From: Bryoerythrophyllum caledonicum
Taxonomy: Eukaryota > Streptophyta > Bryopsida > Pottiales > Pottiaceae
Assembly (NCBI GenBank): GCA_963971425.1
Contig: OZ020521.1
Coordinates: 26,552,012-26,616,011, forward strand
Direction of reading: 5' to 3'
Length of the DNA stretch: 64,000 nt
Made by a program: the position numbers and the translations under genes. Position 1 is the stretch's first letter; each line of letters begins with the position of its first letter. This document shows, piece after piece, positions 1-64,000 of the stretch. The notes under the pieces were generated by a model, which had not been told where the DNA came from, did not search any database, and worked only from the letters and a program-made list of their open reading frames with translations.

Positions 1-368
1 AGAGAAAGGAAAAACAGACTCCATCGGCAGAAATTAAGCCCAATTTCGTTGAAGAGGAGAGGCCCACTTCCTCGTAACTTCATTAAGATGAGGATTGGTA
101 CCTTCAAAACGGTCGCACGTTCTACAGTGGGCATGAGGGCGAGCTTCTGGGCGAGGCGTAGCAGCCGATTGCGCAGACTAGCATAGTTTCTCATCCCCCT
201 CACAGCTACAAAACCGTCGCCATTCGGTCCCAGCGCTTCCAAACATGCCTCTGCCAGCCTCCAATCCGGCTCCCCTCCGCCCTCGCATCCTGGCTCTCTC
301 ACCGGCACATTAGTCCGCTGCCCGTTCCGCGATTCTGCAAGAAGTTGGTGGTAATCGAGCACAAGCAT
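1..368 (-). CDS. Partial gene: N-terminal exon of a 2OG-Fe(II) oxygenase-like (isopenicillin-N-synthase-like) plant protein
   Basis: The minus strand opens at an ATG (366-368), with an in-frame TAG a few codons upstream, and reads 89 codons to a GT donor (exon 102-368, phase 0). The predicted peptide contains an 'EALGPNGDGFVAV' segment and then a Leu/Arg-rich 'RLLRLAQKLALM' stretch. From memory this resembles the N-terminus of plant 2-oxoglutarate/Fe(II)-dependent oxygenase-superfamily proteins (LGPxGxGxxxVxG, then LLxLAxKLAL). The catalytic HxD...H region would lie in later exons outside the window, so the activity cannot be checked. Bases 1-101 would be intron. It is transcribed in the same direction as the neighbouring RELCH homologue, about 0.7 kb downstream of that gene's stop codon. 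The coding call is fairly firm; the family assignment is moderate. Confidence 0.45.
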   Translation of the reverse strand, partial: MLVLDYHQLLAESRNGQRTNVPVREPGCEGGGEPDWRLAEACLEALGPNGDGFVAVRGMRNYASLRNRLLRLAQKLALMPTVERATVLKVPILILMKLRGSGPLLFNEIGLNFCRWSLFFLS

Positions 369-1079
369 GGTGGATACGAGCCTCTAATCCGGCAAGGCAC
401 TGTCACTCCAACGCATACAACCTCGCTCCCCTTATCTAAGAATATGCAACTGGAAGTCTGGAAGCTTCGGAAATCGACCCAAATTTAGGTTGTCGCCCTC
501 ACAACCAGATCAACCCCACAACTGAACTGAACAGTGCGACTTTCAGTCGACCGATGATGAGAAATCACTACTATAGCACAGATCGCCGTAATCAGTACCA
601 AACGACAGCGAAAGGTCTGACATGTAAACCATATCTTTACACCAGCGAAATGGGAGACTTTTGATACTGACATCGAAGACGACAGCCGCCATGATGGGAC
701 CAGAACATCCTGTAAATTTGATTGTTCAGTGGGCGTGGCGAGAACCATTCCTTTATCATTGGCAAGAAGGTCGGAAAGTGAAGCAATCCCCGAGGATAGC
801 CGAGAGTGTTCCAAGTCGTGTTCAAAGATGGCAATCACGTCCCACCGAAAATCACAATCCTTTACGGAAGATCGCCATGCGGGGTGACGCTGTCTAGCGA
901 GGTGACCCCCTCAAAGAGGAATACACATGGTCCACCATGTGTGCGAACCACTTAATTGCCTAGGAAAGACGGCGTAAATTTGTAGCCAGAGGAGCTCTTG
1001 TAATCAATATCAACACTAGCACTGGAATAATAACAAACCTCTTAAGTGATAGAACAATCTACAATCTTTAAACGAAACT
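369..1079. other. Intergenic: 3' flank of RELCH homologue and 5' flank of the oxygenase-like gene
   Basis: No gene is supported here. Short open frames on both strands (for example 485-838 on minus) lack splice context and any recognisable motif. The stretch must hold the 3' UTR of the gene ending at 1080 and the promoter of the gene starting at 368. Confidence 0.5.
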
Positions 1080-4000
1080 TTACGATCTCCCCCATCCTCG
1101 CATCATCCGTTTGATCCCGCTTTCCTCCGGAGGAGGCGGTGCTGGAGGAGTCTCGATAACAGGAGCCTCCGAAGCCGTTCGGTTCAGGTAACCTGGGTCT
1201 CTTAGATAACCACCTTCTCCAAACAGACTTCCAATGGAGCCACCCACTGCCTTCGTAAGAACCTCTGAGATTCTGATGCCACCCCTGTCTCTCAGTATGA
1301 CCTCCAAAGCCTCCTTATGCGCTGGGTCCAAGGCCTCTACGTCTTTTAGTAGATTCTGGATTGTTGGTACCAGAAGATTGCTTATGCTTGTGGACGATAA
1401 ATCTGGCAGTGAAACAGGGAAAATGAGAACAGCAAATCATTTACTAGACCTCTCTCTCTCTGAGCACTACTGCATTCCAAAATCTCGATCTAACGACAAC
1501 ATAATAATATACCAGATTGTCAATATCCGGCTCATGACTTCTATGAGAAGATCTGATGATAGATAAATGTGACGCCCTCATGTCCACTCTCTTAATCGAG
1601 GGACATACAATTCAAAAACAACCTCGTACCCATTTCATGACTCCAACGACATTTGGCTAAAAAGACAGAATCATACCGGTTGCATCGAGTGCTCGCACTG
1701 CTTCACATATAACGTCAGCCCTCTCACGTCGCCGCGCTAGTTTGGCATTGGGCATTGGTGTACCCGACAATATGACAAGCTTGTTCAGCAAATGTGTGGG
1801 GAGTTAAGTCACTCAAATGGATTCTCGAAACCTATTGAACCAACAAAACTCAGAATAAAAAGGACACTATATCAACAAAATTCCGCTAAAACTGCCGATC
1901 GGAACCACAAGCGATGACAAATTTGCGACATAGAAACACTTTCAGGTGGGCGCAAGGCAGGATTGACATAGGATATAATCTCGCAAGGTTGATGTTGTAA
2001 GTGGGATTGCCACAGATAGGGCACGAATTACCGCCACTGTTGCTTCATGCGACCCATCCTCAAGGAACGAGTCCATTTGCATTTTGACCTTGTCAACCAC
2101 CTGCACTCAGCACAGAAACTCATCTTAGTGACATTTCCCATTGTAGTACGTAATACCATGTCCTTGATGTGCACAGAAATCAAGGTGAAACCCAGTACAC
2201 CGCAGTTATGTCAAACAACACAAAGACTCTGCAATTACTTTTCGCATTGCGTACCTCTTCATCCTTAAAATGCTGTGCTACGGCACCAAACGCTTCGATG
2301 GTGGCGTGCTTGACATCAGCATTTGGATCTGAGCCCAGCGTCACAAGAGCTGGAATGACCTGTTGTGTGGCAGATTTCAAATCTACATTTCCAACCTGTG
2401 GCATACCGGTACATATGTCAGCACTGTGAGTCCGTGGCAGTAAACAACACCACAATAATCGGCGACAGAAAATACTTGTAATATCTATATAAACCAAACG
2501 AAATCCATTTCCCTGCGTTCAAAAACTTGACTACTTTGAATAGATGCATAAATACATTGGTCACTAACCAGCGCTTTGGAAAGTACAGCTGCACTGATTT
2601 TAACATCAGCGTTGGAGTTTACAACGAGCTCCCATAGGACCCCAAGAATAACTGCGTGTTGCTGCTCAAACGTACTGCATCTCAAAACCCAAATCCACAT
2701 GTGCTGGGTAAGTCTATTCCATGCATCAAAGACTATTCTTCAATGCTTACTCATACTGCCCAAAGAAACGCAACTGCATAACATCTCAGAAAGCGTCATA
2801 TGCTCCAGTCCTTCCAAAAACAAAAAACCCGCTAATCTTGGTTATTTGTTGTTTCGATACTAGCACAAACAGGAGCACAATACAAGTATACAAGACTAAA
2901 CAATTACACAATAAAGATTGAAGCTCACTAGATTTATCTCCCCAGTTCTCATACTCATAACAGAAATTTTGTCCAAAGTATGTCAATGATGTCAGAGAGC
3001 ATACCAAAGAAAGCGAACAGAATCAATAAGTTCCGAATCTTTGGTGGGTTTCCAGGCACCAAACTTGAGACTGGACTGCAAGATGAGCTCTCTGAGGTAA
3101 ACAGCCAATTCCTCGGTTCCCATGTTTGGAGCACCCAACACTCCAGCCAAAAGCAGTGGCAACACACACATACTTGCCAGACGCTCCTCCATTGGTGTCT
3201 TTGGCTTGAACCCTACACATGCCAGATAACCTGTCCTTTACGCAGAGTACTTCCCCATACTTTTGAATTTGTCACAATAAAGAGGAAGACGCACATCGCA
3301 CAAAGCAAATAGCGGTGCTCAGGAAATGAATGCAGCTTTCAAAACTCCTAATTGCAAATAGCATCGATTGTTCATCTCAAGAATGAGAAGAATAAGATCT
3401 TCCGCACAAAAGCTAGCGGGATGATGGTAGAAAAATCCAAAGAGTTACAGACAATCAGATTTCATTTCTCAACATCCTGTAATCCACGGTAGATCATGTA
3501 CCTTTGACGCGGTTGGCGAATCTGAATGACATGTGCGCATCATCAAAGTCGTCACCATTGGCAGACCGAAATATCGGCAGCATAACCAGGGTGAGAAAAT
3601 TGCCACCAAAACACTCACTAATCCTTAGAAGAACCTGCATGTAATAGGAAAAGTCAAACCATGATAAAGGTCCAAAAGATTTACATAATTCATTTACAAA
3701 GTCAAGATGCAAACTCAATCAAGCCAAATTTGGCTGCAAACCTTCCTCAATCAGCAACTCAAATACCTTGCAGAGGCTTGTGCGAAGGCCTTCCTCTCGA
3801 GGAGGAAGCATACGCGCAAGCTGGAGAACTGTCTGTAAACAGTCTGTAACTAGCCAATCGAATGCTGGCCAATCCATGTTAGATCTGGAGCACCGATCCC
3901 ACAGAGTACAAAATTAACCCAAAAAAGCAAGAAAAGATCATAAATGTAATGGTGAAAAAATGGGACAGAGAAGATTAATATTGCAGAGTTCTTGGAGGTC

Positions 4001-7000
4001 TGAATGGTCTGAAGCATTAAAGGTACGCGTAAACTTGAATGCTTACCCAACGTACGCCTTGACAACGTCTAGCGAGAAGAAGGCTTCACCTTCCACTGCG
4101 TTAGGTGTTCTACTGAGTGGACATGACTCAACAGCAGCTTCATGCACTTCTGGAAGTAGCTGGATAAGCAAGCGAAGCAAGACACCGATATTCCACCGTT
4201 CTCTCTCTCCCAGAGTACGAAGCTGTGCCTCTGCAGTACCTTCAACTCCTGATACGGGTGGACATCGCTGCAGAGTCGGAACGATGTGATTATTACGACT
4301 AATAAATGACAGCCGCATTGACAATCGTGGAACTAAGATGTTGTGAGTTTAGGGTTCACCTGAGCAGCCATTATGAGCCTCGAGAGGACTCCCTTATAAA
4401 CTTGAGAGAGGGATTGGTTTTCGCGTTTTTTCCACGCCAGTAATGCAGGAACAAGCTCTCTCAATGCTGTGTCAACAACAGGGCCCATAGGGTCGCAAAC
4501 CAAGGCAAACATTAAGTCCTCGACCTGTCATTGTGCAAAACATCACTGTCAATACCATCAACAAGGACGACAAGTCAATAACAAACACTTACATATATGT
4601 GTCTGTACGAGTAAGTCTGTATCTAAAACATCGAAAGAGCTCCCTGCTTCTCTGCTGGCACTTGCAAAGCTAAAGAAGAGAAGAGAATGAAAATCAGAAG
4701 TGAACCAATAAATAAACTACATTTTAAAAAAAATAGTAGCATCTCTCTTCAAGATTATCACTTAAACATCAGCGTGAGAAATGATGATGACACTTACGAA
4801 AGTGGCAAATAAATACGAAAGAGGACTATCATCGAAGAATTAGGGGGCTAAATCAGATCACGGACGACACTTCAGATATGGTATATGTACGTTCCAGCAA
4901 GACTGACAAAAATCATTTAAAAATGACTGAGTGACTAAAAGTAAAGCAGCTACAGCCGACGACCGCATATCCTACTGGATTGATTAATAAACGACCCCAT
5001 ATCCTAATGAATTGATGAAAAACGACCTCATATCCTACTTCTTTCAACAAGTAAACCACCTCATATCCTACTTCGTTCAACAAGTAAACAACCTCATATC
5101 CTAGGAGAATAATTGAGAAAACGACGCTCACGCCCGCATTTCAAGGATGACCACAATTTGCTGAGCCGAACAGGACCCTCAGTAATATCTCCAATACTTT
5201 CAAGCTTATGTAGCAGTCGACTGATAAAAAACTCTGACGTTCTGAATAGAAGGGGTCACTAAGTATCGTTGTTCCACATGACACAGAAAGGTATCCACTA
5301 AAACTCTACAGGAACCCAAACTACAGTGCTTACTTTGTGCCCCCAGCGAGCCAGGAGGTCAAAATGCAGCTCCGTAGATTGGCCCCATGGCAAGGCTGAC
5401 CTTGGAATACTTGTCCATGTTGGAGAAGAGAGGCAGCAGGGTGGCCAAATTATAAGCTGCAGCTTCCCGCACTACCGAAGCCGGATCGCCGACTAATTGC
5501 TCTATGATCGATAAGATGAGAGATGTTCGCATTTCGGATCCCACTAGCTGGCCCAACTCCCCACATGATTGCGCTACCAGCAGTCTCCGTTCCTCATATT
5601 TGTGGTCAATCTGTCGGCAACCCGTCGTGTAGTCAGAACCCAGTGCACAGAAGGTACTAACGTACCAACAGTTCGTAACATTAGCAGGTGCTTGATAATC
5701 CAGAAGGGAAGCAACAATTTGCTAAACCCCAATTCTAGCCAAAAATGGAGGCTGGGGTACATACCTGCTCCCAGCATTGCGGTAGTAACTCTGTTTCTGT
5801 CCGCAATTGACCAACATTCTTGGAAAGCTCTACACAGGCCTGAAATACAACACAATATTTTTCAGTTTCTACTGCATTTAACAGAGAGTATTACATGTCT
5901 ACATTTCTCAGCCTCAAAAATCAGTACAATATACTAAAATATTTTATATATGAAGCACATCGCTGAACAAATGAACAAAGCTTTACTTAGATTATAACAA
6001 GAGCCACAAAGGTCAAAACAAAGAAGGATCATGCCTGAATCAGAACAGGATCGTGACAAGGCATAAAGCACTAGACTGTGAATATTTGAAAGCTTAAAAG
6101 CGAGGAACGCTCACTGCTGCTGATTGTCAATTCTGCCTGCACCAAAGATATAACAACAATAATGCACGGCGATTTCTACTTACATCCATAATAAGACGCC
6201 GTTGTTCTTCATCCGGTCGCTTGATCAAATTGAAGAGGAGGTGCGTAAGCGAATCTCGGACCGTGCTCTCCGGATGCCTCTCAATAGCACACATAATCAG
6301 TGGCAGTAACTCCTGCAGACATGAATGGAACGTCAACCTCGAATTTAATATAACAGTGTAAGGCTAAGTGATTAGCAATATGAACGAAAGCAACTAGAAA
6401 GAGAATATATCATAGTTATCATCGTTTAAAGAAAGGGTAAAGATAAAAACCTCTCTGTGGTTAATAAGCACATAAGGGACTATTTTAGGCAAAGCATCTG
6501 CCAACATCTGCACAGTTTCAACTTCCTGCTGACAAAGAAGACACAAAGTTAGCTGAGCAACCTTTGTCTCCAGTTCAACCGAATGTGCAGAACCACCGAT
6601 GGCTATATCCAGCAAATTTCTACCCACGACTGACATGATGAAAAGAATAACAGCCCCAGCATATGAAGCGTAACAACATAGAACCAAGGAGCATACTGGT
6701 TCGTATTCATTCTCAGACTCTCTCAAGCTTACATGTATGTTAGCAGAATCCCTACTGTCATGTCCGCCTGATGTCATAGGCCCATTGCCACCTATCAGAA
6801 TCGTACTGTTATCTAATATAACAGCTAATATATCTTCCACAAAGCTGAAGTCCTCATTCGCATCAGCACTTTGAATGGGTGATATCTTCATCTTCCCAAC
6901 TGCTGTCGCATCATCCTTCAACACCAGAGTTCGAGCTTCGGATTTCGAAGCTGCCTCTGGGTGCGTCACTGCTGCATTTGAAGTGGAGTCAAGCTGTACA

Positions 7001-10000
7001 GATGTTGAATCTGTCTCTGACATTCCTACCGCTGCACTTGAATTGGACTCCAGCTGTGCAACTGTTGCCCCTGCCTCTATGTTGTGCGTACTTCTAGGCG
7101 TCCTATTTGCAATCAAACTCTCTAGCTCCAACTTCAATAAAGTAATCTCAGCTCTGGACTCATTTAGAAGCCTAGTTGAAGTCTCTATAGTCTCCTTCAT
7201 CTGCTGAGCCTATCAGAAGAGAGAAGAAAATCAGCAAGCTCCTGTGACACCTCAACTGCAAAAACATTCAAAGGAACGAAAGCATGACCAAAAACTCAGT
7301 TAACCGATCTATTGTGCTACAGATCGAGAAACAAAACCCCTCCTAATATGACCGAGAGATATGACGAATCTGGAATGCACCGTGAGAATAAGATAAAATG
7401 CCTCGCATGTTTGAGAAATAATACGTATCAATGGTCTAGGCAAAGCACAAATACTCACCTGATTCTCCCTCTCTTTCACATTTTTTCTAAGTGTCTCCAC
7501 ACTTTTGACCAAAGAAAACTTCTCGATTTCAAGGGCTTCCTTGTCTTCAAGAAAAATATCTCTCTCCTTTACAAGTGCCTCTCTATCCTGAAATTCACAA
7601 AATAACAGAGACGGGAACATCTTTGCATATAAGCTTGTTTGCAAACGACGAAAGTATCATAGAAAGGAGATGTGTAAAACATAGACTAGCATTCCCTCAT
7701 AAAATGCTAAGGATATGTCAACACACCTGTACCGCTTCAACCGTGGAACAAAGAAATGCATGATAGTAACGACGAAGAGCATCAGGAACATGTGCTGCAG
7801 TATCAGGCCAGTCGTCCAAATCAAGGTTCACCTGCAAAAAATTTGCAATGATTTAAAGCAGTTTGCAAACCTTTCATATACAATCTGACGATGTCAAACG
7901 CTCACAAGAAAAAAAGAATAGACGCTGATTTTCCAAGGCCGCATTCAAAAATACAAATTTGCACGTAGTATCTTCTGAAAGATGAGATTTACTAGAATTG
8001 TACTTCTTCCTACTCTCACTCTTCTCCTGCTTAAGACAGCGACTGAAAACATAACCACAAATTCTGAAGAACCAACGTCTGAGGAGATAGATCTTACACG
8101 TTACTACTGCTGTGTTTATCTCTTGCGGAAAGTACGGAAGACAAGTACCATGCTTGAAAACAGCCATCTCATGCTATCTTACTTAGTTCCGTTCATTGTG
8201 ATAACACAATACTATGGAGACACGTCATATATTGGACGCGGACTTCGAAAAACCTGCTCCTCGGACCAAATTATATCAAAGCTGAATTTCAAGCCCTATT
8301 CAGTACCTCCTCCTGAAAAGTCATTGCAGAAATCTTGTAGCCGGCAACCATCAGATATTCCTTAACTGCACAATTTAAATCCAATCTCTCCTTCTCGCCA
8401 AGTTTCCCAAGCACCTTTACATTCCCGTTACTTGTCAACAGCTTCCCACCGTTTGTTTCCAAGTCCGTCAAACTAACGTCTGCCAACACGAGCCAAAATG
8501 TTAGTAGCTGAGATCTTTTAAAGGAATGTTAAAAAGTGTTGGAAAAGAAAAGGTGTTATGAAAGGTAAATCCGGGAAGAGAGAATTATATAAATAATGTG
8601 ACACGTTGCGTCCTTGTAAGAATGGAAAAACACACTTGAATTCAAAACCAGCTAGTGGAGAGGCACACACTGGGCTCAGACAAGTCTTCAGCAACTTCCA
8701 CATGAACCGCTAATTTCTCCTGTAAGCTCCTTATGTCCTCTCGAGCAAGGCGTAGTTCATATTCACATACAGCGGCTTTTTCAGCGGTCAACTCTTTCTC
8801 TTCGGCAAGCTGTACAGCATCAATACCTGAATGCACACACAGGATTGGAATTGAGTACGAGGAAGGTATTCGTGACATGAGCGGCCTAAATCGGTAACCA
8901 AGTTTCGACAAACTTCCATAGAAAGAATTTGCATGACAATATAAAACTTCCCTTCACGAACAACTGATCGGAGAGTTGTGATTTATCACAAAGTGCTCCG
9001 GGGCAGAGGACAAGCACTTATACAGTAGAGCCGCACTCGAGAAGACTGATCAGAGTAACAAAAGCAATAAAACCTACGAGGACCACAAGCTTGAAAATAA
9101 AAACCATCACATACACGACGCACATTATCTCCCAAGGGATCCTCAAGCATCGAGTGCCCGAACCACAGAAGCCTTGAACAAAGGATTGAGTGAAAGCACG
9201 AAGCGCATAAATTTTCTGAGTCATCCGGTTCTTGAACAGGCTGTGTTAACAAGAGTCAACACCATCACCAACATCGAGTACCGTGATGCTCCTACTATTT
9301 CTGGATGGGAGCTTATAAATGAACCGCAATGCACATCTGATCCATCAGGCACGAAACTGATGGTTTGTGCCACTGATTCCTTGCTACAGCAATATTCTTT
9401 TTGCCAAATAGAATTTAACTCGATTCTAACTCTGGAAAGCCCTAAGTCTAGTGCAATCTTCTAATCAATGCACGCAACATGGAGATTCGTCCAAACGAAT
9501 CAAAGGAAAGGGAATGATTCAATATTCCCGGAATACAATTCTAAGCGCGGTTGTGCACAGCTCAAGGGATTAGAACCTCCACAATCTCTCAAACAGAAAG
9601 AACCTCCGCCAGAATCGAAAACACAAGCTCTGTGCATCATCATCACCGACATCATCATCGCAGGCAAAAAAAATTAGATCCTCCTCATCCCAAACCCCAG
9701 CGACGATGGCAATCCGAGCCTTGAGAAGCAAAATGGATCAGGTTTTTGACAGAACTCTTCGATACTAACGTTAAAAGCACAGAATAATATCAAATTCTGT
9801 GAAAAGCCCTAGGTCGAATGCAATCAAAGCACGTAAGTTGGATATTCGTCCAAAACAAAGGAAAGAAAATGAGACATGATACCCGGAACATGATTTCTAA
9901 GCGCGATCAGGGTTTAGAACCTCTCCCGAACAGGAAAAACCTCAACACAGACAGATTCTCCTAATCGAAAACCCCAGGCACAGTGTCGAACCTTGTAAGG

Positions 10001-10253
10001 CCTGCATTTTGGCGAGCTCGTCGGGCGGGAAGAGGTCGGAATTGGCGAAGAAGAGCTGCAATTTGGTGGCCGATTCGACGAGGCCGTCCTCCTGAAGCTC
10101 GTGCAGGAGCTCAAAGGCCGTGAGCAGGTAGTTCTCCTGCAGAAGGAAGTCGATGCAGGCCTTGCGGCGCATTTCCTTGGTGACGGCGCCATCCCCGATC
10201 GCCTGGCTGCTAGGAGAGGAGAAGGAGGTGCGAGCCGAAGTTGCCATGGCCAT
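1080..10253 (-). CDS. RELCH (KIAA1468) homologue: LisH, coiled-coil and HEAT-repeat protein, 19 exons
   Basis: Exons: 9992-10253, 8671-8826, 8307-8479, 7727-7831, 7459-7587, 6451-7209, 6184-6312, 5765-5839, 5401-5610, 4360-4524, 4047-4267, 3767-3884, 3502-3634, 3005-3212, 2569-2674, 2255-2395, 1977-2100, 1677-1793, 1080-1402. They total 3,654 bases (1,217 residues plus stop), in frame throughout, close to the roughly 1,180 residues I recall for the Arabidopsis relative. The start ATG follows an in-frame TAG. A LisH motif (residues about 30-60, '[18 protein letters not shown]') is followed by coiled coil, a variable low-complexity part in exon 6, then HEAT-type helices ('[20 protein letters not shown]', 'LGERERWNI', '[12 protein letters not shown]'). 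The animal protein binds Rab11 and OSBP and links recycling endosomes to the trans-Golgi for sterol transfer; the plant role is inferred. Exon 6 includes a hydrophobic stretch near 6635-6700 that looks intron-like, but removing it breaks the frame. Confidence 0.9.
1794..1976 (-). other. U12-type AT-AC intron in the RELCH homologue
   Basis: The reading frame of the flanking exons (…LRDY / LLNKLV…) can be joined only if this 183-base intron starts ATATCCTAT and ends CCCACAC. No GT-AG pair works. The donor matches the minor-spliceosome consensus ATATCCTT closely. A branch-site-like ACTTAAC has its branch A at 1804-1805, about 10 bases before the acceptor, the expected U12 spacing. The restored residues match the RELCH family across the junction. 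Confidence 0.82.
9225..9356 (+). pseudogene. GH5 endo-beta-1,4-mannanase gene fragment inside RELCH intron 1
   Basis: On the strand opposite the host gene, about 44 codons read '[19 protein letters not shown]', then '[15 protein letters not shown]'. This is characteristic of plant family-5 mannan endo-beta-mannosidases, including the catalytic acid/base Glu of the Asn-Glu-Pro motif. A possible vestigial splice acceptor (…AACAG) precedes it at about 9238. Nothing before or after continues the enzyme, so it is a scrap of about one exon and cannot encode an enzyme. It was probably captured or transposed into the intron. Confidence 0.65.
9430..9940. repeat. Diverged direct duplication in RELCH intron 1
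   Basis: A segment of about 130-150 bases occurs twice, near 9430-9580 and 9800-9935. Shared strings include 'ATTCGTCCAAA', 'TTCTAAGCGCG' and 'TTTAGAACCTC' or 'ATTAGAACCTC', each preceded by 'AAAGCCCTA'. The second copy abuts exon 1. Confidence 0.6.
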
Positions 10254-11372
10254 GACCGCCTGCTACCATAGCAATGAACGACTGCGCTTCTGCCGTTGTC
10301 TCTCTCAAAACAACTTCGTCCTTCATCGAAGTAGGCAAAGTTCTTACTTCCCTCGAACCGCGCCGGGCGACCCTCTCGCTGACCCTGTTCAGCCAATTCC
10401 AAATTTCATCCATCCAAGAAATCGCCCGTCAATCATCTAGAAAGCGTGTATTCATCCATCCACAGGAGCCAAATCGACAGATTCCAGAAGATGAAGGCGA
10501 ATCTACGCTGTGGCCATCTCCAAATCAGCCCGAGTGGAACACCCGCCCTTTCTGCGGGCCCCACCGAACCATTGCTATCGGATCCCAAATCTACACGCTT
10601 CGAACACCCTGGGGCCCACCCAAGGCAAACAAGCAAGCTAGCAAGCAAGCAACCCCGCCTGCATCATCTCCATCCCCAATATCCCACCTGGATCCACTCT
10701 TAATTGCACCTCAAGGTCTCAAAATCTCATTTCTCATGCTCAATTGTGGCAACAGTTGGTACCCTTAGTGGTGTAGCTAGTGCTGGACGCGATCCGGAGC
10801 TCATATTGGTGTTGTGAGCTTTGAGAGTGTGTTTTGTGGTATGGTGATTATGTGATTGTTGTTGGTTGTTTTGGTCTGTTGTAGAGACGATGATCGTGAG
10901 CTTGCTGCTGTTGTGATGGTGGCAATTGTTATCCACCCGATTGTTGCGGGGAATGGATTTTGGTTTGTTTGGATGTTTGGTCTAAGAGTGATGCTAAATG
11001 CAGAAGAAGCATGTGAATGTTGTGGCTTGGTTTAGTCAGTTTTCGACACGATCGTCAGCTCACTCTATTGTTGCTGTGATGGTGGTGATGTTTTCTTTTG
11101 ATGATTGAATTCTGGTTTGTATTGAGGGGTTGAAGTTTGATAGTTGAAAGGATCGTGACCAGATATGAATTCGAGCTCACTCTCTCGTTGTTGTCGTGGT
11201 GGTGTTTTTTTTGTCTTTTTTTTGCCTTGGATGGGTTAATTCTGGTGCCCAGAGTAGAATACGTACGTGCCTGCTGTTGAGGGTTAATTTTGATCAGTTG
11301 TGAGTTTGGGATCATGGATTTTTGTTGTGGTGGTGTTGATTGGATTGTTTGATGTAGGGGTAGGTGGCAACA
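10254..11372. promoter_or_regulatory. Divergent intergenic region between RELCH homologue (-) and GH123-like gene (+)
   Basis: The two host genes are transcribed away from each other across about 1.1 kb, so both 5' leaders and promoters lie here. The half nearer the GH123-like gene (10770-11360) is T/G-rich and holds three degenerate copies of a GATCGTGAGC...GTTGTGATGGTGG-like segment near 10885, 11050 and 11155. It ends with a pyrimidine-poor …GATGTAG that could be the acceptor of a 5'-UTR intron. I see no clear TATA box. Confidence 0.45.
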
Positions 11373-14300
11373 ATGCAGAAGCACAATGTGGATTTGGTGG
11401 CACCCCCGCCGGTGGAAGGAGTGGGAGGAGGGGGCACAGGGTACGGATGGAGCGATGTACCAGCTCAGATCATTGGCCTTGGCTTCAATGAAATTGACAT
11501 CACCAGACATGCAACGTCCGACCTCGTTCACGTCTGGTGCATGCCAAGCACTGCCATGATCGGACACCAGGAGCCCCCACGCCCACTCCAGCAGGTCAGA
11601 TCTCTCTCTCGTTTGTATTTGTGAATCTCAACAACATGATGGAATGCTTGTATGCAACTGTTTAATATTCTGATGTGCAAGGTTATATTCGTTACTTTGG
11701 CAGTTTTCATATTGCCGTCCCATTTATGATTCTTTCTCTACTCATGTGATAATTGTATTGTATCTTCACAAAAGAGTATGTCTAGAATATAAAAATGGTC
11801 TCGGAAAACTTACAATCAGTTTGAATTGTACTGACAATTTTGCACCTAGGAAGTGCCAATGGTACCGAAACCTACCAGTGTGACATGATAAATGTATCGC
11901 ATCTACACAACCGAGTCTGTCTAGGATATAAAAATGATATCAGAAAATGACAATGTTTGCAACTTTTGAATCTAGAAAGTCCTGATTTAAACTACCATTG
12001 TGACGAATGCAGACATGTGTTGCTTGCAGGTGTCGTTGTTGGCAGCCAGGAATGAGAGGGAAAGTGCACAGATTGCAATGCGGCCCAAAGTTTCCTGGAC
12101 GAGTGGTGACATGGTGGGATACCTTCAGATTCAATGCTCAGACTTTTGTTCCACCTCTGGCGACAGGCAAGTAATCCTCATGTTGAAGCATGGAATCATC
12201 GTACTTTGAGATTACACCTATTTTACTTAGAATCAATACCATGCACCTCTCGTTTGTCTTCTAATACATCCAAAGGAAGGGTAGATAATCAATGTGAATT
12301 TGGAAAGCAGGGCTGTCTGTATTAAGAAATTACATTTCTTTTACTTAGAATTAACATTATGCACCATCTATCAAATATTCCAAAAGCTTATGAAACAAGG
12401 TAGTTAGAAGTTTCCTCAGCGATGTATAAAAGAGGAATGTGGTGTTTGTTGGCGAAGAGGAGAGCTAAGTGTTTTTTGTCAAACCAGATTAAGAGCAGGG
12501 AAGGAGGTGACACTTCGGCGAGTGGTGCCAATGTTGGGAGTTCCAGATGCGCTTATACCTATTGGTCTACCATCTAGAATAGGATTGCTCCCAGGGTGAG
12601 ACTTGCCAGCTTTTCCTTCTTCCTTTCGTGAAGTAGTGCATTCCACTGATCCGAGAACAAATTATCACTCATAATCTGACTACTGTGCAGGGAGACGTCT
12701 GCTCTGTGGCTGTCGATTGATGTGCCAGTGGAACAACTTCCTGGTGTGTACACTGGAGAAGTATGTATTACAGCCGTCAAATCAGAGATTGAGTACGCTT
12801 CTTAACACCATGAAAAGTGCGCATTGTAGGAAAACATTTACATTGTAGATCTTTGGTGCTTAGTTGGTTCTCTTTTTGTGCAGGTCAGAGAAGGTGGAAA
12901 GTGAGGCTATGGAAATTAAGAAGGGTTTGCAGAGCTTCTTGGCGCAAGCAGAAGATGTGGCCGGAAAATCAGCTCAAGAGTTGGTGCGCCTTCTCCATTC
13001 CTTGACACACAATATTGTTTGTTAAAAGGTGGACCCAACGGTGTGGCATGGCTGCACTGCCTGCAGGTGAGTGATTGGATGCCCCACCGTTGGGCTCTTT
13101 TTAATATGTAGTTTTACTTTGAAAATAAGTGATACGTTTTTTTATATTTTTACTTGTATAAGCTAAGGTCAATAAGAAGGCAGCTACAAGTCGTCCTGTG
13201 TTTGGTTGTAGCTGCATTGCTTCATGGGCTTAGTGGTCCTGTTTTTTGAGGAGTTGTCAACCTGGAAAATGCTTCAGAGAAAAAAGTCTTGGATTTGGTG
13301 TGTCACGAACTTAGCCTTTTCATTGTGTCACAGACAGAAGCTTTGCAATCTATCTGTGAGGGATTGCACCAGGTCCTGCAGTCGCCTCTTCTATCTACCG
13401 CGTGCGGAGATTTTGGGAACATGGAGATAGATGAAGAATCTCAGTCACCGCCCTGCATCAGAGTGCACTTCAGCGTCACCGTCTGGGACTTTGTTTTACC
13501 CATCACACCCTCACTCCCAGCCGTTGTTGGCGTATCCACTCTCATTGAATCTTTTTCTGGTATTATCGTCCTGAAAGAATATAATGACTTAAAGAGTGAG
13601 AAAAGAGTACTTTTACAATTAAAAGGGGGGGAGTGACTTTTCTTGTTTGCAACACATGAAATAGGTATGCTTGACTTTGGCATAGTTTTATGTGTTAGTT
13701 CTTGACGTGGGAAAATTAGATTTCAGAGACAGTGATAGAGGACAGGTTCAATTTGGAGCACGGAAGCAAGGAGTGGTACAGATCACTTGACATGCATTTT
13801 GACTGGTTATTGCAATACCGACTCAGCCCTTACTTCTGTCGGTGGGGCGACAATATGCGCGTCTTGACTTACACATGTCCCTATCCTGGTGAGTCAGTTT
13901 CTCCTAATTATTAAAAATTACTCTATTACAAACACTAAAATCTGAGACATTTTTTAGTATTGTTTTTTTAATCCTGCTCCTCATTACCGATGAAATTTAT
14001 GTGCCGAATTTATGCAGCTACGCATCCGAAATCAGAGGATTATTACGCAAATCCAAGACTGGCAGCATATGCAGTTCCTTACGCTCCCGTCTTGTCCTCG
14101 TAAGAGTTGATGTCATCTTTTCTTTTAAAAGCTGTTCAGATTCTACAGATTGAGTTTCTTAGTGTGCTTGCAGACTTAGTTGAATAGCTCAAGACTTTGA
14201 TAGAATGGCTCAAGTATGTGTTCCAGTGAGGTGATTTTCCACACTCATGCCATTAGTAGATGCATGGTGAAGTGCTTTGTGGACGAATTGATGCAGTTCT

Positions 14301-16414
14301 GATGTGGCGAAGGATGTGGTGAAAAGTGAGTTGGAGATTTTGAAGAATGAGTCTCACTGGAAGAAGGCGTACTTCTACTTGTGGGATGAGGCATGTGTCT
14401 CAACCTTGTTTTATTTATTCTAGTGTGAATTCTCATCTCTTATTCTGCTTGTGAATAAACCATACGTTTACCTGACATTTGTCTTACCAGCCTGTACGAT
14501 TTGACCAGTACGAGATCATACGCAGCATGGCGGAAGAAATCCGAGCCACAGCACCTGATGCACGAGTATTGACGACGTACTATTGTGGTGAATAAAATAA
14601 CAACATTAATATGTTATTTCCTGCTTGTGTGTGGAAGTTCATATGTGTGTCAAGGATTGTAATCATATTGATTCCTTTTGATTCAGGCCCAAGTGACCCC
14701 TCCTTAAACCTGGGCGGCTTTGAATCCTTCGTCAAAGTGCCAACATTCCTTCGGCCTCACACACAAATTTTTTGCACTAGGTGAGCCTGGATCAACTCTT
14801 TTCCCTTGGCTTTTAGGAAGGTGCCATTTATCTCTGAACAAAATCTTTACTCAACCTGGTGTTATTAATCTCTTGATAAAAGCTTCACTTTTTCTGGCAG
14901 TGAATGGGTTTTGGGAGGCAGAGAGGACCTTGTGAAGCAAATAACTGACGAAATCCAGCTGGACCATGACGAGGTACCAATTAATCTCGTCCATGATGTT
15001 ACAGTAACCATAGAGTTAATATTTGTAAAGTGAAGCGTGTGTTTTGAACTCTTCTCTCATTCTAAATTAATAGGGTCATCTCTGGATTTCTATAGTCGGC
15101 TCAAAGAGGAAAAAGGCGGCTAAGATTCATGACCCCTCCTTCCTTCTCAAAGGCGGCTGAAGCTACTCCTAACTTGACTTTAGAGACTTCTAGCTCTTCC
15201 GCATGGGAGTGAGGAAAGAAAGAGTAGTGTAATAAATGAAAAGACCGGTACAGTATCTTATTGCAACCTTGGATGAAGTTACAAATAGCACAGTTTATGT
15301 AATTGTAGAGAGAATTAAGATCAAATATAGAACCTAGACTCTTGTAAGCTCCTCTCTATCTGCCATGATCTAATTTGAGGAACTGTGGTTTCAGGAGTGG
15401 TGGACGTATGTGTGCATGGGCCCAGGAGAGCTTCACCCAAACTGGCATTTAGGCATGAGAGGAGCGCAACACCGCGCAGTCATCTGGCGTGTTTGGAAAG
15501 AAGGTGGAACTGGCTTCTTGTACTGGGGCGTCAATTGCTACGAGAAGGCTAATTCTCCAGCTGCTGAGGTATGCATGGCGCACTTTAAATACAAATAATA
15601 AAAATCAAGGGTAGTCCCTTTTTACTTTGGAGCTAAAACTGTTTCTATGAATAGTTTGAGAGAGAATTTTGTGAAGAAGAATTAATTTTAGTAGTACTCT
15701 ATTGCAATTGTAGATTCGGTTTCGGCGCGGATTGCCTCCAGGAGATGGGGTGCTATTTTATCCCGGGGAGGTGTTCAATGTGGGTGCAACTCTGCCTGTT
15801 GCATCTGTGCGCCTGGAACGTTTCCTCAGTGGCATGCAGGTAACGTGGAACTTTTGATTTATTTATTCTATAGCTTGGATTATGTTGCAGTATTGGAGTT
15901 GTTTGAAAAGTCACCTAGAGTGTCACCTCCTCTTTTGTCAAACTACTCTTCCCTCACTCTAATTAGTTGTCAGATCACAATACAAGAGCTTGGTGTCCAA
16001 ATCCTTCAATTCAGGCAAATGAAGAGCTTGGTGGTTTCTAAACTCAAGGCAGAGTAGTTTCAACCGTCTTTGAGAGTTAAGTAAGAGTTTGAATGAGCGA
16101 TAACATCAACCGCCTTTCTCTCCTCTGAGCTGATTAAAGATTGCCTTCCTATGTATGGAAAAGTGGGGGGTATCTTATCAGTGACTTTACAGAAAACTCT
16201 AACATTTGCTCTTGCTTGTTAGTGACTTATCCGTTTGTGACAGGATTACGAGTACCTTGAGCTGTATTCGTCCATGTATGGGCGCCATGAAGCCCTGGCT
16301 TTGTTAGAGAAAACAGGGACTTACAGTGGTCCGGAGCGCTACACACTTGAGCATGGGCCTATTGAGTCACTCCGGGGCGAAGTTTATCGTGCTTATCAGC
16401 CTATTATTACGTAG
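11373..16414 (+). CDS. GH123/DUF4091-like glycosidase, about 15 exons
   Basis: Exons by splice signals and frame: 11373-11594, 12030-12170, about 12507-12595, 12691-12792, 12884-about 12983, about 13251-13559, 13727-13888, 14018-14099, 14297-14390, 14491-14587, 14687-14780, 14901-14973, 15395-15568, 15714-15839, 16244-16414 (stop TAG). The junction between the fifth and sixth exons is unresolved. Conserved blocks in order: 'LSPYFCRWGDNMRVLTYTCP', 'WKKAYFYLWDEP', 'VLTTYYCGPSD', 'FLRPHTQIFCTSEWVLGG', 'WWTYVCMGPGE', 'GTGFLYWGVNCYE', 'FRRGLPPGDGVLFYPGEV'. The adjacent Asp-Glu in 'LWDEP' fits the Asp-Glu pair that family GH123 beta-N-acetylgalactosaminidases use. The substrate in plants is unknown to me. 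No signal peptide is evident at the chosen start, but an upstream exon cannot be excluded. Confidence 0.82.
13021..13105. repeat. Short fold-back element in an intron of the GH123-like gene
   Basis: Two arms of about 16 bases, 'CCCAACGGTGTGGCAT' and the reverse complement of 'ATGCCCCACCGTTGGG' (one mismatch), flank a spacer of about 30 bases. TTAAAA-type sequence lies outside both arms. It could be a small MITE-like relic or an RNA hairpin. Confidence 0.5.
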
Positions 16415-17424
16415 AATTAGCTCCAAGGCTCACCATCTTGTATCATATTATAGCTTTACAACGTGGGGACACAGAAATTACATTAACTTCCCCTTCTGTT
16501 TACAGACGCTGGTCATTGAGTAAATTCAACGATAATATATGTAGAGCCATGGGATCAAGCAGATTCCCATATTTTGTACACTAATTGAGAAGTAAATTCA
16601 TATTTATATACTACTAGAAACTCTAGGCCGTGAACTGAAAAGGGAATCATCTCAATGTCAAGAGCGCCCTGAGTATGTCATCAGGCATCAATCGGCTTCA
16701 GCGACTTACGCTCAATTGGAAGCTGGTGGACTTGCATGAGAACTCGTATAGAATTTGCTCAATCTTACCTGGTTTGTATCTACTCTTCAATTCGCCTTCA
16801 TGTGCCCTGCGTGAAATCCTTCCGGAATTTATCTGCAGGAAAGAACTACAGTAGTATTGCTGCAATAATTGGTTTTATGTTGTCAAGCAGCTTCTGGTGC
16901 TACGACTTTTGTACCGAAGCTACAAGCCTGCATTTGAGAGCTCGCAATCCGGATTGAAAACCCAATTCATCATCATTCAAACCCAATTGTGAATATGAAT
17001 CCTGCCAAGCTGAAGAACGTAAGAGTTGCAAGCTTGGTTTTGCACCTTCTGAAGTGAAAGTTGGCAGAGAATAACTTGTAATAAGAGAGTGACCAAGCTG
17101 CAGAAGTGGAAAGTCTTCAGTTCGAATTCTATGGACATCAGCCAACGAAGAGAGAACATTGAAAGCTGCAAAACAGTGATTTGTTATTGCCAGTTTAGAC
17201 ACCAAGTGAGGAGGTCCCTGCGCCATAGCCAGCGGCTCGAGTGCATGTGCATCCAGAAAATCGGTATCTCGCGGGCATCTCCCAGGTCTCGCCTAGGTAC
17301 TGCACCGGGTGTCTATCGAAATCTATAATTGATAGTAGATTTGGGAAGCCTGACGAGGCACACTTTTCACGGCGATACCACAACAACCCAACCTTGGTCC
17401 AGTTCTCTTCGCAGAGGCAATGGT
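16415..17424. other. 3' flank of GH123-like gene; no gene seen
   Basis: This holds the presumed 3' UTR followed by sequence without recognisable coding content. Open frames on both strands are short and mutually overlapping. Confidence 0.5.
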
Positions 17425-17592
17425 CGCTAAGCCCGCCGCGAAGGCGGTCTGTTAACCTTGGTGGAATTTTGGTGGAGTTTTGTACTCCGGTTGCCGTTGG
17501 TCGTTGAGCTCGCGGAGAAGGCGGTACGCTAACCGAGGTGGAGTTATTGTATTCCGGGAGCGGATGGTTGTTGAGCCTGGATAGAAGACGTT
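17425..17592. repeat. Two-copy direct repeat of about 82 bp
   Basis: 'AAGGCGGT(C/A)…TTGAGC' blocks recur in tandem: 'GAAGGCGGTCTGTTAACC … GGTCGTTGAGC' and 'GAAGGCGGTACGCTAACC … TGGTTGTTGAGC'. No function is visible. Confidence 0.55.
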
Positions 17593-17889
17593 GCATCGCC
17601 GAGCCCGAGGAGAAGGGGGGGCTGCCATTTTCGACTTCACGTTTAGGGTTATTGACTGATTAAAGCGGCCTCTCGCCTCATTCACGTTCCTCTCTGTGGG
17701 AGCTCTCGAGGATGATACGCTGCCTCTGAGTGCTTGTCCACATTCAAGGCGTATCGACAAAGGGAAGAGGAGTGACGAGGCTTAAACGTACGAGCAAGGG
17801 ATGGCGGTTTCAATGTCGCAAGCACTCCGAGGTGTGGCTCCGGGCCATCCTCGGGGCCAGCTTCAGATGTACATTTCATTACACATATG

Positions 17890-18012
17890 CTCGGAGGTGG
17901 CACGGGCCAGCATACACTGAGAGGTGGCTCGGGCCAGCATACACTTGGAGGTGGCTCGGAGCCTGTATACACTCGGAGGTGGCTCGGGGCTTGTATACAC
18001 TTGGAGGTGTGT
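17890..18012. repeat. 27-bp minisatellite, about 4.5 copies
   Basis: The tandem unit is close to GAGGTGGCTCGGG followed by CCAGCATACACTTG, with point differences between copies. The two later units read CCTGTATACACT or CTTGTATACACT. Confidence 0.75.
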
Positions 18013-18199
18013 GTAGGAGTGGCTTGCTTTGGAGCCAGCCTCGGTCCAGCCTCGGGCTAGCCTTCTTCATTTTTGGGGCCAGGCCCGGGGTTTGGTTCGG
18101 TAGGCGTGCAGTCTTTGAAGGTCGGCATTCTTTCATGTGTCTTCTTTCATCCTTGTTTTCTTTGTTTTCTATTTCGTCTTGATTTGTTCTTCGGGATGC

Positions 18200-18700
18200 A
18201 GGTTCCTCGTTGTACTTGCGATCTGAAGGTTTGTGCCACTCTTATACTTCTTGCAAAATTTCCTTTTGTTGAAGTGTTAAAATTTTCTTTATCAAGTTTG
18301 TTGAATGCGATTGATGGTCATTTACATAGATAGTATTTTATAGTGAGATTTTACATCTCTCTACTAACGTTCCTCATTGTACTCGTGATCTAGGTTTTGT
18401 CACTCTTTACTTGCGATTTTGTTATTCCGGTAGAAGTGTTATAATTTTGTTTATCCTGTTGGGTTGAATGCGATTGCCAATCTTTATTTTCTTAGATAGT
18501 GAATTATAGTGCGGTTTTTGTATCCTCTAGAGTCTAATTCTTGTGTTGTTTTGTTTTTTGGCTTTGTTTGAGTTCGTCTTTGTACTCAGCGATCTGAAGA
18601 TTTGTGTCGATCTTTACTGCTTGCAAGTTTGTTTGAGGTGTTAGAATCCTGTTCATTGTGTTGGGTTGAAAGCAGTTGCCAGTCTTTATTTACTCCTTAT
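18200..18700. repeat. Three degenerate tandem repeats of about 180 bp
   Basis: Three successive segments share the order 'GATCTGAAGGTTTGT / CACTCTT.TACTT / GAAGTGTTA.AAT / GTTGAATGCGATTG / TAGATAGT'. They start near 18205, 18385 and 18592. They lie directly upstream of the SRA-domain pseudogene. Confidence 0.6.
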
Positions 18701-18748
18701 GTCCTCGGGCAAGCACTCTTATTGCCACAATCCCCTTGGAAATCTACA

Positions 18749-19156
18749 GCTGACAAGATCATCGAGCTTCGAGCAATATTCGAGGATCTGAGAGGACTCT
18801 ACAAGCTGCAAGGATACGCAGAGCCGTATTTGAAAGCCTTTCGCAAGGTGCGTATTGGTGGCATGACGGTCCAAGATCCTATCATTGAGTATGTGGATGG
18901 TGTCTCCATTGGACACACATTCACTTATAGGGCCGAGTTGGCTCTTGTTGGCGTCCATAGTCAGCTTAAATCATAAATTGATTTTGAGACAATTGGTGGG
19001 GTAGATTTGGCTCTCGTGCTTGTCTTTGGAGCCTAGGATGAGGACGTAGATAATGAGGATATCATAACCATGAATGCAAGAGTCTTTTATGTGGAGAAGA
19101 AATCCAATGACTTGGTGAAGGCATACAATTCTTTGATTGTGGCTCACGGTAATTGA
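18749..19156 (+). pseudogene. SRA (YDG) domain gene fragment, broken by two stops
   Basis: One reading frame carries the core of an SRA domain: 'GVSIGHTFTYRAELALVGVH', followed by '…IDFETIGGVDLALVLVFGA'. SRA domains read methylated cytosine in SUVH histone methyltransferases and UHRF/ORTHRUS proteins. The preceding 'LKAFRKVRIGG' region also fits that family. A TAA (18974-18976) replaces the residue before IDFE and a TAG (19034-19036) follows 'FGA'. The C-terminal part of the domain, with the usual N-A-L...VRVIRG motif, is degraded or missing. No SET or RING domain is present. An acceptor-like CTACAG precedes 18751. Confidence 0.72.
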
Positions 19157-21339
19157 GTTATCAATCCGACGTCCTAAAGGTCAGAATGTCCAAAAAGATG
19201 TCCAGCGGACGGCTATGTCTGGCCGTCCGGTTGGATAGAGCGTTTGGCAATAATAATTTATATTTACCGCGGATATACAATGAAAACGAGAATGTAACAA
19301 AAATAATAGTAAATTAGAATGGATCAATCGGGGCCGTCCGTTTAAAGAGGAAACCCTCACGGCCGTCCAATCGGCCAATCCAAGGACACGTAGCCGATCG
19401 ATTGAACGGTCGTGCGGTATTGTGGTCAGCCGCCGGCGGACATCCAATCAGGCGGACGGCGAAGAGGCCGACCAGCGCCTAAAAAAGGCCGTCCGCTCCC
19501 CTTTTTCCCCACTCTTCTTCTCCCCTCATATATTTTGAGTGGATGCCGAGTAGCTTTGGCTGGCAAAATCCGTCCATTTTTGCGAGTTAAAAAGTGATTT
19601 ATTTAGGGGGGAGATTTCGTCGAATTTTCAAAGTTTTTTTAAAACTATCTAGAGTTTAACTTTCAAGCTCGAGTTAAATTCTGAACAAAGATGAAGAGGA
19701 ACAAGAAGAAACAAAAGGTGGCGGTCTCCGGTGTGCCGAATTTGCACCCGGTTCGAGACATTCCATCTCAGGAATGTGTCGTAGTACGTGTTGGCAAGTA
19801 TTCACATCTTAATACCAAAGATACCCTAAGATATTCGTTCCCACAGAGAATCATCGAGAACTACAACGGTTAACAACAAGCCTAGATGTGTACAATGTCA
19901 AATATACCACAATAGATACATCAAAAGAAAAGAAAAAAATGTTTAGACCACAAGGTTTGAGCATTAATTACACCAACCGCCTCGCTCAAGTGCCTTCTTC
20001 AGATAGGATCCAACATCGTCCGGATCCTACATGGCCCGGATCCTACTTGGTCAATCAGAAAGGACTTTACAACTATGTACACTACAGACATCCATGATAG
20101 TTTAGTATCCGGAGAGTGTTTTATCACTATGAACGATGGTTCATGGACTCAAAGAGATTTTAGTATTTGCATGGGTAATGACAATTCTCCCTCACAGTTT
20201 CTCCAATCACTACTACTCACTAACTTGGGATGGTTGTGGTTTCATTGGGTTTCCTCCGTAAGGGGGAATAAGGCTTGGGCCTTAAGGACTAGCACTACTC
20301 TTGTGGCAAGCACATAGTTTACCTATCTACCATCCGAATTGTTAGTCCTTCCTTTACCTCAGAATCGGCTAAAGGAGTATTATCTAGTAGGCTCACATAG
20401 CCATTCGCTTCAAGGGACAACCAACTCTACTCCTATTCTTCACGGAATAAAGTCCTCCTCCTATTACTCCAATGGATCACAGTACAAAGGAGTTAGTTGG
20501 ATCTCCTTCTTTCTCTGAAAATTATCCGAGCTGTCAAAGTAGTTTTTGATTAAGGCACATAGCATTGCACATGGGGGTCAAACCAGGTCCTATTCCGTCC
20601 TTAGTACGAATGCTAAAGTAATGTTACACTCCTATGGATCAACCTATCCGACCAAAGGTTGATGCATCAGGGATCTAGAGTACATCTTCACAATCGATGA
20701 CGTCCTGTCGCCGATAGGTTACATAAGACATATCAAGACTCCTTCTTCACCCGTCACTCCCCCCTCGTCCTCCCCTAACCACTTATAATCTCACATGTTA
20801 TTCTCATCCACTTGGACTAGCTCTACTTAATGGAACAAGAAAACAATTACAAATGTCAGAGTTAGAGTTACGCCCAACTAACAATCTAACGATCTCACAT
20901 GTTATTCCCATCCACCCGGACTAACTCTACTTGATAGAACAAGGAAACAATGACTTCGATGGTTAGTACGGACTTAAGGAGTGGACTACTTGAAATGGTA
21001 CTCAGAGTCATGTAGAATCCGAGCTCTCCAACCATCGAAGGTTTTCTGAGAGCGTAGGTTTAGAATTAAACTGAAAGCAAATACACACATCAAGCAGTGA
21101 AGAGAGGTGCCACGAGACTCCTCTCATATACTCCGAAGAACTCACACAAACGTCCAAAGGCAAACATTACCTTCTAACTAAAAACGGCGGCATTAACTAC
21201 TCTTGGCGGTGGTGGCTGCCACTCCTCACAACGTGCACCGTTAGAAGGTAACTAATTACACAAATCCTAAGGCAAAATCAAAGTCAACTAGCGGCCAAAT
21301 CCCGGAATGAACAGTGACCTACGAACCAAGATCCTGACC
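19157..21339. other. Non-coding, transposon-like region without a resolvable element
   Basis: 19190-19500 is rich in GGCCGTCC/GGACGGC strings. A 60-codon Lys-rich ORF (19691-19873, +) follows but has no recognisable domain. A direct repeat of about 66 bases ('TCTCACATGTTATTC.CATCCAC') occurs near 20788 and 20894. Sequence such as 'TATTCGTTCCCACAGAGAATC' looks like retrotransposon-derived filler, but I cannot define ends. Confidence 0.4.
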
Positions 21340-22257
21340 CTACTTCCGGGCCAACTCCTCGAGTCTCTTCCTCTCCTCTCTCCTCCTGCGTTTTTTGGAA
21401 CTCCGGCTTGAAGTCGGGGTGGGCGCGGCTGCCGGAAGGGCCACCAATGGCACAAACACATCCGTAGAAGGCGCGGATTGGGCAGTAGTTGCCCTCAACA
21501 AGGTTTCCCTCGAAGGCAACGAGGTATCCGGGCCATCCGGGGTGAGTGGCACGGTGGTCATGCCCGGATAAAGCCCGCATCGTGTTGGGAGGACCGATAC
21601 GTGACTCGGAGTTCCCATGATGACATCCTGTCTGGATATCTGTCCTGGAGTGTATAAGTAATAGGAACTCTCACTTGCGATCTTCCCAAGGTAAAGCCCG
21701 CTCTGCAAAGGGGCTACAATCGATGTAGTGCGAGAGGGGTCACTGAGTGGTAGCTGGCGAGGATGCACGGGGAGTGGACGCTCCATCGCAACACCCGAGC
21801 GTTCCTTCCAACCGCTATGTAACTGTGTGGTAACCTCCGAAGGGGACGGTCCTGCCGAGACCCTCAAACTCGGGAGTTGAGGGGGCAAATTCGGGTTGTC
21901 GAGATCCACCACTTCTTTCTCCTTCCGTGGGCCGTGATCACCCTCTCCTCCCTGGTCCGCGCTCGTCCTCTCCTTCCCGGTCCGGGCTTGTCCTCTCCTT
22001 CCGGTCCGGGCTCGTCCTCTTCTTTCTGATTTGGGCTCATCCTCTCTTCTTTGCGGTGGTGGTCCTTCTCCCTTGCCTATCTGAGCTTGCCTTCCTTGCC
22101 TTGGCGGTGGTGGTCGTTCTTCTTCGGTTATCCGAGCTTGCCTTGTGGTGGTCGTCCTCCTTTGCCTATCCGAGCTCCCTTCCAAACTCACATCCGAGCT
22201 GAACCTTCTAGGCAGCATATCTTCCTTGTCCCGTATCCAAACGGGACAATCGACCAC
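21340..22257 (-). CDS. Hypothetical low-complexity ORF, up to 305 codons
   Basis: A single open frame runs from a GTG-type upstream limit to a TAG-free C-terminus. The first ATG is about 12 codons in ('MLPRRFSSDVSLEGSS'). The N-terminal half is rich in Arg, Glu, Pro and Gly; the C-terminus is strongly basic ('SSKKRRRREERKRLEEL'). No domain is recognised. Its setting between minisatellites suggests a retrotransposon gag-like or chance frame in GC-rich repetitive DNA. Confidence 0.28.
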   Translation of the reverse strand: MVDCPVWIRDKEDMLPRRFSSDVSLEGSSDRQRRTTTTRQARITEEERPPPPRQGRQAQIGKGEGPPPQRREDEPKSERRGRARTGRRGQARTGKERTSADQGGEGDHGPRKEKEVVDLDNPNLPPQLPSLRVSAGPSPSEVTTQLHSGWKERSGVAMERPLPVHPRQLPLSDPSRTTSIVAPLQSGLYLGKIASESSYYLYTPGQISRQDVIMGTPSHVSVLPTRCGLYPGMTTVPLTPDGPDTSLPSRETLLRATTAQSAPSTDVFVPLVALPAAAPTPTSSRSSKKRRRREERKRLEELARK

Positions 22258-22879
22258 TTAATTGACATTTTCTTGTTGCGTAGATGCCGATAGACTCCTC
22301 ACTCATCCCATTCGGACAAGTATCAAGGGAGTTATGCGTCTCCCAAGATTCGGGACTTCCAGGGCAACTTTCCGGGCCAGCTTTCCGGGCTCACTCCTAT
22401 TCTTGCTTGCGCTGCGCTTGCTTTACGCTTTGCTGCTTGCGGTCCTCTTTCTTTACTCATATGCCTCCAAACTCGATCCGCGCTATGGTGGTCTTGATCT
22501 GAGTTCGTTCCGAGCCGTCTTGGTGATGGTTGCCCTCACGGTTCTATCTTTGCCTTCGCCCTCCTATTCTCGTGATGATGGCGATCCTTATATCCGCTTA
22601 GTCCGCGTGTGCTTCTTGTTGCGCTGCTCGCGGAGTTCGTGATGTTCCTCCCGCCTTCTTGCTCATGTTCCTCGCCGTCGTCCTTTCGGGGTTCTTCTTC
22701 TCCCTTGAAGTCCTACTTCTACCCTGCTTCGCGGTGATCCTCGCATGCTTCCAACCCTCGCCTCCGGGCTGATCTCCTTCGCGTTTATTGCTTGCTCAAA
22801 ACCCTCGTCATCTTTGATGCTCGAGTGTTGTCTGCTCGGATCTCCTCGCGCTCTGGTGCTTGGGCTGCCTGCTCGGACC

Positions 22880-23200
22880 TCCTCCTCGTGATCCGTTGGT
22901 GCTAGCCTCCGGGTTCGTATTGATGTCGACCTTCGAGCTCCGTTGGTGCTGGCCTCCGGGCTCCGTTGATGCTGGCCTCCGGGCTCCGTTGATGCTGGTC
23001 TCATGGCTTCGCTGATGCTAACCCCGGGGCTCTACTGGTGTTGGCCTCTAGGCTCGTGTTGGTACTAGTCTCCGAGCTCTGCTGGTGCTGGCCTCTGGGC
23101 TCCGTTGATGCTGGCCTCCGCGCTCCAATGATGTCGACCTCCGGGCTCTGCTAATGCTAGCCTCCTCATATTCCGGGCTCCTCATACTCCGGGCTCCTCA
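22880..23200. repeat. Minisatellite with a unit of about 23-24 bp
   Basis: The unit is close to GGGCTCCGTTGATGCTGGCC, plus TCC, repeated about 10-12 times with substitutions (GCTCTGCTGGTGCTGGCCTC, GCTTCGCTGATGCTAACCCC). It is followed by three 'CTCCGGGCTCCTCATA'-type units to about 23210. Confidence 0.75.
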
Positions 23201-23339
23201 TACTCCGCTCCAACTGTTGAGCTTCAAGTTGTTTTTCTCCGGGCTCCTTGCACTCTCCTCCAACTATTGAGCTTCGAATTTTCCCCTCCCGGGCTCTTTA
23301 TTCCGCTCCAGCTAGGATCGGGTCCTAGACTACTTTTTA

Positions 23340-24281
23340 TCCACTCTAAGGATTTTAAAATACCTTCTAACTTTCTTAATTCTAATCTACCTTAAAGGAT
23401 AATAGTAGTCTAGGGCTAACTCCTATTTCTATCTAAACACCATATTCATTAAAATGAGACATTTCAGAGTCTCAATTTATCATGGTGTCTAATTTTAGTC
23501 AATTTTATATTCCATTACTTTGAGACAATTTATTAAATTGAGACTCAATCTCAATTGAAATGCTAAAGTATCTAGCCATATCATGGATTATTGAATTAAT
23601 TTTGTATGAATATGAATATCATATTTCATTGTGTGTCTAAAGGTATAATTAGATTATAACATATGTATTTAGATATGGAGCATATTACCTAACATAGGAA
23701 AACTAATCGTCCAAAAGATATCATAGCAAGAATAAAATTACTCAATGAAAATATAAGCGGCAATAAATTTGAGAACCCCCACTACCGTTCAAAATTGGAA
23801 TAAAATACACATATACACTCATTTACAAGCCATCTAGAATGCAAATCTTTTCATTTGAAAAAGAAATAATTACCAATTTCAGGAGATTATACAAATTCCA
23901 AACAACATGGTCATTGAAATACCAATCACTGAAAGGCTAGCGTATATTGTAGGAATCCATTCAACAAATGATATTAATAGAAAATATCAATGCATCAAGG
24001 ATACATCCACAATTAATCAAACTCACAATGTGGACCACAATCTTTCTATAAATAATGTAACAAATGACAGCAATATTGTATAATATTGACAGCAAACCAA
24101 TACAACACTACAATTACTGATCTACAAAGTCTAATCAAAATCTAATATTCATCACATACTTAATACTACTAGGATAACTAGTCCACTCACAAAAATTCTT
24201 ACAACAACATGCACCTCTACCTATTTTATATAGGTGGGATAACGACAGTCCTAAAAACCCCTAAACCGTTGAAATCTAATA
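23340..24281. other. AT-rich stretch, nothing recognised
   Basis: No open frame with coding character, no structural RNA and no clear repeat was seen. It separates the GC-rich minisatellite from the DUF7869-type pseudogene. Confidence 0.5.
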
Positions 24282-25851
24282 TTAAGCTAAAGATGCATTG
24301 CTTATGTCCACCTGTGATTTTGGAATTTTGAGCCTAGAGGAGCTTACATTCCCACCCAACCTAGGCTTCCAGGCCGTTAAAATACAACATGTATCCACCC
24401 ACATGGGTTCAAATTCAGTTTCTTCTACCCAATTATTCCCCTGACTAGAATCCCACGCTTGGTATGTTTCGAGGTCGACATGACGTTGGGATGCAGGTTT
24501 GTAGTATTGCACTTTGATCTCATGAGAATGTTCACGATCCAAATGTGGATTAGTCAAAGTCAAGGCAATCCAAAATGGGCGGATATCCCCATTAGCAGAA
24601 CGCACATCAAACACATAGCCGTCTTACACGTCTCTACCAACCCGAAACGATGGAGGGGGACAATGACGCCGTTTTCCAATGAATGGAGGGTCCTCTTCAT
24701 ATTCTTCCCTCAACGATCCATCAATATCATATTCATCCACCATAGACGGAGCATATCTAGATAATGGCCAGAATCCCTCTCGTAGGATAGGCGATTCTTC
24801 CAATGGCACCTCAAGAGCAGACTTAACACCTCTCCAATAGTACATAATGTGCTCGTTCGTCCTCCTGTATTCACTCGAGATATCCTTGTTAGCCATAGAT
24901 TCCCAAAGACTTAGAAGCCCAGAGATATCCTTCATAACCTCATTATAATTCTCATGACGCCGCGAAATGAAAGGTTTAGGCTGTCCACTTGGCAATATTG
25001 GACAACCATCTGCCGCCAATTTCCACAGCTGAATTCCTCCATTCTCCTCCGGCAACCAATCGCTATCTGTACAAAGGATTTTGTACTGCATCTTCGGCAA
25101 ACCATCTGAGCCCTTGTAGAACTTGAATGGTTGGCCCTTTGTGTGACCCGTAAGGGCCTCCTTGCCTATGCACAAATACCCTTCTAAAAAGCCCTTGAAT
25201 TCGGGCACCTCCTCAAAAAGGTGAGGAATAATTGGCTTATTCTAAGCCAATTATTGATTTCATCAAGAGAGGGATTGTTGGATAGCTATTTGACTTAAGT
25301 TTGGAACTCCATCTCCCAAACATTGCATCAATATCCTCGTGAGTAAGAAGTTGGCATACACTTCACGGAAAATACCCATATCAACAAGGAGGGGAAAAAA
25401 AGCACACATATCTATTCTTATTGTCCCCTGTGGCATTATCCAACTGCATTTGGAGAATTGGTGGTACTTGTTTCACAGAAACAGGTTCAACCGGTGGACC
25501 AGCAAGGAATCCCAACCACACGTTAGCATCGGCAAGCACAGCCTCAACAAGAGGAGAAGCTCTTCCTTGCGTAAATAATTCACGAGAAGAATACAGCGGT
25601 GGACTCTCTAAGTCCCTAAGTAAATTTGCAATGGATCCAACAGTGTGATTCGAGTTGGTGGAGAAGATGTCCCGACTATAATGCGCATAACGAACATCTC
25701 CATGTCTATGCCCAAACATTCCAGTTACGGCCACAGGCAATTTCATGAAAGGCTCCATTGCTTTAATCTCGTGAGCTCCTAAAACCAAAAGCAACGAGCT
25801 TTTAGTACTATTTTTTAGTTTCTGTCTTTCCGGACCCAGCGAATCGGTCAT
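24282..25851 (-). pseudogene. DUF7869-type transposon-like gene, copy A (decayed)
   Basis: Read on minus, in order: 'LPVAVTGMFGHRHGDVRYAH' (about 25760), 'QLDNATGDNKNRY' (about 25430), 'FLLTHEDIDAMFG' (about 25330), 'QPFKFYKGSDGLPKMQY' (about 25110) and a C-terminal segment ending at 24282. The D-N-x(4)-DNKNR and THEDID motifs are what I associate with DUF7869, an uncharacterised domain of plant transposon-like genes that may have an RNase-H-like fold. The whole string parallels copy B (49764-62707). The copy is broken by a +1 frameshift and a TAA near 25240, where a perfect 10-bp fold-back (TTGGCTTA-type arms) sits, and again at 24615-24624. 'GHTHEDID' has lost residues before THEDID. It is therefore inactive as read. 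Confidence 0.68.
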
Positions 25852-26250
25852 CGCAAAGTTTATCCTCGGTACGAGAATACTTTGCTCATCTGTGTAGTGT
25901 TGTATTTGACATTTATCCTCGACTCAAGGATATCGAAACCTATGAATGCTACAAATATTCTAGTTCGTTTGCCTATTATCCTCAAGTCAAGGATATCCGT
26001 CCCACATTGTGATACTATTTTATAAACTATGTTTCTCTAGTTTCTGTCTTTCTAGACCGAGCAGATGAGTTTTTGCAGAAGTTATCCTCGGTTCGAGGAT
26101 ACTTTGCTACTTGTGTAGTGTTTTTTTAGACATGGATCCTCGACTCAAGGATACTTTGATGATGATTCTCTTAGCGGACCTTGATTTGATTATCTTGAGC
26201 TGGTTTTACAGAACGATGACATGGACTTTATCTTCGGCTCGAGGATAAAC
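25815..26250. repeat. Cluster of six 19-bp palindromes in a tandemly duplicated block
   Basis: Near-palindromes TATCCTCGAnTCGAGGATA (consensus) start at 25861, 25914, 25977, 26083, about 26135 and 26229. The block also contains a direct duplication, roughly 25815-25932 against 26038-26153, sharing 'TAGTTTCTGTCTTTC', 'TACTTTGCT' and 'TGTGTAGTGTT'. It lies directly 5' of the first visible exon of copy A, so it is probably its leader or first introns. Confidence 0.8.
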
Positions 26251-27365
26251 GGTTTAGGGATGCATGATTCAGAAGTGACATGTGCAATCTTTTCAAACCC
26301 TAAACCCCTAAACCTAAACCCTTGCCCAGATAATGGAAGAATCTTAAACCTTAACAATTCAAAATTTTTGCAACTTTAATCAATTCTGAAAACCTTCAAA
26401 TCATCACAATGTGCACAGACACAGATAGAGAGCGGAATACAGAGAGGTGAAAGAAACCCATACACAAGCATAAGTATCTTTTAGTAGTACCATATTTTTG
26501 CAAATGCAGAACTGTGATATGTTTAGGGAGTCAGTATTTTACATAAATCTCTCAATGTGCCCATAATTCATTTTCCAAACTTCAAAAATAAAGAATTATG
26601 AGACTTCTGATGTTCACATACATGTATCCAAACAAATAAGCGCGTATCATAAACAAAACCACTAGTTATCTAGAATTACACGAAAGGGAAACCTCAGCTC
26701 AGTAGCATCAAGAATGCAAAGTTCCACCTCCTCATTCGATTACATAGCCTCCCAAATAAAATCACATTCTACTGACTGCAAAGGCTGAGTTGACTAACGT
26801 TAGCTGGATCACTATACAAAATAATACTCTCCGAACTGCCTAAATCACCATCACTTGTTTTTTATACTCCAAAAAAATTGAAATGTAACACACCAACACA
26901 CACAAAAATCCACTTGAAAAATGAAAGGTATTATCCACAACAAAGCCAAACATGACAAAAATGCTCCCGTTCAAACACAGAAAGGAAAACATAAGCGAGA
27001 ATTTCAATGAGTACAATTGCAAACACAAAAGGCATGCAACTCTGAAACTGATACTGATTTGCAGAGAGCAGGTATGTTGTTCAAAACAGCAACACCATTC
27101 CAAATTGAAATTGTACGTCTCTAAATAACACAAAATCAACACTCTTTTTTGTAACAAAATCCTGCACTAAAAACCTCAAACTCAATCATGGAAATTTCAG
27201 CAATAAATGCAAAACGATGTTGTCAGCATGAAACGCAAACAGAGAAACCTTCACTTCGGCACAAAAACTGAAACAAGCTCTCAAAATAAAAACAAAAATA
27301 AAATTCTAAAGCATGTGAGGCTTGACATTCAAATCTCTGCATACGACAAATGCAGCCTTGGTGCG
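26251..27365. other. No gene seen; telomere-box cluster at 26300-26325
   Basis: An 'AAACCCTAAACCCCTAAACC'-like string near 26303 resembles plant telo-boxes or interstitial telomere sequence. The rest is AT-rich without coding character. Confidence 0.4.
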
Positions 27366-27490
27366 ATTCGTTCCGAGTGAGCACAAACAGATAGTGAAAC
27401 AATGATTGAAACGTGCAATTCGTTCCGAGTGAGCACAAACAGATAGTGAAACAATGATTGAAATGTGCAATTCGTTCTGAGTGGGCAGAA
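27366..27490. repeat. 53-bp tandem repeat, two copies plus a partial third
   Basis: The unit begins 'ATTCGTTCCGAGTGAGCACA' and ends 'GATTGAAACGTGCA'. The second copy starts at about 27419, and a partial third 'ATTCGTTCTGAGTGGGCAGA' at about 27472. Confidence 0.8.
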
Positions 27491-27596
27491 CAGTGGTCTA
27501 CATTGCATTACGAGTGAGCAGAAACAGAGATACAAGAACAGAAACAGAGAAGCACAGATAGGTTTAGGGTACAAACCTGATCAGATGCCTGCTTCC

Positions 27597-27743
27597 CGCC
27601 TGCGCCGAGGCGCCCTCCTCTGCCTGCGCCGATGCGCCCTCCTCCGCCTGCGCCGATGCGCCCTACTCCTCCTGCTCCAATGTGCCCTACTCCGCTTGCA
27701 CCGATGCGCCCTCTTACGCTTGCGCCGATGCACCCTCTTCTCA
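27597..27743. repeat. 24-bp GC-rich minisatellite, six copies
   Basis: The unit is close to TGCGCCGATGCGCCCTCCTC plus CGCC, with one to five differences per copy. It is open in several frames, which generates spurious Ala/Gly/Pro-rich ORFs on both strands. Confidence 0.85.
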
Positions 27744-27879
27744 CTTCTGTCCGCGCCCTCGCGGCCACAAGCGTAGCTCGACTACGCTCTCCTCACCTAC
27801 GCGCCCTCGCAGCCAGTTTCGCCTCCGAGATCAGCCTTCGCCTCCGGAAAAAACCCACGTCCTCACCGCGCGGCCAGTT

Positions 27880-28510
27880 CCCACCACCCTAAACCCTAAA
27901 CCGCACTTAATTGTAAAACCCAGCATGAAAGACAGAAAAGAAAATACTAACGCCGTGCGAGAAGATAAGAGAGGGGCGGAGAGAGAAGGCATGATGAGAG
28001 CAAATCCTAACCAAATGAGAGAGGGGGAGAGAGGGGAAAAAAGAGCGGTGGCGGGAGAGCGAGAGGGAAAGGTAGGAAAAGTGTAGAAAATGACGGCGGG
28101 AAACAAAATTATTGCGCCATAGTACCTTTTCATGCAAATGGTTGCAACGGATGAATGTCCTATCATTCCCGATTTATTTACATGGAAATGACGCGTTGCT
28201 TCACCACACTTATTGACACTTGCAATCGAATAACCAAATGAAAATCAGACCAACTTGCAAGTACAATAGAACAAGACTAATCCAGTGCAAAACTTATTGA
28301 TTTAATATCAAACTTAGAAGAGGCAAGAGTTGAGAATTGAAAGAAACTAAGCTTGAGCGGAGGCAACGCGCACACAACTTCAGAGAAGAAAGGGTTGGAA
28401 AGGGCTTTCAACGAAGAATGTGAGTGAAGCGATGGGTCTCGCTTCACCAAAATCGGAGCCAGGTGGGAAACACTTTTTCCCAACGGCTCCAATTTTTGGC
28501 GGGAAAATTT
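27880..28510. promoter_or_regulatory. Telo-box and two E2F-like motifs
   Basis: A telo-box-like 'CACCCTAAACCCTAAACC' lies at about 27886. 'GGCGGGAAA' occurs at about 28094 and again at about 28497 ('TTTGGCGGGAAAA'), matching the E2F/DP consensus. Such combinations occur in plant S-phase gene promoters. No adjacent gene is recognised, so this may be a relic of a gene-derived promoter or chance. Confidence 0.25.
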
Positions 28511-29870
28511 TGAATTATTGTCCCAAAGTTTCAGCTGACATTTTCCATTGTTGGAGTCACGTCAATTGATGCAGGCGAGCAACCCGAATACAACAAAATT
28601 AGGTTCCTCCTTTTCATAAAATTGGATTTTCTAACAAATGAAAAACTCAAAAATCATATCCGGTACTTCATTGATAAATTAAGAAAATGATGAAAATTTA
28701 CCAAAATCATATAAATCGATTTAAAAACTGAATTCTTCTTTAAAAGAAGCTTTATTTAGTTAGAATGGATTTTAAGAAGTTGACTCTTACAACATTAAAA
28801 GTTATAATCTTTTTTATTTGTTTTGGCACTTTCTTAAAATAGTAAATAAAGAAAATCTAATATTTTCTTTGAAAAATAATTTTTTTATTAAATATTTCTT
28901 TGTTTCATTTATAAAAACTCAAAGTTTTATCAATATTGGAACACTTTTAATAAATAGAATTATAAATTTCTTATGTAGCGTCTATATCTTCTATGAAGAT
29001 GACGAAGAAGAAGAAAAGAATTAATATCGTTCAAAATCTTTAAAAATAAGTTGGGCGTTTTGTGTAGTTACAAGGAATATTCATTATCTTTTATATAAGA
29101 GAAATCAAATCTTGGGTACAATGTAAAACTTTTTTACTAAATTTTTTACTAAACTTAAATTCAATCTTAGCCTAGGAAAGATATCTATTCACAAATTTTG
29201 GTATAAATGAACTTCAAACAAATGTCGAAATCAAGTTACAAATTAATGGAAAGGTATAATCCAAGACAAAGAGAAATTACACAGAGGCAATGTATCACAT
29301 GTTAGATGTAATCAAACTTTGTAGCTTGCTGTAGCTTCCATAGGAAAACAATACTTAGTTAATATTGAAGAATCCATTCTACTGTAGAGTCTAAAATATA
29401 TATCGTGTAGAATACTATACAATAGATCCTATTCCAGTATATAGACGTTTCATTCTATATTGTTTAACAGTATATTCCAGTATATAGTTTGTAATTTATC
29501 TAACAGTATATAGAAAAAATAAATTGATATTGATAATACCAACGTTCATTCTATATTGTTTAACAATATTCCAGTATATAGACGTTTCATTCTATATTGC
29601 CAATATATTGTAAATATTGGCAATTTACAAATTTAACAGATCATATAGTAATCACACAAATGGTTCCCATCATATAATATGTAATTTACAAATTTTCAAT
29701 GTAATACAATGAATTTTGAGGTAATTACTTTACATTCACAAACTCAATTTTCTTTATAATTGATGAACATACATTTACACTTGATGTAATTTGCAATTCA
29801 CGCTGTAGGTACCCTAGGTCAAGAAATTAGAGCAATACCGTTGTGTTCAACATGATATTAGTTCCTTGTA
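28511..29870. other. AT-rich stretch, nothing recognised
   Basis: Very AT-rich sequence with short internal duplications ('CCAGTATATAGACGTTTCATT' near 29435 and 29574). No coding signal was seen. Confidence 0.5.
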
Positions 29871-30449
29871 CAATAGGGTGACATTCAAATTGGCCGTTTA
29901 GTAGTTCCAGGGATAGTGTCCTACACTGCTGCCAACTTTGACACCCTCCCTAAAGCTGAGAAATTGTTATTTTACCATGAAAATTTGGGGACAGCATCAT
30001 CTTTATGTTGAAAACATGCATACCAAATTTCAGGTCCAGGAGACTTATACAAAAAAACTTATGCAAGATCTACCAACATGGGATAGCTGTGAGAAAAGTG
30101 TCACAGCTGCCAACTTTGACACCCTCCCAAGAATTGAGGAAATTTTTTTTGCCCATGAAATTCTTGGAGCAAAAACATTTTTATGTTTTTTGCATGTGTG
30201 GAAAATTTCAAGTCCATAAGACCCATACAAAAAATAATATTCCAAATCTACCAACATGTGTAGTTTTGAGAAACAAAGGGGAAAACCATTTTACTACTTC
30301 CAACTTTGACGCCCTCCTTAGGATTGAGTTTTTGTTGATACATAATGAAATTTTTGGCACAAGATCATCTCTACGCTGGTAACATGTGGGATAAATTTCA
30401 AAGCCAAAAGATGTACACAAAAAAGTTATTCCATATCTACCAACGTGTA
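29871..30449 (+). repeat. Left terminal inverted repeat of the Tc1 element, with three internal tandem units
   Basis: Each TIR is built from three diverged units of about 180-190 bases beginning 'CCAACTTTGACACCCTCC', at about 29932, 30110 and 30300. The inner end overlaps the last codons of the transposase gene. ORFs of 93-146 codons inside it occur identically in the right TIR and are not genes. Confidence 0.88.
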
Positions 30450-31447
30450 TGTCCTCCATTAGCGTCAATCACTGCTAGTAACCTAGAGGGCATAGAATGA
30501 CATAGTTGAAGGAGCTTTGTACCGTTGACTAACTTCCACTCTCTTTCAAGAACTACCTTCAACACATTTAAGCTTCTAGGGCAATATTTGCCATGTTGCA
30601 CAACATCTTTTAACATCCTCCAAACGTTCTCGATTGGATTGAGATCGGGAGAGTTTGCAGGCCAGTTGAGCTTTTGGAGAAGGTGGTTTTGTCTCCATTC
30701 TTCACATATTTTGCTCCTATGGACGGGTGCTCCATCTTCCATAAGCACTCGTTGTGGAATTTGACCCATGAAATGAACCAATTTGGCATCGTAAACCACT
30801 TCTATAAAATCCTTAGCAGAACGTTGACCTTTAGGCATAAAGACAAGTTCTGACTTTTGTCCTCCGGCAAATGCGCCCGAAATCATTAAAGAAGTCCTTC
30901 TACTTTTAAAAGTAGGAGCTAGACAACTTGATGAATAACGCTCGTATGCACTTCTCCAAACATGAATTTGCCGAGAATTTTTTCCAATTTCAAAAGTAGA
31001 TTCATCTATCCAAACAACACGCTCCCACTCTTTTGCACTCCATCCACGGTACATCTGAGCAAAAGCTAATCGTTGAGACATGTGACGAGGTGTCAAAAAA
31101 TGTTTTTTGACTGCAATTTGACTAATAATGCCATTTTTATGTAAGACCCTTTGAATAGTACGTCTACACACTTGAGTAGGACATGCATTGGTAATCTCTG
31201 AGAGTGAAGAGCAACGATGAATTTTTGAGTAATGCACAATACTACGAACATCTCTATCACTAAGCTTTTTAGCGTGACTTCCACCGCAAGGTTTGGGCTT
31301 GTAGGTTCCATTTCCTCTAAATGTTTTTACTAACCTTGTAACTGTTCTAATAGGAACTCCGATAGTAGCTGCAATTTGAACTCCTGTAAATCCTCCCTCA
31401 CTCAAACCTATGATGCGAGCATGAATTTCATGTGAAATTGCCATCAT
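30437..31447 (-). CDS. Tc1-family transposase (DD34E), 336 aa, intact
   Basis: The N-terminus carries helix-turn-helix regions for TIR binding ('GGFTGVQIAATIGVPIRTVT' and the 'CRRTIQRVLHKNGI' region). The catalytic core shows D1 in 'VVWIDEST', D2 in 'LMEDGAPVH' and E in 'SPDLNPIENVW'. Thirty-four residues lie between D2 and E, which is the Tc1 rather than the plant mariner (DD39D) signature. Length matches the usual 330-350 residues and there are no stops or frameshifts, so the protein may be functional. ATGs at 31447 and 31444 are both possible starts. It catalyses cut-and-paste transposition at TA sites. Tc1-type elements are uncommon in land plants, which raises the possibility of horizontal transfer. 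Confidence 0.93.
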   Translation of the reverse strand: MMAISHEIHARIIGLSEGGFTGVQIAATIGVPIRTVTRLVKTFRGNGTYKPKPCGGSHAKKLSDRDVRSIVHYSKIHRCSSLSEITNACPTQVCRRTIQRVLHKNGIISQIAVKKHFLTPRHMSQRLAFAQMYRGWSAKEWERVVWIDESTFEIGKNSRQIHVWRSAYERYSSSCLAPTFKSRRTSLMISGAFAGGQKSELVFMPKGQRSAKDFIEVVYDAKLVHFMGQIPQRVLMEDGAPVHRSKICEEWRQNHLLQKLNWPANSPDLNPIENVWRMLKDVVQHGKYCPRSLNVLKVVLEREWKLVNGTKLLQLCHSMPSRLLAVIDANGGHTRW

Positions 31448-32071
31448 AAACTTATAGAGTGCGTGATGCTAGCTACAGCAGTAGAGTAGGGGTTAGAGCA
31501 GAGCAAGGGGTAGAGAAGGGGGCCAAGGGGCTAGAGCAGAGCAAAGGGGGTTGCAGGATTGACACGTGACAATTGGCAGAGGAGGGAGAACAGGGCTGGA
31601 GCAGAGCAAGGGGGAGAGAAAGGAGCCAAGGCGCTGGAGCAGAGAGGAGAGAGAAGGGTCGCCAAAACACAAGCCCATATGCAGACATGGAAAATCGTTT
31701 TGCTCTTAATCACTCATCATGTATGCCCAATGTGAATCAACACTCACGCATCCCACAATACAACACTCTCTATTTTGAGGATTGTCTCAACATTCAGTCT
31801 ATCACAAATCACACACACCATTCCCTTTACATAGTGTTCAATAGATATTTAGAAGAAAAAATTTGTCATGTGTCTAATGCACACTTTATGGCCAAGTGGA
31901 TTCTTCTGCATGGAACACCTCTTCACTTCTTCATTTAGATGTTATTGATATTTTTGAGAAGCATTTATGTTTGGTGGCTTACTCACATGATTGAGTTCAA
32001 TGAAAAAGCATAAGGTGTCAAAGATATTTTGACATTTTCAATATGACCTTCAAATTGTTTATCATAGTTAC

Positions 32072-32648
32072 ACATGTTGATAGATATGGAATAACTTTTT
32101 TATGTATGTCTTTTGGCTTTGAAATTTATCCCACATGTTACTAGCGTAGAGATGATCTTGTGCCAAAAATTTCATTATGTATCAACAAAAACTCAATCCT
32201 AAGGAGGGCGTCAAAGTTGGAAGTAGTAAAATGGTTTTCCCCTTTGTTTCTCAAAACTACACATGTTGGTAGATTTGGAATATTATTTTTTGTATGGGTC
32301 TTATGGACTTGAAATTTTCCACACATGCAAAAAACATAAAAATGTTTTTGCTCCAAGAATTTCATGGGCAAAAAAAATTTCCTCAATTCTTGGGAGGGTG
32401 TCAAAGTTGGCAGCTGTGACACTTTTCTCACAGCTATCCCATGTTGGTAGATCTTGCATAAGTTTTTTGTATAAGTCTCCTGGACCTGAAATTTGGTATG
32501 CATGTTTTCAACATAAAGATGATGCTGTCCCCAAATTTTCATGGTAAAATAACAATTTCTCAGCTTTAGGGAGGGTGTCAAAGTTGGCAGCAGTGTAGGA
32601 CACTATCCCTGGAACTACTAAACGGCCAATTTGAATGTCACCCTATTG
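32072..32648 (-). repeat. Right terminal inverted repeat of the Tc1 element
   Basis: It is the inverted copy of 29871-30449, with the same three internal units and nearly identical sequence. Confidence 0.88.
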
Positions 32649-32650
32649 TA

Positions 32651-35600
32651 CATGGGTAGATTGTGTTCCCTGCGAGAGACAATGTTGGAGGATTATCACA
32701 TATCATCACACGCTTCAACGACACATGGAACTAACCCACGCCACGCGAGCATTTTCAGACCGCCTATTACTGGTAGCCTCTAGACCTTTGTACTACTATA
32801 GCACTAGGATTGCAAAGAGTATTGTAGAAGTATAAGTAATGACTACAAGTATAGTACTAGTTCAAAACGTATTGTCTATTTTTCTAATTTGGATGGTAGA
32901 TTATATATAAATATATATATCTCCCTTTTATTTTGGATATTTTTAAGCAAGGGTGTACTTTCTATTCTACTCAATTATATTTCTTTAATTCCTCAAACCG
33001 CGTGACAATTTTACACCAACAACATTTCAAAATTGTTGATTCTAGTGCAATGAGTACGGAAGAAAACAAAATCTTAAATTGTTTCTTTTCACCGTAGGAT
33101 CTCCATAAAAACTTACTAAGTATTATTCTCACAAAATTTTATACAGTTTGACCGCACGGCTTGAAGGATTTTATAGATAGAGGTCAAGAAAATGATTCAT
33201 TTTCTTCCTGGCCTTGAATTATGAAGCAGATTTTGACTTCACTTGCTACTAAATTGTTGTACTACAGAAGGTCCAAATCTTTTACAAATGTGTTGAGCAT
33301 GATGTTAGTTCAATGCACAACAATTTTACGAGGTAGAGAAGGGGTGTATTATATTCAAAACAATTGTGCATTCGGACATCTAGGCATGTTGCCTACTTGA
33401 GAATTCATTGACCTGACAAGTGACTGAACAAATAAAAATGTACAAAATCTTAGTTAATTGGTTAGGGTATACGTGGAAGTTTAGAGTGGCGACTTCAAGG
33501 GGTTCAATCGATATGGCTCCTGACCATAGCGTGTAGCTCACCCACTATAGTCGGAGTGAGTGGCGGGCTGCCCGCTATTTATGCCATCCGCACAAGGCGG
33601 GCGCATGCCGTCGGCCGAGACGATTTGTTGGAGGCCGTCTAATTGTGAGCCTCATGCGGACCGCGCGATCGAAAGGCCCCGATTGATCGAACAGCCGAGG
33701 CCTACCCCATAGCAATTGGGCGGTGCGGGTAAAACTTGTGATCGCTCTTGGCCGTCCATCACGTCGTCCGCCTCTACGCCTAGCGGACGGTGAGCTCCAC
33801 ACCACGGCTCAAAACTTGAGTCCCCTCCGCTCTGGCCTCTCTTCCCTTTGAATCCCTTTGCAACCCAAAGCCACAAGGTAGAAGACGTGTTGCAACTTTC
33901 CATTTTGGATCAAGAACATCACACGTGCAATCTAAATCTCAAAATTTAGGCACATTAAATGTTGCACAGAAGAATGTCTTCCGAATTTGATACTCATCTC
34001 CAAAATTATCTTAGATCCTTGGCATGCACTAAAACATCTTTCAATTTTAAATATTTTATAATCAAGTATAAAACAAAACTGGAATTTTGGCCCCACGTGG
34101 CACCAATGGTTGCCCGCTTGAGTGGCTCGCATGTCTTCATTGTGAGGGGGGAGGTATATTGCTTGAGTGGACATTCCATTCCTAGTAAGGTAACCTAGAG
34201 GCACCAAATTTCGATCACTTAAGTTAGTTCGGGACTCAAATGACATTGTATGTGACAAACATTTATGTAGAAAGATGCAGAGTTAGGAATGAAATTCAGC
34301 AAATATTTTTTCAAATTTAATCTCAAAGATTTGGAATTGATATAGAATTTCAAAGCCCAAAAACCACGGGAGCCCATAATCAAATCGTAGAGTAGGTGAG
34401 ATTGAGTGCCCTCCTTTGCCTAATGTGTTCAAATGAGAGTGAGTAAAAGAGAGAAGACATGCCATGGATGAACAACTCATGGAGGGTACCAAATGCCGAT
34501 TTGTTTTGTTCAACTTACGAGGCAATGTCACCAAAGAGAGCTCAACTAAAGTGGAGCAACCCAAAATTGCACACTTCATGATCCAATGTTGCTAATTATG
34601 GACATGTCATTTGCAAATCTTGCATTTTCCATTTCCAAATAACCATTTCAAACATCATTTAAAAATAAAATGAAATAATGAGTTCTATTGCATACATAAG
34701 AAATGAAGATTTATAAAATCACCAAAAAAAAAGTATGCATGTCCATTTTACAATGATAGATACGATGGTCTTGCATCCTTTCAATTCTTGAAGAAAACAT
34801 TACGAGGATTTAGAAACAATAATTATAAGTGTATACGTTAATTTATATGTGTCTATATGTATATTAGAACGCATATAAAATCCCACAGTCATAAATTTCC
34901 ATGGAGCTTGTCTTTTGAATGAAATGTAATTTTTTATTGTCAATTGTATCTTCTAATAGGTGATGATAAAAAAATAAGGAAACTTCTAAAACCAAGGGAT
35001 TAGAAATGTGTGGGTGAAAAATATATGTCTATTACGCAATGCTAAATAGGTGGGTCGCAAAACTATTGCATTCCCAATACATCAATTTGGGAAACATGAG
35101 AACATAGAATTCCTCATTCTAAAGGTGCATATAAAAATCATAAATGGACATAGGCCAAATATATAGAATACTGTGGAGCTTTGTGTTTGTTTTGGTTTGT
35201 GAATAGGTATTCAAAATGTGAATAGGAATGGATACAAGGAAATCTTGGTGGATAGATAATGGTGCAAGGACATACCTATGCATGGCAATGAACATTAGTA
35301 CTATTGTGTGTTAAGTGTGGTGTACAAAATACTTTACAAATTTCATAAGAATTCAACTATTTATATTCATTTAATATCACCTTACATTTTTTGGGAAATG
35401 GTGACACTATCATCGTTTTTTAAACTCTATGTCAGTGTCATTATTTATAAATCCAAACATCTAAAATAACATGGCCTTGAAGTTGATGTATATAAAAACA
35501 TTGGGGTTTTTGGTAATCACTTTATATTCAATGTAGGAAAAAAAAATTGTTTCAAGAACTACTTTATCACCTTCCATGGTTTGACCACTCACAAGCTTTC

Positions 35601-37009
35601 TGGTTTCTATACGAGCTTTCTGGTTTCTGGTTTGCATGGGGAGTGATATTTCAATGATCGTATATTTTATGGCATTACCCTTTACACGGTTTGGCAGGAC
35701 TAAGGAGGGAAACAAAAACGTATTGATTCCAAACTTAGCTGTGTGATGTTAATAAAAGACCTACCGGTATTTCCCGATGTCATCAAAAGATTTCACTAAC
35801 TTTTACGGCAGGGAATGAAAGATTACAGTGTTTGAAGTAGAAAATTTAGATCCTTTTTTATCCCGGCGTATAGCGGATCTGCACAGTTTGACATTACTTG
35901 CTCTAAAGTTTTTGCACTACACGAGATCTGTGATTATTACCACCATGCTAATCATAATGTTATGTCCTTGTAGTGTTGTACACCGATTTCTAGACGTAAA
36001 CCAAGGGGGGTAGCACCTTCAAAACAAATTTGGAAGGAATGGAGGTTCAAAAATTGTCGGCTCTACTTCTGTTTGTTTTTTAGAACTAGGTATGTTTTAG
36101 GATGAAAATCCATATGATAAATAAGAATGGTCACCCCTAATTTTGTAGTATAAAAAATATAATGTAAAAAAATAAGAAGATCTCTAAGTTGTATGAGGAG
36201 AAGAACATGCTTCCGTACCTTGACCAACAATATGTGAAACTGTGTGACTTGGATTGACGTGCTATTTTTCAAGGAGTAGAGGAATTTTAATTTCTGGCAT
36301 CTTTGAGACTTGTTAGATTCTATATATGTGACCAAGAAAACTATGTCCAATTTCGAGTCACTTTTGTTGAAAAAAACATACGGTGAGCATAAGTGGGCAA
36401 AATTCAGATGTGTTAAAAAGAAAGTTGGAATGAAGCCAAACTTATTTTATGTTGCCTTTCTGGTTTTGTAAAACATCACCTTCAAGAATCAACATGTATA
36501 CAACTTTCATTGATGGAAATCAACATTTGTGAGAGTGGCAATTGATAATTCTTCATTGAATGAAGAGCATGGAATATTAGTGGCTTACTAGACATCGTGA
36601 ATGACCTACATTAAACAATATTGTCATTGTTGCAAGTATTTCATCTTCATTTTGTGGGTTTTTGTATTAACCCCTAAGACAACAAGGCATGTCTATGCCA
36701 ATAACACTTCAGAACAACACGTTGTACTGCAATGAGTAAGAAGGGAAACATAAGCTGAGAGTGTATCATTTTTATTCCATCATGTTTAACATGATCTTAC
36801 ATGATCTTAATTGGTGTACAATTTTTTGTGGTAAAGCACTGGTATGCCACATTTAAGTAGATCCGGACTTTGAGATGAATCTTGGACTCTGGCATATTTA
36901 TATGAGTAAGTGGGTGGACCGGGAGATCCTCCAATCATACCGGTGCAACAGAATATTTGCATCAAGAAGTATGGAAGTTATCAAGTAATGTAGGGTCAAA
37001 GCTCTAGGT
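32651..37009. other. Long stretch without recognisable genes
   Basis: Mostly AT-rich. A GC-rich island at 33540-33810 carries GGCCGTCC/GCGGACGG strings, and 'GGCCCCGATTGATC' that is the inverse of a string near 19322, so it may be a relic of the same repeat family in opposite orientation. The short ORFs here show no domain. Confidence 0.45.
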
Positions 37010-37112
37010 AAGCAAAAAATGCAACATTTAGGGTTTAGGGAAATGCGACATTCAGGTAAGCACAAAATGCGACATTTTGGTGAGCAAGAAATGCGACATT
37101 CTAGTAGGCACA
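37010..37112. repeat. Tandem repeat of about 24 bp, three to four copies
   Basis: The unit is 'AAATGCGACATT' followed by (C/T)(A/T)GGTAAGCACA-like sequence. One diverged unit is interrupted by 'AGGGTTTAGGG'. Confidence 0.7.
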
Positions 37113-37355
37113 AAGAATCTGTTGAGAATTATCTGTAATTGAAGTTCGATGAGAAGCAATGCCTCTGATGAGGGATGTGGTCAAAAAATAGTTTGTAGTA
37201 ATACAAGTCACATCGAGGGATCTCCGGACTGTTATACACTCAAGTAGATAGGAAGAATAAGATGAAAATCAGTTGATGCTTTATTCATATAAATAACTCA
37301 ATGACAAGTACTGATAAGAAAGATGGAGGAAGTACCAGTTTAATCCAGGAACCAT

Positions 37356-38000
37356 TTATAAAGTACGCAATACTCGCTCAAAGTGCCATGGTTCAAGCAG
37401 TCTTTGTCTAAACTTTCCACCCATCTCATGTGCACGAAGATACGCCTTCATCGAGCTAGAAGCTCGCAGGGGAAGAATGAACGGAAGCAAGGCCGTTCCA
37501 ATGTTAGGTATAATGTTGCCGGCATTGGGAAGGGCCATTTCACCACGCCATGGCTTTGCAAAGTAGCAAGCAAAGTCTCCGTTGAAGACATGCCGCATTG
37601 GCTGGTCATCAACCATCAGTACTCTGTCAGGGAGACAAGAAGTCCTAGTTTTCCGATCAATTGATAGTCTCCGGAGGACCTTGTCGCAGAAAGGATGAAG
37701 ATGTGGCCTTGAGCACTTCTTCTGGCCATAGACGAAAAGGAGTCAAGTCCTTATATCTTCGGGGAGGATAACATCAAGAACCTTCTTCAGGCGCGACGGA
37801 ATCATGGAAGACCAGATACCGACATGAAAGGACTTCAGAAGGATTTTGAAGAACTCTAGGAGACCAGGACGAACTACAATATTATCTTGATTGAAGCGTG
37901 GTGGGGTGCAGTAATCGTATTTCTCGAAACAAAGGACTCCGTTGAGGGACAATACAATAACTTTCTTCTGGTTGTGTAATAGTTGTGAATATGACAAAAG
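37356..38000 (-). pseudogene. FCP1-like HAD-family domain gene, second copy, with in-frame TGA
   Basis: The frame reads 'KVIVLSLNGVLCFEKYDY', 'RPGLLEFFKILLKSFHVGIW' and then, after a TGA at 37743-37745, 'LLFVYGQKKC' and 'RVLMVDDQPMRHVFNGDFAC'. These match the FCP1/NLI-interacting-factor phosphatase domain. The catalytic DxDx(T/V) box is LSLNG, so both aspartates are lost. With the stop, an active phosphatase is unlikely. No ATG is in frame at the N-end. A splice acceptor (…ACAACCAG) precedes 'KKVIV', and an upstream intron contains the 20-bp palindrome at about 38028. It lies downstream of, and on the same strand as, the related gene at 38227-40142. Confidence 0.6.
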
Positions 38001-38226
38001 ATCAAGAGGTTATAAATAACATTGACGGATCCTTCGATCATCCTGAAAAACAACAAGCGACGAATAAGGACACGTGAATGTGATAATTAAAGTGGGCAAA
38101 TTAGGAAATAAAACAACGGAGATAAACATGGTGGTCGTTTTGTAAATGAACGGAACATCCATAAAGGCTACAAAAACATCTTCAAAAAAAATAAAAATTA
38201 TTTACGTCATCGATGAGACTGAAGTG

Positions 38227-40142
38227 TCATTGAAATCCTGGGATAGAGGGATCCCACTTCCGAGAATACCCTGTTATAATATTCCTAGATAGCTCAATCG
38301 TCCTCAACGTACGACCATTCTGACATTCAGGGAGGGGATTGTTCTGAACAAACTCTGCTACATGGATGCGTGACGAAAACATTTTCGTCAGCCAAGGCTT
38401 CAGGCGTGTAGCGAGAAACCTGCCCTTCAAATCACCAGTCCAAGGACGAGGATGTATAGCATTGAACTTGCCATTGAAGAGGTTCTTCTCCGAACTGTCG
38501 TCTATGAGCAACGTGAGATCAATGTCCACGTGATCATAAAGCCGAGCAAGTTTCCTGAGGTCCTTCAGCATGTATTGCTTGGATGGATTTTCCTTTCTAG
38601 GAAAGGTTGACATTGTAGTACCAGCTTGGGACAAAACTAAAAGGTCAGTTGGCTTTAGGAGAGAGTTCCCCAGGGCATCTACTAACATGCTATCAACATT
38701 AGTCTTCATCGCACAGCTCCATATCACAATATTAGCGAGTTTGTGCAACCACTCCAAAAAGAGACGACAGTCGGGTCTAGGAATACTACTGCGCGGCGGA
38801 GAAGTCCTATGAATCAAAAATCCATTCAAGTCGAGGACAACAGTGTACCTCGGATGCCTTACCTTCGAATCGCCGGGGGATGTAGGCTGAGTACCTCCTC
38901 GTACTACTCCTACGGTTAAGCAAACATGTAAGCATGAGTGAGGCGCATGGCGTTCGGAGGATCCTTCGAGCAAGTCATATACATACCAGGAACTGAAGAT
39001 AGTGAAGTAGAAGAATGGACATGAAACTCACCTTCTGTAGAGGATGTCGAACCAATAGGAGGAGCAGATGATTCACCCATTCCACTAACATCAGCTACAG
39101 ACGACCTTGGAATAATTCTAGGAGGGCTGAAGGCTAAAAGATCTTCGCTAGCATCTTGGAATACGCCATGATGAACCTCTTCCTCGTTTGCATGGACAGG
39201 CGTAGAAGCTGTTTCTGCTTGGTGAAGACCTTGAAAAACTGGAATCGGCAACATGCCAACAAGATTTGCCAAAGTTGATGCGGCCAATGACTCTGCTATG
39301 TTTTGCGGAGGGTCAAAAATATACTCCGCTGTCTGGCTGGAAGAAGGCTGGGATTCAACTACATCCAATTCCATTGCTACAGGGTCGGATGTCGAAGGCT
39401 CAATATTGGCAGGTGGAACTGGATTACGTACAATCTTGCAAGTAACTCTAGTTCAAGAACCCCGCTTATTGCCAAAATTAGTCACTGTTGGCTTGGGCGA
39501 GCACCAAGGCCTGTCAGCCCACTCCGCTTCCTCGTGTTCCAACTGCTCCTCGTCAATTTTCCTTCGCTCATCAGCTTCAGTTCTTCTTCTTACATCCTCC
39601 TCAAGGTCATCCACCTCCGGCTCAATCTGGGTTGGCAACGGGGAGCACCAAGGCCTCTCAGCCCACTCCGCTTCCTCCTGTTCCAATTGCTCCTCCTCAA
39701 TCTGCCGCCGCTCATCAGCTTCTACTCTTCTCCTTACATCATCCGCAAGGACATCCACCTCCGGCTCATCCTCCTCCTTCTCTGCCTTCTCCTTGTCCTC
39801 CTCCTCAACCTTCTTAGGCCCTTCGTCTTCATGGTGGACTTGCAGGATATCTCGCCTTGGAGAGACGTGGACAATGATGGGATACTACGTCGAAGCTGGA
39901 ATGGTGAGCCCAGATTGGAGGGATCCAGGGGTATGGTATTCGGAACCAGGAAGCTGCGCCCATGAGTAGCGATCAATAAGTTTGTCGTCCCAGTCGGGAT
40001 TTACAAACGCCAATCCGTCGTTAAACAATAAAGTTGGGCGACAGTGAGGATCTAGTCGAAACAACTCTGGATCGGGCAGAACATACGGCCTATTTACCGC
40101 GATGGCAACCTGATTAAAACATGCATCATAGGTGAGACACAC
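38227..40142 (-). pseudogene. FCP1-like HAD-family gene with acidic-repeat N-terminal extension
   Basis: The C-terminal exon (38227 to about 38924) encodes 'RYTVVLDLNGFLIHRT', 'LFLEWLHKLANIVIWSCAMK' and 'LTLLIDDSSEKNLFNGKF', an FCP1-type domain whose box is DLNG (second Asp replaced by Asn). An intron of about 63 bases (38925-38987), GTATGT...GTAG, holds one palindrome. Upstream the same frame continues to about 40142 through a Ser/Pro-rich part, two 48-residue Glu/Arg-rich repeats and 'YVLPDPELFRLDPHCRPTLL'. It is interrupted by TGA (39451-39453) and TAG (39885-39887). FCP1-like proteins dephosphorylate phosphoserine in substrates such as the RNA polymerase II tail; with Asn in the box, activity is doubtful. 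The context suggests a transposon-captured or element-borne gene. Confidence 0.55.
39499..39790. repeat. Two 144-bp in-frame coding repeats
   Basis: 'GAGCACCAAGGCCT' recurs at 39499 and 39643. On minus each unit encodes a DVRRRxEADERRxI...EEAEWA.RPWCSP pattern, likely a charged helical repeat. Confidence 0.8.
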
Positions 40143-40501
40143 GGAGATCGAAGGATCCTTCGATGATACTGTCTAACTGAGGACCAAGTCACAACTAACT
40201 GGCAGACTAATTATATCAAGAAAGAAGACCCCAATGAATGAGATCGACAGATCCTCTGATCCAATTAACCGATTTGAGAAGTAGTGATATGTGAATCATT
40301 ATCGGAGGATCCGAAGGAGATCCATGCATGCGGCGATCATCTTCACCTTGAAATGCCTGCAAAAGGAGGGATATTGAAATGAAAACATAGAATACCAAGA
40401 AATAGACATGAAGAGATTACCGTCCATTACAAAAATTATCTACAACATCCAGAAAATTGTTTTATGTCTGGTTCAGACAAAGTTAGGAGGTAGTCATTGT
40501 A

Positions 40502-43500
40502 TCATACAGTGTTAGTGGTTTGCACACTAGGGATAGCATCATTGTCTCCTTCGTTGTTGACCCGGCGAGACCTTCCACGGCGCATCAGACGTGCTTGTTC
40601 ATCTTCATCCTCCACATCTTCTCCCGCCTCTTGCGGAATCTGAGTGTTTTCCACCTCGTCCTGGCCCCCATGATCCTGGCCCCCATGTTCTTCTGACGAC
40701 TCGAAAGAGTCCCTGTCCGAGTCACGCTCATCAATCTTCTTTTCTTCGCGCTCCTCCCCGCCATTATCCTCCTCGGACTCTGATGGCACATACGTCGCGT
40801 CCGGCCCCGAGTCAGAGCCTCTTCGGCGGCCTTCATCTTTGTCGGTTTCGTCATCACCGGCTGTCCCTGCGTTTGGGGCATTGAAGTCAAGAGTCCTCTT
40901 ACTTCTCGCTTCTTGCTGCGGCGTTGTCATTCTCACGTGTCTCTCATTCTTCGTCGGAGTTTTCTTCTTCTTTGAAGCTGGTGAAGGTGGTGGGGGAACA
41001 ACAAGATTAAGAACCAATCCAGAGTCCCATATTTCAAGAGCTCTACGCAGGGCATCTCTCTCATCGTCCAGGGAATGGACGATCTCGATGAACTGTGCAC
41101 CTTTTGTCTGCGAGCAGAAAAACCAAACCACGAATGAGATGCGAGCGTGCAAAGAACATGTGAATCAGAAAATTGCTTTGAAACGTAAGGGGAAGGAGAT
41201 GAGATCGAAGGATCCTCCAATGATATTACCATGCCAATCCAGGTGACAGAAGCCCCCCCACCGACGTTGACAATGACATTGTCGGCCTGCCCAAGTGTGC
41301 CAATTAGTTGGTTAACCGCATGGATATTAAAATTGGCCCTGCCTTTCTGTGCCCACTGTGTAGGAGCATCCTTAAAATCCGATGCGGATATCATATGCTG
41401 GTACGGCATGTCATTTCCAAAAAATGACCGGAAGTTGATTACCGCATTTGTATAAGGAGTCTGACCGTAGAGGAAGTTGAAGAACAAGCCTAAGGTGGGC
41501 TCAGGAGTTGGAGGCGTTTTAAATCCCTCTGGTCGTGACGTGATATACATCGTGGAGGTAAAATCCCAGATCGGTGTTTGCACAATCGGCTTGCCCCTCC
41601 CCGATACCACATTGCCAACTCCACCATTCCATCCCGGTCAGTAATAAACACCCCAAGATTTTGAGCCCTCCTGAACCTCTGTGAATATTTCCACTCCATA
41701 GCACCCAGAGTTCGGTTCACTTGATCTGTGATACACCATCGAACTCCTCGTGTCTCGCGATTGACGAAGCAGTAGACAAACACAACCGTGCATCCGATTT
41801 AATCCACCTGAGGACGGAATCCTTTCTAAGGATCTTCTCAACATCCCCTGATTTCCTCACCATCTGCTTTACTTTGTATTGGCTTACGAACGTGGGCCCA
41901 GAAGACTGCTCGACGACCACGTCCACTGAAGCAGCGGCGCTAAGTGCCCGCTGCTGATCAAATATGGCCTTCAACAACGGGGCGATGTCCTCCGACTTGC
42001 TAGAGGGGTTCAAGTTAGCCCCCCGCTTCTTGAAGAACTGACATCCGCCATCGTCCTTCAGGAGTCTGTCATGCCACGTTTGGAGTATCTTGTCGGATAC
42101 CTTCACCTCACTGGCGAGCTCAATGTACTCTTCTTTGCCGAACTTCCCGCGTAGTCCTCCTCATCATCATCGTCCTCGTCAGCGCCTGAAAAACTTGAAT
42201 ACTACCCGAACAAGTTGGGAAGAAGTACTTCAATCCAGCTATCCTGGATACTCTTCCACATCCCAAAGAGGGCGTCGGACACGTACCGAAGAGGAAGTTT
42301 AGGCTGACCACCGTGTTGTTCCACTTTGAGCTTCTTATCTGCTCCAGCAAATATCGCGCCAAGTTTCTCCACCCACGTCTGTATAAAAACAAAGCCTCAG
42401 AATCCAAAATAGAGAACTGGAATCGAAAGATCTTTCGATCAAGAGTGACCCAATATTCCAGCCATAAAGAGAAATGAGACAACTTACCTTGAACTGAACG
42501 GTGTTTGGTGCGCCACGAATAGACGGCTTGGGCCTTCCAGCATCAATCCAGCTCTTCCTTGCAGTTTCAAGCTGTCTGAGATAATTACCTTCACTTCAAT
42601 TCCCAGCGAGGTCCTAGTTCAAAACCCTTGAATAGTAAATGAGGGTCGAGAATTTGTTGGGTGTTGTTCACACTATTGTGACGCAAAATCTACTAGCATC
42701 CCTTGCGTCTCCAGGATTGAGAGTTCCCTCTTCAATGAGAAATTTGTGTGCCGCTACACAATGTTGGCCACCAATTATGTAGAAATGCGTATCCGCATTG
42801 ATGTCCTCCTTCTTGGGTTTCTCCAAGAAGTAATCCACCACTGCCAAACCGGAGTCGTTGGGCCGCGGAGGTCCCCACAGCGGCATCACATATACATGTT
42901 GCAATGATGCGTGGAAGGAAGGCATCGTTGTCTTCTGGTCGACGAGTTGAGAAACTCGATGTGGATCGAGTGGACAATACACCACCACACCGTCCGGTGC
43001 TCTGTGAAGGTGAGATATATCCACTACCATGTCGGAACCGGCATCGTCAACCTTGTATGGACGCCAGCCAAATATATGGAGGACCCCAAATTTCCTCTCA
43101 TACAGCTCCTTAACTTGTTGAAGGTCCTTCGGACAGTACTTAGCCACCGTTGCGTGTGACAACTGCACAGCTTTTGCTAATGTCATCCCCTCTTCCTTCG
43201 GATCGGACTTCTTCTACTGGGGCTTCTTCTTCCCTTGCGTTGCAGTACTGTCAATGATGGCCTCTTCCGACTCTTTGGGGGTGTAGGAGGAGTAGTCTTC
43301 TTTCCGCTCTCGTTGGCTGCCTTGCATTGGGCCCGCAGCTCGGCCCACCCAGCCTGAATAGATTGATCATCGGGTCCCCTACGCTCGATTAGGAATCCGA
43401 AATCCTTCACCGTTGTGCAATACTTGGGGGTCAAAGTAGCGGAATTCATTACAAGGCCATACACCCTCGAACATCCGGAACTCGTCACAAACTCGCTAAT

Positions 43501-44624
43501 GACAAGGAGGTATAGGTTGACAAAGTCGGATTTCATCAGGTTCAGCACCTCAAGGTTGTTTGTCGTGAGCGATATGGGATCTCCGGCTGGCGATTTTTTG
43601 TTGTTTATAAGGAGAACGGGCGCAATGCAAACTCTCTCCTTCGTGGTATCTCGCTCCCATGCCAATCCCCATTCGTAGACATTATCCGCCATGAAAAACA
43701 CCGTTGGATCTTCAGGCCCATTGTACTTCTTCTTCTTGAGTCCACAACTGACCGCCATGTACAGCTTCACAGGGCACCAGTCCGAGTTCACGGAATCCGT
43801 CGGGATCATGTTAGCCCTGCGTATTCGAAGAACCACATTGATAAGATTAAGATCCGTATAATCACCAATGAAAATACGAGGACACCATGACATCGTTCAA
43901 CGAGACTGCCAAGTGAGATTGATGGATCTCTCGATCAGTCCGAAAATCTACTTTATCACTCACCATCCACCACTGAAAACTGGAACGATAAATTGACCCG
44001 TCGATTGCAACGATCAAGGGATCCACTGATCCAAGAATGCCTATCACCGATAATGTTGAATAGGGCAAGAGGATTCATATACGAGATATCAATGGATCAA
44101 TCGATCTTATGCCATAGTATATGACAAACCCGGCCTATCGAAGGATCCATCGATCGAAGGGGATTGAAGGATCCATCGATCCCAGATGATCGGAGGGACC
44201 ATTATTTCTAGAAGATCGGAGGATCCATCGATCTTAGTGGATCGATGAGTCCATCAGTTCCAAATGATTGGTGGATCCTTCGATCTCAGAGGATCAGAGG
44301 GTCCAACAATCCATGATACAGGAGGATCCATCGATCCTTTTAGATCGAAGGATCCGTCGATTACAGTGGATGACCGTATGTAAGGGTCGTCCGTACAGTG
44401 TACCATATCTCTAATTCTACCGTAACATGTACATTCATACCAACGCGCTGGAATGCAATCGAATGAAATGAAATTGTAGCATTGCATAGCATACTGATAC
44501 TTTTGTAGAGAATTCTAAAAAACTATGCATGCTAGATCCTATTTCATCTTGATCGAGAGGTTATGGAAACTTACGAATTCAGCCATTCCGTCCGCTCAAT
44601 CAGGTGTGCCACCTCGACCGCCAT
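40502..44624 (-). pseudogene. Large multi-exon gene with ParB-like motif, decayed; function unknown
   Basis: Visible exons on minus: 44575-44624 (ATG, 'MAVEVAHLIERTEWLNS'), about 43905-42488, 42378 to about 41231, 41107-40502. Segments include 'DFVNLYLLVISEFVTSSGCS', 'YIIGGQHCVAAHKFLIEEG' and 'VIVNVGGGASVTWIGM', then an acidic C-terminus. The G-G-Q-H-x-V-A-A-H-K string recalls the GxHR core of ParB/sulfiredoxin-like folds; I recognise no other domain. At least three frameshifts (near 43200, 42680 and 42130, plus one near 41610) and TAG stops after 'LFG' (about 42195) and 'KKKPQ' (about 43218) show decay. The introns carry the 20-bp palindrome, about a dozen copies in the first intron alone. 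It may have been one gene with 37356-40142 or the first of a same-strand set. Confidence 0.45.
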
Positions 44625-45439
44625 TGTTCTATCTATGAAGCACTATGCGCAAGAGAAATAAGATCAGAACCACTGTTACAAGAAGCCAATTTGACATACT
44701 AATGCAACAACTAATTCAAATTGAGATAAACAAGCAACAATTGTCATAGTATTGACCGCTGTGTGCATTTCAAAGTGTCGCAAATCAAAATGCATTACCT
44801 ATGCTTTTGAGTTGTCGAAGTAAAACTGGATGGTGCTTCAGAGAGAAAATTAGATACTAGTTGACAGTCTTACCTCTCAAAGGAATTCAATTGCTGCACC
44901 CTTTCGTAACGACGTGGTTGCTGAAGTCGCATCCACTGAAATCGCACGCAGGTGGAGGCTAAATCAAAAAATCATTTGTCGTTTTGCTTCGACAAACCCT
45001 GCCCTCACGAAGACACTCAGACTTGCAGAAGCGCCATAAAATTCCACTCAGAAATCAACCACGGAATTGCCCACAGTAAAGTACACCTAATCCAAAGCTG
45101 TGAGCTTGGAGAACATGAAAACTACAACGAAAACGGGATTGAGAGAGTAAGACAGACGAGAGAGAGACAGGAGAGAGACGGGAGACAAAGTTAGAGTGAG
45201 GGAGAGGAAGTGGGAAACTGGAAGGACACAGTGACACACGCGGGAAAAAATTATTACTACACATGATAACTCGTACTTAGATGTCGCCCTCGTACCGCTG
45301 AGTGGCTCGACCGCTGAGTGACATTTAGCACTAACCATAATGTTTTCTTCATCATGATTGCAACTGAGACTTTAGTTTTCCTTTTCAATAACTAATTTTT
45401 TCTATTAAGAATGTAATTCTTCTTTTTGATTGAAGTTTA
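44625..45439. other. Upstream flank of the decayed ParB-like gene; no gene seen
   Basis: This is the presumed 5' flank of the gene starting at 44624. There is a purine-rich GAGAGA/AGACAGG tract near 45140-45220. No coding signal was recognised. Confidence 0.4.
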
Positions 45440-46165
45440 ATTACATCCTACATTACAATTTTCAATACTATCACGTAAAAAGAAAATGCCTTTCGTAGTG
45501 TCAAAAAAAAATTTAACACTATCACGTAAAAAAAACCTTCAATACTATGAATTAAAAAAAATTGCCTTTCGTATTGTAAAAAAGAATTCAATACTATCAA
45601 GTGAAAAAAAAAGATTCAATACTTTTTAGTAAAATAAAAAGATTCAATACTATAAAGTAAAAAAACAATTCAATACTATCAAGTAAAAAAACAATTCAAT
45701 ACTATCAAGTAAAAAAAAAGGTTCAATACTATCAAGTAAAAAAAAAGATTCAACACTATAAAGTAAAAAAGACAATTCAATACTATCAAGTAAAGAAAAA
45801 AGATTCAACACTATAAAGTAAAAAAACAGTTCAATACTATCAAGTAAAAAAAAATGCCTTTCGTATTGTGTAAAAAAAATTTATACTATCAAGTAAGAAA
45901 AAAGGTTCAATACTATCAAGTAAAAAAAAAGATTCAATACTATCAAGTAAAATAAAATGCCTTTCGTATTGAAAAAAAAAATCTCAATATCATCAAGTAA
46001 GAAAAAAGATTCAATACTATCAAGTAAAAAAAAAGATTCAATACTATCAAGTAAAAAAAATGCCTTTCGTATTATTAAAAAAAAATTCAATACTATCAAG
46101 TAAGTAAAAAGATTCAATACTATCAAGTAAAATAAAATGCCTTTCGTATTGTCAAAATAAATTCT
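45440..46165. repeat. AT-rich minisatellite with higher-order structure
   Basis: The 24-26-bp unit is close to GATTCAATACTATCAAGTAA followed by a variable A-run, with about 25 copies. A second module, 'ATGCCTTTCGTATTG', interrupts the array at about 45488, 45563, 45855, 45957, 46067 and 46137, giving a higher-order pattern. Confidence 0.9.
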
Positions 46166-46316
46166 TAACTTCAGTGAAAAATAGCATACTAGCCCAAGTC
46201 AATCATTTTCACACATTGTAACACATTGTCGGGCAAGGTACCAAAAAGACTTCATCCTTTGCTTATGAAACTTAGAGATCTTCTCATTTGTATTTATTTC
46301 TTTTTTCCACAAAATT

Positions 46317-46706
46317 ATGTGGTATGAACCTTCCTATTGACCATTTGGATTATCAATCTAAAACATTTTTTAAGTTTACAAAAAAATAAAATGTGCGTTG
46401 GCAATTTTTTAACCCTCACTCCTAGCATAGTTGTTTTGAATACGCTACACCCCTCCTCTACATCTACAAATTGGCGAATAAGAAACAAACATCATGCTTG
46501 ACACGTTGGTACTGGATTTAGAACTTGTGTAGTGCAAATTATTATTCGACTCTATTTTTGTGTCCAACATTCTCATTCATTAAAATCTTGATTTCACAAG
46601 TTAGTAACATTGTATCAACAATGCTTAGTAGATTTAAGATGAAACAATGAAGGCTATTAGATCTTAAAGACACTAAATATTTTTCAATGTTTAGAACATT
46701 AAGAAT
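46317..46706 (+). repeat. Direct repeat of about 390 bp, copy 1
   Basis: It is nearly identical to 47110-47499: both run from 'ATGTGGTAT' through 'AATTGGCGAATAAGAAACAA' to 'TTTTTCAATGTTTAG.ACAT'. Together with the 21-bp array it forms a local duplication. Confidence 0.9.
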
Positions 46707-46980
46707 GCTAGATCATAGACCCTACAACCTAGATCGTAGACCCTACAACCTAGATCGTAGGCCCTATAACCTAGATCATAGACCCTACAACCTAGATCGT
46801 AGACCCTATAACCTAGATCGTAGATCCTATAACCTAGATCGTAGCCCCTATAACCTAGATCGTAGACCTTATAACCTAGATCGTATACCCTATAACCTAG
46901 ATCGTAGACCTTATAACCTAGATCGTAGACCCTATAACCTAGATCGTAGACCCTGCACCCTGACCCCTAAGCCTTGAACC
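46707..46980 (+). repeat. 21-bp telomere-like array 1 (TAGACCCTATAACCTAGATCG)
   Basis: About 13 tandem units of the form TAGACCCTA(T/C)AACC plus TAGATCG. The in-frame translation is an artefactual 7-residue repeat (YNLDRRP). It is flanked by 390-bp repeat copy 1. Confidence 0.9.
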
Positions 46981-47109
46981 CTGAACCTATGCATATTATG
47001 TGATCATGACTCGTATTTATTCTAAACCGTATGATGAAACAATGAAGACTATTAGAAATTAAAGACACGAATTATTGTAGACAATACAAAAGGAAATTTC
47101 TCACAACAA

Positions 47110-47499
47110 TATGTGGTATCAACCTTCCCATTGACCATTTGGATTATCAATCTAAAACATATTTAGTTTACAAAAAAAATAAAACGTGCGTTGGCAATGT
47201 TTTAACCCCCCCTCCTTGCATAGTTGTTTTGAATATGCTACACCCCTCCTCTACATCTACAAATTGGCGAATAAGAAACAAACATCATGCTTGACACGTT
47301 CGTATTGGATTTAGATCTTGTGTAGTGCAAATTATTATTCGACTCTATTATTGTGTCTAACAATCTCATTCATTCAAATTTTGATTTCACAAATTAGTAA
47401 CATTGTATCAACAATGCTTAGTAGATTTAAGATGAAGCAATGAAGGCTATTAGATCTTAAAGACACTAAATATTTTTCAATGTTTAGGACATCAAGAAT
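47110..47499 (+). repeat. Direct repeat of about 390 bp, copy 2
   Basis: Second copy of 46317-46706, with scattered substitutions and one small indel near the A-run. Confidence 0.9.
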
Positions 47500-47934
47500 T
47501 TTGGACATTATGTAGGCAAATAAAATCACTTAAATTTGAGTAATGTTATGTATCGCAAATATTATCATTTGTATTCCTTGTACAAATTGTTTGAAAATGC
47601 AACATTGTTTTAGTAACTTCTGTGTAACAATGTTATTCAAATAACCATAATTTATTGAACAACGTCAACAAACTCTATAATAGTCCACATGAAGATATAT
47701 TTGTCTCATTGAGCATTTAAGTTATTACCATGCACATCATCCATATTAAATATATTGCACACTACTTTGGGGGCTTTAAATCTCGGAGCACAAAGACATA
47801 ATTAATTTTTATTGCCAATGCAATTCTGAACAAGTATTTTAAAGAAGTTCCACCACATTTTGGCCTACCTCACAAGTCCATGGAATTTATGAAAAAATTT
47901 GGACACAAAAAAGATGTCGTAGAGGCTATGAGTA
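47500..47934. other. Spacer between duplicated block and second array; nothing recognised
   Basis: AT-rich, no coding signal and no clear repeat. Confidence 0.45.
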
Positions 47935-48470
47935 TACAAGCAAATGAATAGACCCTACACCCTGAACCCCAAATGCTAGATCGTAGACCCTATAACCTAG
48001 ATCATAGATCCTAGAACCTAGATCATAGATCCTAGAACCTAGATCGTAGATCCTAGAACCTAGATCGTAGATCCTAGAACCTAGATTGTAGACCCTATAA
48101 CCTAGATCGTAGACCCCATAACCTAGATCGTAGACCTTATAACCTAGATCGTAGACCCTATAACCTAGATCGTAGATCCTTTAATCAAAATTGTGAACCA
48201 TGCACCCTAAGTCCTAAATCCTACGCAAGGAACTCTAAACCCTGAACCCTGAACTTTGAGCCTTGAATCCTGAACTTTGAACCCTAAGCATGAAACCTTG
48301 AACCTTGAACCTAGATTACAAAACCCTAAATTGTATACATGATGTACCCTATTAATCGGGACGTATCGTGCACCGTAAGCCCTAAAGCTGATGTACCATT
48401 AACTTGGTAAATACTAGACCTTAGACCCTATGCATATTAGGTGATCATGACTCGTATCCATTCTGAGCCG
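47935..48470 (+). repeat. 21-bp telomere-like array 2 and degenerate CCCTGAA/CCCTAAA tract
   Basis: About 11 units of the same 21-mer as array 1 (some TAGATCCTAGAACC variants) run to about 48185. Degenerate 'ACCCTGAACCCTGAACTTTG' and 'AACCCTAAGC' strings follow to about 48470. It looks like decayed interstitial telomere-related satellite. Confidence 0.85.
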
Positions 48471-49170
48471 TACTATGTTCATCTAAATTTTTTAACCGCA
48501 AGATCGCCATGATCATCCGACGTTCTCATTTCCGCGGTAACATAGGAACTAGTCATTCTTTTTTTCCCCCTTTGTTGGCATTTTTACTTGAAGGTACGAA
48601 TTAGAATCATTAGTTATCAAGAGGCATGGAACCGATATCCACTACCCAGACAATGATGGTGAATTCCATCCCGCCAAAATGAAGTAGATTGAATCACCAT
48701 CAAATTTCCCTCTCAACTTTGAAAGACAAGGGCGCTTACTCTCGCAGTCTTGAGGCTCTTGTTCGTTTCATGTCAGAATTGGATGCGAGGTTTCCTGTTT
48801 CTTCAAGAACTGGATAGTTAGTGAGTGAGGTATTGAATTCTGTCCTCCTCTAGACGAAGTAGCCTTCGTCCTACTCCATGAGCTTCAATTCCATGCGCCT
48901 GAGCAGGTTTACTGTTGTCATCTACCATAGAATGCCTTGAGTTTATTGTCTTTGGTATTTTGCGCGGGAGGTGGGAATGTAGGTGTCCTCGTTTGATATC
49001 ACAGTCCTCTTTGTTTCGCAAATTGTGTGCTTGATTCATTTTGGATTTATCTCTTCGTAGGAGACTGTTTGTTTGTATTAGTTGGACGCTGACCAAAGAA
49101 ATATCGATGGCAAGTAGGTTATTTTGCCCAAGTGGCTGATGCTTGCCGGAGGTTTAGGTTACCGCCCTTG
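48471..49170. other. No gene recognised
   Basis: Mixed-composition sequence. A 92-codon minus ORF (48818-49096) has no recognisable motif. Confidence 0.4.
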
Positions 49171-49553
49171 TTACAGGTAATTGCAACGTTCTTTGATTGG
49201 TGAGCTATGGTGTGCAGCATCAATAATTCTTATATAATATTTAGCCGTTTTGCGAATGTACTCAGCTATGATACTATTGTATAGGGTATGTGGGATACGA
49301 ATTCTGTTATGTACTGCTAAACATGAGTCAACCTCATTTAATGCACCCCAAGTTTGACATCGTAAGGTGAAAGAGTAGAGAATATTGATCTTGGAAATAT
49401 CATGCCATGAATGTGATTCCCATTCTATCACTACCTTCCATCTTGGTTCAATATATTTTAATATATCATTTGGTGTCATTGTGATTACTCTACAACCACC
49501 TTTCATGTTCCGTACAGTCTTGCGTGGAGCTACCCCTAAAGTTTGCAGACCCC
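49171..49553 (-). CDS. Unrecognised exon-like ORF (about 125 codons)
   Basis: A frame on minus reads from an acceptor-like AACTTTAG at about 49550 ('GVAPRKTVRNMKGGCRVITM', '...PRWKVVIEWESHSWHDISK') to TAA at 49171. Composition is protein-like, rich in Trp, His and Ile, and not low-complexity, but I recognise no family. The 49560-49650 segment upstream holds three palindromes, matching the intron/leader placement elsewhere. It would be transcribed away from the DUF7869-type gene that starts at 49764. Confidence 0.35.
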
Positions 49554-49559
49554 GATAGG

Positions 49560-49770
49560 TTCCGTGGAGATCGAAGGATCCTCCGGTCGTACATATCAAT
49601 CCGTTGATCGACCGAACCCGAGGAAGATCGACAGATCGAGAGATCCTCCGATCCCTACGTTGATTGCACGATTCTTTGATCCTGGGTCTGATACCCGGTT
49701 ACTCGGGTACATATGCAGATTTCCGAGATTATCTGGTTCAAATTAGGATCAAAGGATCCATCGATGTCCT
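49560..49770. repeat. Dispersed palindrome family, middle group
   Basis: Variants near 49576, 49640, 49675 and 49752. The last one overlaps the proposed start ATG of the DUF7869-type gene (GGATCCATCGATG). The group sits between divergently oriented ORFs. Confidence 0.75.
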
Positions 49771-49894
49771 CATCTGAAGGATTGCCGGATGTGTTTGTTG
49801 ATCCAACGTATGGAGGTGGTGTCGCTAGTGACACTGACTGGCGTGATGAATTCAGCCCCGGCATGGAAGTTACCCTTTGCTACTCAAACCATGG

Positions 49895-50466
49895 TGTCCT
49901 GTAAAGAAAGATCGATAACCATAATAGATCGAGAGTCCTAACCAACATCAAATAAACAAAAAACATACACTAAAACAAGTATACGTAATACACCCTCAAG
50001 GAATCACATGTGTTTTCCACAAGAAATCAAGCGACACGCACTCCAAAAGGGGAGAATCAATGAGTGCATCTAAAGTAGAGAATGCGGAGCTTTCATTAAT
50101 GATAAACCATCACTTACAAGCAAAGAACTCACTAATCACTCTCTAACCTTACTCACAAAGCTTGACTTGACAAAGACGTCAAGTCAAGGACGTGTGCGCC
50201 GCTATACACACACGCATACAACCCTAAGTAGATGAAAATCATCCACGGATGAAAACGGTGCGCCGCCGTTCGTCTCTAAACACACATAGATTAGTAACAA
50301 ACTAATCTACGCTAAAATCTACGATACGGAAAGACCCTCGACGCCACGTCCCGTGACAGCTGTCGTGTAAAGAAAGATCGATAACCACAATAGATCGAGA
50401 GACCTAACCAACATCAAATAAACGAAAAACACACACTAAAACAAGTATACGTAATACACCCTCAAG
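49895..50466 (-). repeat. 3' LTR region: core plus two flanking copies of a 106-bp segment
   Basis: The core 50001-50358 matches the right core. A 106-bp segment (AAAGAAAGATCGATAACC...CACCCTCAAG) occurs on both sides of it, 49895-50000 and 50361-50466. A polypurine tract (minus CTAGGGGGGG) abuts the inner copy at 50467-50477, which implies that the U3 end starts there. The junction 50353-50364 contains the palindrome GACAGCTGTC. Confidence 0.85.
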
Positions 50467-50477
50467 TGCCCCCCCTA
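50467..50477 (-). promoter_or_regulatory. Polypurine tract (plus-strand primer) of the retrotransposon
   Basis: Minus-strand AGGGGGGGCAC ends at the first base of the 106-bp segment. G-runs just 5' of the 3' LTR prime plus-strand DNA synthesis in LTR elements. Confidence 0.6.
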
Positions 50478-50781
50478 GCGGATAAAGAGACCTTCTATCC
50501 AGCTAGGACCAAACAACACTAATAAGACTAAACGGCACGGTGATGTCGCTGCAACAACTGTACGCATCCAGCCAAAGATGTCGCCGTCGTCGAATCAATA
50601 AGCATATGAAGAAGTAACAAAGAGATGGTAGGCCGGGTGCAATGTGAGCCCCATCTTTAATCGCCTTAGGCAATTTTGTTGCCAATCCCTTGGTCAATCT
50701 CCACGTTGCCTATCCCTGAACCGAAACCAGGAACTCCAACTGGATGGCAACGCACCACATAATGACAAGTCTATGAGGAAT
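50478..50781 (-). other. Retrotransposon 3' untranslated region
   Basis: Non-coding stretch of about 300 bases between the stop codon of the PHD-ended ORF and the polypurine tract. Nothing else was recognised. Confidence 0.5.
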
Positions 50782-52399
50782 TCAAGCCGTTTCATCGGGT
50801 GAAACGTGACTCGAAGACCTCCGACAACGAGGGCAAGTCCAATCCCCGGACGGTAGAGTAGAAAGAGGCGGCGTCAAGCAAGCCATATGCCAACCACGCT
50901 GGCAATGGTCACAAAGCAACATAGTAGCCGCACCCTTCTTCTCACCACACACAAAACACGGAAGACCCTGTGGCACAACGGCCAACTCAGGATGCACGGA
51001 GCCATCAATGGGCAAATGGCAGGGCGCGCAGTTTTTGGAGTGCTCACGACACTCTCGACCATCTTTGCCTTCCAGCAACAAGATGCCACTAGGCAACACA
51101 TCCTTCACACGAAGAATGGTCCGCCCAGCCTTGACGTCCAACGTCGTAGGCGCCTCACGTTGCAAATAAACGTAATCTCCAGTGGAGAAACGCCGCAACT
51201 GAGGTCGATAAGCGCCGCTGCGAATGCGAGCGTACCGTAATGTGTCGCGATGCTGAGCGATGGATAAATTCTCCATGGCCATTGGCATGGCCCGCTTGAA
51301 GAACTCCGCTCGGTCACGCAGACACTGGATCCAGACCTCTGGATCATCCAAGTCCACAACTGGGGCCAACTTCTCCCGTACAGAACTGGGTAGAATCGGC
51401 TCCCGTCCGTATAACAACTAATACGGACTGAAAGCGGCCAAAGAGGCCTGCCGACTAAACCGGTATCCCATGGCGATCCATGGTATCATCAGATCCCAAT
51501 CACGGTGGCCACCCTGAAGTAATCCATACTTCCGTAGTCCACGCTTGACGATGTTAACCACACGCTCCGCTAAACCGTCCGCTTTCGGATGATCTCTAGA
51601 AGTCGTACGGTGGTCAATCAAAGCCTTGGTGCACAAAGCCTCGAAAGCACCAAGGAACTCACGCCCTTGGTCAATCAACACCTCAGCTGGGGCTCCAAAA
51701 TGAGCGAGCACCCGGTCAAGGAATGCCATGGCCGCCAACTCCGAGGAGTTCTGTGGTAATGCTCAATCCACTTGCTGAAGTGCTCCACCATCACCAACAC
51801 GTACTTGGCTCCACGTGGGGTGACAACAAGTGGCCCGGCAAAATCCAGAGACCAACGGTAGCCCAAACCCATGATGGGCAAAGGCTGCAACTGTGGTGAC
51901 AATGTGTTGAAGCTGGATCTGACCCGATCACAGACTTCATACCGTGAAACGTATATGGCCACTTGCTGATACATGCCGGTCCACCAATATTGACTACGCA
52001 ACATCGAATGAGTCCGCCGCACACCAAAATGACCAAGGTCTTCGTGTACTTGCCGTACCAACGAAGCCCTCTGATCCGGTCTGGGAACTATGCGCCTAGT
52101 TCCATCCGGCCACAACCAAAATAGAAGGCCGTTCTCCCAACGGAACCTCGCTATCCGGTGTCCAACTCGATCGCGCTCCATGGCCGAAAGAGCGGGCGGA
52201 AGTGTGCCATGTTGCAGCTTGTGCAAGACTGGAACGTCTTCCCAGACGTCGCTAACAACCTGGGCCTTGTCCGGTTCCTCATCCGCTGCCATATCAGGCA
52301 ACGTCGATGTGGATCCAGACATCAATGTGAGGTAGGCTGCTGCATGCCACCCCGGGACTAACTCTCTGTCACAGTCCCCATGCCACCTGGCACCAGTCA
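50782..52399 (-). pseudogene. Integrase with C-terminal PHD finger
   Basis: The N-terminal zinc-binding region is 'HEDLGHFGVRRTH...YEVC' (first Cys of CxxC replaced by Tyr). The catalytic core has 'WSLDFAGPL' (D), 'VLIDQGREFLGAF' (D) and 'DHPKADGLAERVV' (E). A frameshift near 51740 separates 'HFSKWIE' from 'ALPQNSSELAAMAF', and a UAG at 51418-51420 interrupts 'SPY*LLYGREPILP'. The final ORF (50782-51417) ends with a complete C4HC3 PHD finger: Cys 154, 157, 169, 172, His 177, Cys 180, 195, 198, with the usual Trp before the last Cys pair. PHD fingers read histone H3 tails. Chromodomains are the common reader at this position in gypsy integrases, so a PHD suggests an alternative way of choosing integration sites. 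Confidence 0.88.
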
Positions 52400-53918
52400 A
52401 ATCCTCCTCCGACGGACTTGGATTGCGAGATAGACCATCCGCATCCAAGTTCGTGATGCCCGCCCGGTGTACAACCTCAAAATCATACTCCTGGAGCAAC
52501 AAAGCCCATCTGGCAAGTTTGCCAGTAAGCTTATCAGACTCCATGAGCCACTTCAAAGGCTGATGGTCGGTCACCAAAGTAAAATGCTGCCCATACAAGT
52601 AGGGCCTAAAATGAGCTATGGCCCAAACCGCGGCCAAGGCCTCCCCCTTATAGGACGAATAGTTGGACTTCGCGTTGTTGTTGCTCCTAGAAGCAAACGC
52701 CACAACGTACTCCCGTCTTTCATCATCCTTTTGAGTCAACACGGCTCCCAATCCTACTGCACTCCAATCTGTGTGCAAGTAGAAAGGTCGTGTAGCATCT
52801 GGACGCCGCAGTACAGGCGCTGAACCGAGCTTTAGCTTCAAAGTAGCAAACGCCTGCTGCTGCTCCCGTCCCCAAGTCCATGGCTGATCCTTCCCCGTGA
52901 GAATAGTCAACGGCTTGGCAATCAAGCTGAAGTTCTTGACAAACCGGCAATAGTAATTCGCCAGGCCAAGAAAAGCTCTGAGCCGCGACACGTCGATTGG
53001 GGTTGGGATCTTCTACAGCGCGTCAACTTTCGCCTGCTGCACGCCAAGACCTCCTGGAACAATCATATGTCCTAAGTATGGCAACCGATCATGGAAGAAT
53101 TTGCATTTGCCATGGTGCAAGCGCAATCCCCACTGCCGTAACCTCTCAAACACCGCCTGAAGATGCCTCACATGCTCCTGTGGGCTGCTACTAAAAATGA
53201 TAACATCATCAATGTAGCATCGGGCAAACAGTAAACCGGTCAACACCCAGTCCATCACCTTCTGAAACTCAGCGGGTGCGTTCTTGAGGCCAAATGGGAG
53301 AAACTTCCAATGGTAGAGTTGATCTCTCCCATCCAGATCAACTCCCCAGAACGCGGTCTTCACCCGGTCGTCCACCATCAATGGTAACTGGTGGTAACCG
53401 GACCGCAAATCCAGAGTACTAAATACTCTGGCGTGTCCCACCGCATCAAACAACTCCTCTGGCGTGGGCATGGGATACCGATCCGACTTGGTCTTACGAT
53501 TGACCGGCCTATAATCCCCACACATCCGCTTCTCCGTCTAGTTGCCAAAGATGTCCTTCTTCGATGGCGTCACCGTGGCACAAGCGTACTCGCCGTTAGA
53601 GAGCTCAATCAAGCTGGCGTCCAACAACTCCTGACAACGAGTTTGAACCCCAAATTTCTCAGAAAGACTGAACTTGTACGGTCGTCGGAAGATCGGGTGG
53701 TCGTCCTCCAACTGAATGTGAATCGGTTTGCCTCTGTAGCCCTCCAAATCATGGAGACTAAAGGCAAAACAACTACGATACGAACGTATAAACGCTTGTA
53801 TCCTTCGTGCCTCGGCACCGGTAAGATGTGGCCCCAAATCCAAAGGCGAATCATCAAATTCCGTGGTCTCCTTCTCCACCGTAGAAGACTCACCGCGTAC
53901 CGGCACGGCCGGTGATTG
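52400..53918 (-). pseudogene. Reverse transcriptase and RNase H domains
   Basis: It continues in frame from the methyltransferase after UAG 53919-53921. RT shows 'MCGDYRPVNRKT', 'FSTLDLRSGYHQLPL', 'FLPFGLKNAPAEFQ' and the catalytic 'YIDD'. The connection shows 'LRAFLGLANYYCRFV'. RNase H shows 'YLHTDWSAVGLGAVL', 'GEALAAVWAI' and 'LVTDHQPLKWL'. Two more UAGs interrupt it: 53538-53540 (where relatives have Trp, 'GN*TEKRMCGDYRP') and 53013-53015 ('VDAL*KIPTP'). All catalytic acidic residues are otherwise present. Copying requires a single polyprotein, so this copy should depend on other elements for RT. Confidence 0.92.
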
Positions 53919-55592
53919 CTACTTGGTAGCAGAGAGGGCATTAATGCCCCTAGACCCCTCACTTACAGAATCTACAGAAAATCCCTTGTCGTGATGATAA
54001 AACTGGGAAAAAATATCTCGAGCATTCTCATGGCCAAAGTCCTCTGCCAAGGCTGCAAAGACACGCTGAGCACGAAGCTCCTCAGCTGCATGTCTCTTCA
54101 ATCGAAATAGCAATTCTGCTTCCTCGATCTCTGTGAGATGTGGCACCGCTGCCCCCTGACCATCAGAGTCTGCCCCCAGCACGCGTGGATGGTCACTCCA
54201 ACGGCGTTGAGCGGCAAAACAGAGGCCACATATCCAAACAAGGGTGTTGAGGTCAATGGCTTGACCCAACAAATAACGGCGTTGGCCCTCAGAGATATCC
54301 GGTGCGGCGGTGGTGCCTGTCAAAAAGCCCATCGCCCGCTCCCTCTCATCGGCAGAAGGCTCCTCGAAAGTGTGGGAAGAAGAATCCCAAACCATGCCCG
54401 GACCGCGTGACCTGAAGGCAAAAGAGCCTGGATAGCACATCAAAGTGGGAAATGCCCCCCGAGTGAAACCAACGCGGTTGACCACCGCCAATGGTGGCTC
54501 ATCATCCTTCGTAACCTCCGTGGAAACACGGCGGTCGTCTAAAATGTCATCGACCTCACGACGCACGGGCCGTTGCACTTGAGCAAGTGCAGAAGTGAGC
54601 GTCGTGGATGATGCCATGTTGGTCCAAATCCAACGTGGCCGATGGGCGTAAGATCCCAACGCTGCGGCATCAACAAACGTAGGGGGACCAAGAAGGTGAT
54701 GGATGTATGCCCCATCTTCACGCACTTTCGTCCGTGTATCCCCCAATGGGGGTACATTCTCAAAAATGTACCCCGGTGGTGTCGATTGGTGGGTAATCCA
54801 CCACTCGACGAGCTTGAGCAAATCCGCAAAGAGACCCGACCGTGGATCATCCAAGCCACGTCCACTTCCCGCCCGTGAATGGCCTTGGCAAGGCCATCCG
54901 GCAATCACCAAGTCCACGTGACCTAACCGGCGAAGATCATCCTCGCTGATCAACGTCACATCACGTGGCAACTTGCCAAAACACCCTCGAATCGCAGAAG
55001 ATGGTAACTGCTCTGGATACAACGCCAGAAGACGTTGAATGTGATGGTCAGCGGCACGGTTGGCTGCAAAGCCACTATCCACGTGGATATACGGTCGTAC
55101 CTTGAGCCCGGCCTCCAACACAGCCGCGAGCCCCGTACTGATACCGGCAAATAACTCCACAAGGGTAATACCCTCATCCAGTGGTCGCCACTGAATAGTA
55201 CGAGCCAACAACGGAGTGGAAGAATCCACCGAAGGCAGTGGAGCATCAAGAGCATCCACGATCTCTCCACTACGACAAGTGAGCTCCAACGGTGTCCCCC
55301 ACGGCGGAAGCGGATCCTTGCAATGACGGGCAGGGATCGCCAATGGTAGGTGCTCGCGTGAATCCTCTACCACAGACATAAATGCATATGCCTCCTTCAA
55401 AAGTGAAAAAGCACACGGCAAGTCTGATGCCAGAGCACTACACCCAAATTTAGAGTCTATCGTCGAAGTCACCGTGCTAGCTGCGAAGACTACGGGGATG
55501 AGCTCCTTCCTCCCATCACCAGCAGACCACCCTGGCCTAATCCAGGCCTCCTCCGTCCAGTTATCCACCCCAAATCCAAGTGGATATAGTGC
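53919..55592 (-). CDS. C5-cytosine DNA methyltransferase domain carried by the retrotransposon
   Basis: It is open from the UAG at 55593 to the UAG at 53919-53921. Counting from the ATG at 55568: motif I 'VELFAGISTG' (137-146), motif IV 'GWPCQGHSRAG' with the catalytic Cys 227, motif VI 'FENVPP' with Glu 270, motif VIII-like 'HRPRWIW' (309-315), 'ADERERAMGF' (406-415, motif IX-like) and motif X-like 'GQAIDL' (435-440). All residues expected for catalysis (PC, ENV, RxR, G-Q-A) are present. The enzyme class transfers methyl from S-adenosylmethionine to cytosine C5. The block order suits a DNMT3-like rather than CMT/MET1 enzyme, but that is by eye. There is no stop or frameshift within the domain, unlike the downstream pol. 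It sits between protease and reverse transcriptase, where no standard gypsy gene belongs, so it was captured. Confidence 0.88.
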   Translation of the reverse strand, partial: ALYPLGFGVDNWTEEAWIRPGWSAGDGRKELIPVVFAASTVTSTIDSKFGCSALASDLPCAFSLLKEAYAFMSVVEDSREHLPLAIPARHCKDPLPPWGTPLELTCRSGEIVDALDAPLPSVDSSTPLLARTIQWRPLDEGITLVELFAGISTGLAAVLEAGLKVRPYIHVDSGFAANRAADHHIQRLLALYPEQLPSSAIRGCFGKLPRDVTLISEDDLRRLGHVDLVIAGWPCQGHSRAGSGRGLDDPRSGLFADLLKLVEWWITHQSTPPGYIFENVPPLGDTRTKVREDGAYIHHLLGPPTFVDAAALGSYAHRPRWIWTNMASSTTLTSALAQVQRPVRREVDDILDDRRVSTEVTKDDEPPLAVVNRVGFTRGAFPTLMCYPGSFAFRSRGPGMVWDSSSHTFEEPSADERERAMGFLTGTTAAPDISEGQRRYLLGQAIDLNTLVWICGLCFAAQRRWSDHPRVLGADSDGQGAAVPHLTEIEEAELLFRLKRHAAEELRAQRVFAALAEDFGHENARDIFSQFYHHDKGFSVDSVSEGSRGINALSATK

Positions 55593-57959
55593 CTACTGGC
55601 CCACCAAAATATCGTAGTTGGTGGCGCCAGTAACAGCGCACTGAAGGGAGACATGGGAGAACAATGGACCAGATCCCATGCCAAACATCAACTGCAACGG
55701 ATGTCGGGTGTAGCCCATGGCCTTCTCCGTGCCCCCAACCGATGTAACAATCGTGAATGGACAAGGCTCGAGGTCCAAAGCACCTAGACCCAAATCCTGG
55801 GCTAGCTGCTTGCCAATCATCACTGGCTGAGCCGCGGAGTCCAACATAACACGTAGGGGGGTAGCTCGAATGGAGTTGCCATCCGTACGGCCTACCACCA
55901 TGACTCCATCGTCATTCACCAAACGTACCACCCCTGGACGCACACTACGTCGCTCCCGTGCCGACCGGGCTGCAACGTCAGACAAATAAGCCACTCCAGA
56001 GATCAAGGCCCGATCCCCGGATGACTGCTCGATAGCTGTGGAAGTGGCATTGGCCTCAAACGCGGAAATAGCCTCCGCCGCCAACTTGGCCCGCATTGCC
56101 ACCAAATCCTCCTCAGTGGGTGGAGCGGTCACTGCCTGTGACACCTCCAACGACGGAATAGGCACCTTGCCTTCCAACATACTACCCGCCAAATGGAATA
56201 TACCGGATGGTTGAAAATCCGGTGTAAGAAAGTCCACACCAGCAAATACCGGCAATTGCAACACCTTATACGCCAAGGTGTGTGCAGCATCTCCAGGACT
56301 GGAAGAAACCGGTGGGACCGGAATCGAAGTGGGAGCGGCAATAGAAGTAGCCGCATCCGCGATGCTGAACGACAGAGGTAGCCGGGACTGACCAATGTGG
56401 TCCGGCAAACCCGCATGGCGTGAACGACCGCTACTACCCGGCACAGTGGAAGAGGGTGCCACCGCCTGTGTAATGGTCTGAGCACGAGTGGCAACCGCTG
56501 CCACCACCTCTCCCGAAGCACCATACAAGTAGCGATCTAAGGCTGAAGATGAGCCCTGACCCGTCACCACAGGCCGTGTGTCTACCACTTGCCCCAAAGA
56601 AACCATCGCGCTCATCTGCTTCTTCAACTCCGCCAATTCGGATTGAAGTGACTTCACGGCATCCGATCCAACAGCCGAAGATCCTGGCCGCTTCTCTGGG
56701 TGAAGAGAAAAGCACTTCTCATCACTGTGGCCAGGCTTGCCACAGTGAAAGCATGTCACAGGCTTCTTCCCCTTGCTCCCGGTCTTCTCCGTAAGCTTGG
56801 CCGCCTCGGTCTTGGGCTTGGCCTTCCTCGCCACTGCCTCCTTCTTCTTCGGACAATTGGGGTCGCCCTTGGTGTGACCGGCCTCTCCACAAGCCCAACA
56901 ATGCACAACCTTTTCAGGTTGTGCTTCTGCCAAGCTACCAGTCGCCGTAGCAAGCTTCTTGGGCTTCGGAGCATCCATGAGCGACGTGACCAAGTCTGTG
57001 GCCTCGCTCACACCCAACGCCCGATCAAGCGCTTCCACCTCGGCGAACGCCTGAGCCAAGGTCGCGTTGCCGTGGTACCGGAAGAGCAAATGCGGACTGA
57101 TCAACTCTACCATCCGCTTGTCGAGCTTGGAGATAAAAATCTTCACAAGTTGGCGCTCCGTAAAGACATCACCAGCCTCCGCCGCCAACCGTGCCAACCG
57201 TGTGTACATGGTGCGTGGCGTATCTTCCTTCTCACGACGGAAGTCCTGGATGCGGTGCATCTGATCGCGCCGAAACCCCCCGTACTCCACCTCCAGATGC
57301 GCCATGAACTGCGCCAAAGGATCGAAGGCTGGCGGGTTGCCAACCGCCACCAATGCTGCACGTGTGGCTACGGCCAAACGAGACATGGCCCTCATGCCAG
57401 CTCGTTCGCCCACAATGGCAACACCCTTGCCCTTGGAGTCCTCACCGAGGAAACTCTCCTCCTCCATGGGCTCCTCGGTGGAAGTCGAGAGTTGGGCAAC
57501 CGCACTCTCCTTGAGTGCAGTGACCAACTCCACACGCTGGCGCCAATACTCCTCAACCGGGCGCAACTCTGCCTCGTGCTGCGTGGTCCACCTCCCATAT
57601 GTCTGAAGTGCCTCCAGCTCCAAATGCTGGGGCAAAAGCTCGAACGCGTACCAATCGTTGAACGACGGCGTCCGCTGGCGCTTCTCCTTCATCCAAGTTT
57701 GGAATCGGAGACGCCAATCGGGTAGGGAGATGCCCCCAGCCCGTCCCGAGAACCTGTCTCGCACGACACGACGGTGATCGTCCTCCATGTCGTCAAACGT
57801 GCCCACACTCCAGACCCGAAGCCTACGGTCGGTATCCAACGCCGAAACAGGCTCAAAAGCCTCGTCGGTATCCGACCCTGGCCCAAAGTCTGTGGTGGAA
57901 GCACTCTCCGAGTGATTTGGTGAGGGAGAGCAGTAATACCGACTCCGGGTACTCACCAT
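55593..57959 (-). CDS. Gag-protease polyprotein (788 aa)
   Basis: ATG at 57957-57959. A retro-gag capsid segment ('RMVELISPHLLFRYHGNATL') is followed by two CCHC zinc knuckles, 'CWACGEAGHTKGDPNC' and 'CFHCGKPGHSDEKC', which bind the genomic RNA. Further on lies an aspartic protease-like domain, 'RVMLDSAAQPVMIGKQLAQD' to 'NYDILVGQ'. The active-site triplet is DSA rather than D(S/T)G. The ORF ends in TAG (55593-55595), after which the same frame continues as 'ALYPLGFG' into the methyltransferase part. In relatives this usually reads through with no stop, so the UAG is either a mutation (for example from CAG) or a suppressible stop that sets the Gag to Pol ratio. Confidence 0.9.
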   Translation of the reverse strand: MVSTRSRYYCSPSPNHSESASTTDFGPGSDTDEAFEPVSALDTDRRLRVWSVGTFDDMEDDHRRVVRDRFSGRAGGISLPDWRLRFQTWMKEKRQRTPSFNDWYAFELLPQHLELEALQTYGRWTTQHEAELRPVEEYWRQRVELVTALKESAVAQLSTSTEEPMEEESFLGEDSKGKGVAIVGERAGMRAMSRLAVATRAALVAVGNPPAFDPLAQFMAHLEVEYGGFRRDQMHRIQDFRREKEDTPRTMYTRLARLAAEAGDVFTERQLVKIFISKLDKRMVELISPHLLFRYHGNATLAQAFAEVEALDRALGVSEATDLVTSLMDAPKPKKLATATGSLAEAQPEKVVHCWACGEAGHTKGDPNCPKKKEAVARKAKPKTEAAKLTEKTGSKGKKPVTCFHCGKPGHSDEKCFSLHPEKRPGSSAVGSDAVKSLQSELAELKKQMSAMVSLGQVVDTRPVVTGQGSSSALDRYLYGASGEVVAAVATRAQTITQAVAPSSTVPGSSGRSRHAGLPDHIGQSRLPLSFSIADAATSIAAPTSIPVPPVSSSPGDAAHTLAYKVLQLPVFAGVDFLTPDFQPSGIFHLAGSMLEGKVPIPSLEVSQAVTAPPTEEDLVAMRAKLAAEAISAFEANATSTAIEQSSGDRALISGVAYLSDVAARSARERRSVRPGVVRLVNDDGVMVVGRTDGNSIRATPLRVMLDSAAQPVMIGKQLAQDLGLGALDLEPCPFTIVTSVGGTEKAMGYTRHPLQLMFGMGSGPLFSHVSLQCAVTGATNYDILVGQ

Positions 57960-59184
57960 AAACAAAAACCACCTTGGGATCTATCTACGGGTACTATCTA
58001 AAGGGTAAGGGTACGAACGGGCAACCTGCACCTGCAAAATCACCAAGCTGTGTGGATCACCGGTCATCACCTCCGGCTACCACAGGTCCAACCACATCCC
58101 CCCACATAGAAAGGTCTTGCCAGCCATAAATCCGACTTCACCTCTACGGTACCCTATCACAAACTGGAACAACAAGAAATGGGGCCACCGGAAAACACCG
58201 GCAACAAGCCCGCAACACGGGGGAGGTACCGCACAAGAATCCAGAAATCAAAACCAGATCCTCTCCCCCAACAATATAAAAGCAGAAAAATGAAAGAGAC
58301 AGCGCCACTAGCACACGCCTGCAGTGGATGCCTCAAAGTCGCAAAACCTGCAAATCAAAGAGAAACACCGCAAGGTGTGCCCTCAATGTCTAAAAACTAA
58401 CGAGGTAATTGAATCCTATGGTCACGGTGTTCAAAAACACTAGTCCCCCAACGAAATTCAAACCATGGGTGACAAACGTGCCAAAACGTCAATCCAATAC
58501 TATAATTGGATAAATGACGAGATTCCTTAACTATAAAAGCAAGTTTCACTCAAAACTAGAGTAAAAATGCACTAGCTAATTACCTCCGAAGTTAGACACT
58601 AAACACTTTTTTTTTTTTTTTTATAGGTCACATAAACATGTGATTGTTTTGAAGACACCTAAAAAATGTCGGTTTTTGAAAGTGCTAAAAACCTAAATTT
58701 TACTGCTCTATAGGGCTTATAATTCCTTTGCGAACTCAAATCCGCAATCGGAATCCAGAAATAATCAAAATTGCAAAAGTTAAAATTTTGATGTTTTGGT
58801 CCAGGGATGTGCTGAAATTTCAGCCCAAAAGTGACGGTTTTAGGAACTTCGGCACGGTTTAGGGTCCCTAACGGAAATACGTACCCCAACGGATTTGCGA
58901 CCCAGCGGATGAAAACTGCCGCAGTGGATGAAAAACCACCATGGATGAAAAATCGCGCGGCGGATGAAAAATTTGCACAGCAGGTCCAGAAGCTGATCCA
59001 CCTTGCTCCAATCTTCTACCGCTCACAACTTCTTCAAAAATTGTCCGAATCGCACGCCGTTTATCGCATTAGCTTCCTCTAAACGCGCTCTACAACATCA
59101 TGCTAAGTACCCACAAGTTTTCTCACAATTTCTAGCTCCATAAAACGAGATCTAATTGTAGAAAATGGAGGGTCTTTGTCAAGT
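57960..59184 (-). other. Retrotransposon 5' leader, about 1.2 kb
   Basis: Non-coding between the 5' LTR and the gag ATG. No TGGTATCAGAGC-type initiator-tRNA(Met) primer-binding site is evident next to the LTR (the minus strand after the LTR reads CTTGACAAAG). There is an 18-base T-run near 58605. Confidence 0.5.
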
Positions 59185-59542
59185 GAATCACATGTGTTTT
59201 CCACAAGAAGTCAAGCGACACGCACTCCACAATGGGAGAATCAACGAGTGCAACTAAAGTAGAGAATGCGGAGCTTTCATTAATGATAAACCATCACTTA
59301 CAAGCAAAGAACTCACTAATCACTCTCTAACCTTACTCACAAAGCTTGACTTGACAAAGACGTCAAGTCAAGGACGTGTGCGGCGCTATACGCACACGCA
59401 TACAATCCTAAGTGGATGAAAATCATCCACGGATGAAAACGGTGTGCCGCCGTTCGTCCCTAAACACACGTAGATTAGTAACAAACTAATCTACGCTAAA
59501 ATCTACGATACGGAGAGACCCTCGACGCCACGTCCTGTGACA
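59185..59542 (-). repeat. 5' LTR (core only)
   Basis: 358-bp direct repeat of 50001-50358. It begins TGTCACAGGAC on minus, flush with the target duplication, and ends ...GATTCA. The 106-bp segment present beside the left core is absent here. Confidence 0.88.
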
Positions 59543-59749
59543 ATGGCGCTGTTGGGAAGGGAATTGTCATTGAAGCAATACCCACTAGGCATTGGCTTGG
59601 TGTTGACATCAATCTCACCATGGTCGCGATGTCTCTGCTTAGACCTATTGAGATACTTCATGAGGCGTGCAATCTTATTATTCGGCCGTTGCAACAGGGC
59701 GTATCTCTCTTGGCAGATTCGATAGGTAGAACGGCTCTCTGGGAGGCAT

Positions 59750-62700
59750 CGCAAGTAGTGTTGTCATCAAAGGATCCTTTGATGGGCCCGGACGTAGGCA
59801 ATACATCCGGTTCCACTTGCGCCCCTTCTTTTGTCCCTCAGGCAGAATGGGTGGGAATGGTGGTTCGTCGCTATGGCTATGATGGGAATCTTATTGCCTT
59901 TGGTCGTGTCAATTGCTCTCTACCCGATGAGCCATTCCAGGTCAGTACTTTGGGGGAGGGGAACATTGGCGTTACTGTATTTGACATTTTCATCGGGGAT
60001 CAAGATGACATTATGAGTCATCAAAGGTGGCCCATCCCCGAATGTAAACTCGAGGGCGGCCATGGCCTTAGCGAGACGGTTGCTTATTTCATTCGAATTC
60101 CTGAAGCATCGGACCCAAATGCGCATCTTGGTGGTCGTCCAAAAGCACCGTATCGGTTTGTTCATCGCAAGAAGAGAACTGAGGAGAAGCTCAGTGCGTA
60201 CTCAAAGAAGACTTGTCAGGATGTGGTTCAAGCGGTCAGTTCGCTATTATGCTGCCCTGACGAGTGTGTTCGATTATTCCGGCCCCAAAGTACCTTGTTT
60301 CTCCGACAACGGTACTATCTAAAGGACTTTGACGACTGGAGGGAATATGGAATCGCTGTGGGCGGGCAACTTCGTCACATGGGCAATAATCGGAAATGGA
60401 CCTACGTTACTTTGCTCGGTCAAGATGTCTACGCAACAGCATGGTATAAAATTGATGGTATACCAAAGTCGACATTCCACAGCTATATCGACCAATACAA
60501 AAAGGGTATCTTGTCATCAACGCAAGGGAACAGAGGCGTCAAACGTCCCCGCCTTGGAACCGTGCAAGCAATGGATACAATTTCGGCAATCATCAATGAG
60601 AATGTCGATCACATGCCTCACTAGATGCGGACGACTGTACCAGGGCGGATGGACACACTGAAGTTCTTACCGTCTGGTCATAGCTGGAAGAGGATTCAGG
60701 CTAACGCCACAGAGGTAATCATGTCCAAAACCACCTCCAAGCTCCAATTATCATTTTTGGTCAACCACTCCCATTGCGTGGCGATATCAGTTTTTATGTG
60801 ATTGAAGGATCTTTGATGCCAGTAGTAGCCTCAATGTTGATGTTGCTAATACTCCTTGTTTTGCTCTGTTTGCAAACAAACTTGGAGTACAGGTTGCCCA
60901 AGGTTTCTTAGTCTGCTGATAGTAGAATCAAGAAAGAACTCTTCAACAATGTTGTTGTAAAACCCGTGGGCAGTTCATTTGCAAAGTGCACCCTCTGTGA
61001 CACTCTTCAACAATTCATTAGCAAATCCGTGAAGGGCTCCGCCGAGTATGTGTCATTCATTGAACAACGACATGCACACTTGAACCACCAAGCTTTGTGT
61101 AGGCGTGTGTACCATACTTGGAGAGAGGAGTCTAAATGCAAGAAAGACGAAATCGTTTGCATTATCCACGATAAAATGGATACTGCCAAGATTGCCATCC
61201 CTCGTATGCGAGTTACCACGAAACAGAATTCAGGTCTTGGTCAGCTCCCGGTGAATGTCACCGGCATGGTCACGCACGGACATGGAGACGGTGCCTATGC
61301 TCACTATTCTACTGACTTGTGGCCGGCAGACTCAAATTATACCATCTCGTCCATTGCGAGATTACTTCGACATCTCGAGGAACCACCTATTCGCGTCACA
61401 GGTTGACTTTTTCCTTACGAGCCAGCAAACTCATTCTTTGCAGCATTGCTTAAAGGGAAGTCTAGATGTATGGACGTTTTACCTACGGTGGTACCGAACT
61501 ACTCAATTGCAACCGTCCCACTACCAAACAATCTATATTTGCAGCTACACAACTCTGCAAAAGATAATAAGAACCAATTTCTCATGGCGTTCTTATCTTT
61601 GTTGACTTACCAAAGGGTGTTCAAGGAAATCCAAGTTGGTTTCCTATTAGTCGGGCATACACATGAGGATATTGATGCTTACTTCAGCCACTTGTCCAAG
61701 GCCTTGAAGAATAAGAATTCATTTGTCGTCGCTGACTTGATGAAGTTTCATGGAATCGCAGGAGATGAGTGTCATGCCCGAGTTTGTTCAGGAGGTTGCA
61801 GATTTCAAATCTTTTCTCTGGCTATATATGTGATGGTGCACAAAGACTTGTTGGTTTAGGAGAGATGCACCTCTTCAAATTCTACATCGATGAAGACGGT
61901 TGGCCGGTCATGCGAACTTACAAGATGTCTGCAATTGATCAGCATTGGCTACCTCGGAACAAGCCATGTTTACGTCTTTGGAAGGAAGATAACAACAGCA
62001 ATCCCATCATACCTTCCGGCTTCCCAAACCCAGTTCCGTTCAAGCAATTGTGGGGAGACGAGGTTCCTTCTTCAACGAGCAATCAAGTGAAGGCAAGAGA
62101 GAAAGCTGCCAAAACACTTGATAAGAGGTCGTTCATTAAGTCTGGAATACGAGGTTATATACAATACTGGGAACAAGGGATGCGTTCATGTGAGGGCTTT
62201 CGAAGGGATTTTCCACCTTATGTTGATTACTGGAATGCAATACTTGCAGAACTAGAACAACCTCTTCCGCCCACTCCTTCGGCCCTGGTAGAAGGCTTCT
62301 AGCCAATCCATGACTGGAGTGCGACAAGTCGAACTCCCTTATATCTCACTGCTGGAAGAGATGTCACACTTGAAGACGTCGAACCTGAAATTTACTGTGG
62401 TCCACGCTCGGAAAAGCCAGAGGAGTCGTTGAATCCATGGCGAGATGTCGTACCGGGATCATGGGTCCTACTCCGTCCCTCAGACCCTGAAATATATCTT
62501 GTCTGGTTAGGGAGAGCGCATTCAGTAGTCAATAGAGAAGTTGGACATGAGGAGTACGGAAAGTTCATTCTCCAATTCTGGGAGCCAAGAAATGTGTTCA
62601 AGGACCACAAGAAGAAGTATGAGGATTGTTGGACATCGACATGGGTCCCCAAAAATGGACGTCCAGTTAGCGTTCATGTTGATGCCGTCTTGTTTGCCTC

Positions 62701-63545
62701 TTGGTAAAAGAAATTGGATCCGAAGACACGGACAATTCCACAGAGGGACAGAATTGCAGCAATGATTAACCTTGCAGCCGCAAACAACGCGGACCCATGA
62801 CCACATAGTTGTTTATAATTCAATTGAAGGATCCTTCGATGCAGTTGCAAACAAGGTAGGCCCTCTACCCTGTAGGAGTTTTCTAATTCGTTCGGAGGAT
62901 CGTTTGATTATTGTAGATCTACTTGGCTAGGGCATATGTACGAATCTCACATGTCTTCTAATTTTTGTGCACATGCATAAACATTTTTGGCTTTCTCATT
63001 TATTGCCTACAATGTATCAGCCTTTCTTAGATACTTCTCTCCCTACTGCAACTGCGTGCATCCTACATTTGATTCTTACGTATGATGCATGAATCAACAT
63101 TCGACTCCTCACATTCACGTCTACCATGTATTTTGTCGCTTCGCCGATTAATATCACCTAACGTTTTGTATGTTATCGTTTCGTTGCATCGGAGGATCCT
63201 GCGACCCTTATTTATCAGTCTTGTTGCCAATAATGAAGCCATACTACTGTTGTGCAATATTTCTATAATAGTGTATGTCCATGTTTTTAACTTGCATGAC
63301 ATATTGTACTTCATTAATTGCACAGAGCCAATTAACATATGTGGGATTGAAATTGTATTCTGTCTACGTAAATTGAGTCCCATCGGTGGATCCTCCTATT
63401 GGTTGACTTAGTTCGCATGCTACATCATGACTCCTTTCAATTCTTGTAATTTTACTATAATTTATTTTCTGCCTGTCAAAAGTTTTATTCACCATCTAAT
63501 TTGATCCTGTCAAAGAATCCAGCGAAGGATCCCTCGAAGCATTTC
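59750..63545. repeat. Dispersed palindrome family, right group
   Basis: Variants near 59769 (ATCAAAGGATCCTTTGAT, a perfect 18-bp palindrome within the open frame), 60806 (in an intron), 62830, 62900, 63193, 63388 and 63525. None lies in the intervening retrotransposon. Confidence 0.8.
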
Positions 63546-64000
63546 CACGCTTTGTACCATGATATTCCTTGACTAAATCTGGACTTCGACCAATCTAGAC
63601 TTTTAAAAGTCCAGATTTAGTTAAATATGGCATTGGTAAAATGGTTGTCCAAGGAGCAAAGTATCAAAAATTACTCATACACATTCTAAGTTTTTGTGCA
63701 CTAGATTTTGTTATGAAATGAGAATCCAAATTGTCAAAAAGATGGTTCAACGGAGCACATCCAAAAATTTGGCGCCGGGCTATTTGGAGGGTTGGCTAGG
63801 ATTTTGTAGCCACCTTGCGCACCACGACCATGGCAAGAGACATCGCTTTGTGTCTCGAAACCACATGTTTTCCAAAAACCTCACCTTGTGGCACCAATCG
63901 AGAAGATCAGATCAAGATTTTGGAATAGGGAATCTAACCTAGAACTATCCTCATAACCGTTCTTGTCTACGGTGGGTGTAAAGATTGCTTTTGTGTATCT
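62708..64000. other. 3' flank of copy B; no gene seen
   Basis: It contains five palindrome variants up to about 63540, then AT-rich sequence. A short fold-back 'AAATCTGGACTT...AAGTCCAGATTT' lies at 63575-63621. The ORFs near 63063-63411 and 63694-63942 have no recognisable motif. Confidence 0.45.

Follow-up and report, generated by a model that had tools for sequence, protein, structure and literature searches.

Structure of the element

The window, a stretch of 64,000 nucleotides from Bryoerythrophyllum caledonicum, carries on its minus strand a Gypsy-type element of 9,648 bp (49895-59542) with a cytosine-5 DNA methyltransferase (MTase) in its coding region. The outer ends of the element, identified by self-comparison, read TGTC...GACA and are both flanked by a 4-bp target-site duplication, CCAT (one copy; chance match 1 in 256), so that ends and duplication together indicate an inserted copy of 9,648 bp. 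The features are listed here in the sense of the element; L017 is a second copy described below.

49895-59542, minus: whole element, ends TGTC...GACA (from repeats and ends)
59543-59546: target-site duplication CCAT (minus-strand reading), upstream side
59185-59542, minus: repeat A1, 358 bp (self-comparison)
59349-59361, minus: 13-nt complement, within A1, of the presumed primer-binding site; RNA 5' end as predicted
59172-59184, minus: presumed primer-binding site for self-priming, directly after A1 (prediction)
55593-57965, minus: gag with CCHC knuckle (56724-56756) and aspartic protease (55719-55862); Pfam, below curated cut-offs
55593-55595, minus: in-frame TAG at the protease/MTase boundary, in this copy only (absent in L017)
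53919-55592, minus: MTase frame, 557 codons; core 54240-55175; catalytic Cys codon 54888-54890
53913-53921, minus: TAG CAA TCA after the MTase, common to L017; candidate readthrough motif
53013-53918, minus: reverse transcriptase (RT), with an in-frame TAG at 53538-53540 and a further TAG at 53013-53015
51678-53012, minus: RNase H and N-terminal part of the integrase (H2C2, start of the DDE core)
51421-51762, minus: remaining integrase core in another frame (frameshift in this copy)
50785-51417, minus: C-terminal part of the integrase and PHD finger (50824-50958; Pfam)
50467-50479, minus: polypurine tract immediately upstream of B1; same sequence in L017
50361-50466, minus: repeat B1, 106 bp (self-comparison)
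50355-50364: palindrome GACAGCTGTC across the B1-GC-A2 joint; one occurrence each in the window and L017
50001-50358, minus: repeat A2, 358 bp (self-comparison)
49895-50000, minus: repeat B2, 106 bp (self-comparison)
49891-49894: target-site duplication CCAT (minus-strand reading), downstream side

Along the minus strand, Pfam detected a weak CCHC and protease, followed by DNA_methylase, RVT_1, RNase H, H2C2, rve and PHD, which includes the protease-RT-RNase H-DDE integrase order of Ty3/Gypsy elements; the duplication likewise falls within the 4-6 bp of that group, in one copy only. The repeats are arranged as A1 - coding - B1 - GC - A2 - B2, with 14 differences between A1 and A2 and 5 between B1 and B2. 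A standard LTR structure, with the same full LTR at both ends, was not found, A standing at the 5' end and B-GC-A-B at the 3' end, and we therefore call the element Gypsy-type by its pol domains only. The tyrosine recombinase of DIRS elements (PF00589) was absent from the Pfam scans, with rve and H2C2 present instead. Neither at E 0.1 nor at 0.01 did Pfam find the chromodomain of chromoviruses; it found a PHD finger after the integrase (E 9e-12).

Elsewhere in the window, a Tc1/mariner-type transposase ORF (30437-31468, minus strand) lies within 585-bp inverted repeats that are 98.6% identical (29864-32655), probably marking a young DNA transposon. DUF7869 occurs in two ORFs (60966-61406, plus; 25381-25923, minus), perhaps from a repeated gene family or an unclassified mobile element. 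Positions 46304-48338 contain nested tandem repeats (unit length 21 bp) together with a 0.4-kb block that is duplicated, and an NLI-interacting-factor-like phosphatase ORF (38227-39027, minus) is probably a host gene or a fragment of one.

The methyltransferase is of DNMT3 type

Frame 53922-55592 on the minus strand runs for 557 codons without a stop, and along it VELFAG, PCQ, ENV, HRPRW and GQA follow one another unpermuted. The protease end of 55593-57965 and the RT of 53013-53918 flank it in the same frame, with a TAG on each side. Pfam assigned it to DNA_methylase with 43.4 bits (cut-off 22; E 3.9e-11), and a profile comparison with solved structures matched it best with DNMT3B/3A (E 4e-23). 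The AlphaFold model has a mean pLDDT of 80 (at least 90 in 299 of 549 residues; 77-98 in ten-residue blocks of the core), and DNMT3 entries made up all 50 Foldseek matches listed (the best 50 of 914 at E 10 or less). Chance could not plausibly give such agreement. The absence of DNMT1 and CMT from the structure matches listed (best 50 in Foldseek) proves nothing. In the alignment, the catalytic Cys was kept in 89 of 91 rows, the Glu of ENV in 89 and the HRxR arginines in 80 and 77, and motif I had C instead of F in 23 (e.g., P0050, P0124, P0157 and P0170).

The nearest catalytic domain is thus that of DNMT3, with unpermuted motifs, and profile, fold and tree (the last with one DNMT3 sequence) agree that the window MTase is DNMT3-type. 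For the tree, 16 of the 20 non-element loci were taken (bacterial or phage rows and Streptomyces), with one dropped for length; the element MTases grouped together, separately from DNMT3B, with low support (58/82; recovered in 57% of 200 bootstrap trees), which fits several captures as well as one; the sequences included one DNMT3 and no plant DNMT3. This phylogeny, which the preliminary description had suggested, indicates the same DNMT3 kinship as profile and fold. The description had also placed a full C5-MTase motif set at 53919-55592, the span of the MTase frame, in frame between protease and RT, as the open frame, Pfam, profile and fold confirm, and its view of a Gypsy-type element with its own cytosine-5 MTase is upheld by the Pfam domains, the DNMT3 matches and purifying selection (see below). 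A bacterial or phage origin of the enzyme is unsupported by the solved-structure profile and the tree, and motif order and profile scores speak against an origin from DRM, which is permuted.

A second copy and related proteins in streptophytes

A scan of the genome-contig collection returned five loci, four of them Streptomyces MTases; the fifth, L017, is a 9,285-bp contig whose MTase is 88% identical to that of the window over all 549 residues. ORF1 of L017 (3-3488, open at the contig start) comprises gag-protease (604 codons matched, 86% identity) and the MTase and ends in TAG CAA TCA. ORF2 (3492-6632), in the same frame, encodes RT, RNase H, integrase and PHD, and the order of the window element is kept through to the PHD finger. 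The two ends of the contig share 127 identical bases, an overlap that assembly collapse of repeats explains as well as a real circle does. This eukaryotic-type retroelement contig is filed in a cyanobacterial MAG and is likely misbinned.

Three protein searches, each scoring about 8,000 candidates, gave 58, 126 (120 listed) and 87 matches, amounting to at least 207 distinct related proteins; compared with the window MTase, all 207 reached E 1e-4 or better. The preliminary description had called for a search for other copies with the same gag-MTase-RT order, which yielded L017 in addition to these proteins. It had also named two ways in which it could fail, and both are excluded: the region does match C5-MTases, and a one-off insertion of a host gene is ruled out by the related proteins together with L017. 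Relatives listed by organism include 8 from Marchantia polymorpha, 2 from Calypogeia fissa, 1 from Sphagnum fallax, 3 from Closterium and 2 from Klebsormidium nitens, as well as one labelled as a bacterial MAG. The pol matches were 72-77% for Sphagnum integrase (79 and 43 residues), 47-53% for Marchantia RT, 54% and 48% for Klebsormidium RNase H and integrase, and 42% for the PHD part of P0053.

For the tree of relatives, 91 of 208 rows covered over 80% of the core, and rows without an organism label were thinned at 75% identity. In the resulting 39-row tree, Marchantia, Calypogeia, Sphagnum and two further rows formed a group (100/99), as did Klebsormidium (100/99) and the window MTase with six further rows (98/94); the Closterium MTases had no placement in this tree. 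Two of the latter (P0051 and P0052) read ECQ for PCQ and EHL for ENV and possibly represent an inactive MTase lineage. P0006, annotated as a DNA cytosine methyltransferase of a Candidatus Obscuribacterales MAG, is an element-type MTase 72% identical to the window's and likely misbinned. The virus collection yielded no relative of the window MTase, of the query labelled A3 or of L017 ORF2; the query labelled A2 gave 16 loci there, which were taken as bacterial or phage rows.

Purifying selection and a conserved stop codon

Nei-Gojobori dN/dS between the window and L017, one pair of DNA copies, was 0.088 (0.045-0.155) for the MTase core and 0.089 for RT (two RT pieces, 0.210 and 0.036). The MTase core is thus under purifying selection, with a constraint equal to that of RT in this one pair of copies. 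The MTase flanks (0.235) and the whole MTase frame (0.170) were both above RT, and the remaining values were 0.076 and 0.075 for RNase H-integrase, 0.142 for gag-protease and 0.031 for the PHD part. Part of the window changes arose after the death of this copy, so the true dN/dS may be lower.

The coding region of the window copy contains one frameshift and four in-frame stops, all of them TAG (4/4). L017 has only the TAG after the MTase, so the TAG before the MTase is specific to the window copy. Given three extra stops at which L017 is open, and the frameshift, the window copy is dead and makes no full product itself. A recoding of TAG as a sense codon was considered, all four stops being TAG, but the other three are missing from L017 and decay is the simpler explanation.

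The window element and L017 each contain a single TAG CAA TCA, at corresponding positions between MTase and RT; the sequence fits the UAG-CAR-YYA readthrough motif. In both copies the MTase belongs to the gag-protease frame upstream of this conserved stop, so it is likely made at the Gag level, and the enzyme is probably tied to the particle. RNA folds after the MTase stop had z values of -4.64 in L017 and -2.40 in the window. An RNA-level constraint after the leaky stop was rejected, as third-position differences there were 3 of 40 compared with 1-14 of 40 in other 40-codon blocks of ORF2.

In all 37 relatives measured, the protein ended 10-192 residues past the MTase core, as known from protein ends alone in a set hand-picked from the 207, where broken-off contigs or errors of gene calling may account for some of the termini; the end lay exactly 17 residues past the core in 11 of 14 relatives from the Klebsormidium-side search. 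The Gag-side placement is not universal, because the Closterium gene models P0051 and P0052 continue from MTase into RT without a stop. Gene models of Marchantia, Sphagnum and Klebsormidium fuse the MTase to pol parts, perhaps across predicted introns.

Split repeats and a possible route of integration

Immediately after A, both copies have a 13-nt site complementary to an internal stretch of A, with one matched change between the two copies; it is predicted to be a primer-binding site for self-priming. Together with the polypurine tract before B1, the site after A1 would bound a B-GC-A LTR of 466 bp. The B1-GC-A2 joint is a palindrome, present once per copy, and this stretch is unchanged between the copies, while A is only about 77% identical. 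The conserved palindrome apparently joins two future ends, which suggests integration from a circle.

We propose the following course for working copies. Ribosomes would mostly stop at the TAG after the MTase, giving gag-protease-MTase, and would occasionally read through into RT-RNase H-integrase-PHD; in this proposal, the frequent stopping would make the MTase abundant where cDNA is made. The element's own RNA would supply the primer: its 5' end would pair with the complementary site adjacent to A and start reverse transcription there. The cDNA, with full B-GC-A LTRs (466 bp), would then be joined into a two-LTR circle, which would account for the A2-B2 joint. Integrase would cut one GACA-GC-TGTC palindrome with loss of GC, and the permuted A...B-GC-A-B would be inserted with a 4-bp duplication; cutting a two-LTR circle at one such joint would produce exactly this arrangement. 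Finally, the PHD finger may steer insertion by histone H3 state, and incoming DNA bearing 5mC would pass as resident DNA. The repeats thus offer a concrete and testable route from a DDE integrase to DIRS-like split repeats.

Joined into a single reading, these points would describe a streptophyte-wide lineage (Klebsormidium, Closterium, liverworts and Sphagnum) in which a DNMT3 is packed with Gag, the cDNA is pre-methylated and self-primed, and integrase cuts the palindrome of pre-joined ends in a two-LTR circle. We advance this combination tentatively and think it somewhat unlikely to hold in full. If true, it would give a present-day example of integration through a circle junction, a route long abandoned as an explanation for retroviruses.

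Possible roles of the methyltransferase

DNA methylation is a main tool of hosts against transposons, and a transposon that supplies the enzyme is thus a testable paradox. Our preferred explanation, which we see as evenly poised between right and wrong, is that in working copies the DNMT3-type MTase, made in the gag-protease frame, methylates the element's own cDNA in the particle before integration. It is preferred because the MTase lies on the gag side and CpG is not depleted in the element (observed/expected 0.89 in the window copy and 0.82 in L017, compared with 0.74 for the remainder of the window). CpG depletion is accordingly rejected as proof of self-methylation, and its absence also counts against methylation before integration. 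CpG sites account for 6 of the 13 transitions between the repeats of the window copy (p 0.003), which points to methylation of the copy once inserted, whichever enzyme was responsible; host enzymes alone may be the source. The dN/dS of the whole MTase frame and of its flanks, above that of RT, counts against the preferred explanation, and the Closterium run-on models and the published Pol-ORF DNMT of K. nitens count against a general Gag-side placement. Two observations in PMC5890265 also count against the preferred explanation: retrotransposons without DNMT move in such genomes too, and the K. nitens domain gave no methylation in yeast, where human DNMT3B failed as well, so that this negative does not decide the matter. 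The eight Marchantia polymorpha entries point to a tractable genetic model for tests, if an intact copy is present.

The target of the MTase could instead be host chromatin at the fresh insertion or close to it; by marking the site and silencing either its neighbours or the new copy, the enzyme would make each copy tolerable and keep damage low. We consider this unlikely, although there is a PHD finger at the integrase end, and the best solved matches of the L017 finger include CHD4, PHF12, UHRF1, KDM5 and PHF21A, several of which read unmodified H3. The stop shared by both copies separates PHD from MTase, so the two would become one targeted enzyme only if readthrough made the fusion. Self-limitation is among the ideas of de Mendoza 2018 (PMC5890265).

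An MTase whose DNA activity was lost or never present in the element, and whose task in the particle is to bind nucleic acid or modify RNA, appears quite improbable. The inactivity of the K. nitens domain in yeast (PMC5890265), the altered Closterium motifs and the C for F in motif I fit such a role, but the catalytic Cys and Glu are each kept in all but two rows, and the nearest solved class is DNMT3, not DNMT2. We are equally doubtful that the MTase counters a host sensor or nuclease directed at unmethylated foreign DNA, or blocks cytosine deamination of the cDNA, rather than acting on silencing: its placement with Gag and early cDNA is favourable, but we know of no such sensor of unmethylated DNA in streptophytes. 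De Mendoza 2018 proposed this idea (PMC5890265).

Comparison with known systems

The DNMT3-bearing Gypsy kind is already known since 2018 from KnitGypsy-Dnmt3 of Klebsormidium nitens, for which PMC5890265 describes Gypsy domains, DIRS-like A-coding-B-A-B repeats and purifying selection. The preliminary description had noted captures by LTR retrotransposons in a few lineages and called them very unusual; with the same kind already published, the element is less unusual than the description judged. Both elements have a Dnmt3-type MTase in a Gypsy coding region and A-coding-B-A-B repeats with no full LTR at both ends (PMC5890265); the K. nitens proteins P0157 and P0170 belong to the same MTase superfamily as the window MTase, whose core is 34 and 38% identical to the two K. 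nitens entries. In KnitGypsy-Dnmt3, however, the DNMT is in the Pol ORF (PMC5890265), whereas here the MTase is in the gag-protease frame before the stop, in the window and L017 alike, so we regard the window element as of the same kind without filing it as KnitGypsy-Dnmt3.

Retrotransposons have also captured DNMTs in Symbiodinium (SymbioDIRS-Dnmt3, whose DIRS form has split repeats, and SymbioLINE-Dnmt), but these use a tyrosine recombinase or LINE machinery (PMC5890265), unlike the DDE integrase and target duplication of the window element. Self-priming is described for the Tf1/Sushi and Tcn1 Gypsy elements (PMC6317226); the window element likewise has a predicted self-complementary primer site but differs in its split repeats and in giving no chromodomain match. 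Orchid Gypsy elements carry another captured nucleic-acid-modifying enzyme, an m6A demethylase domain, in another host and in a separate open reading frame (PMC9289625). DNMT3 inside retrotransposons of streptophytes and dinoflagellates was mentioned again in 2025 (PMC12344493).

The combination seen here was not recognised in the literature covered, searched by titles and abstract starts on subjects that included bryophyte cases, PHD-bearing Gypsy integrases, split-repeat Gypsy elements and LTR readthrough, with most subscription journals and bioRxiv outside that range. Relative to KnitGypsy-Dnmt3, the PHD finger, the primer pairing and the palindrome belong to the window element and do not appear in the text and legends seen of PMC5890265. 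Together, what is new is the MTase in the gag-protease frame ahead of a TAG CAA TCA kept in both copies, and, in addition, the PHD finger after the integrase, the predicted primer site complementary to the element's own repeat and the conserved palindrome that joins its ends.
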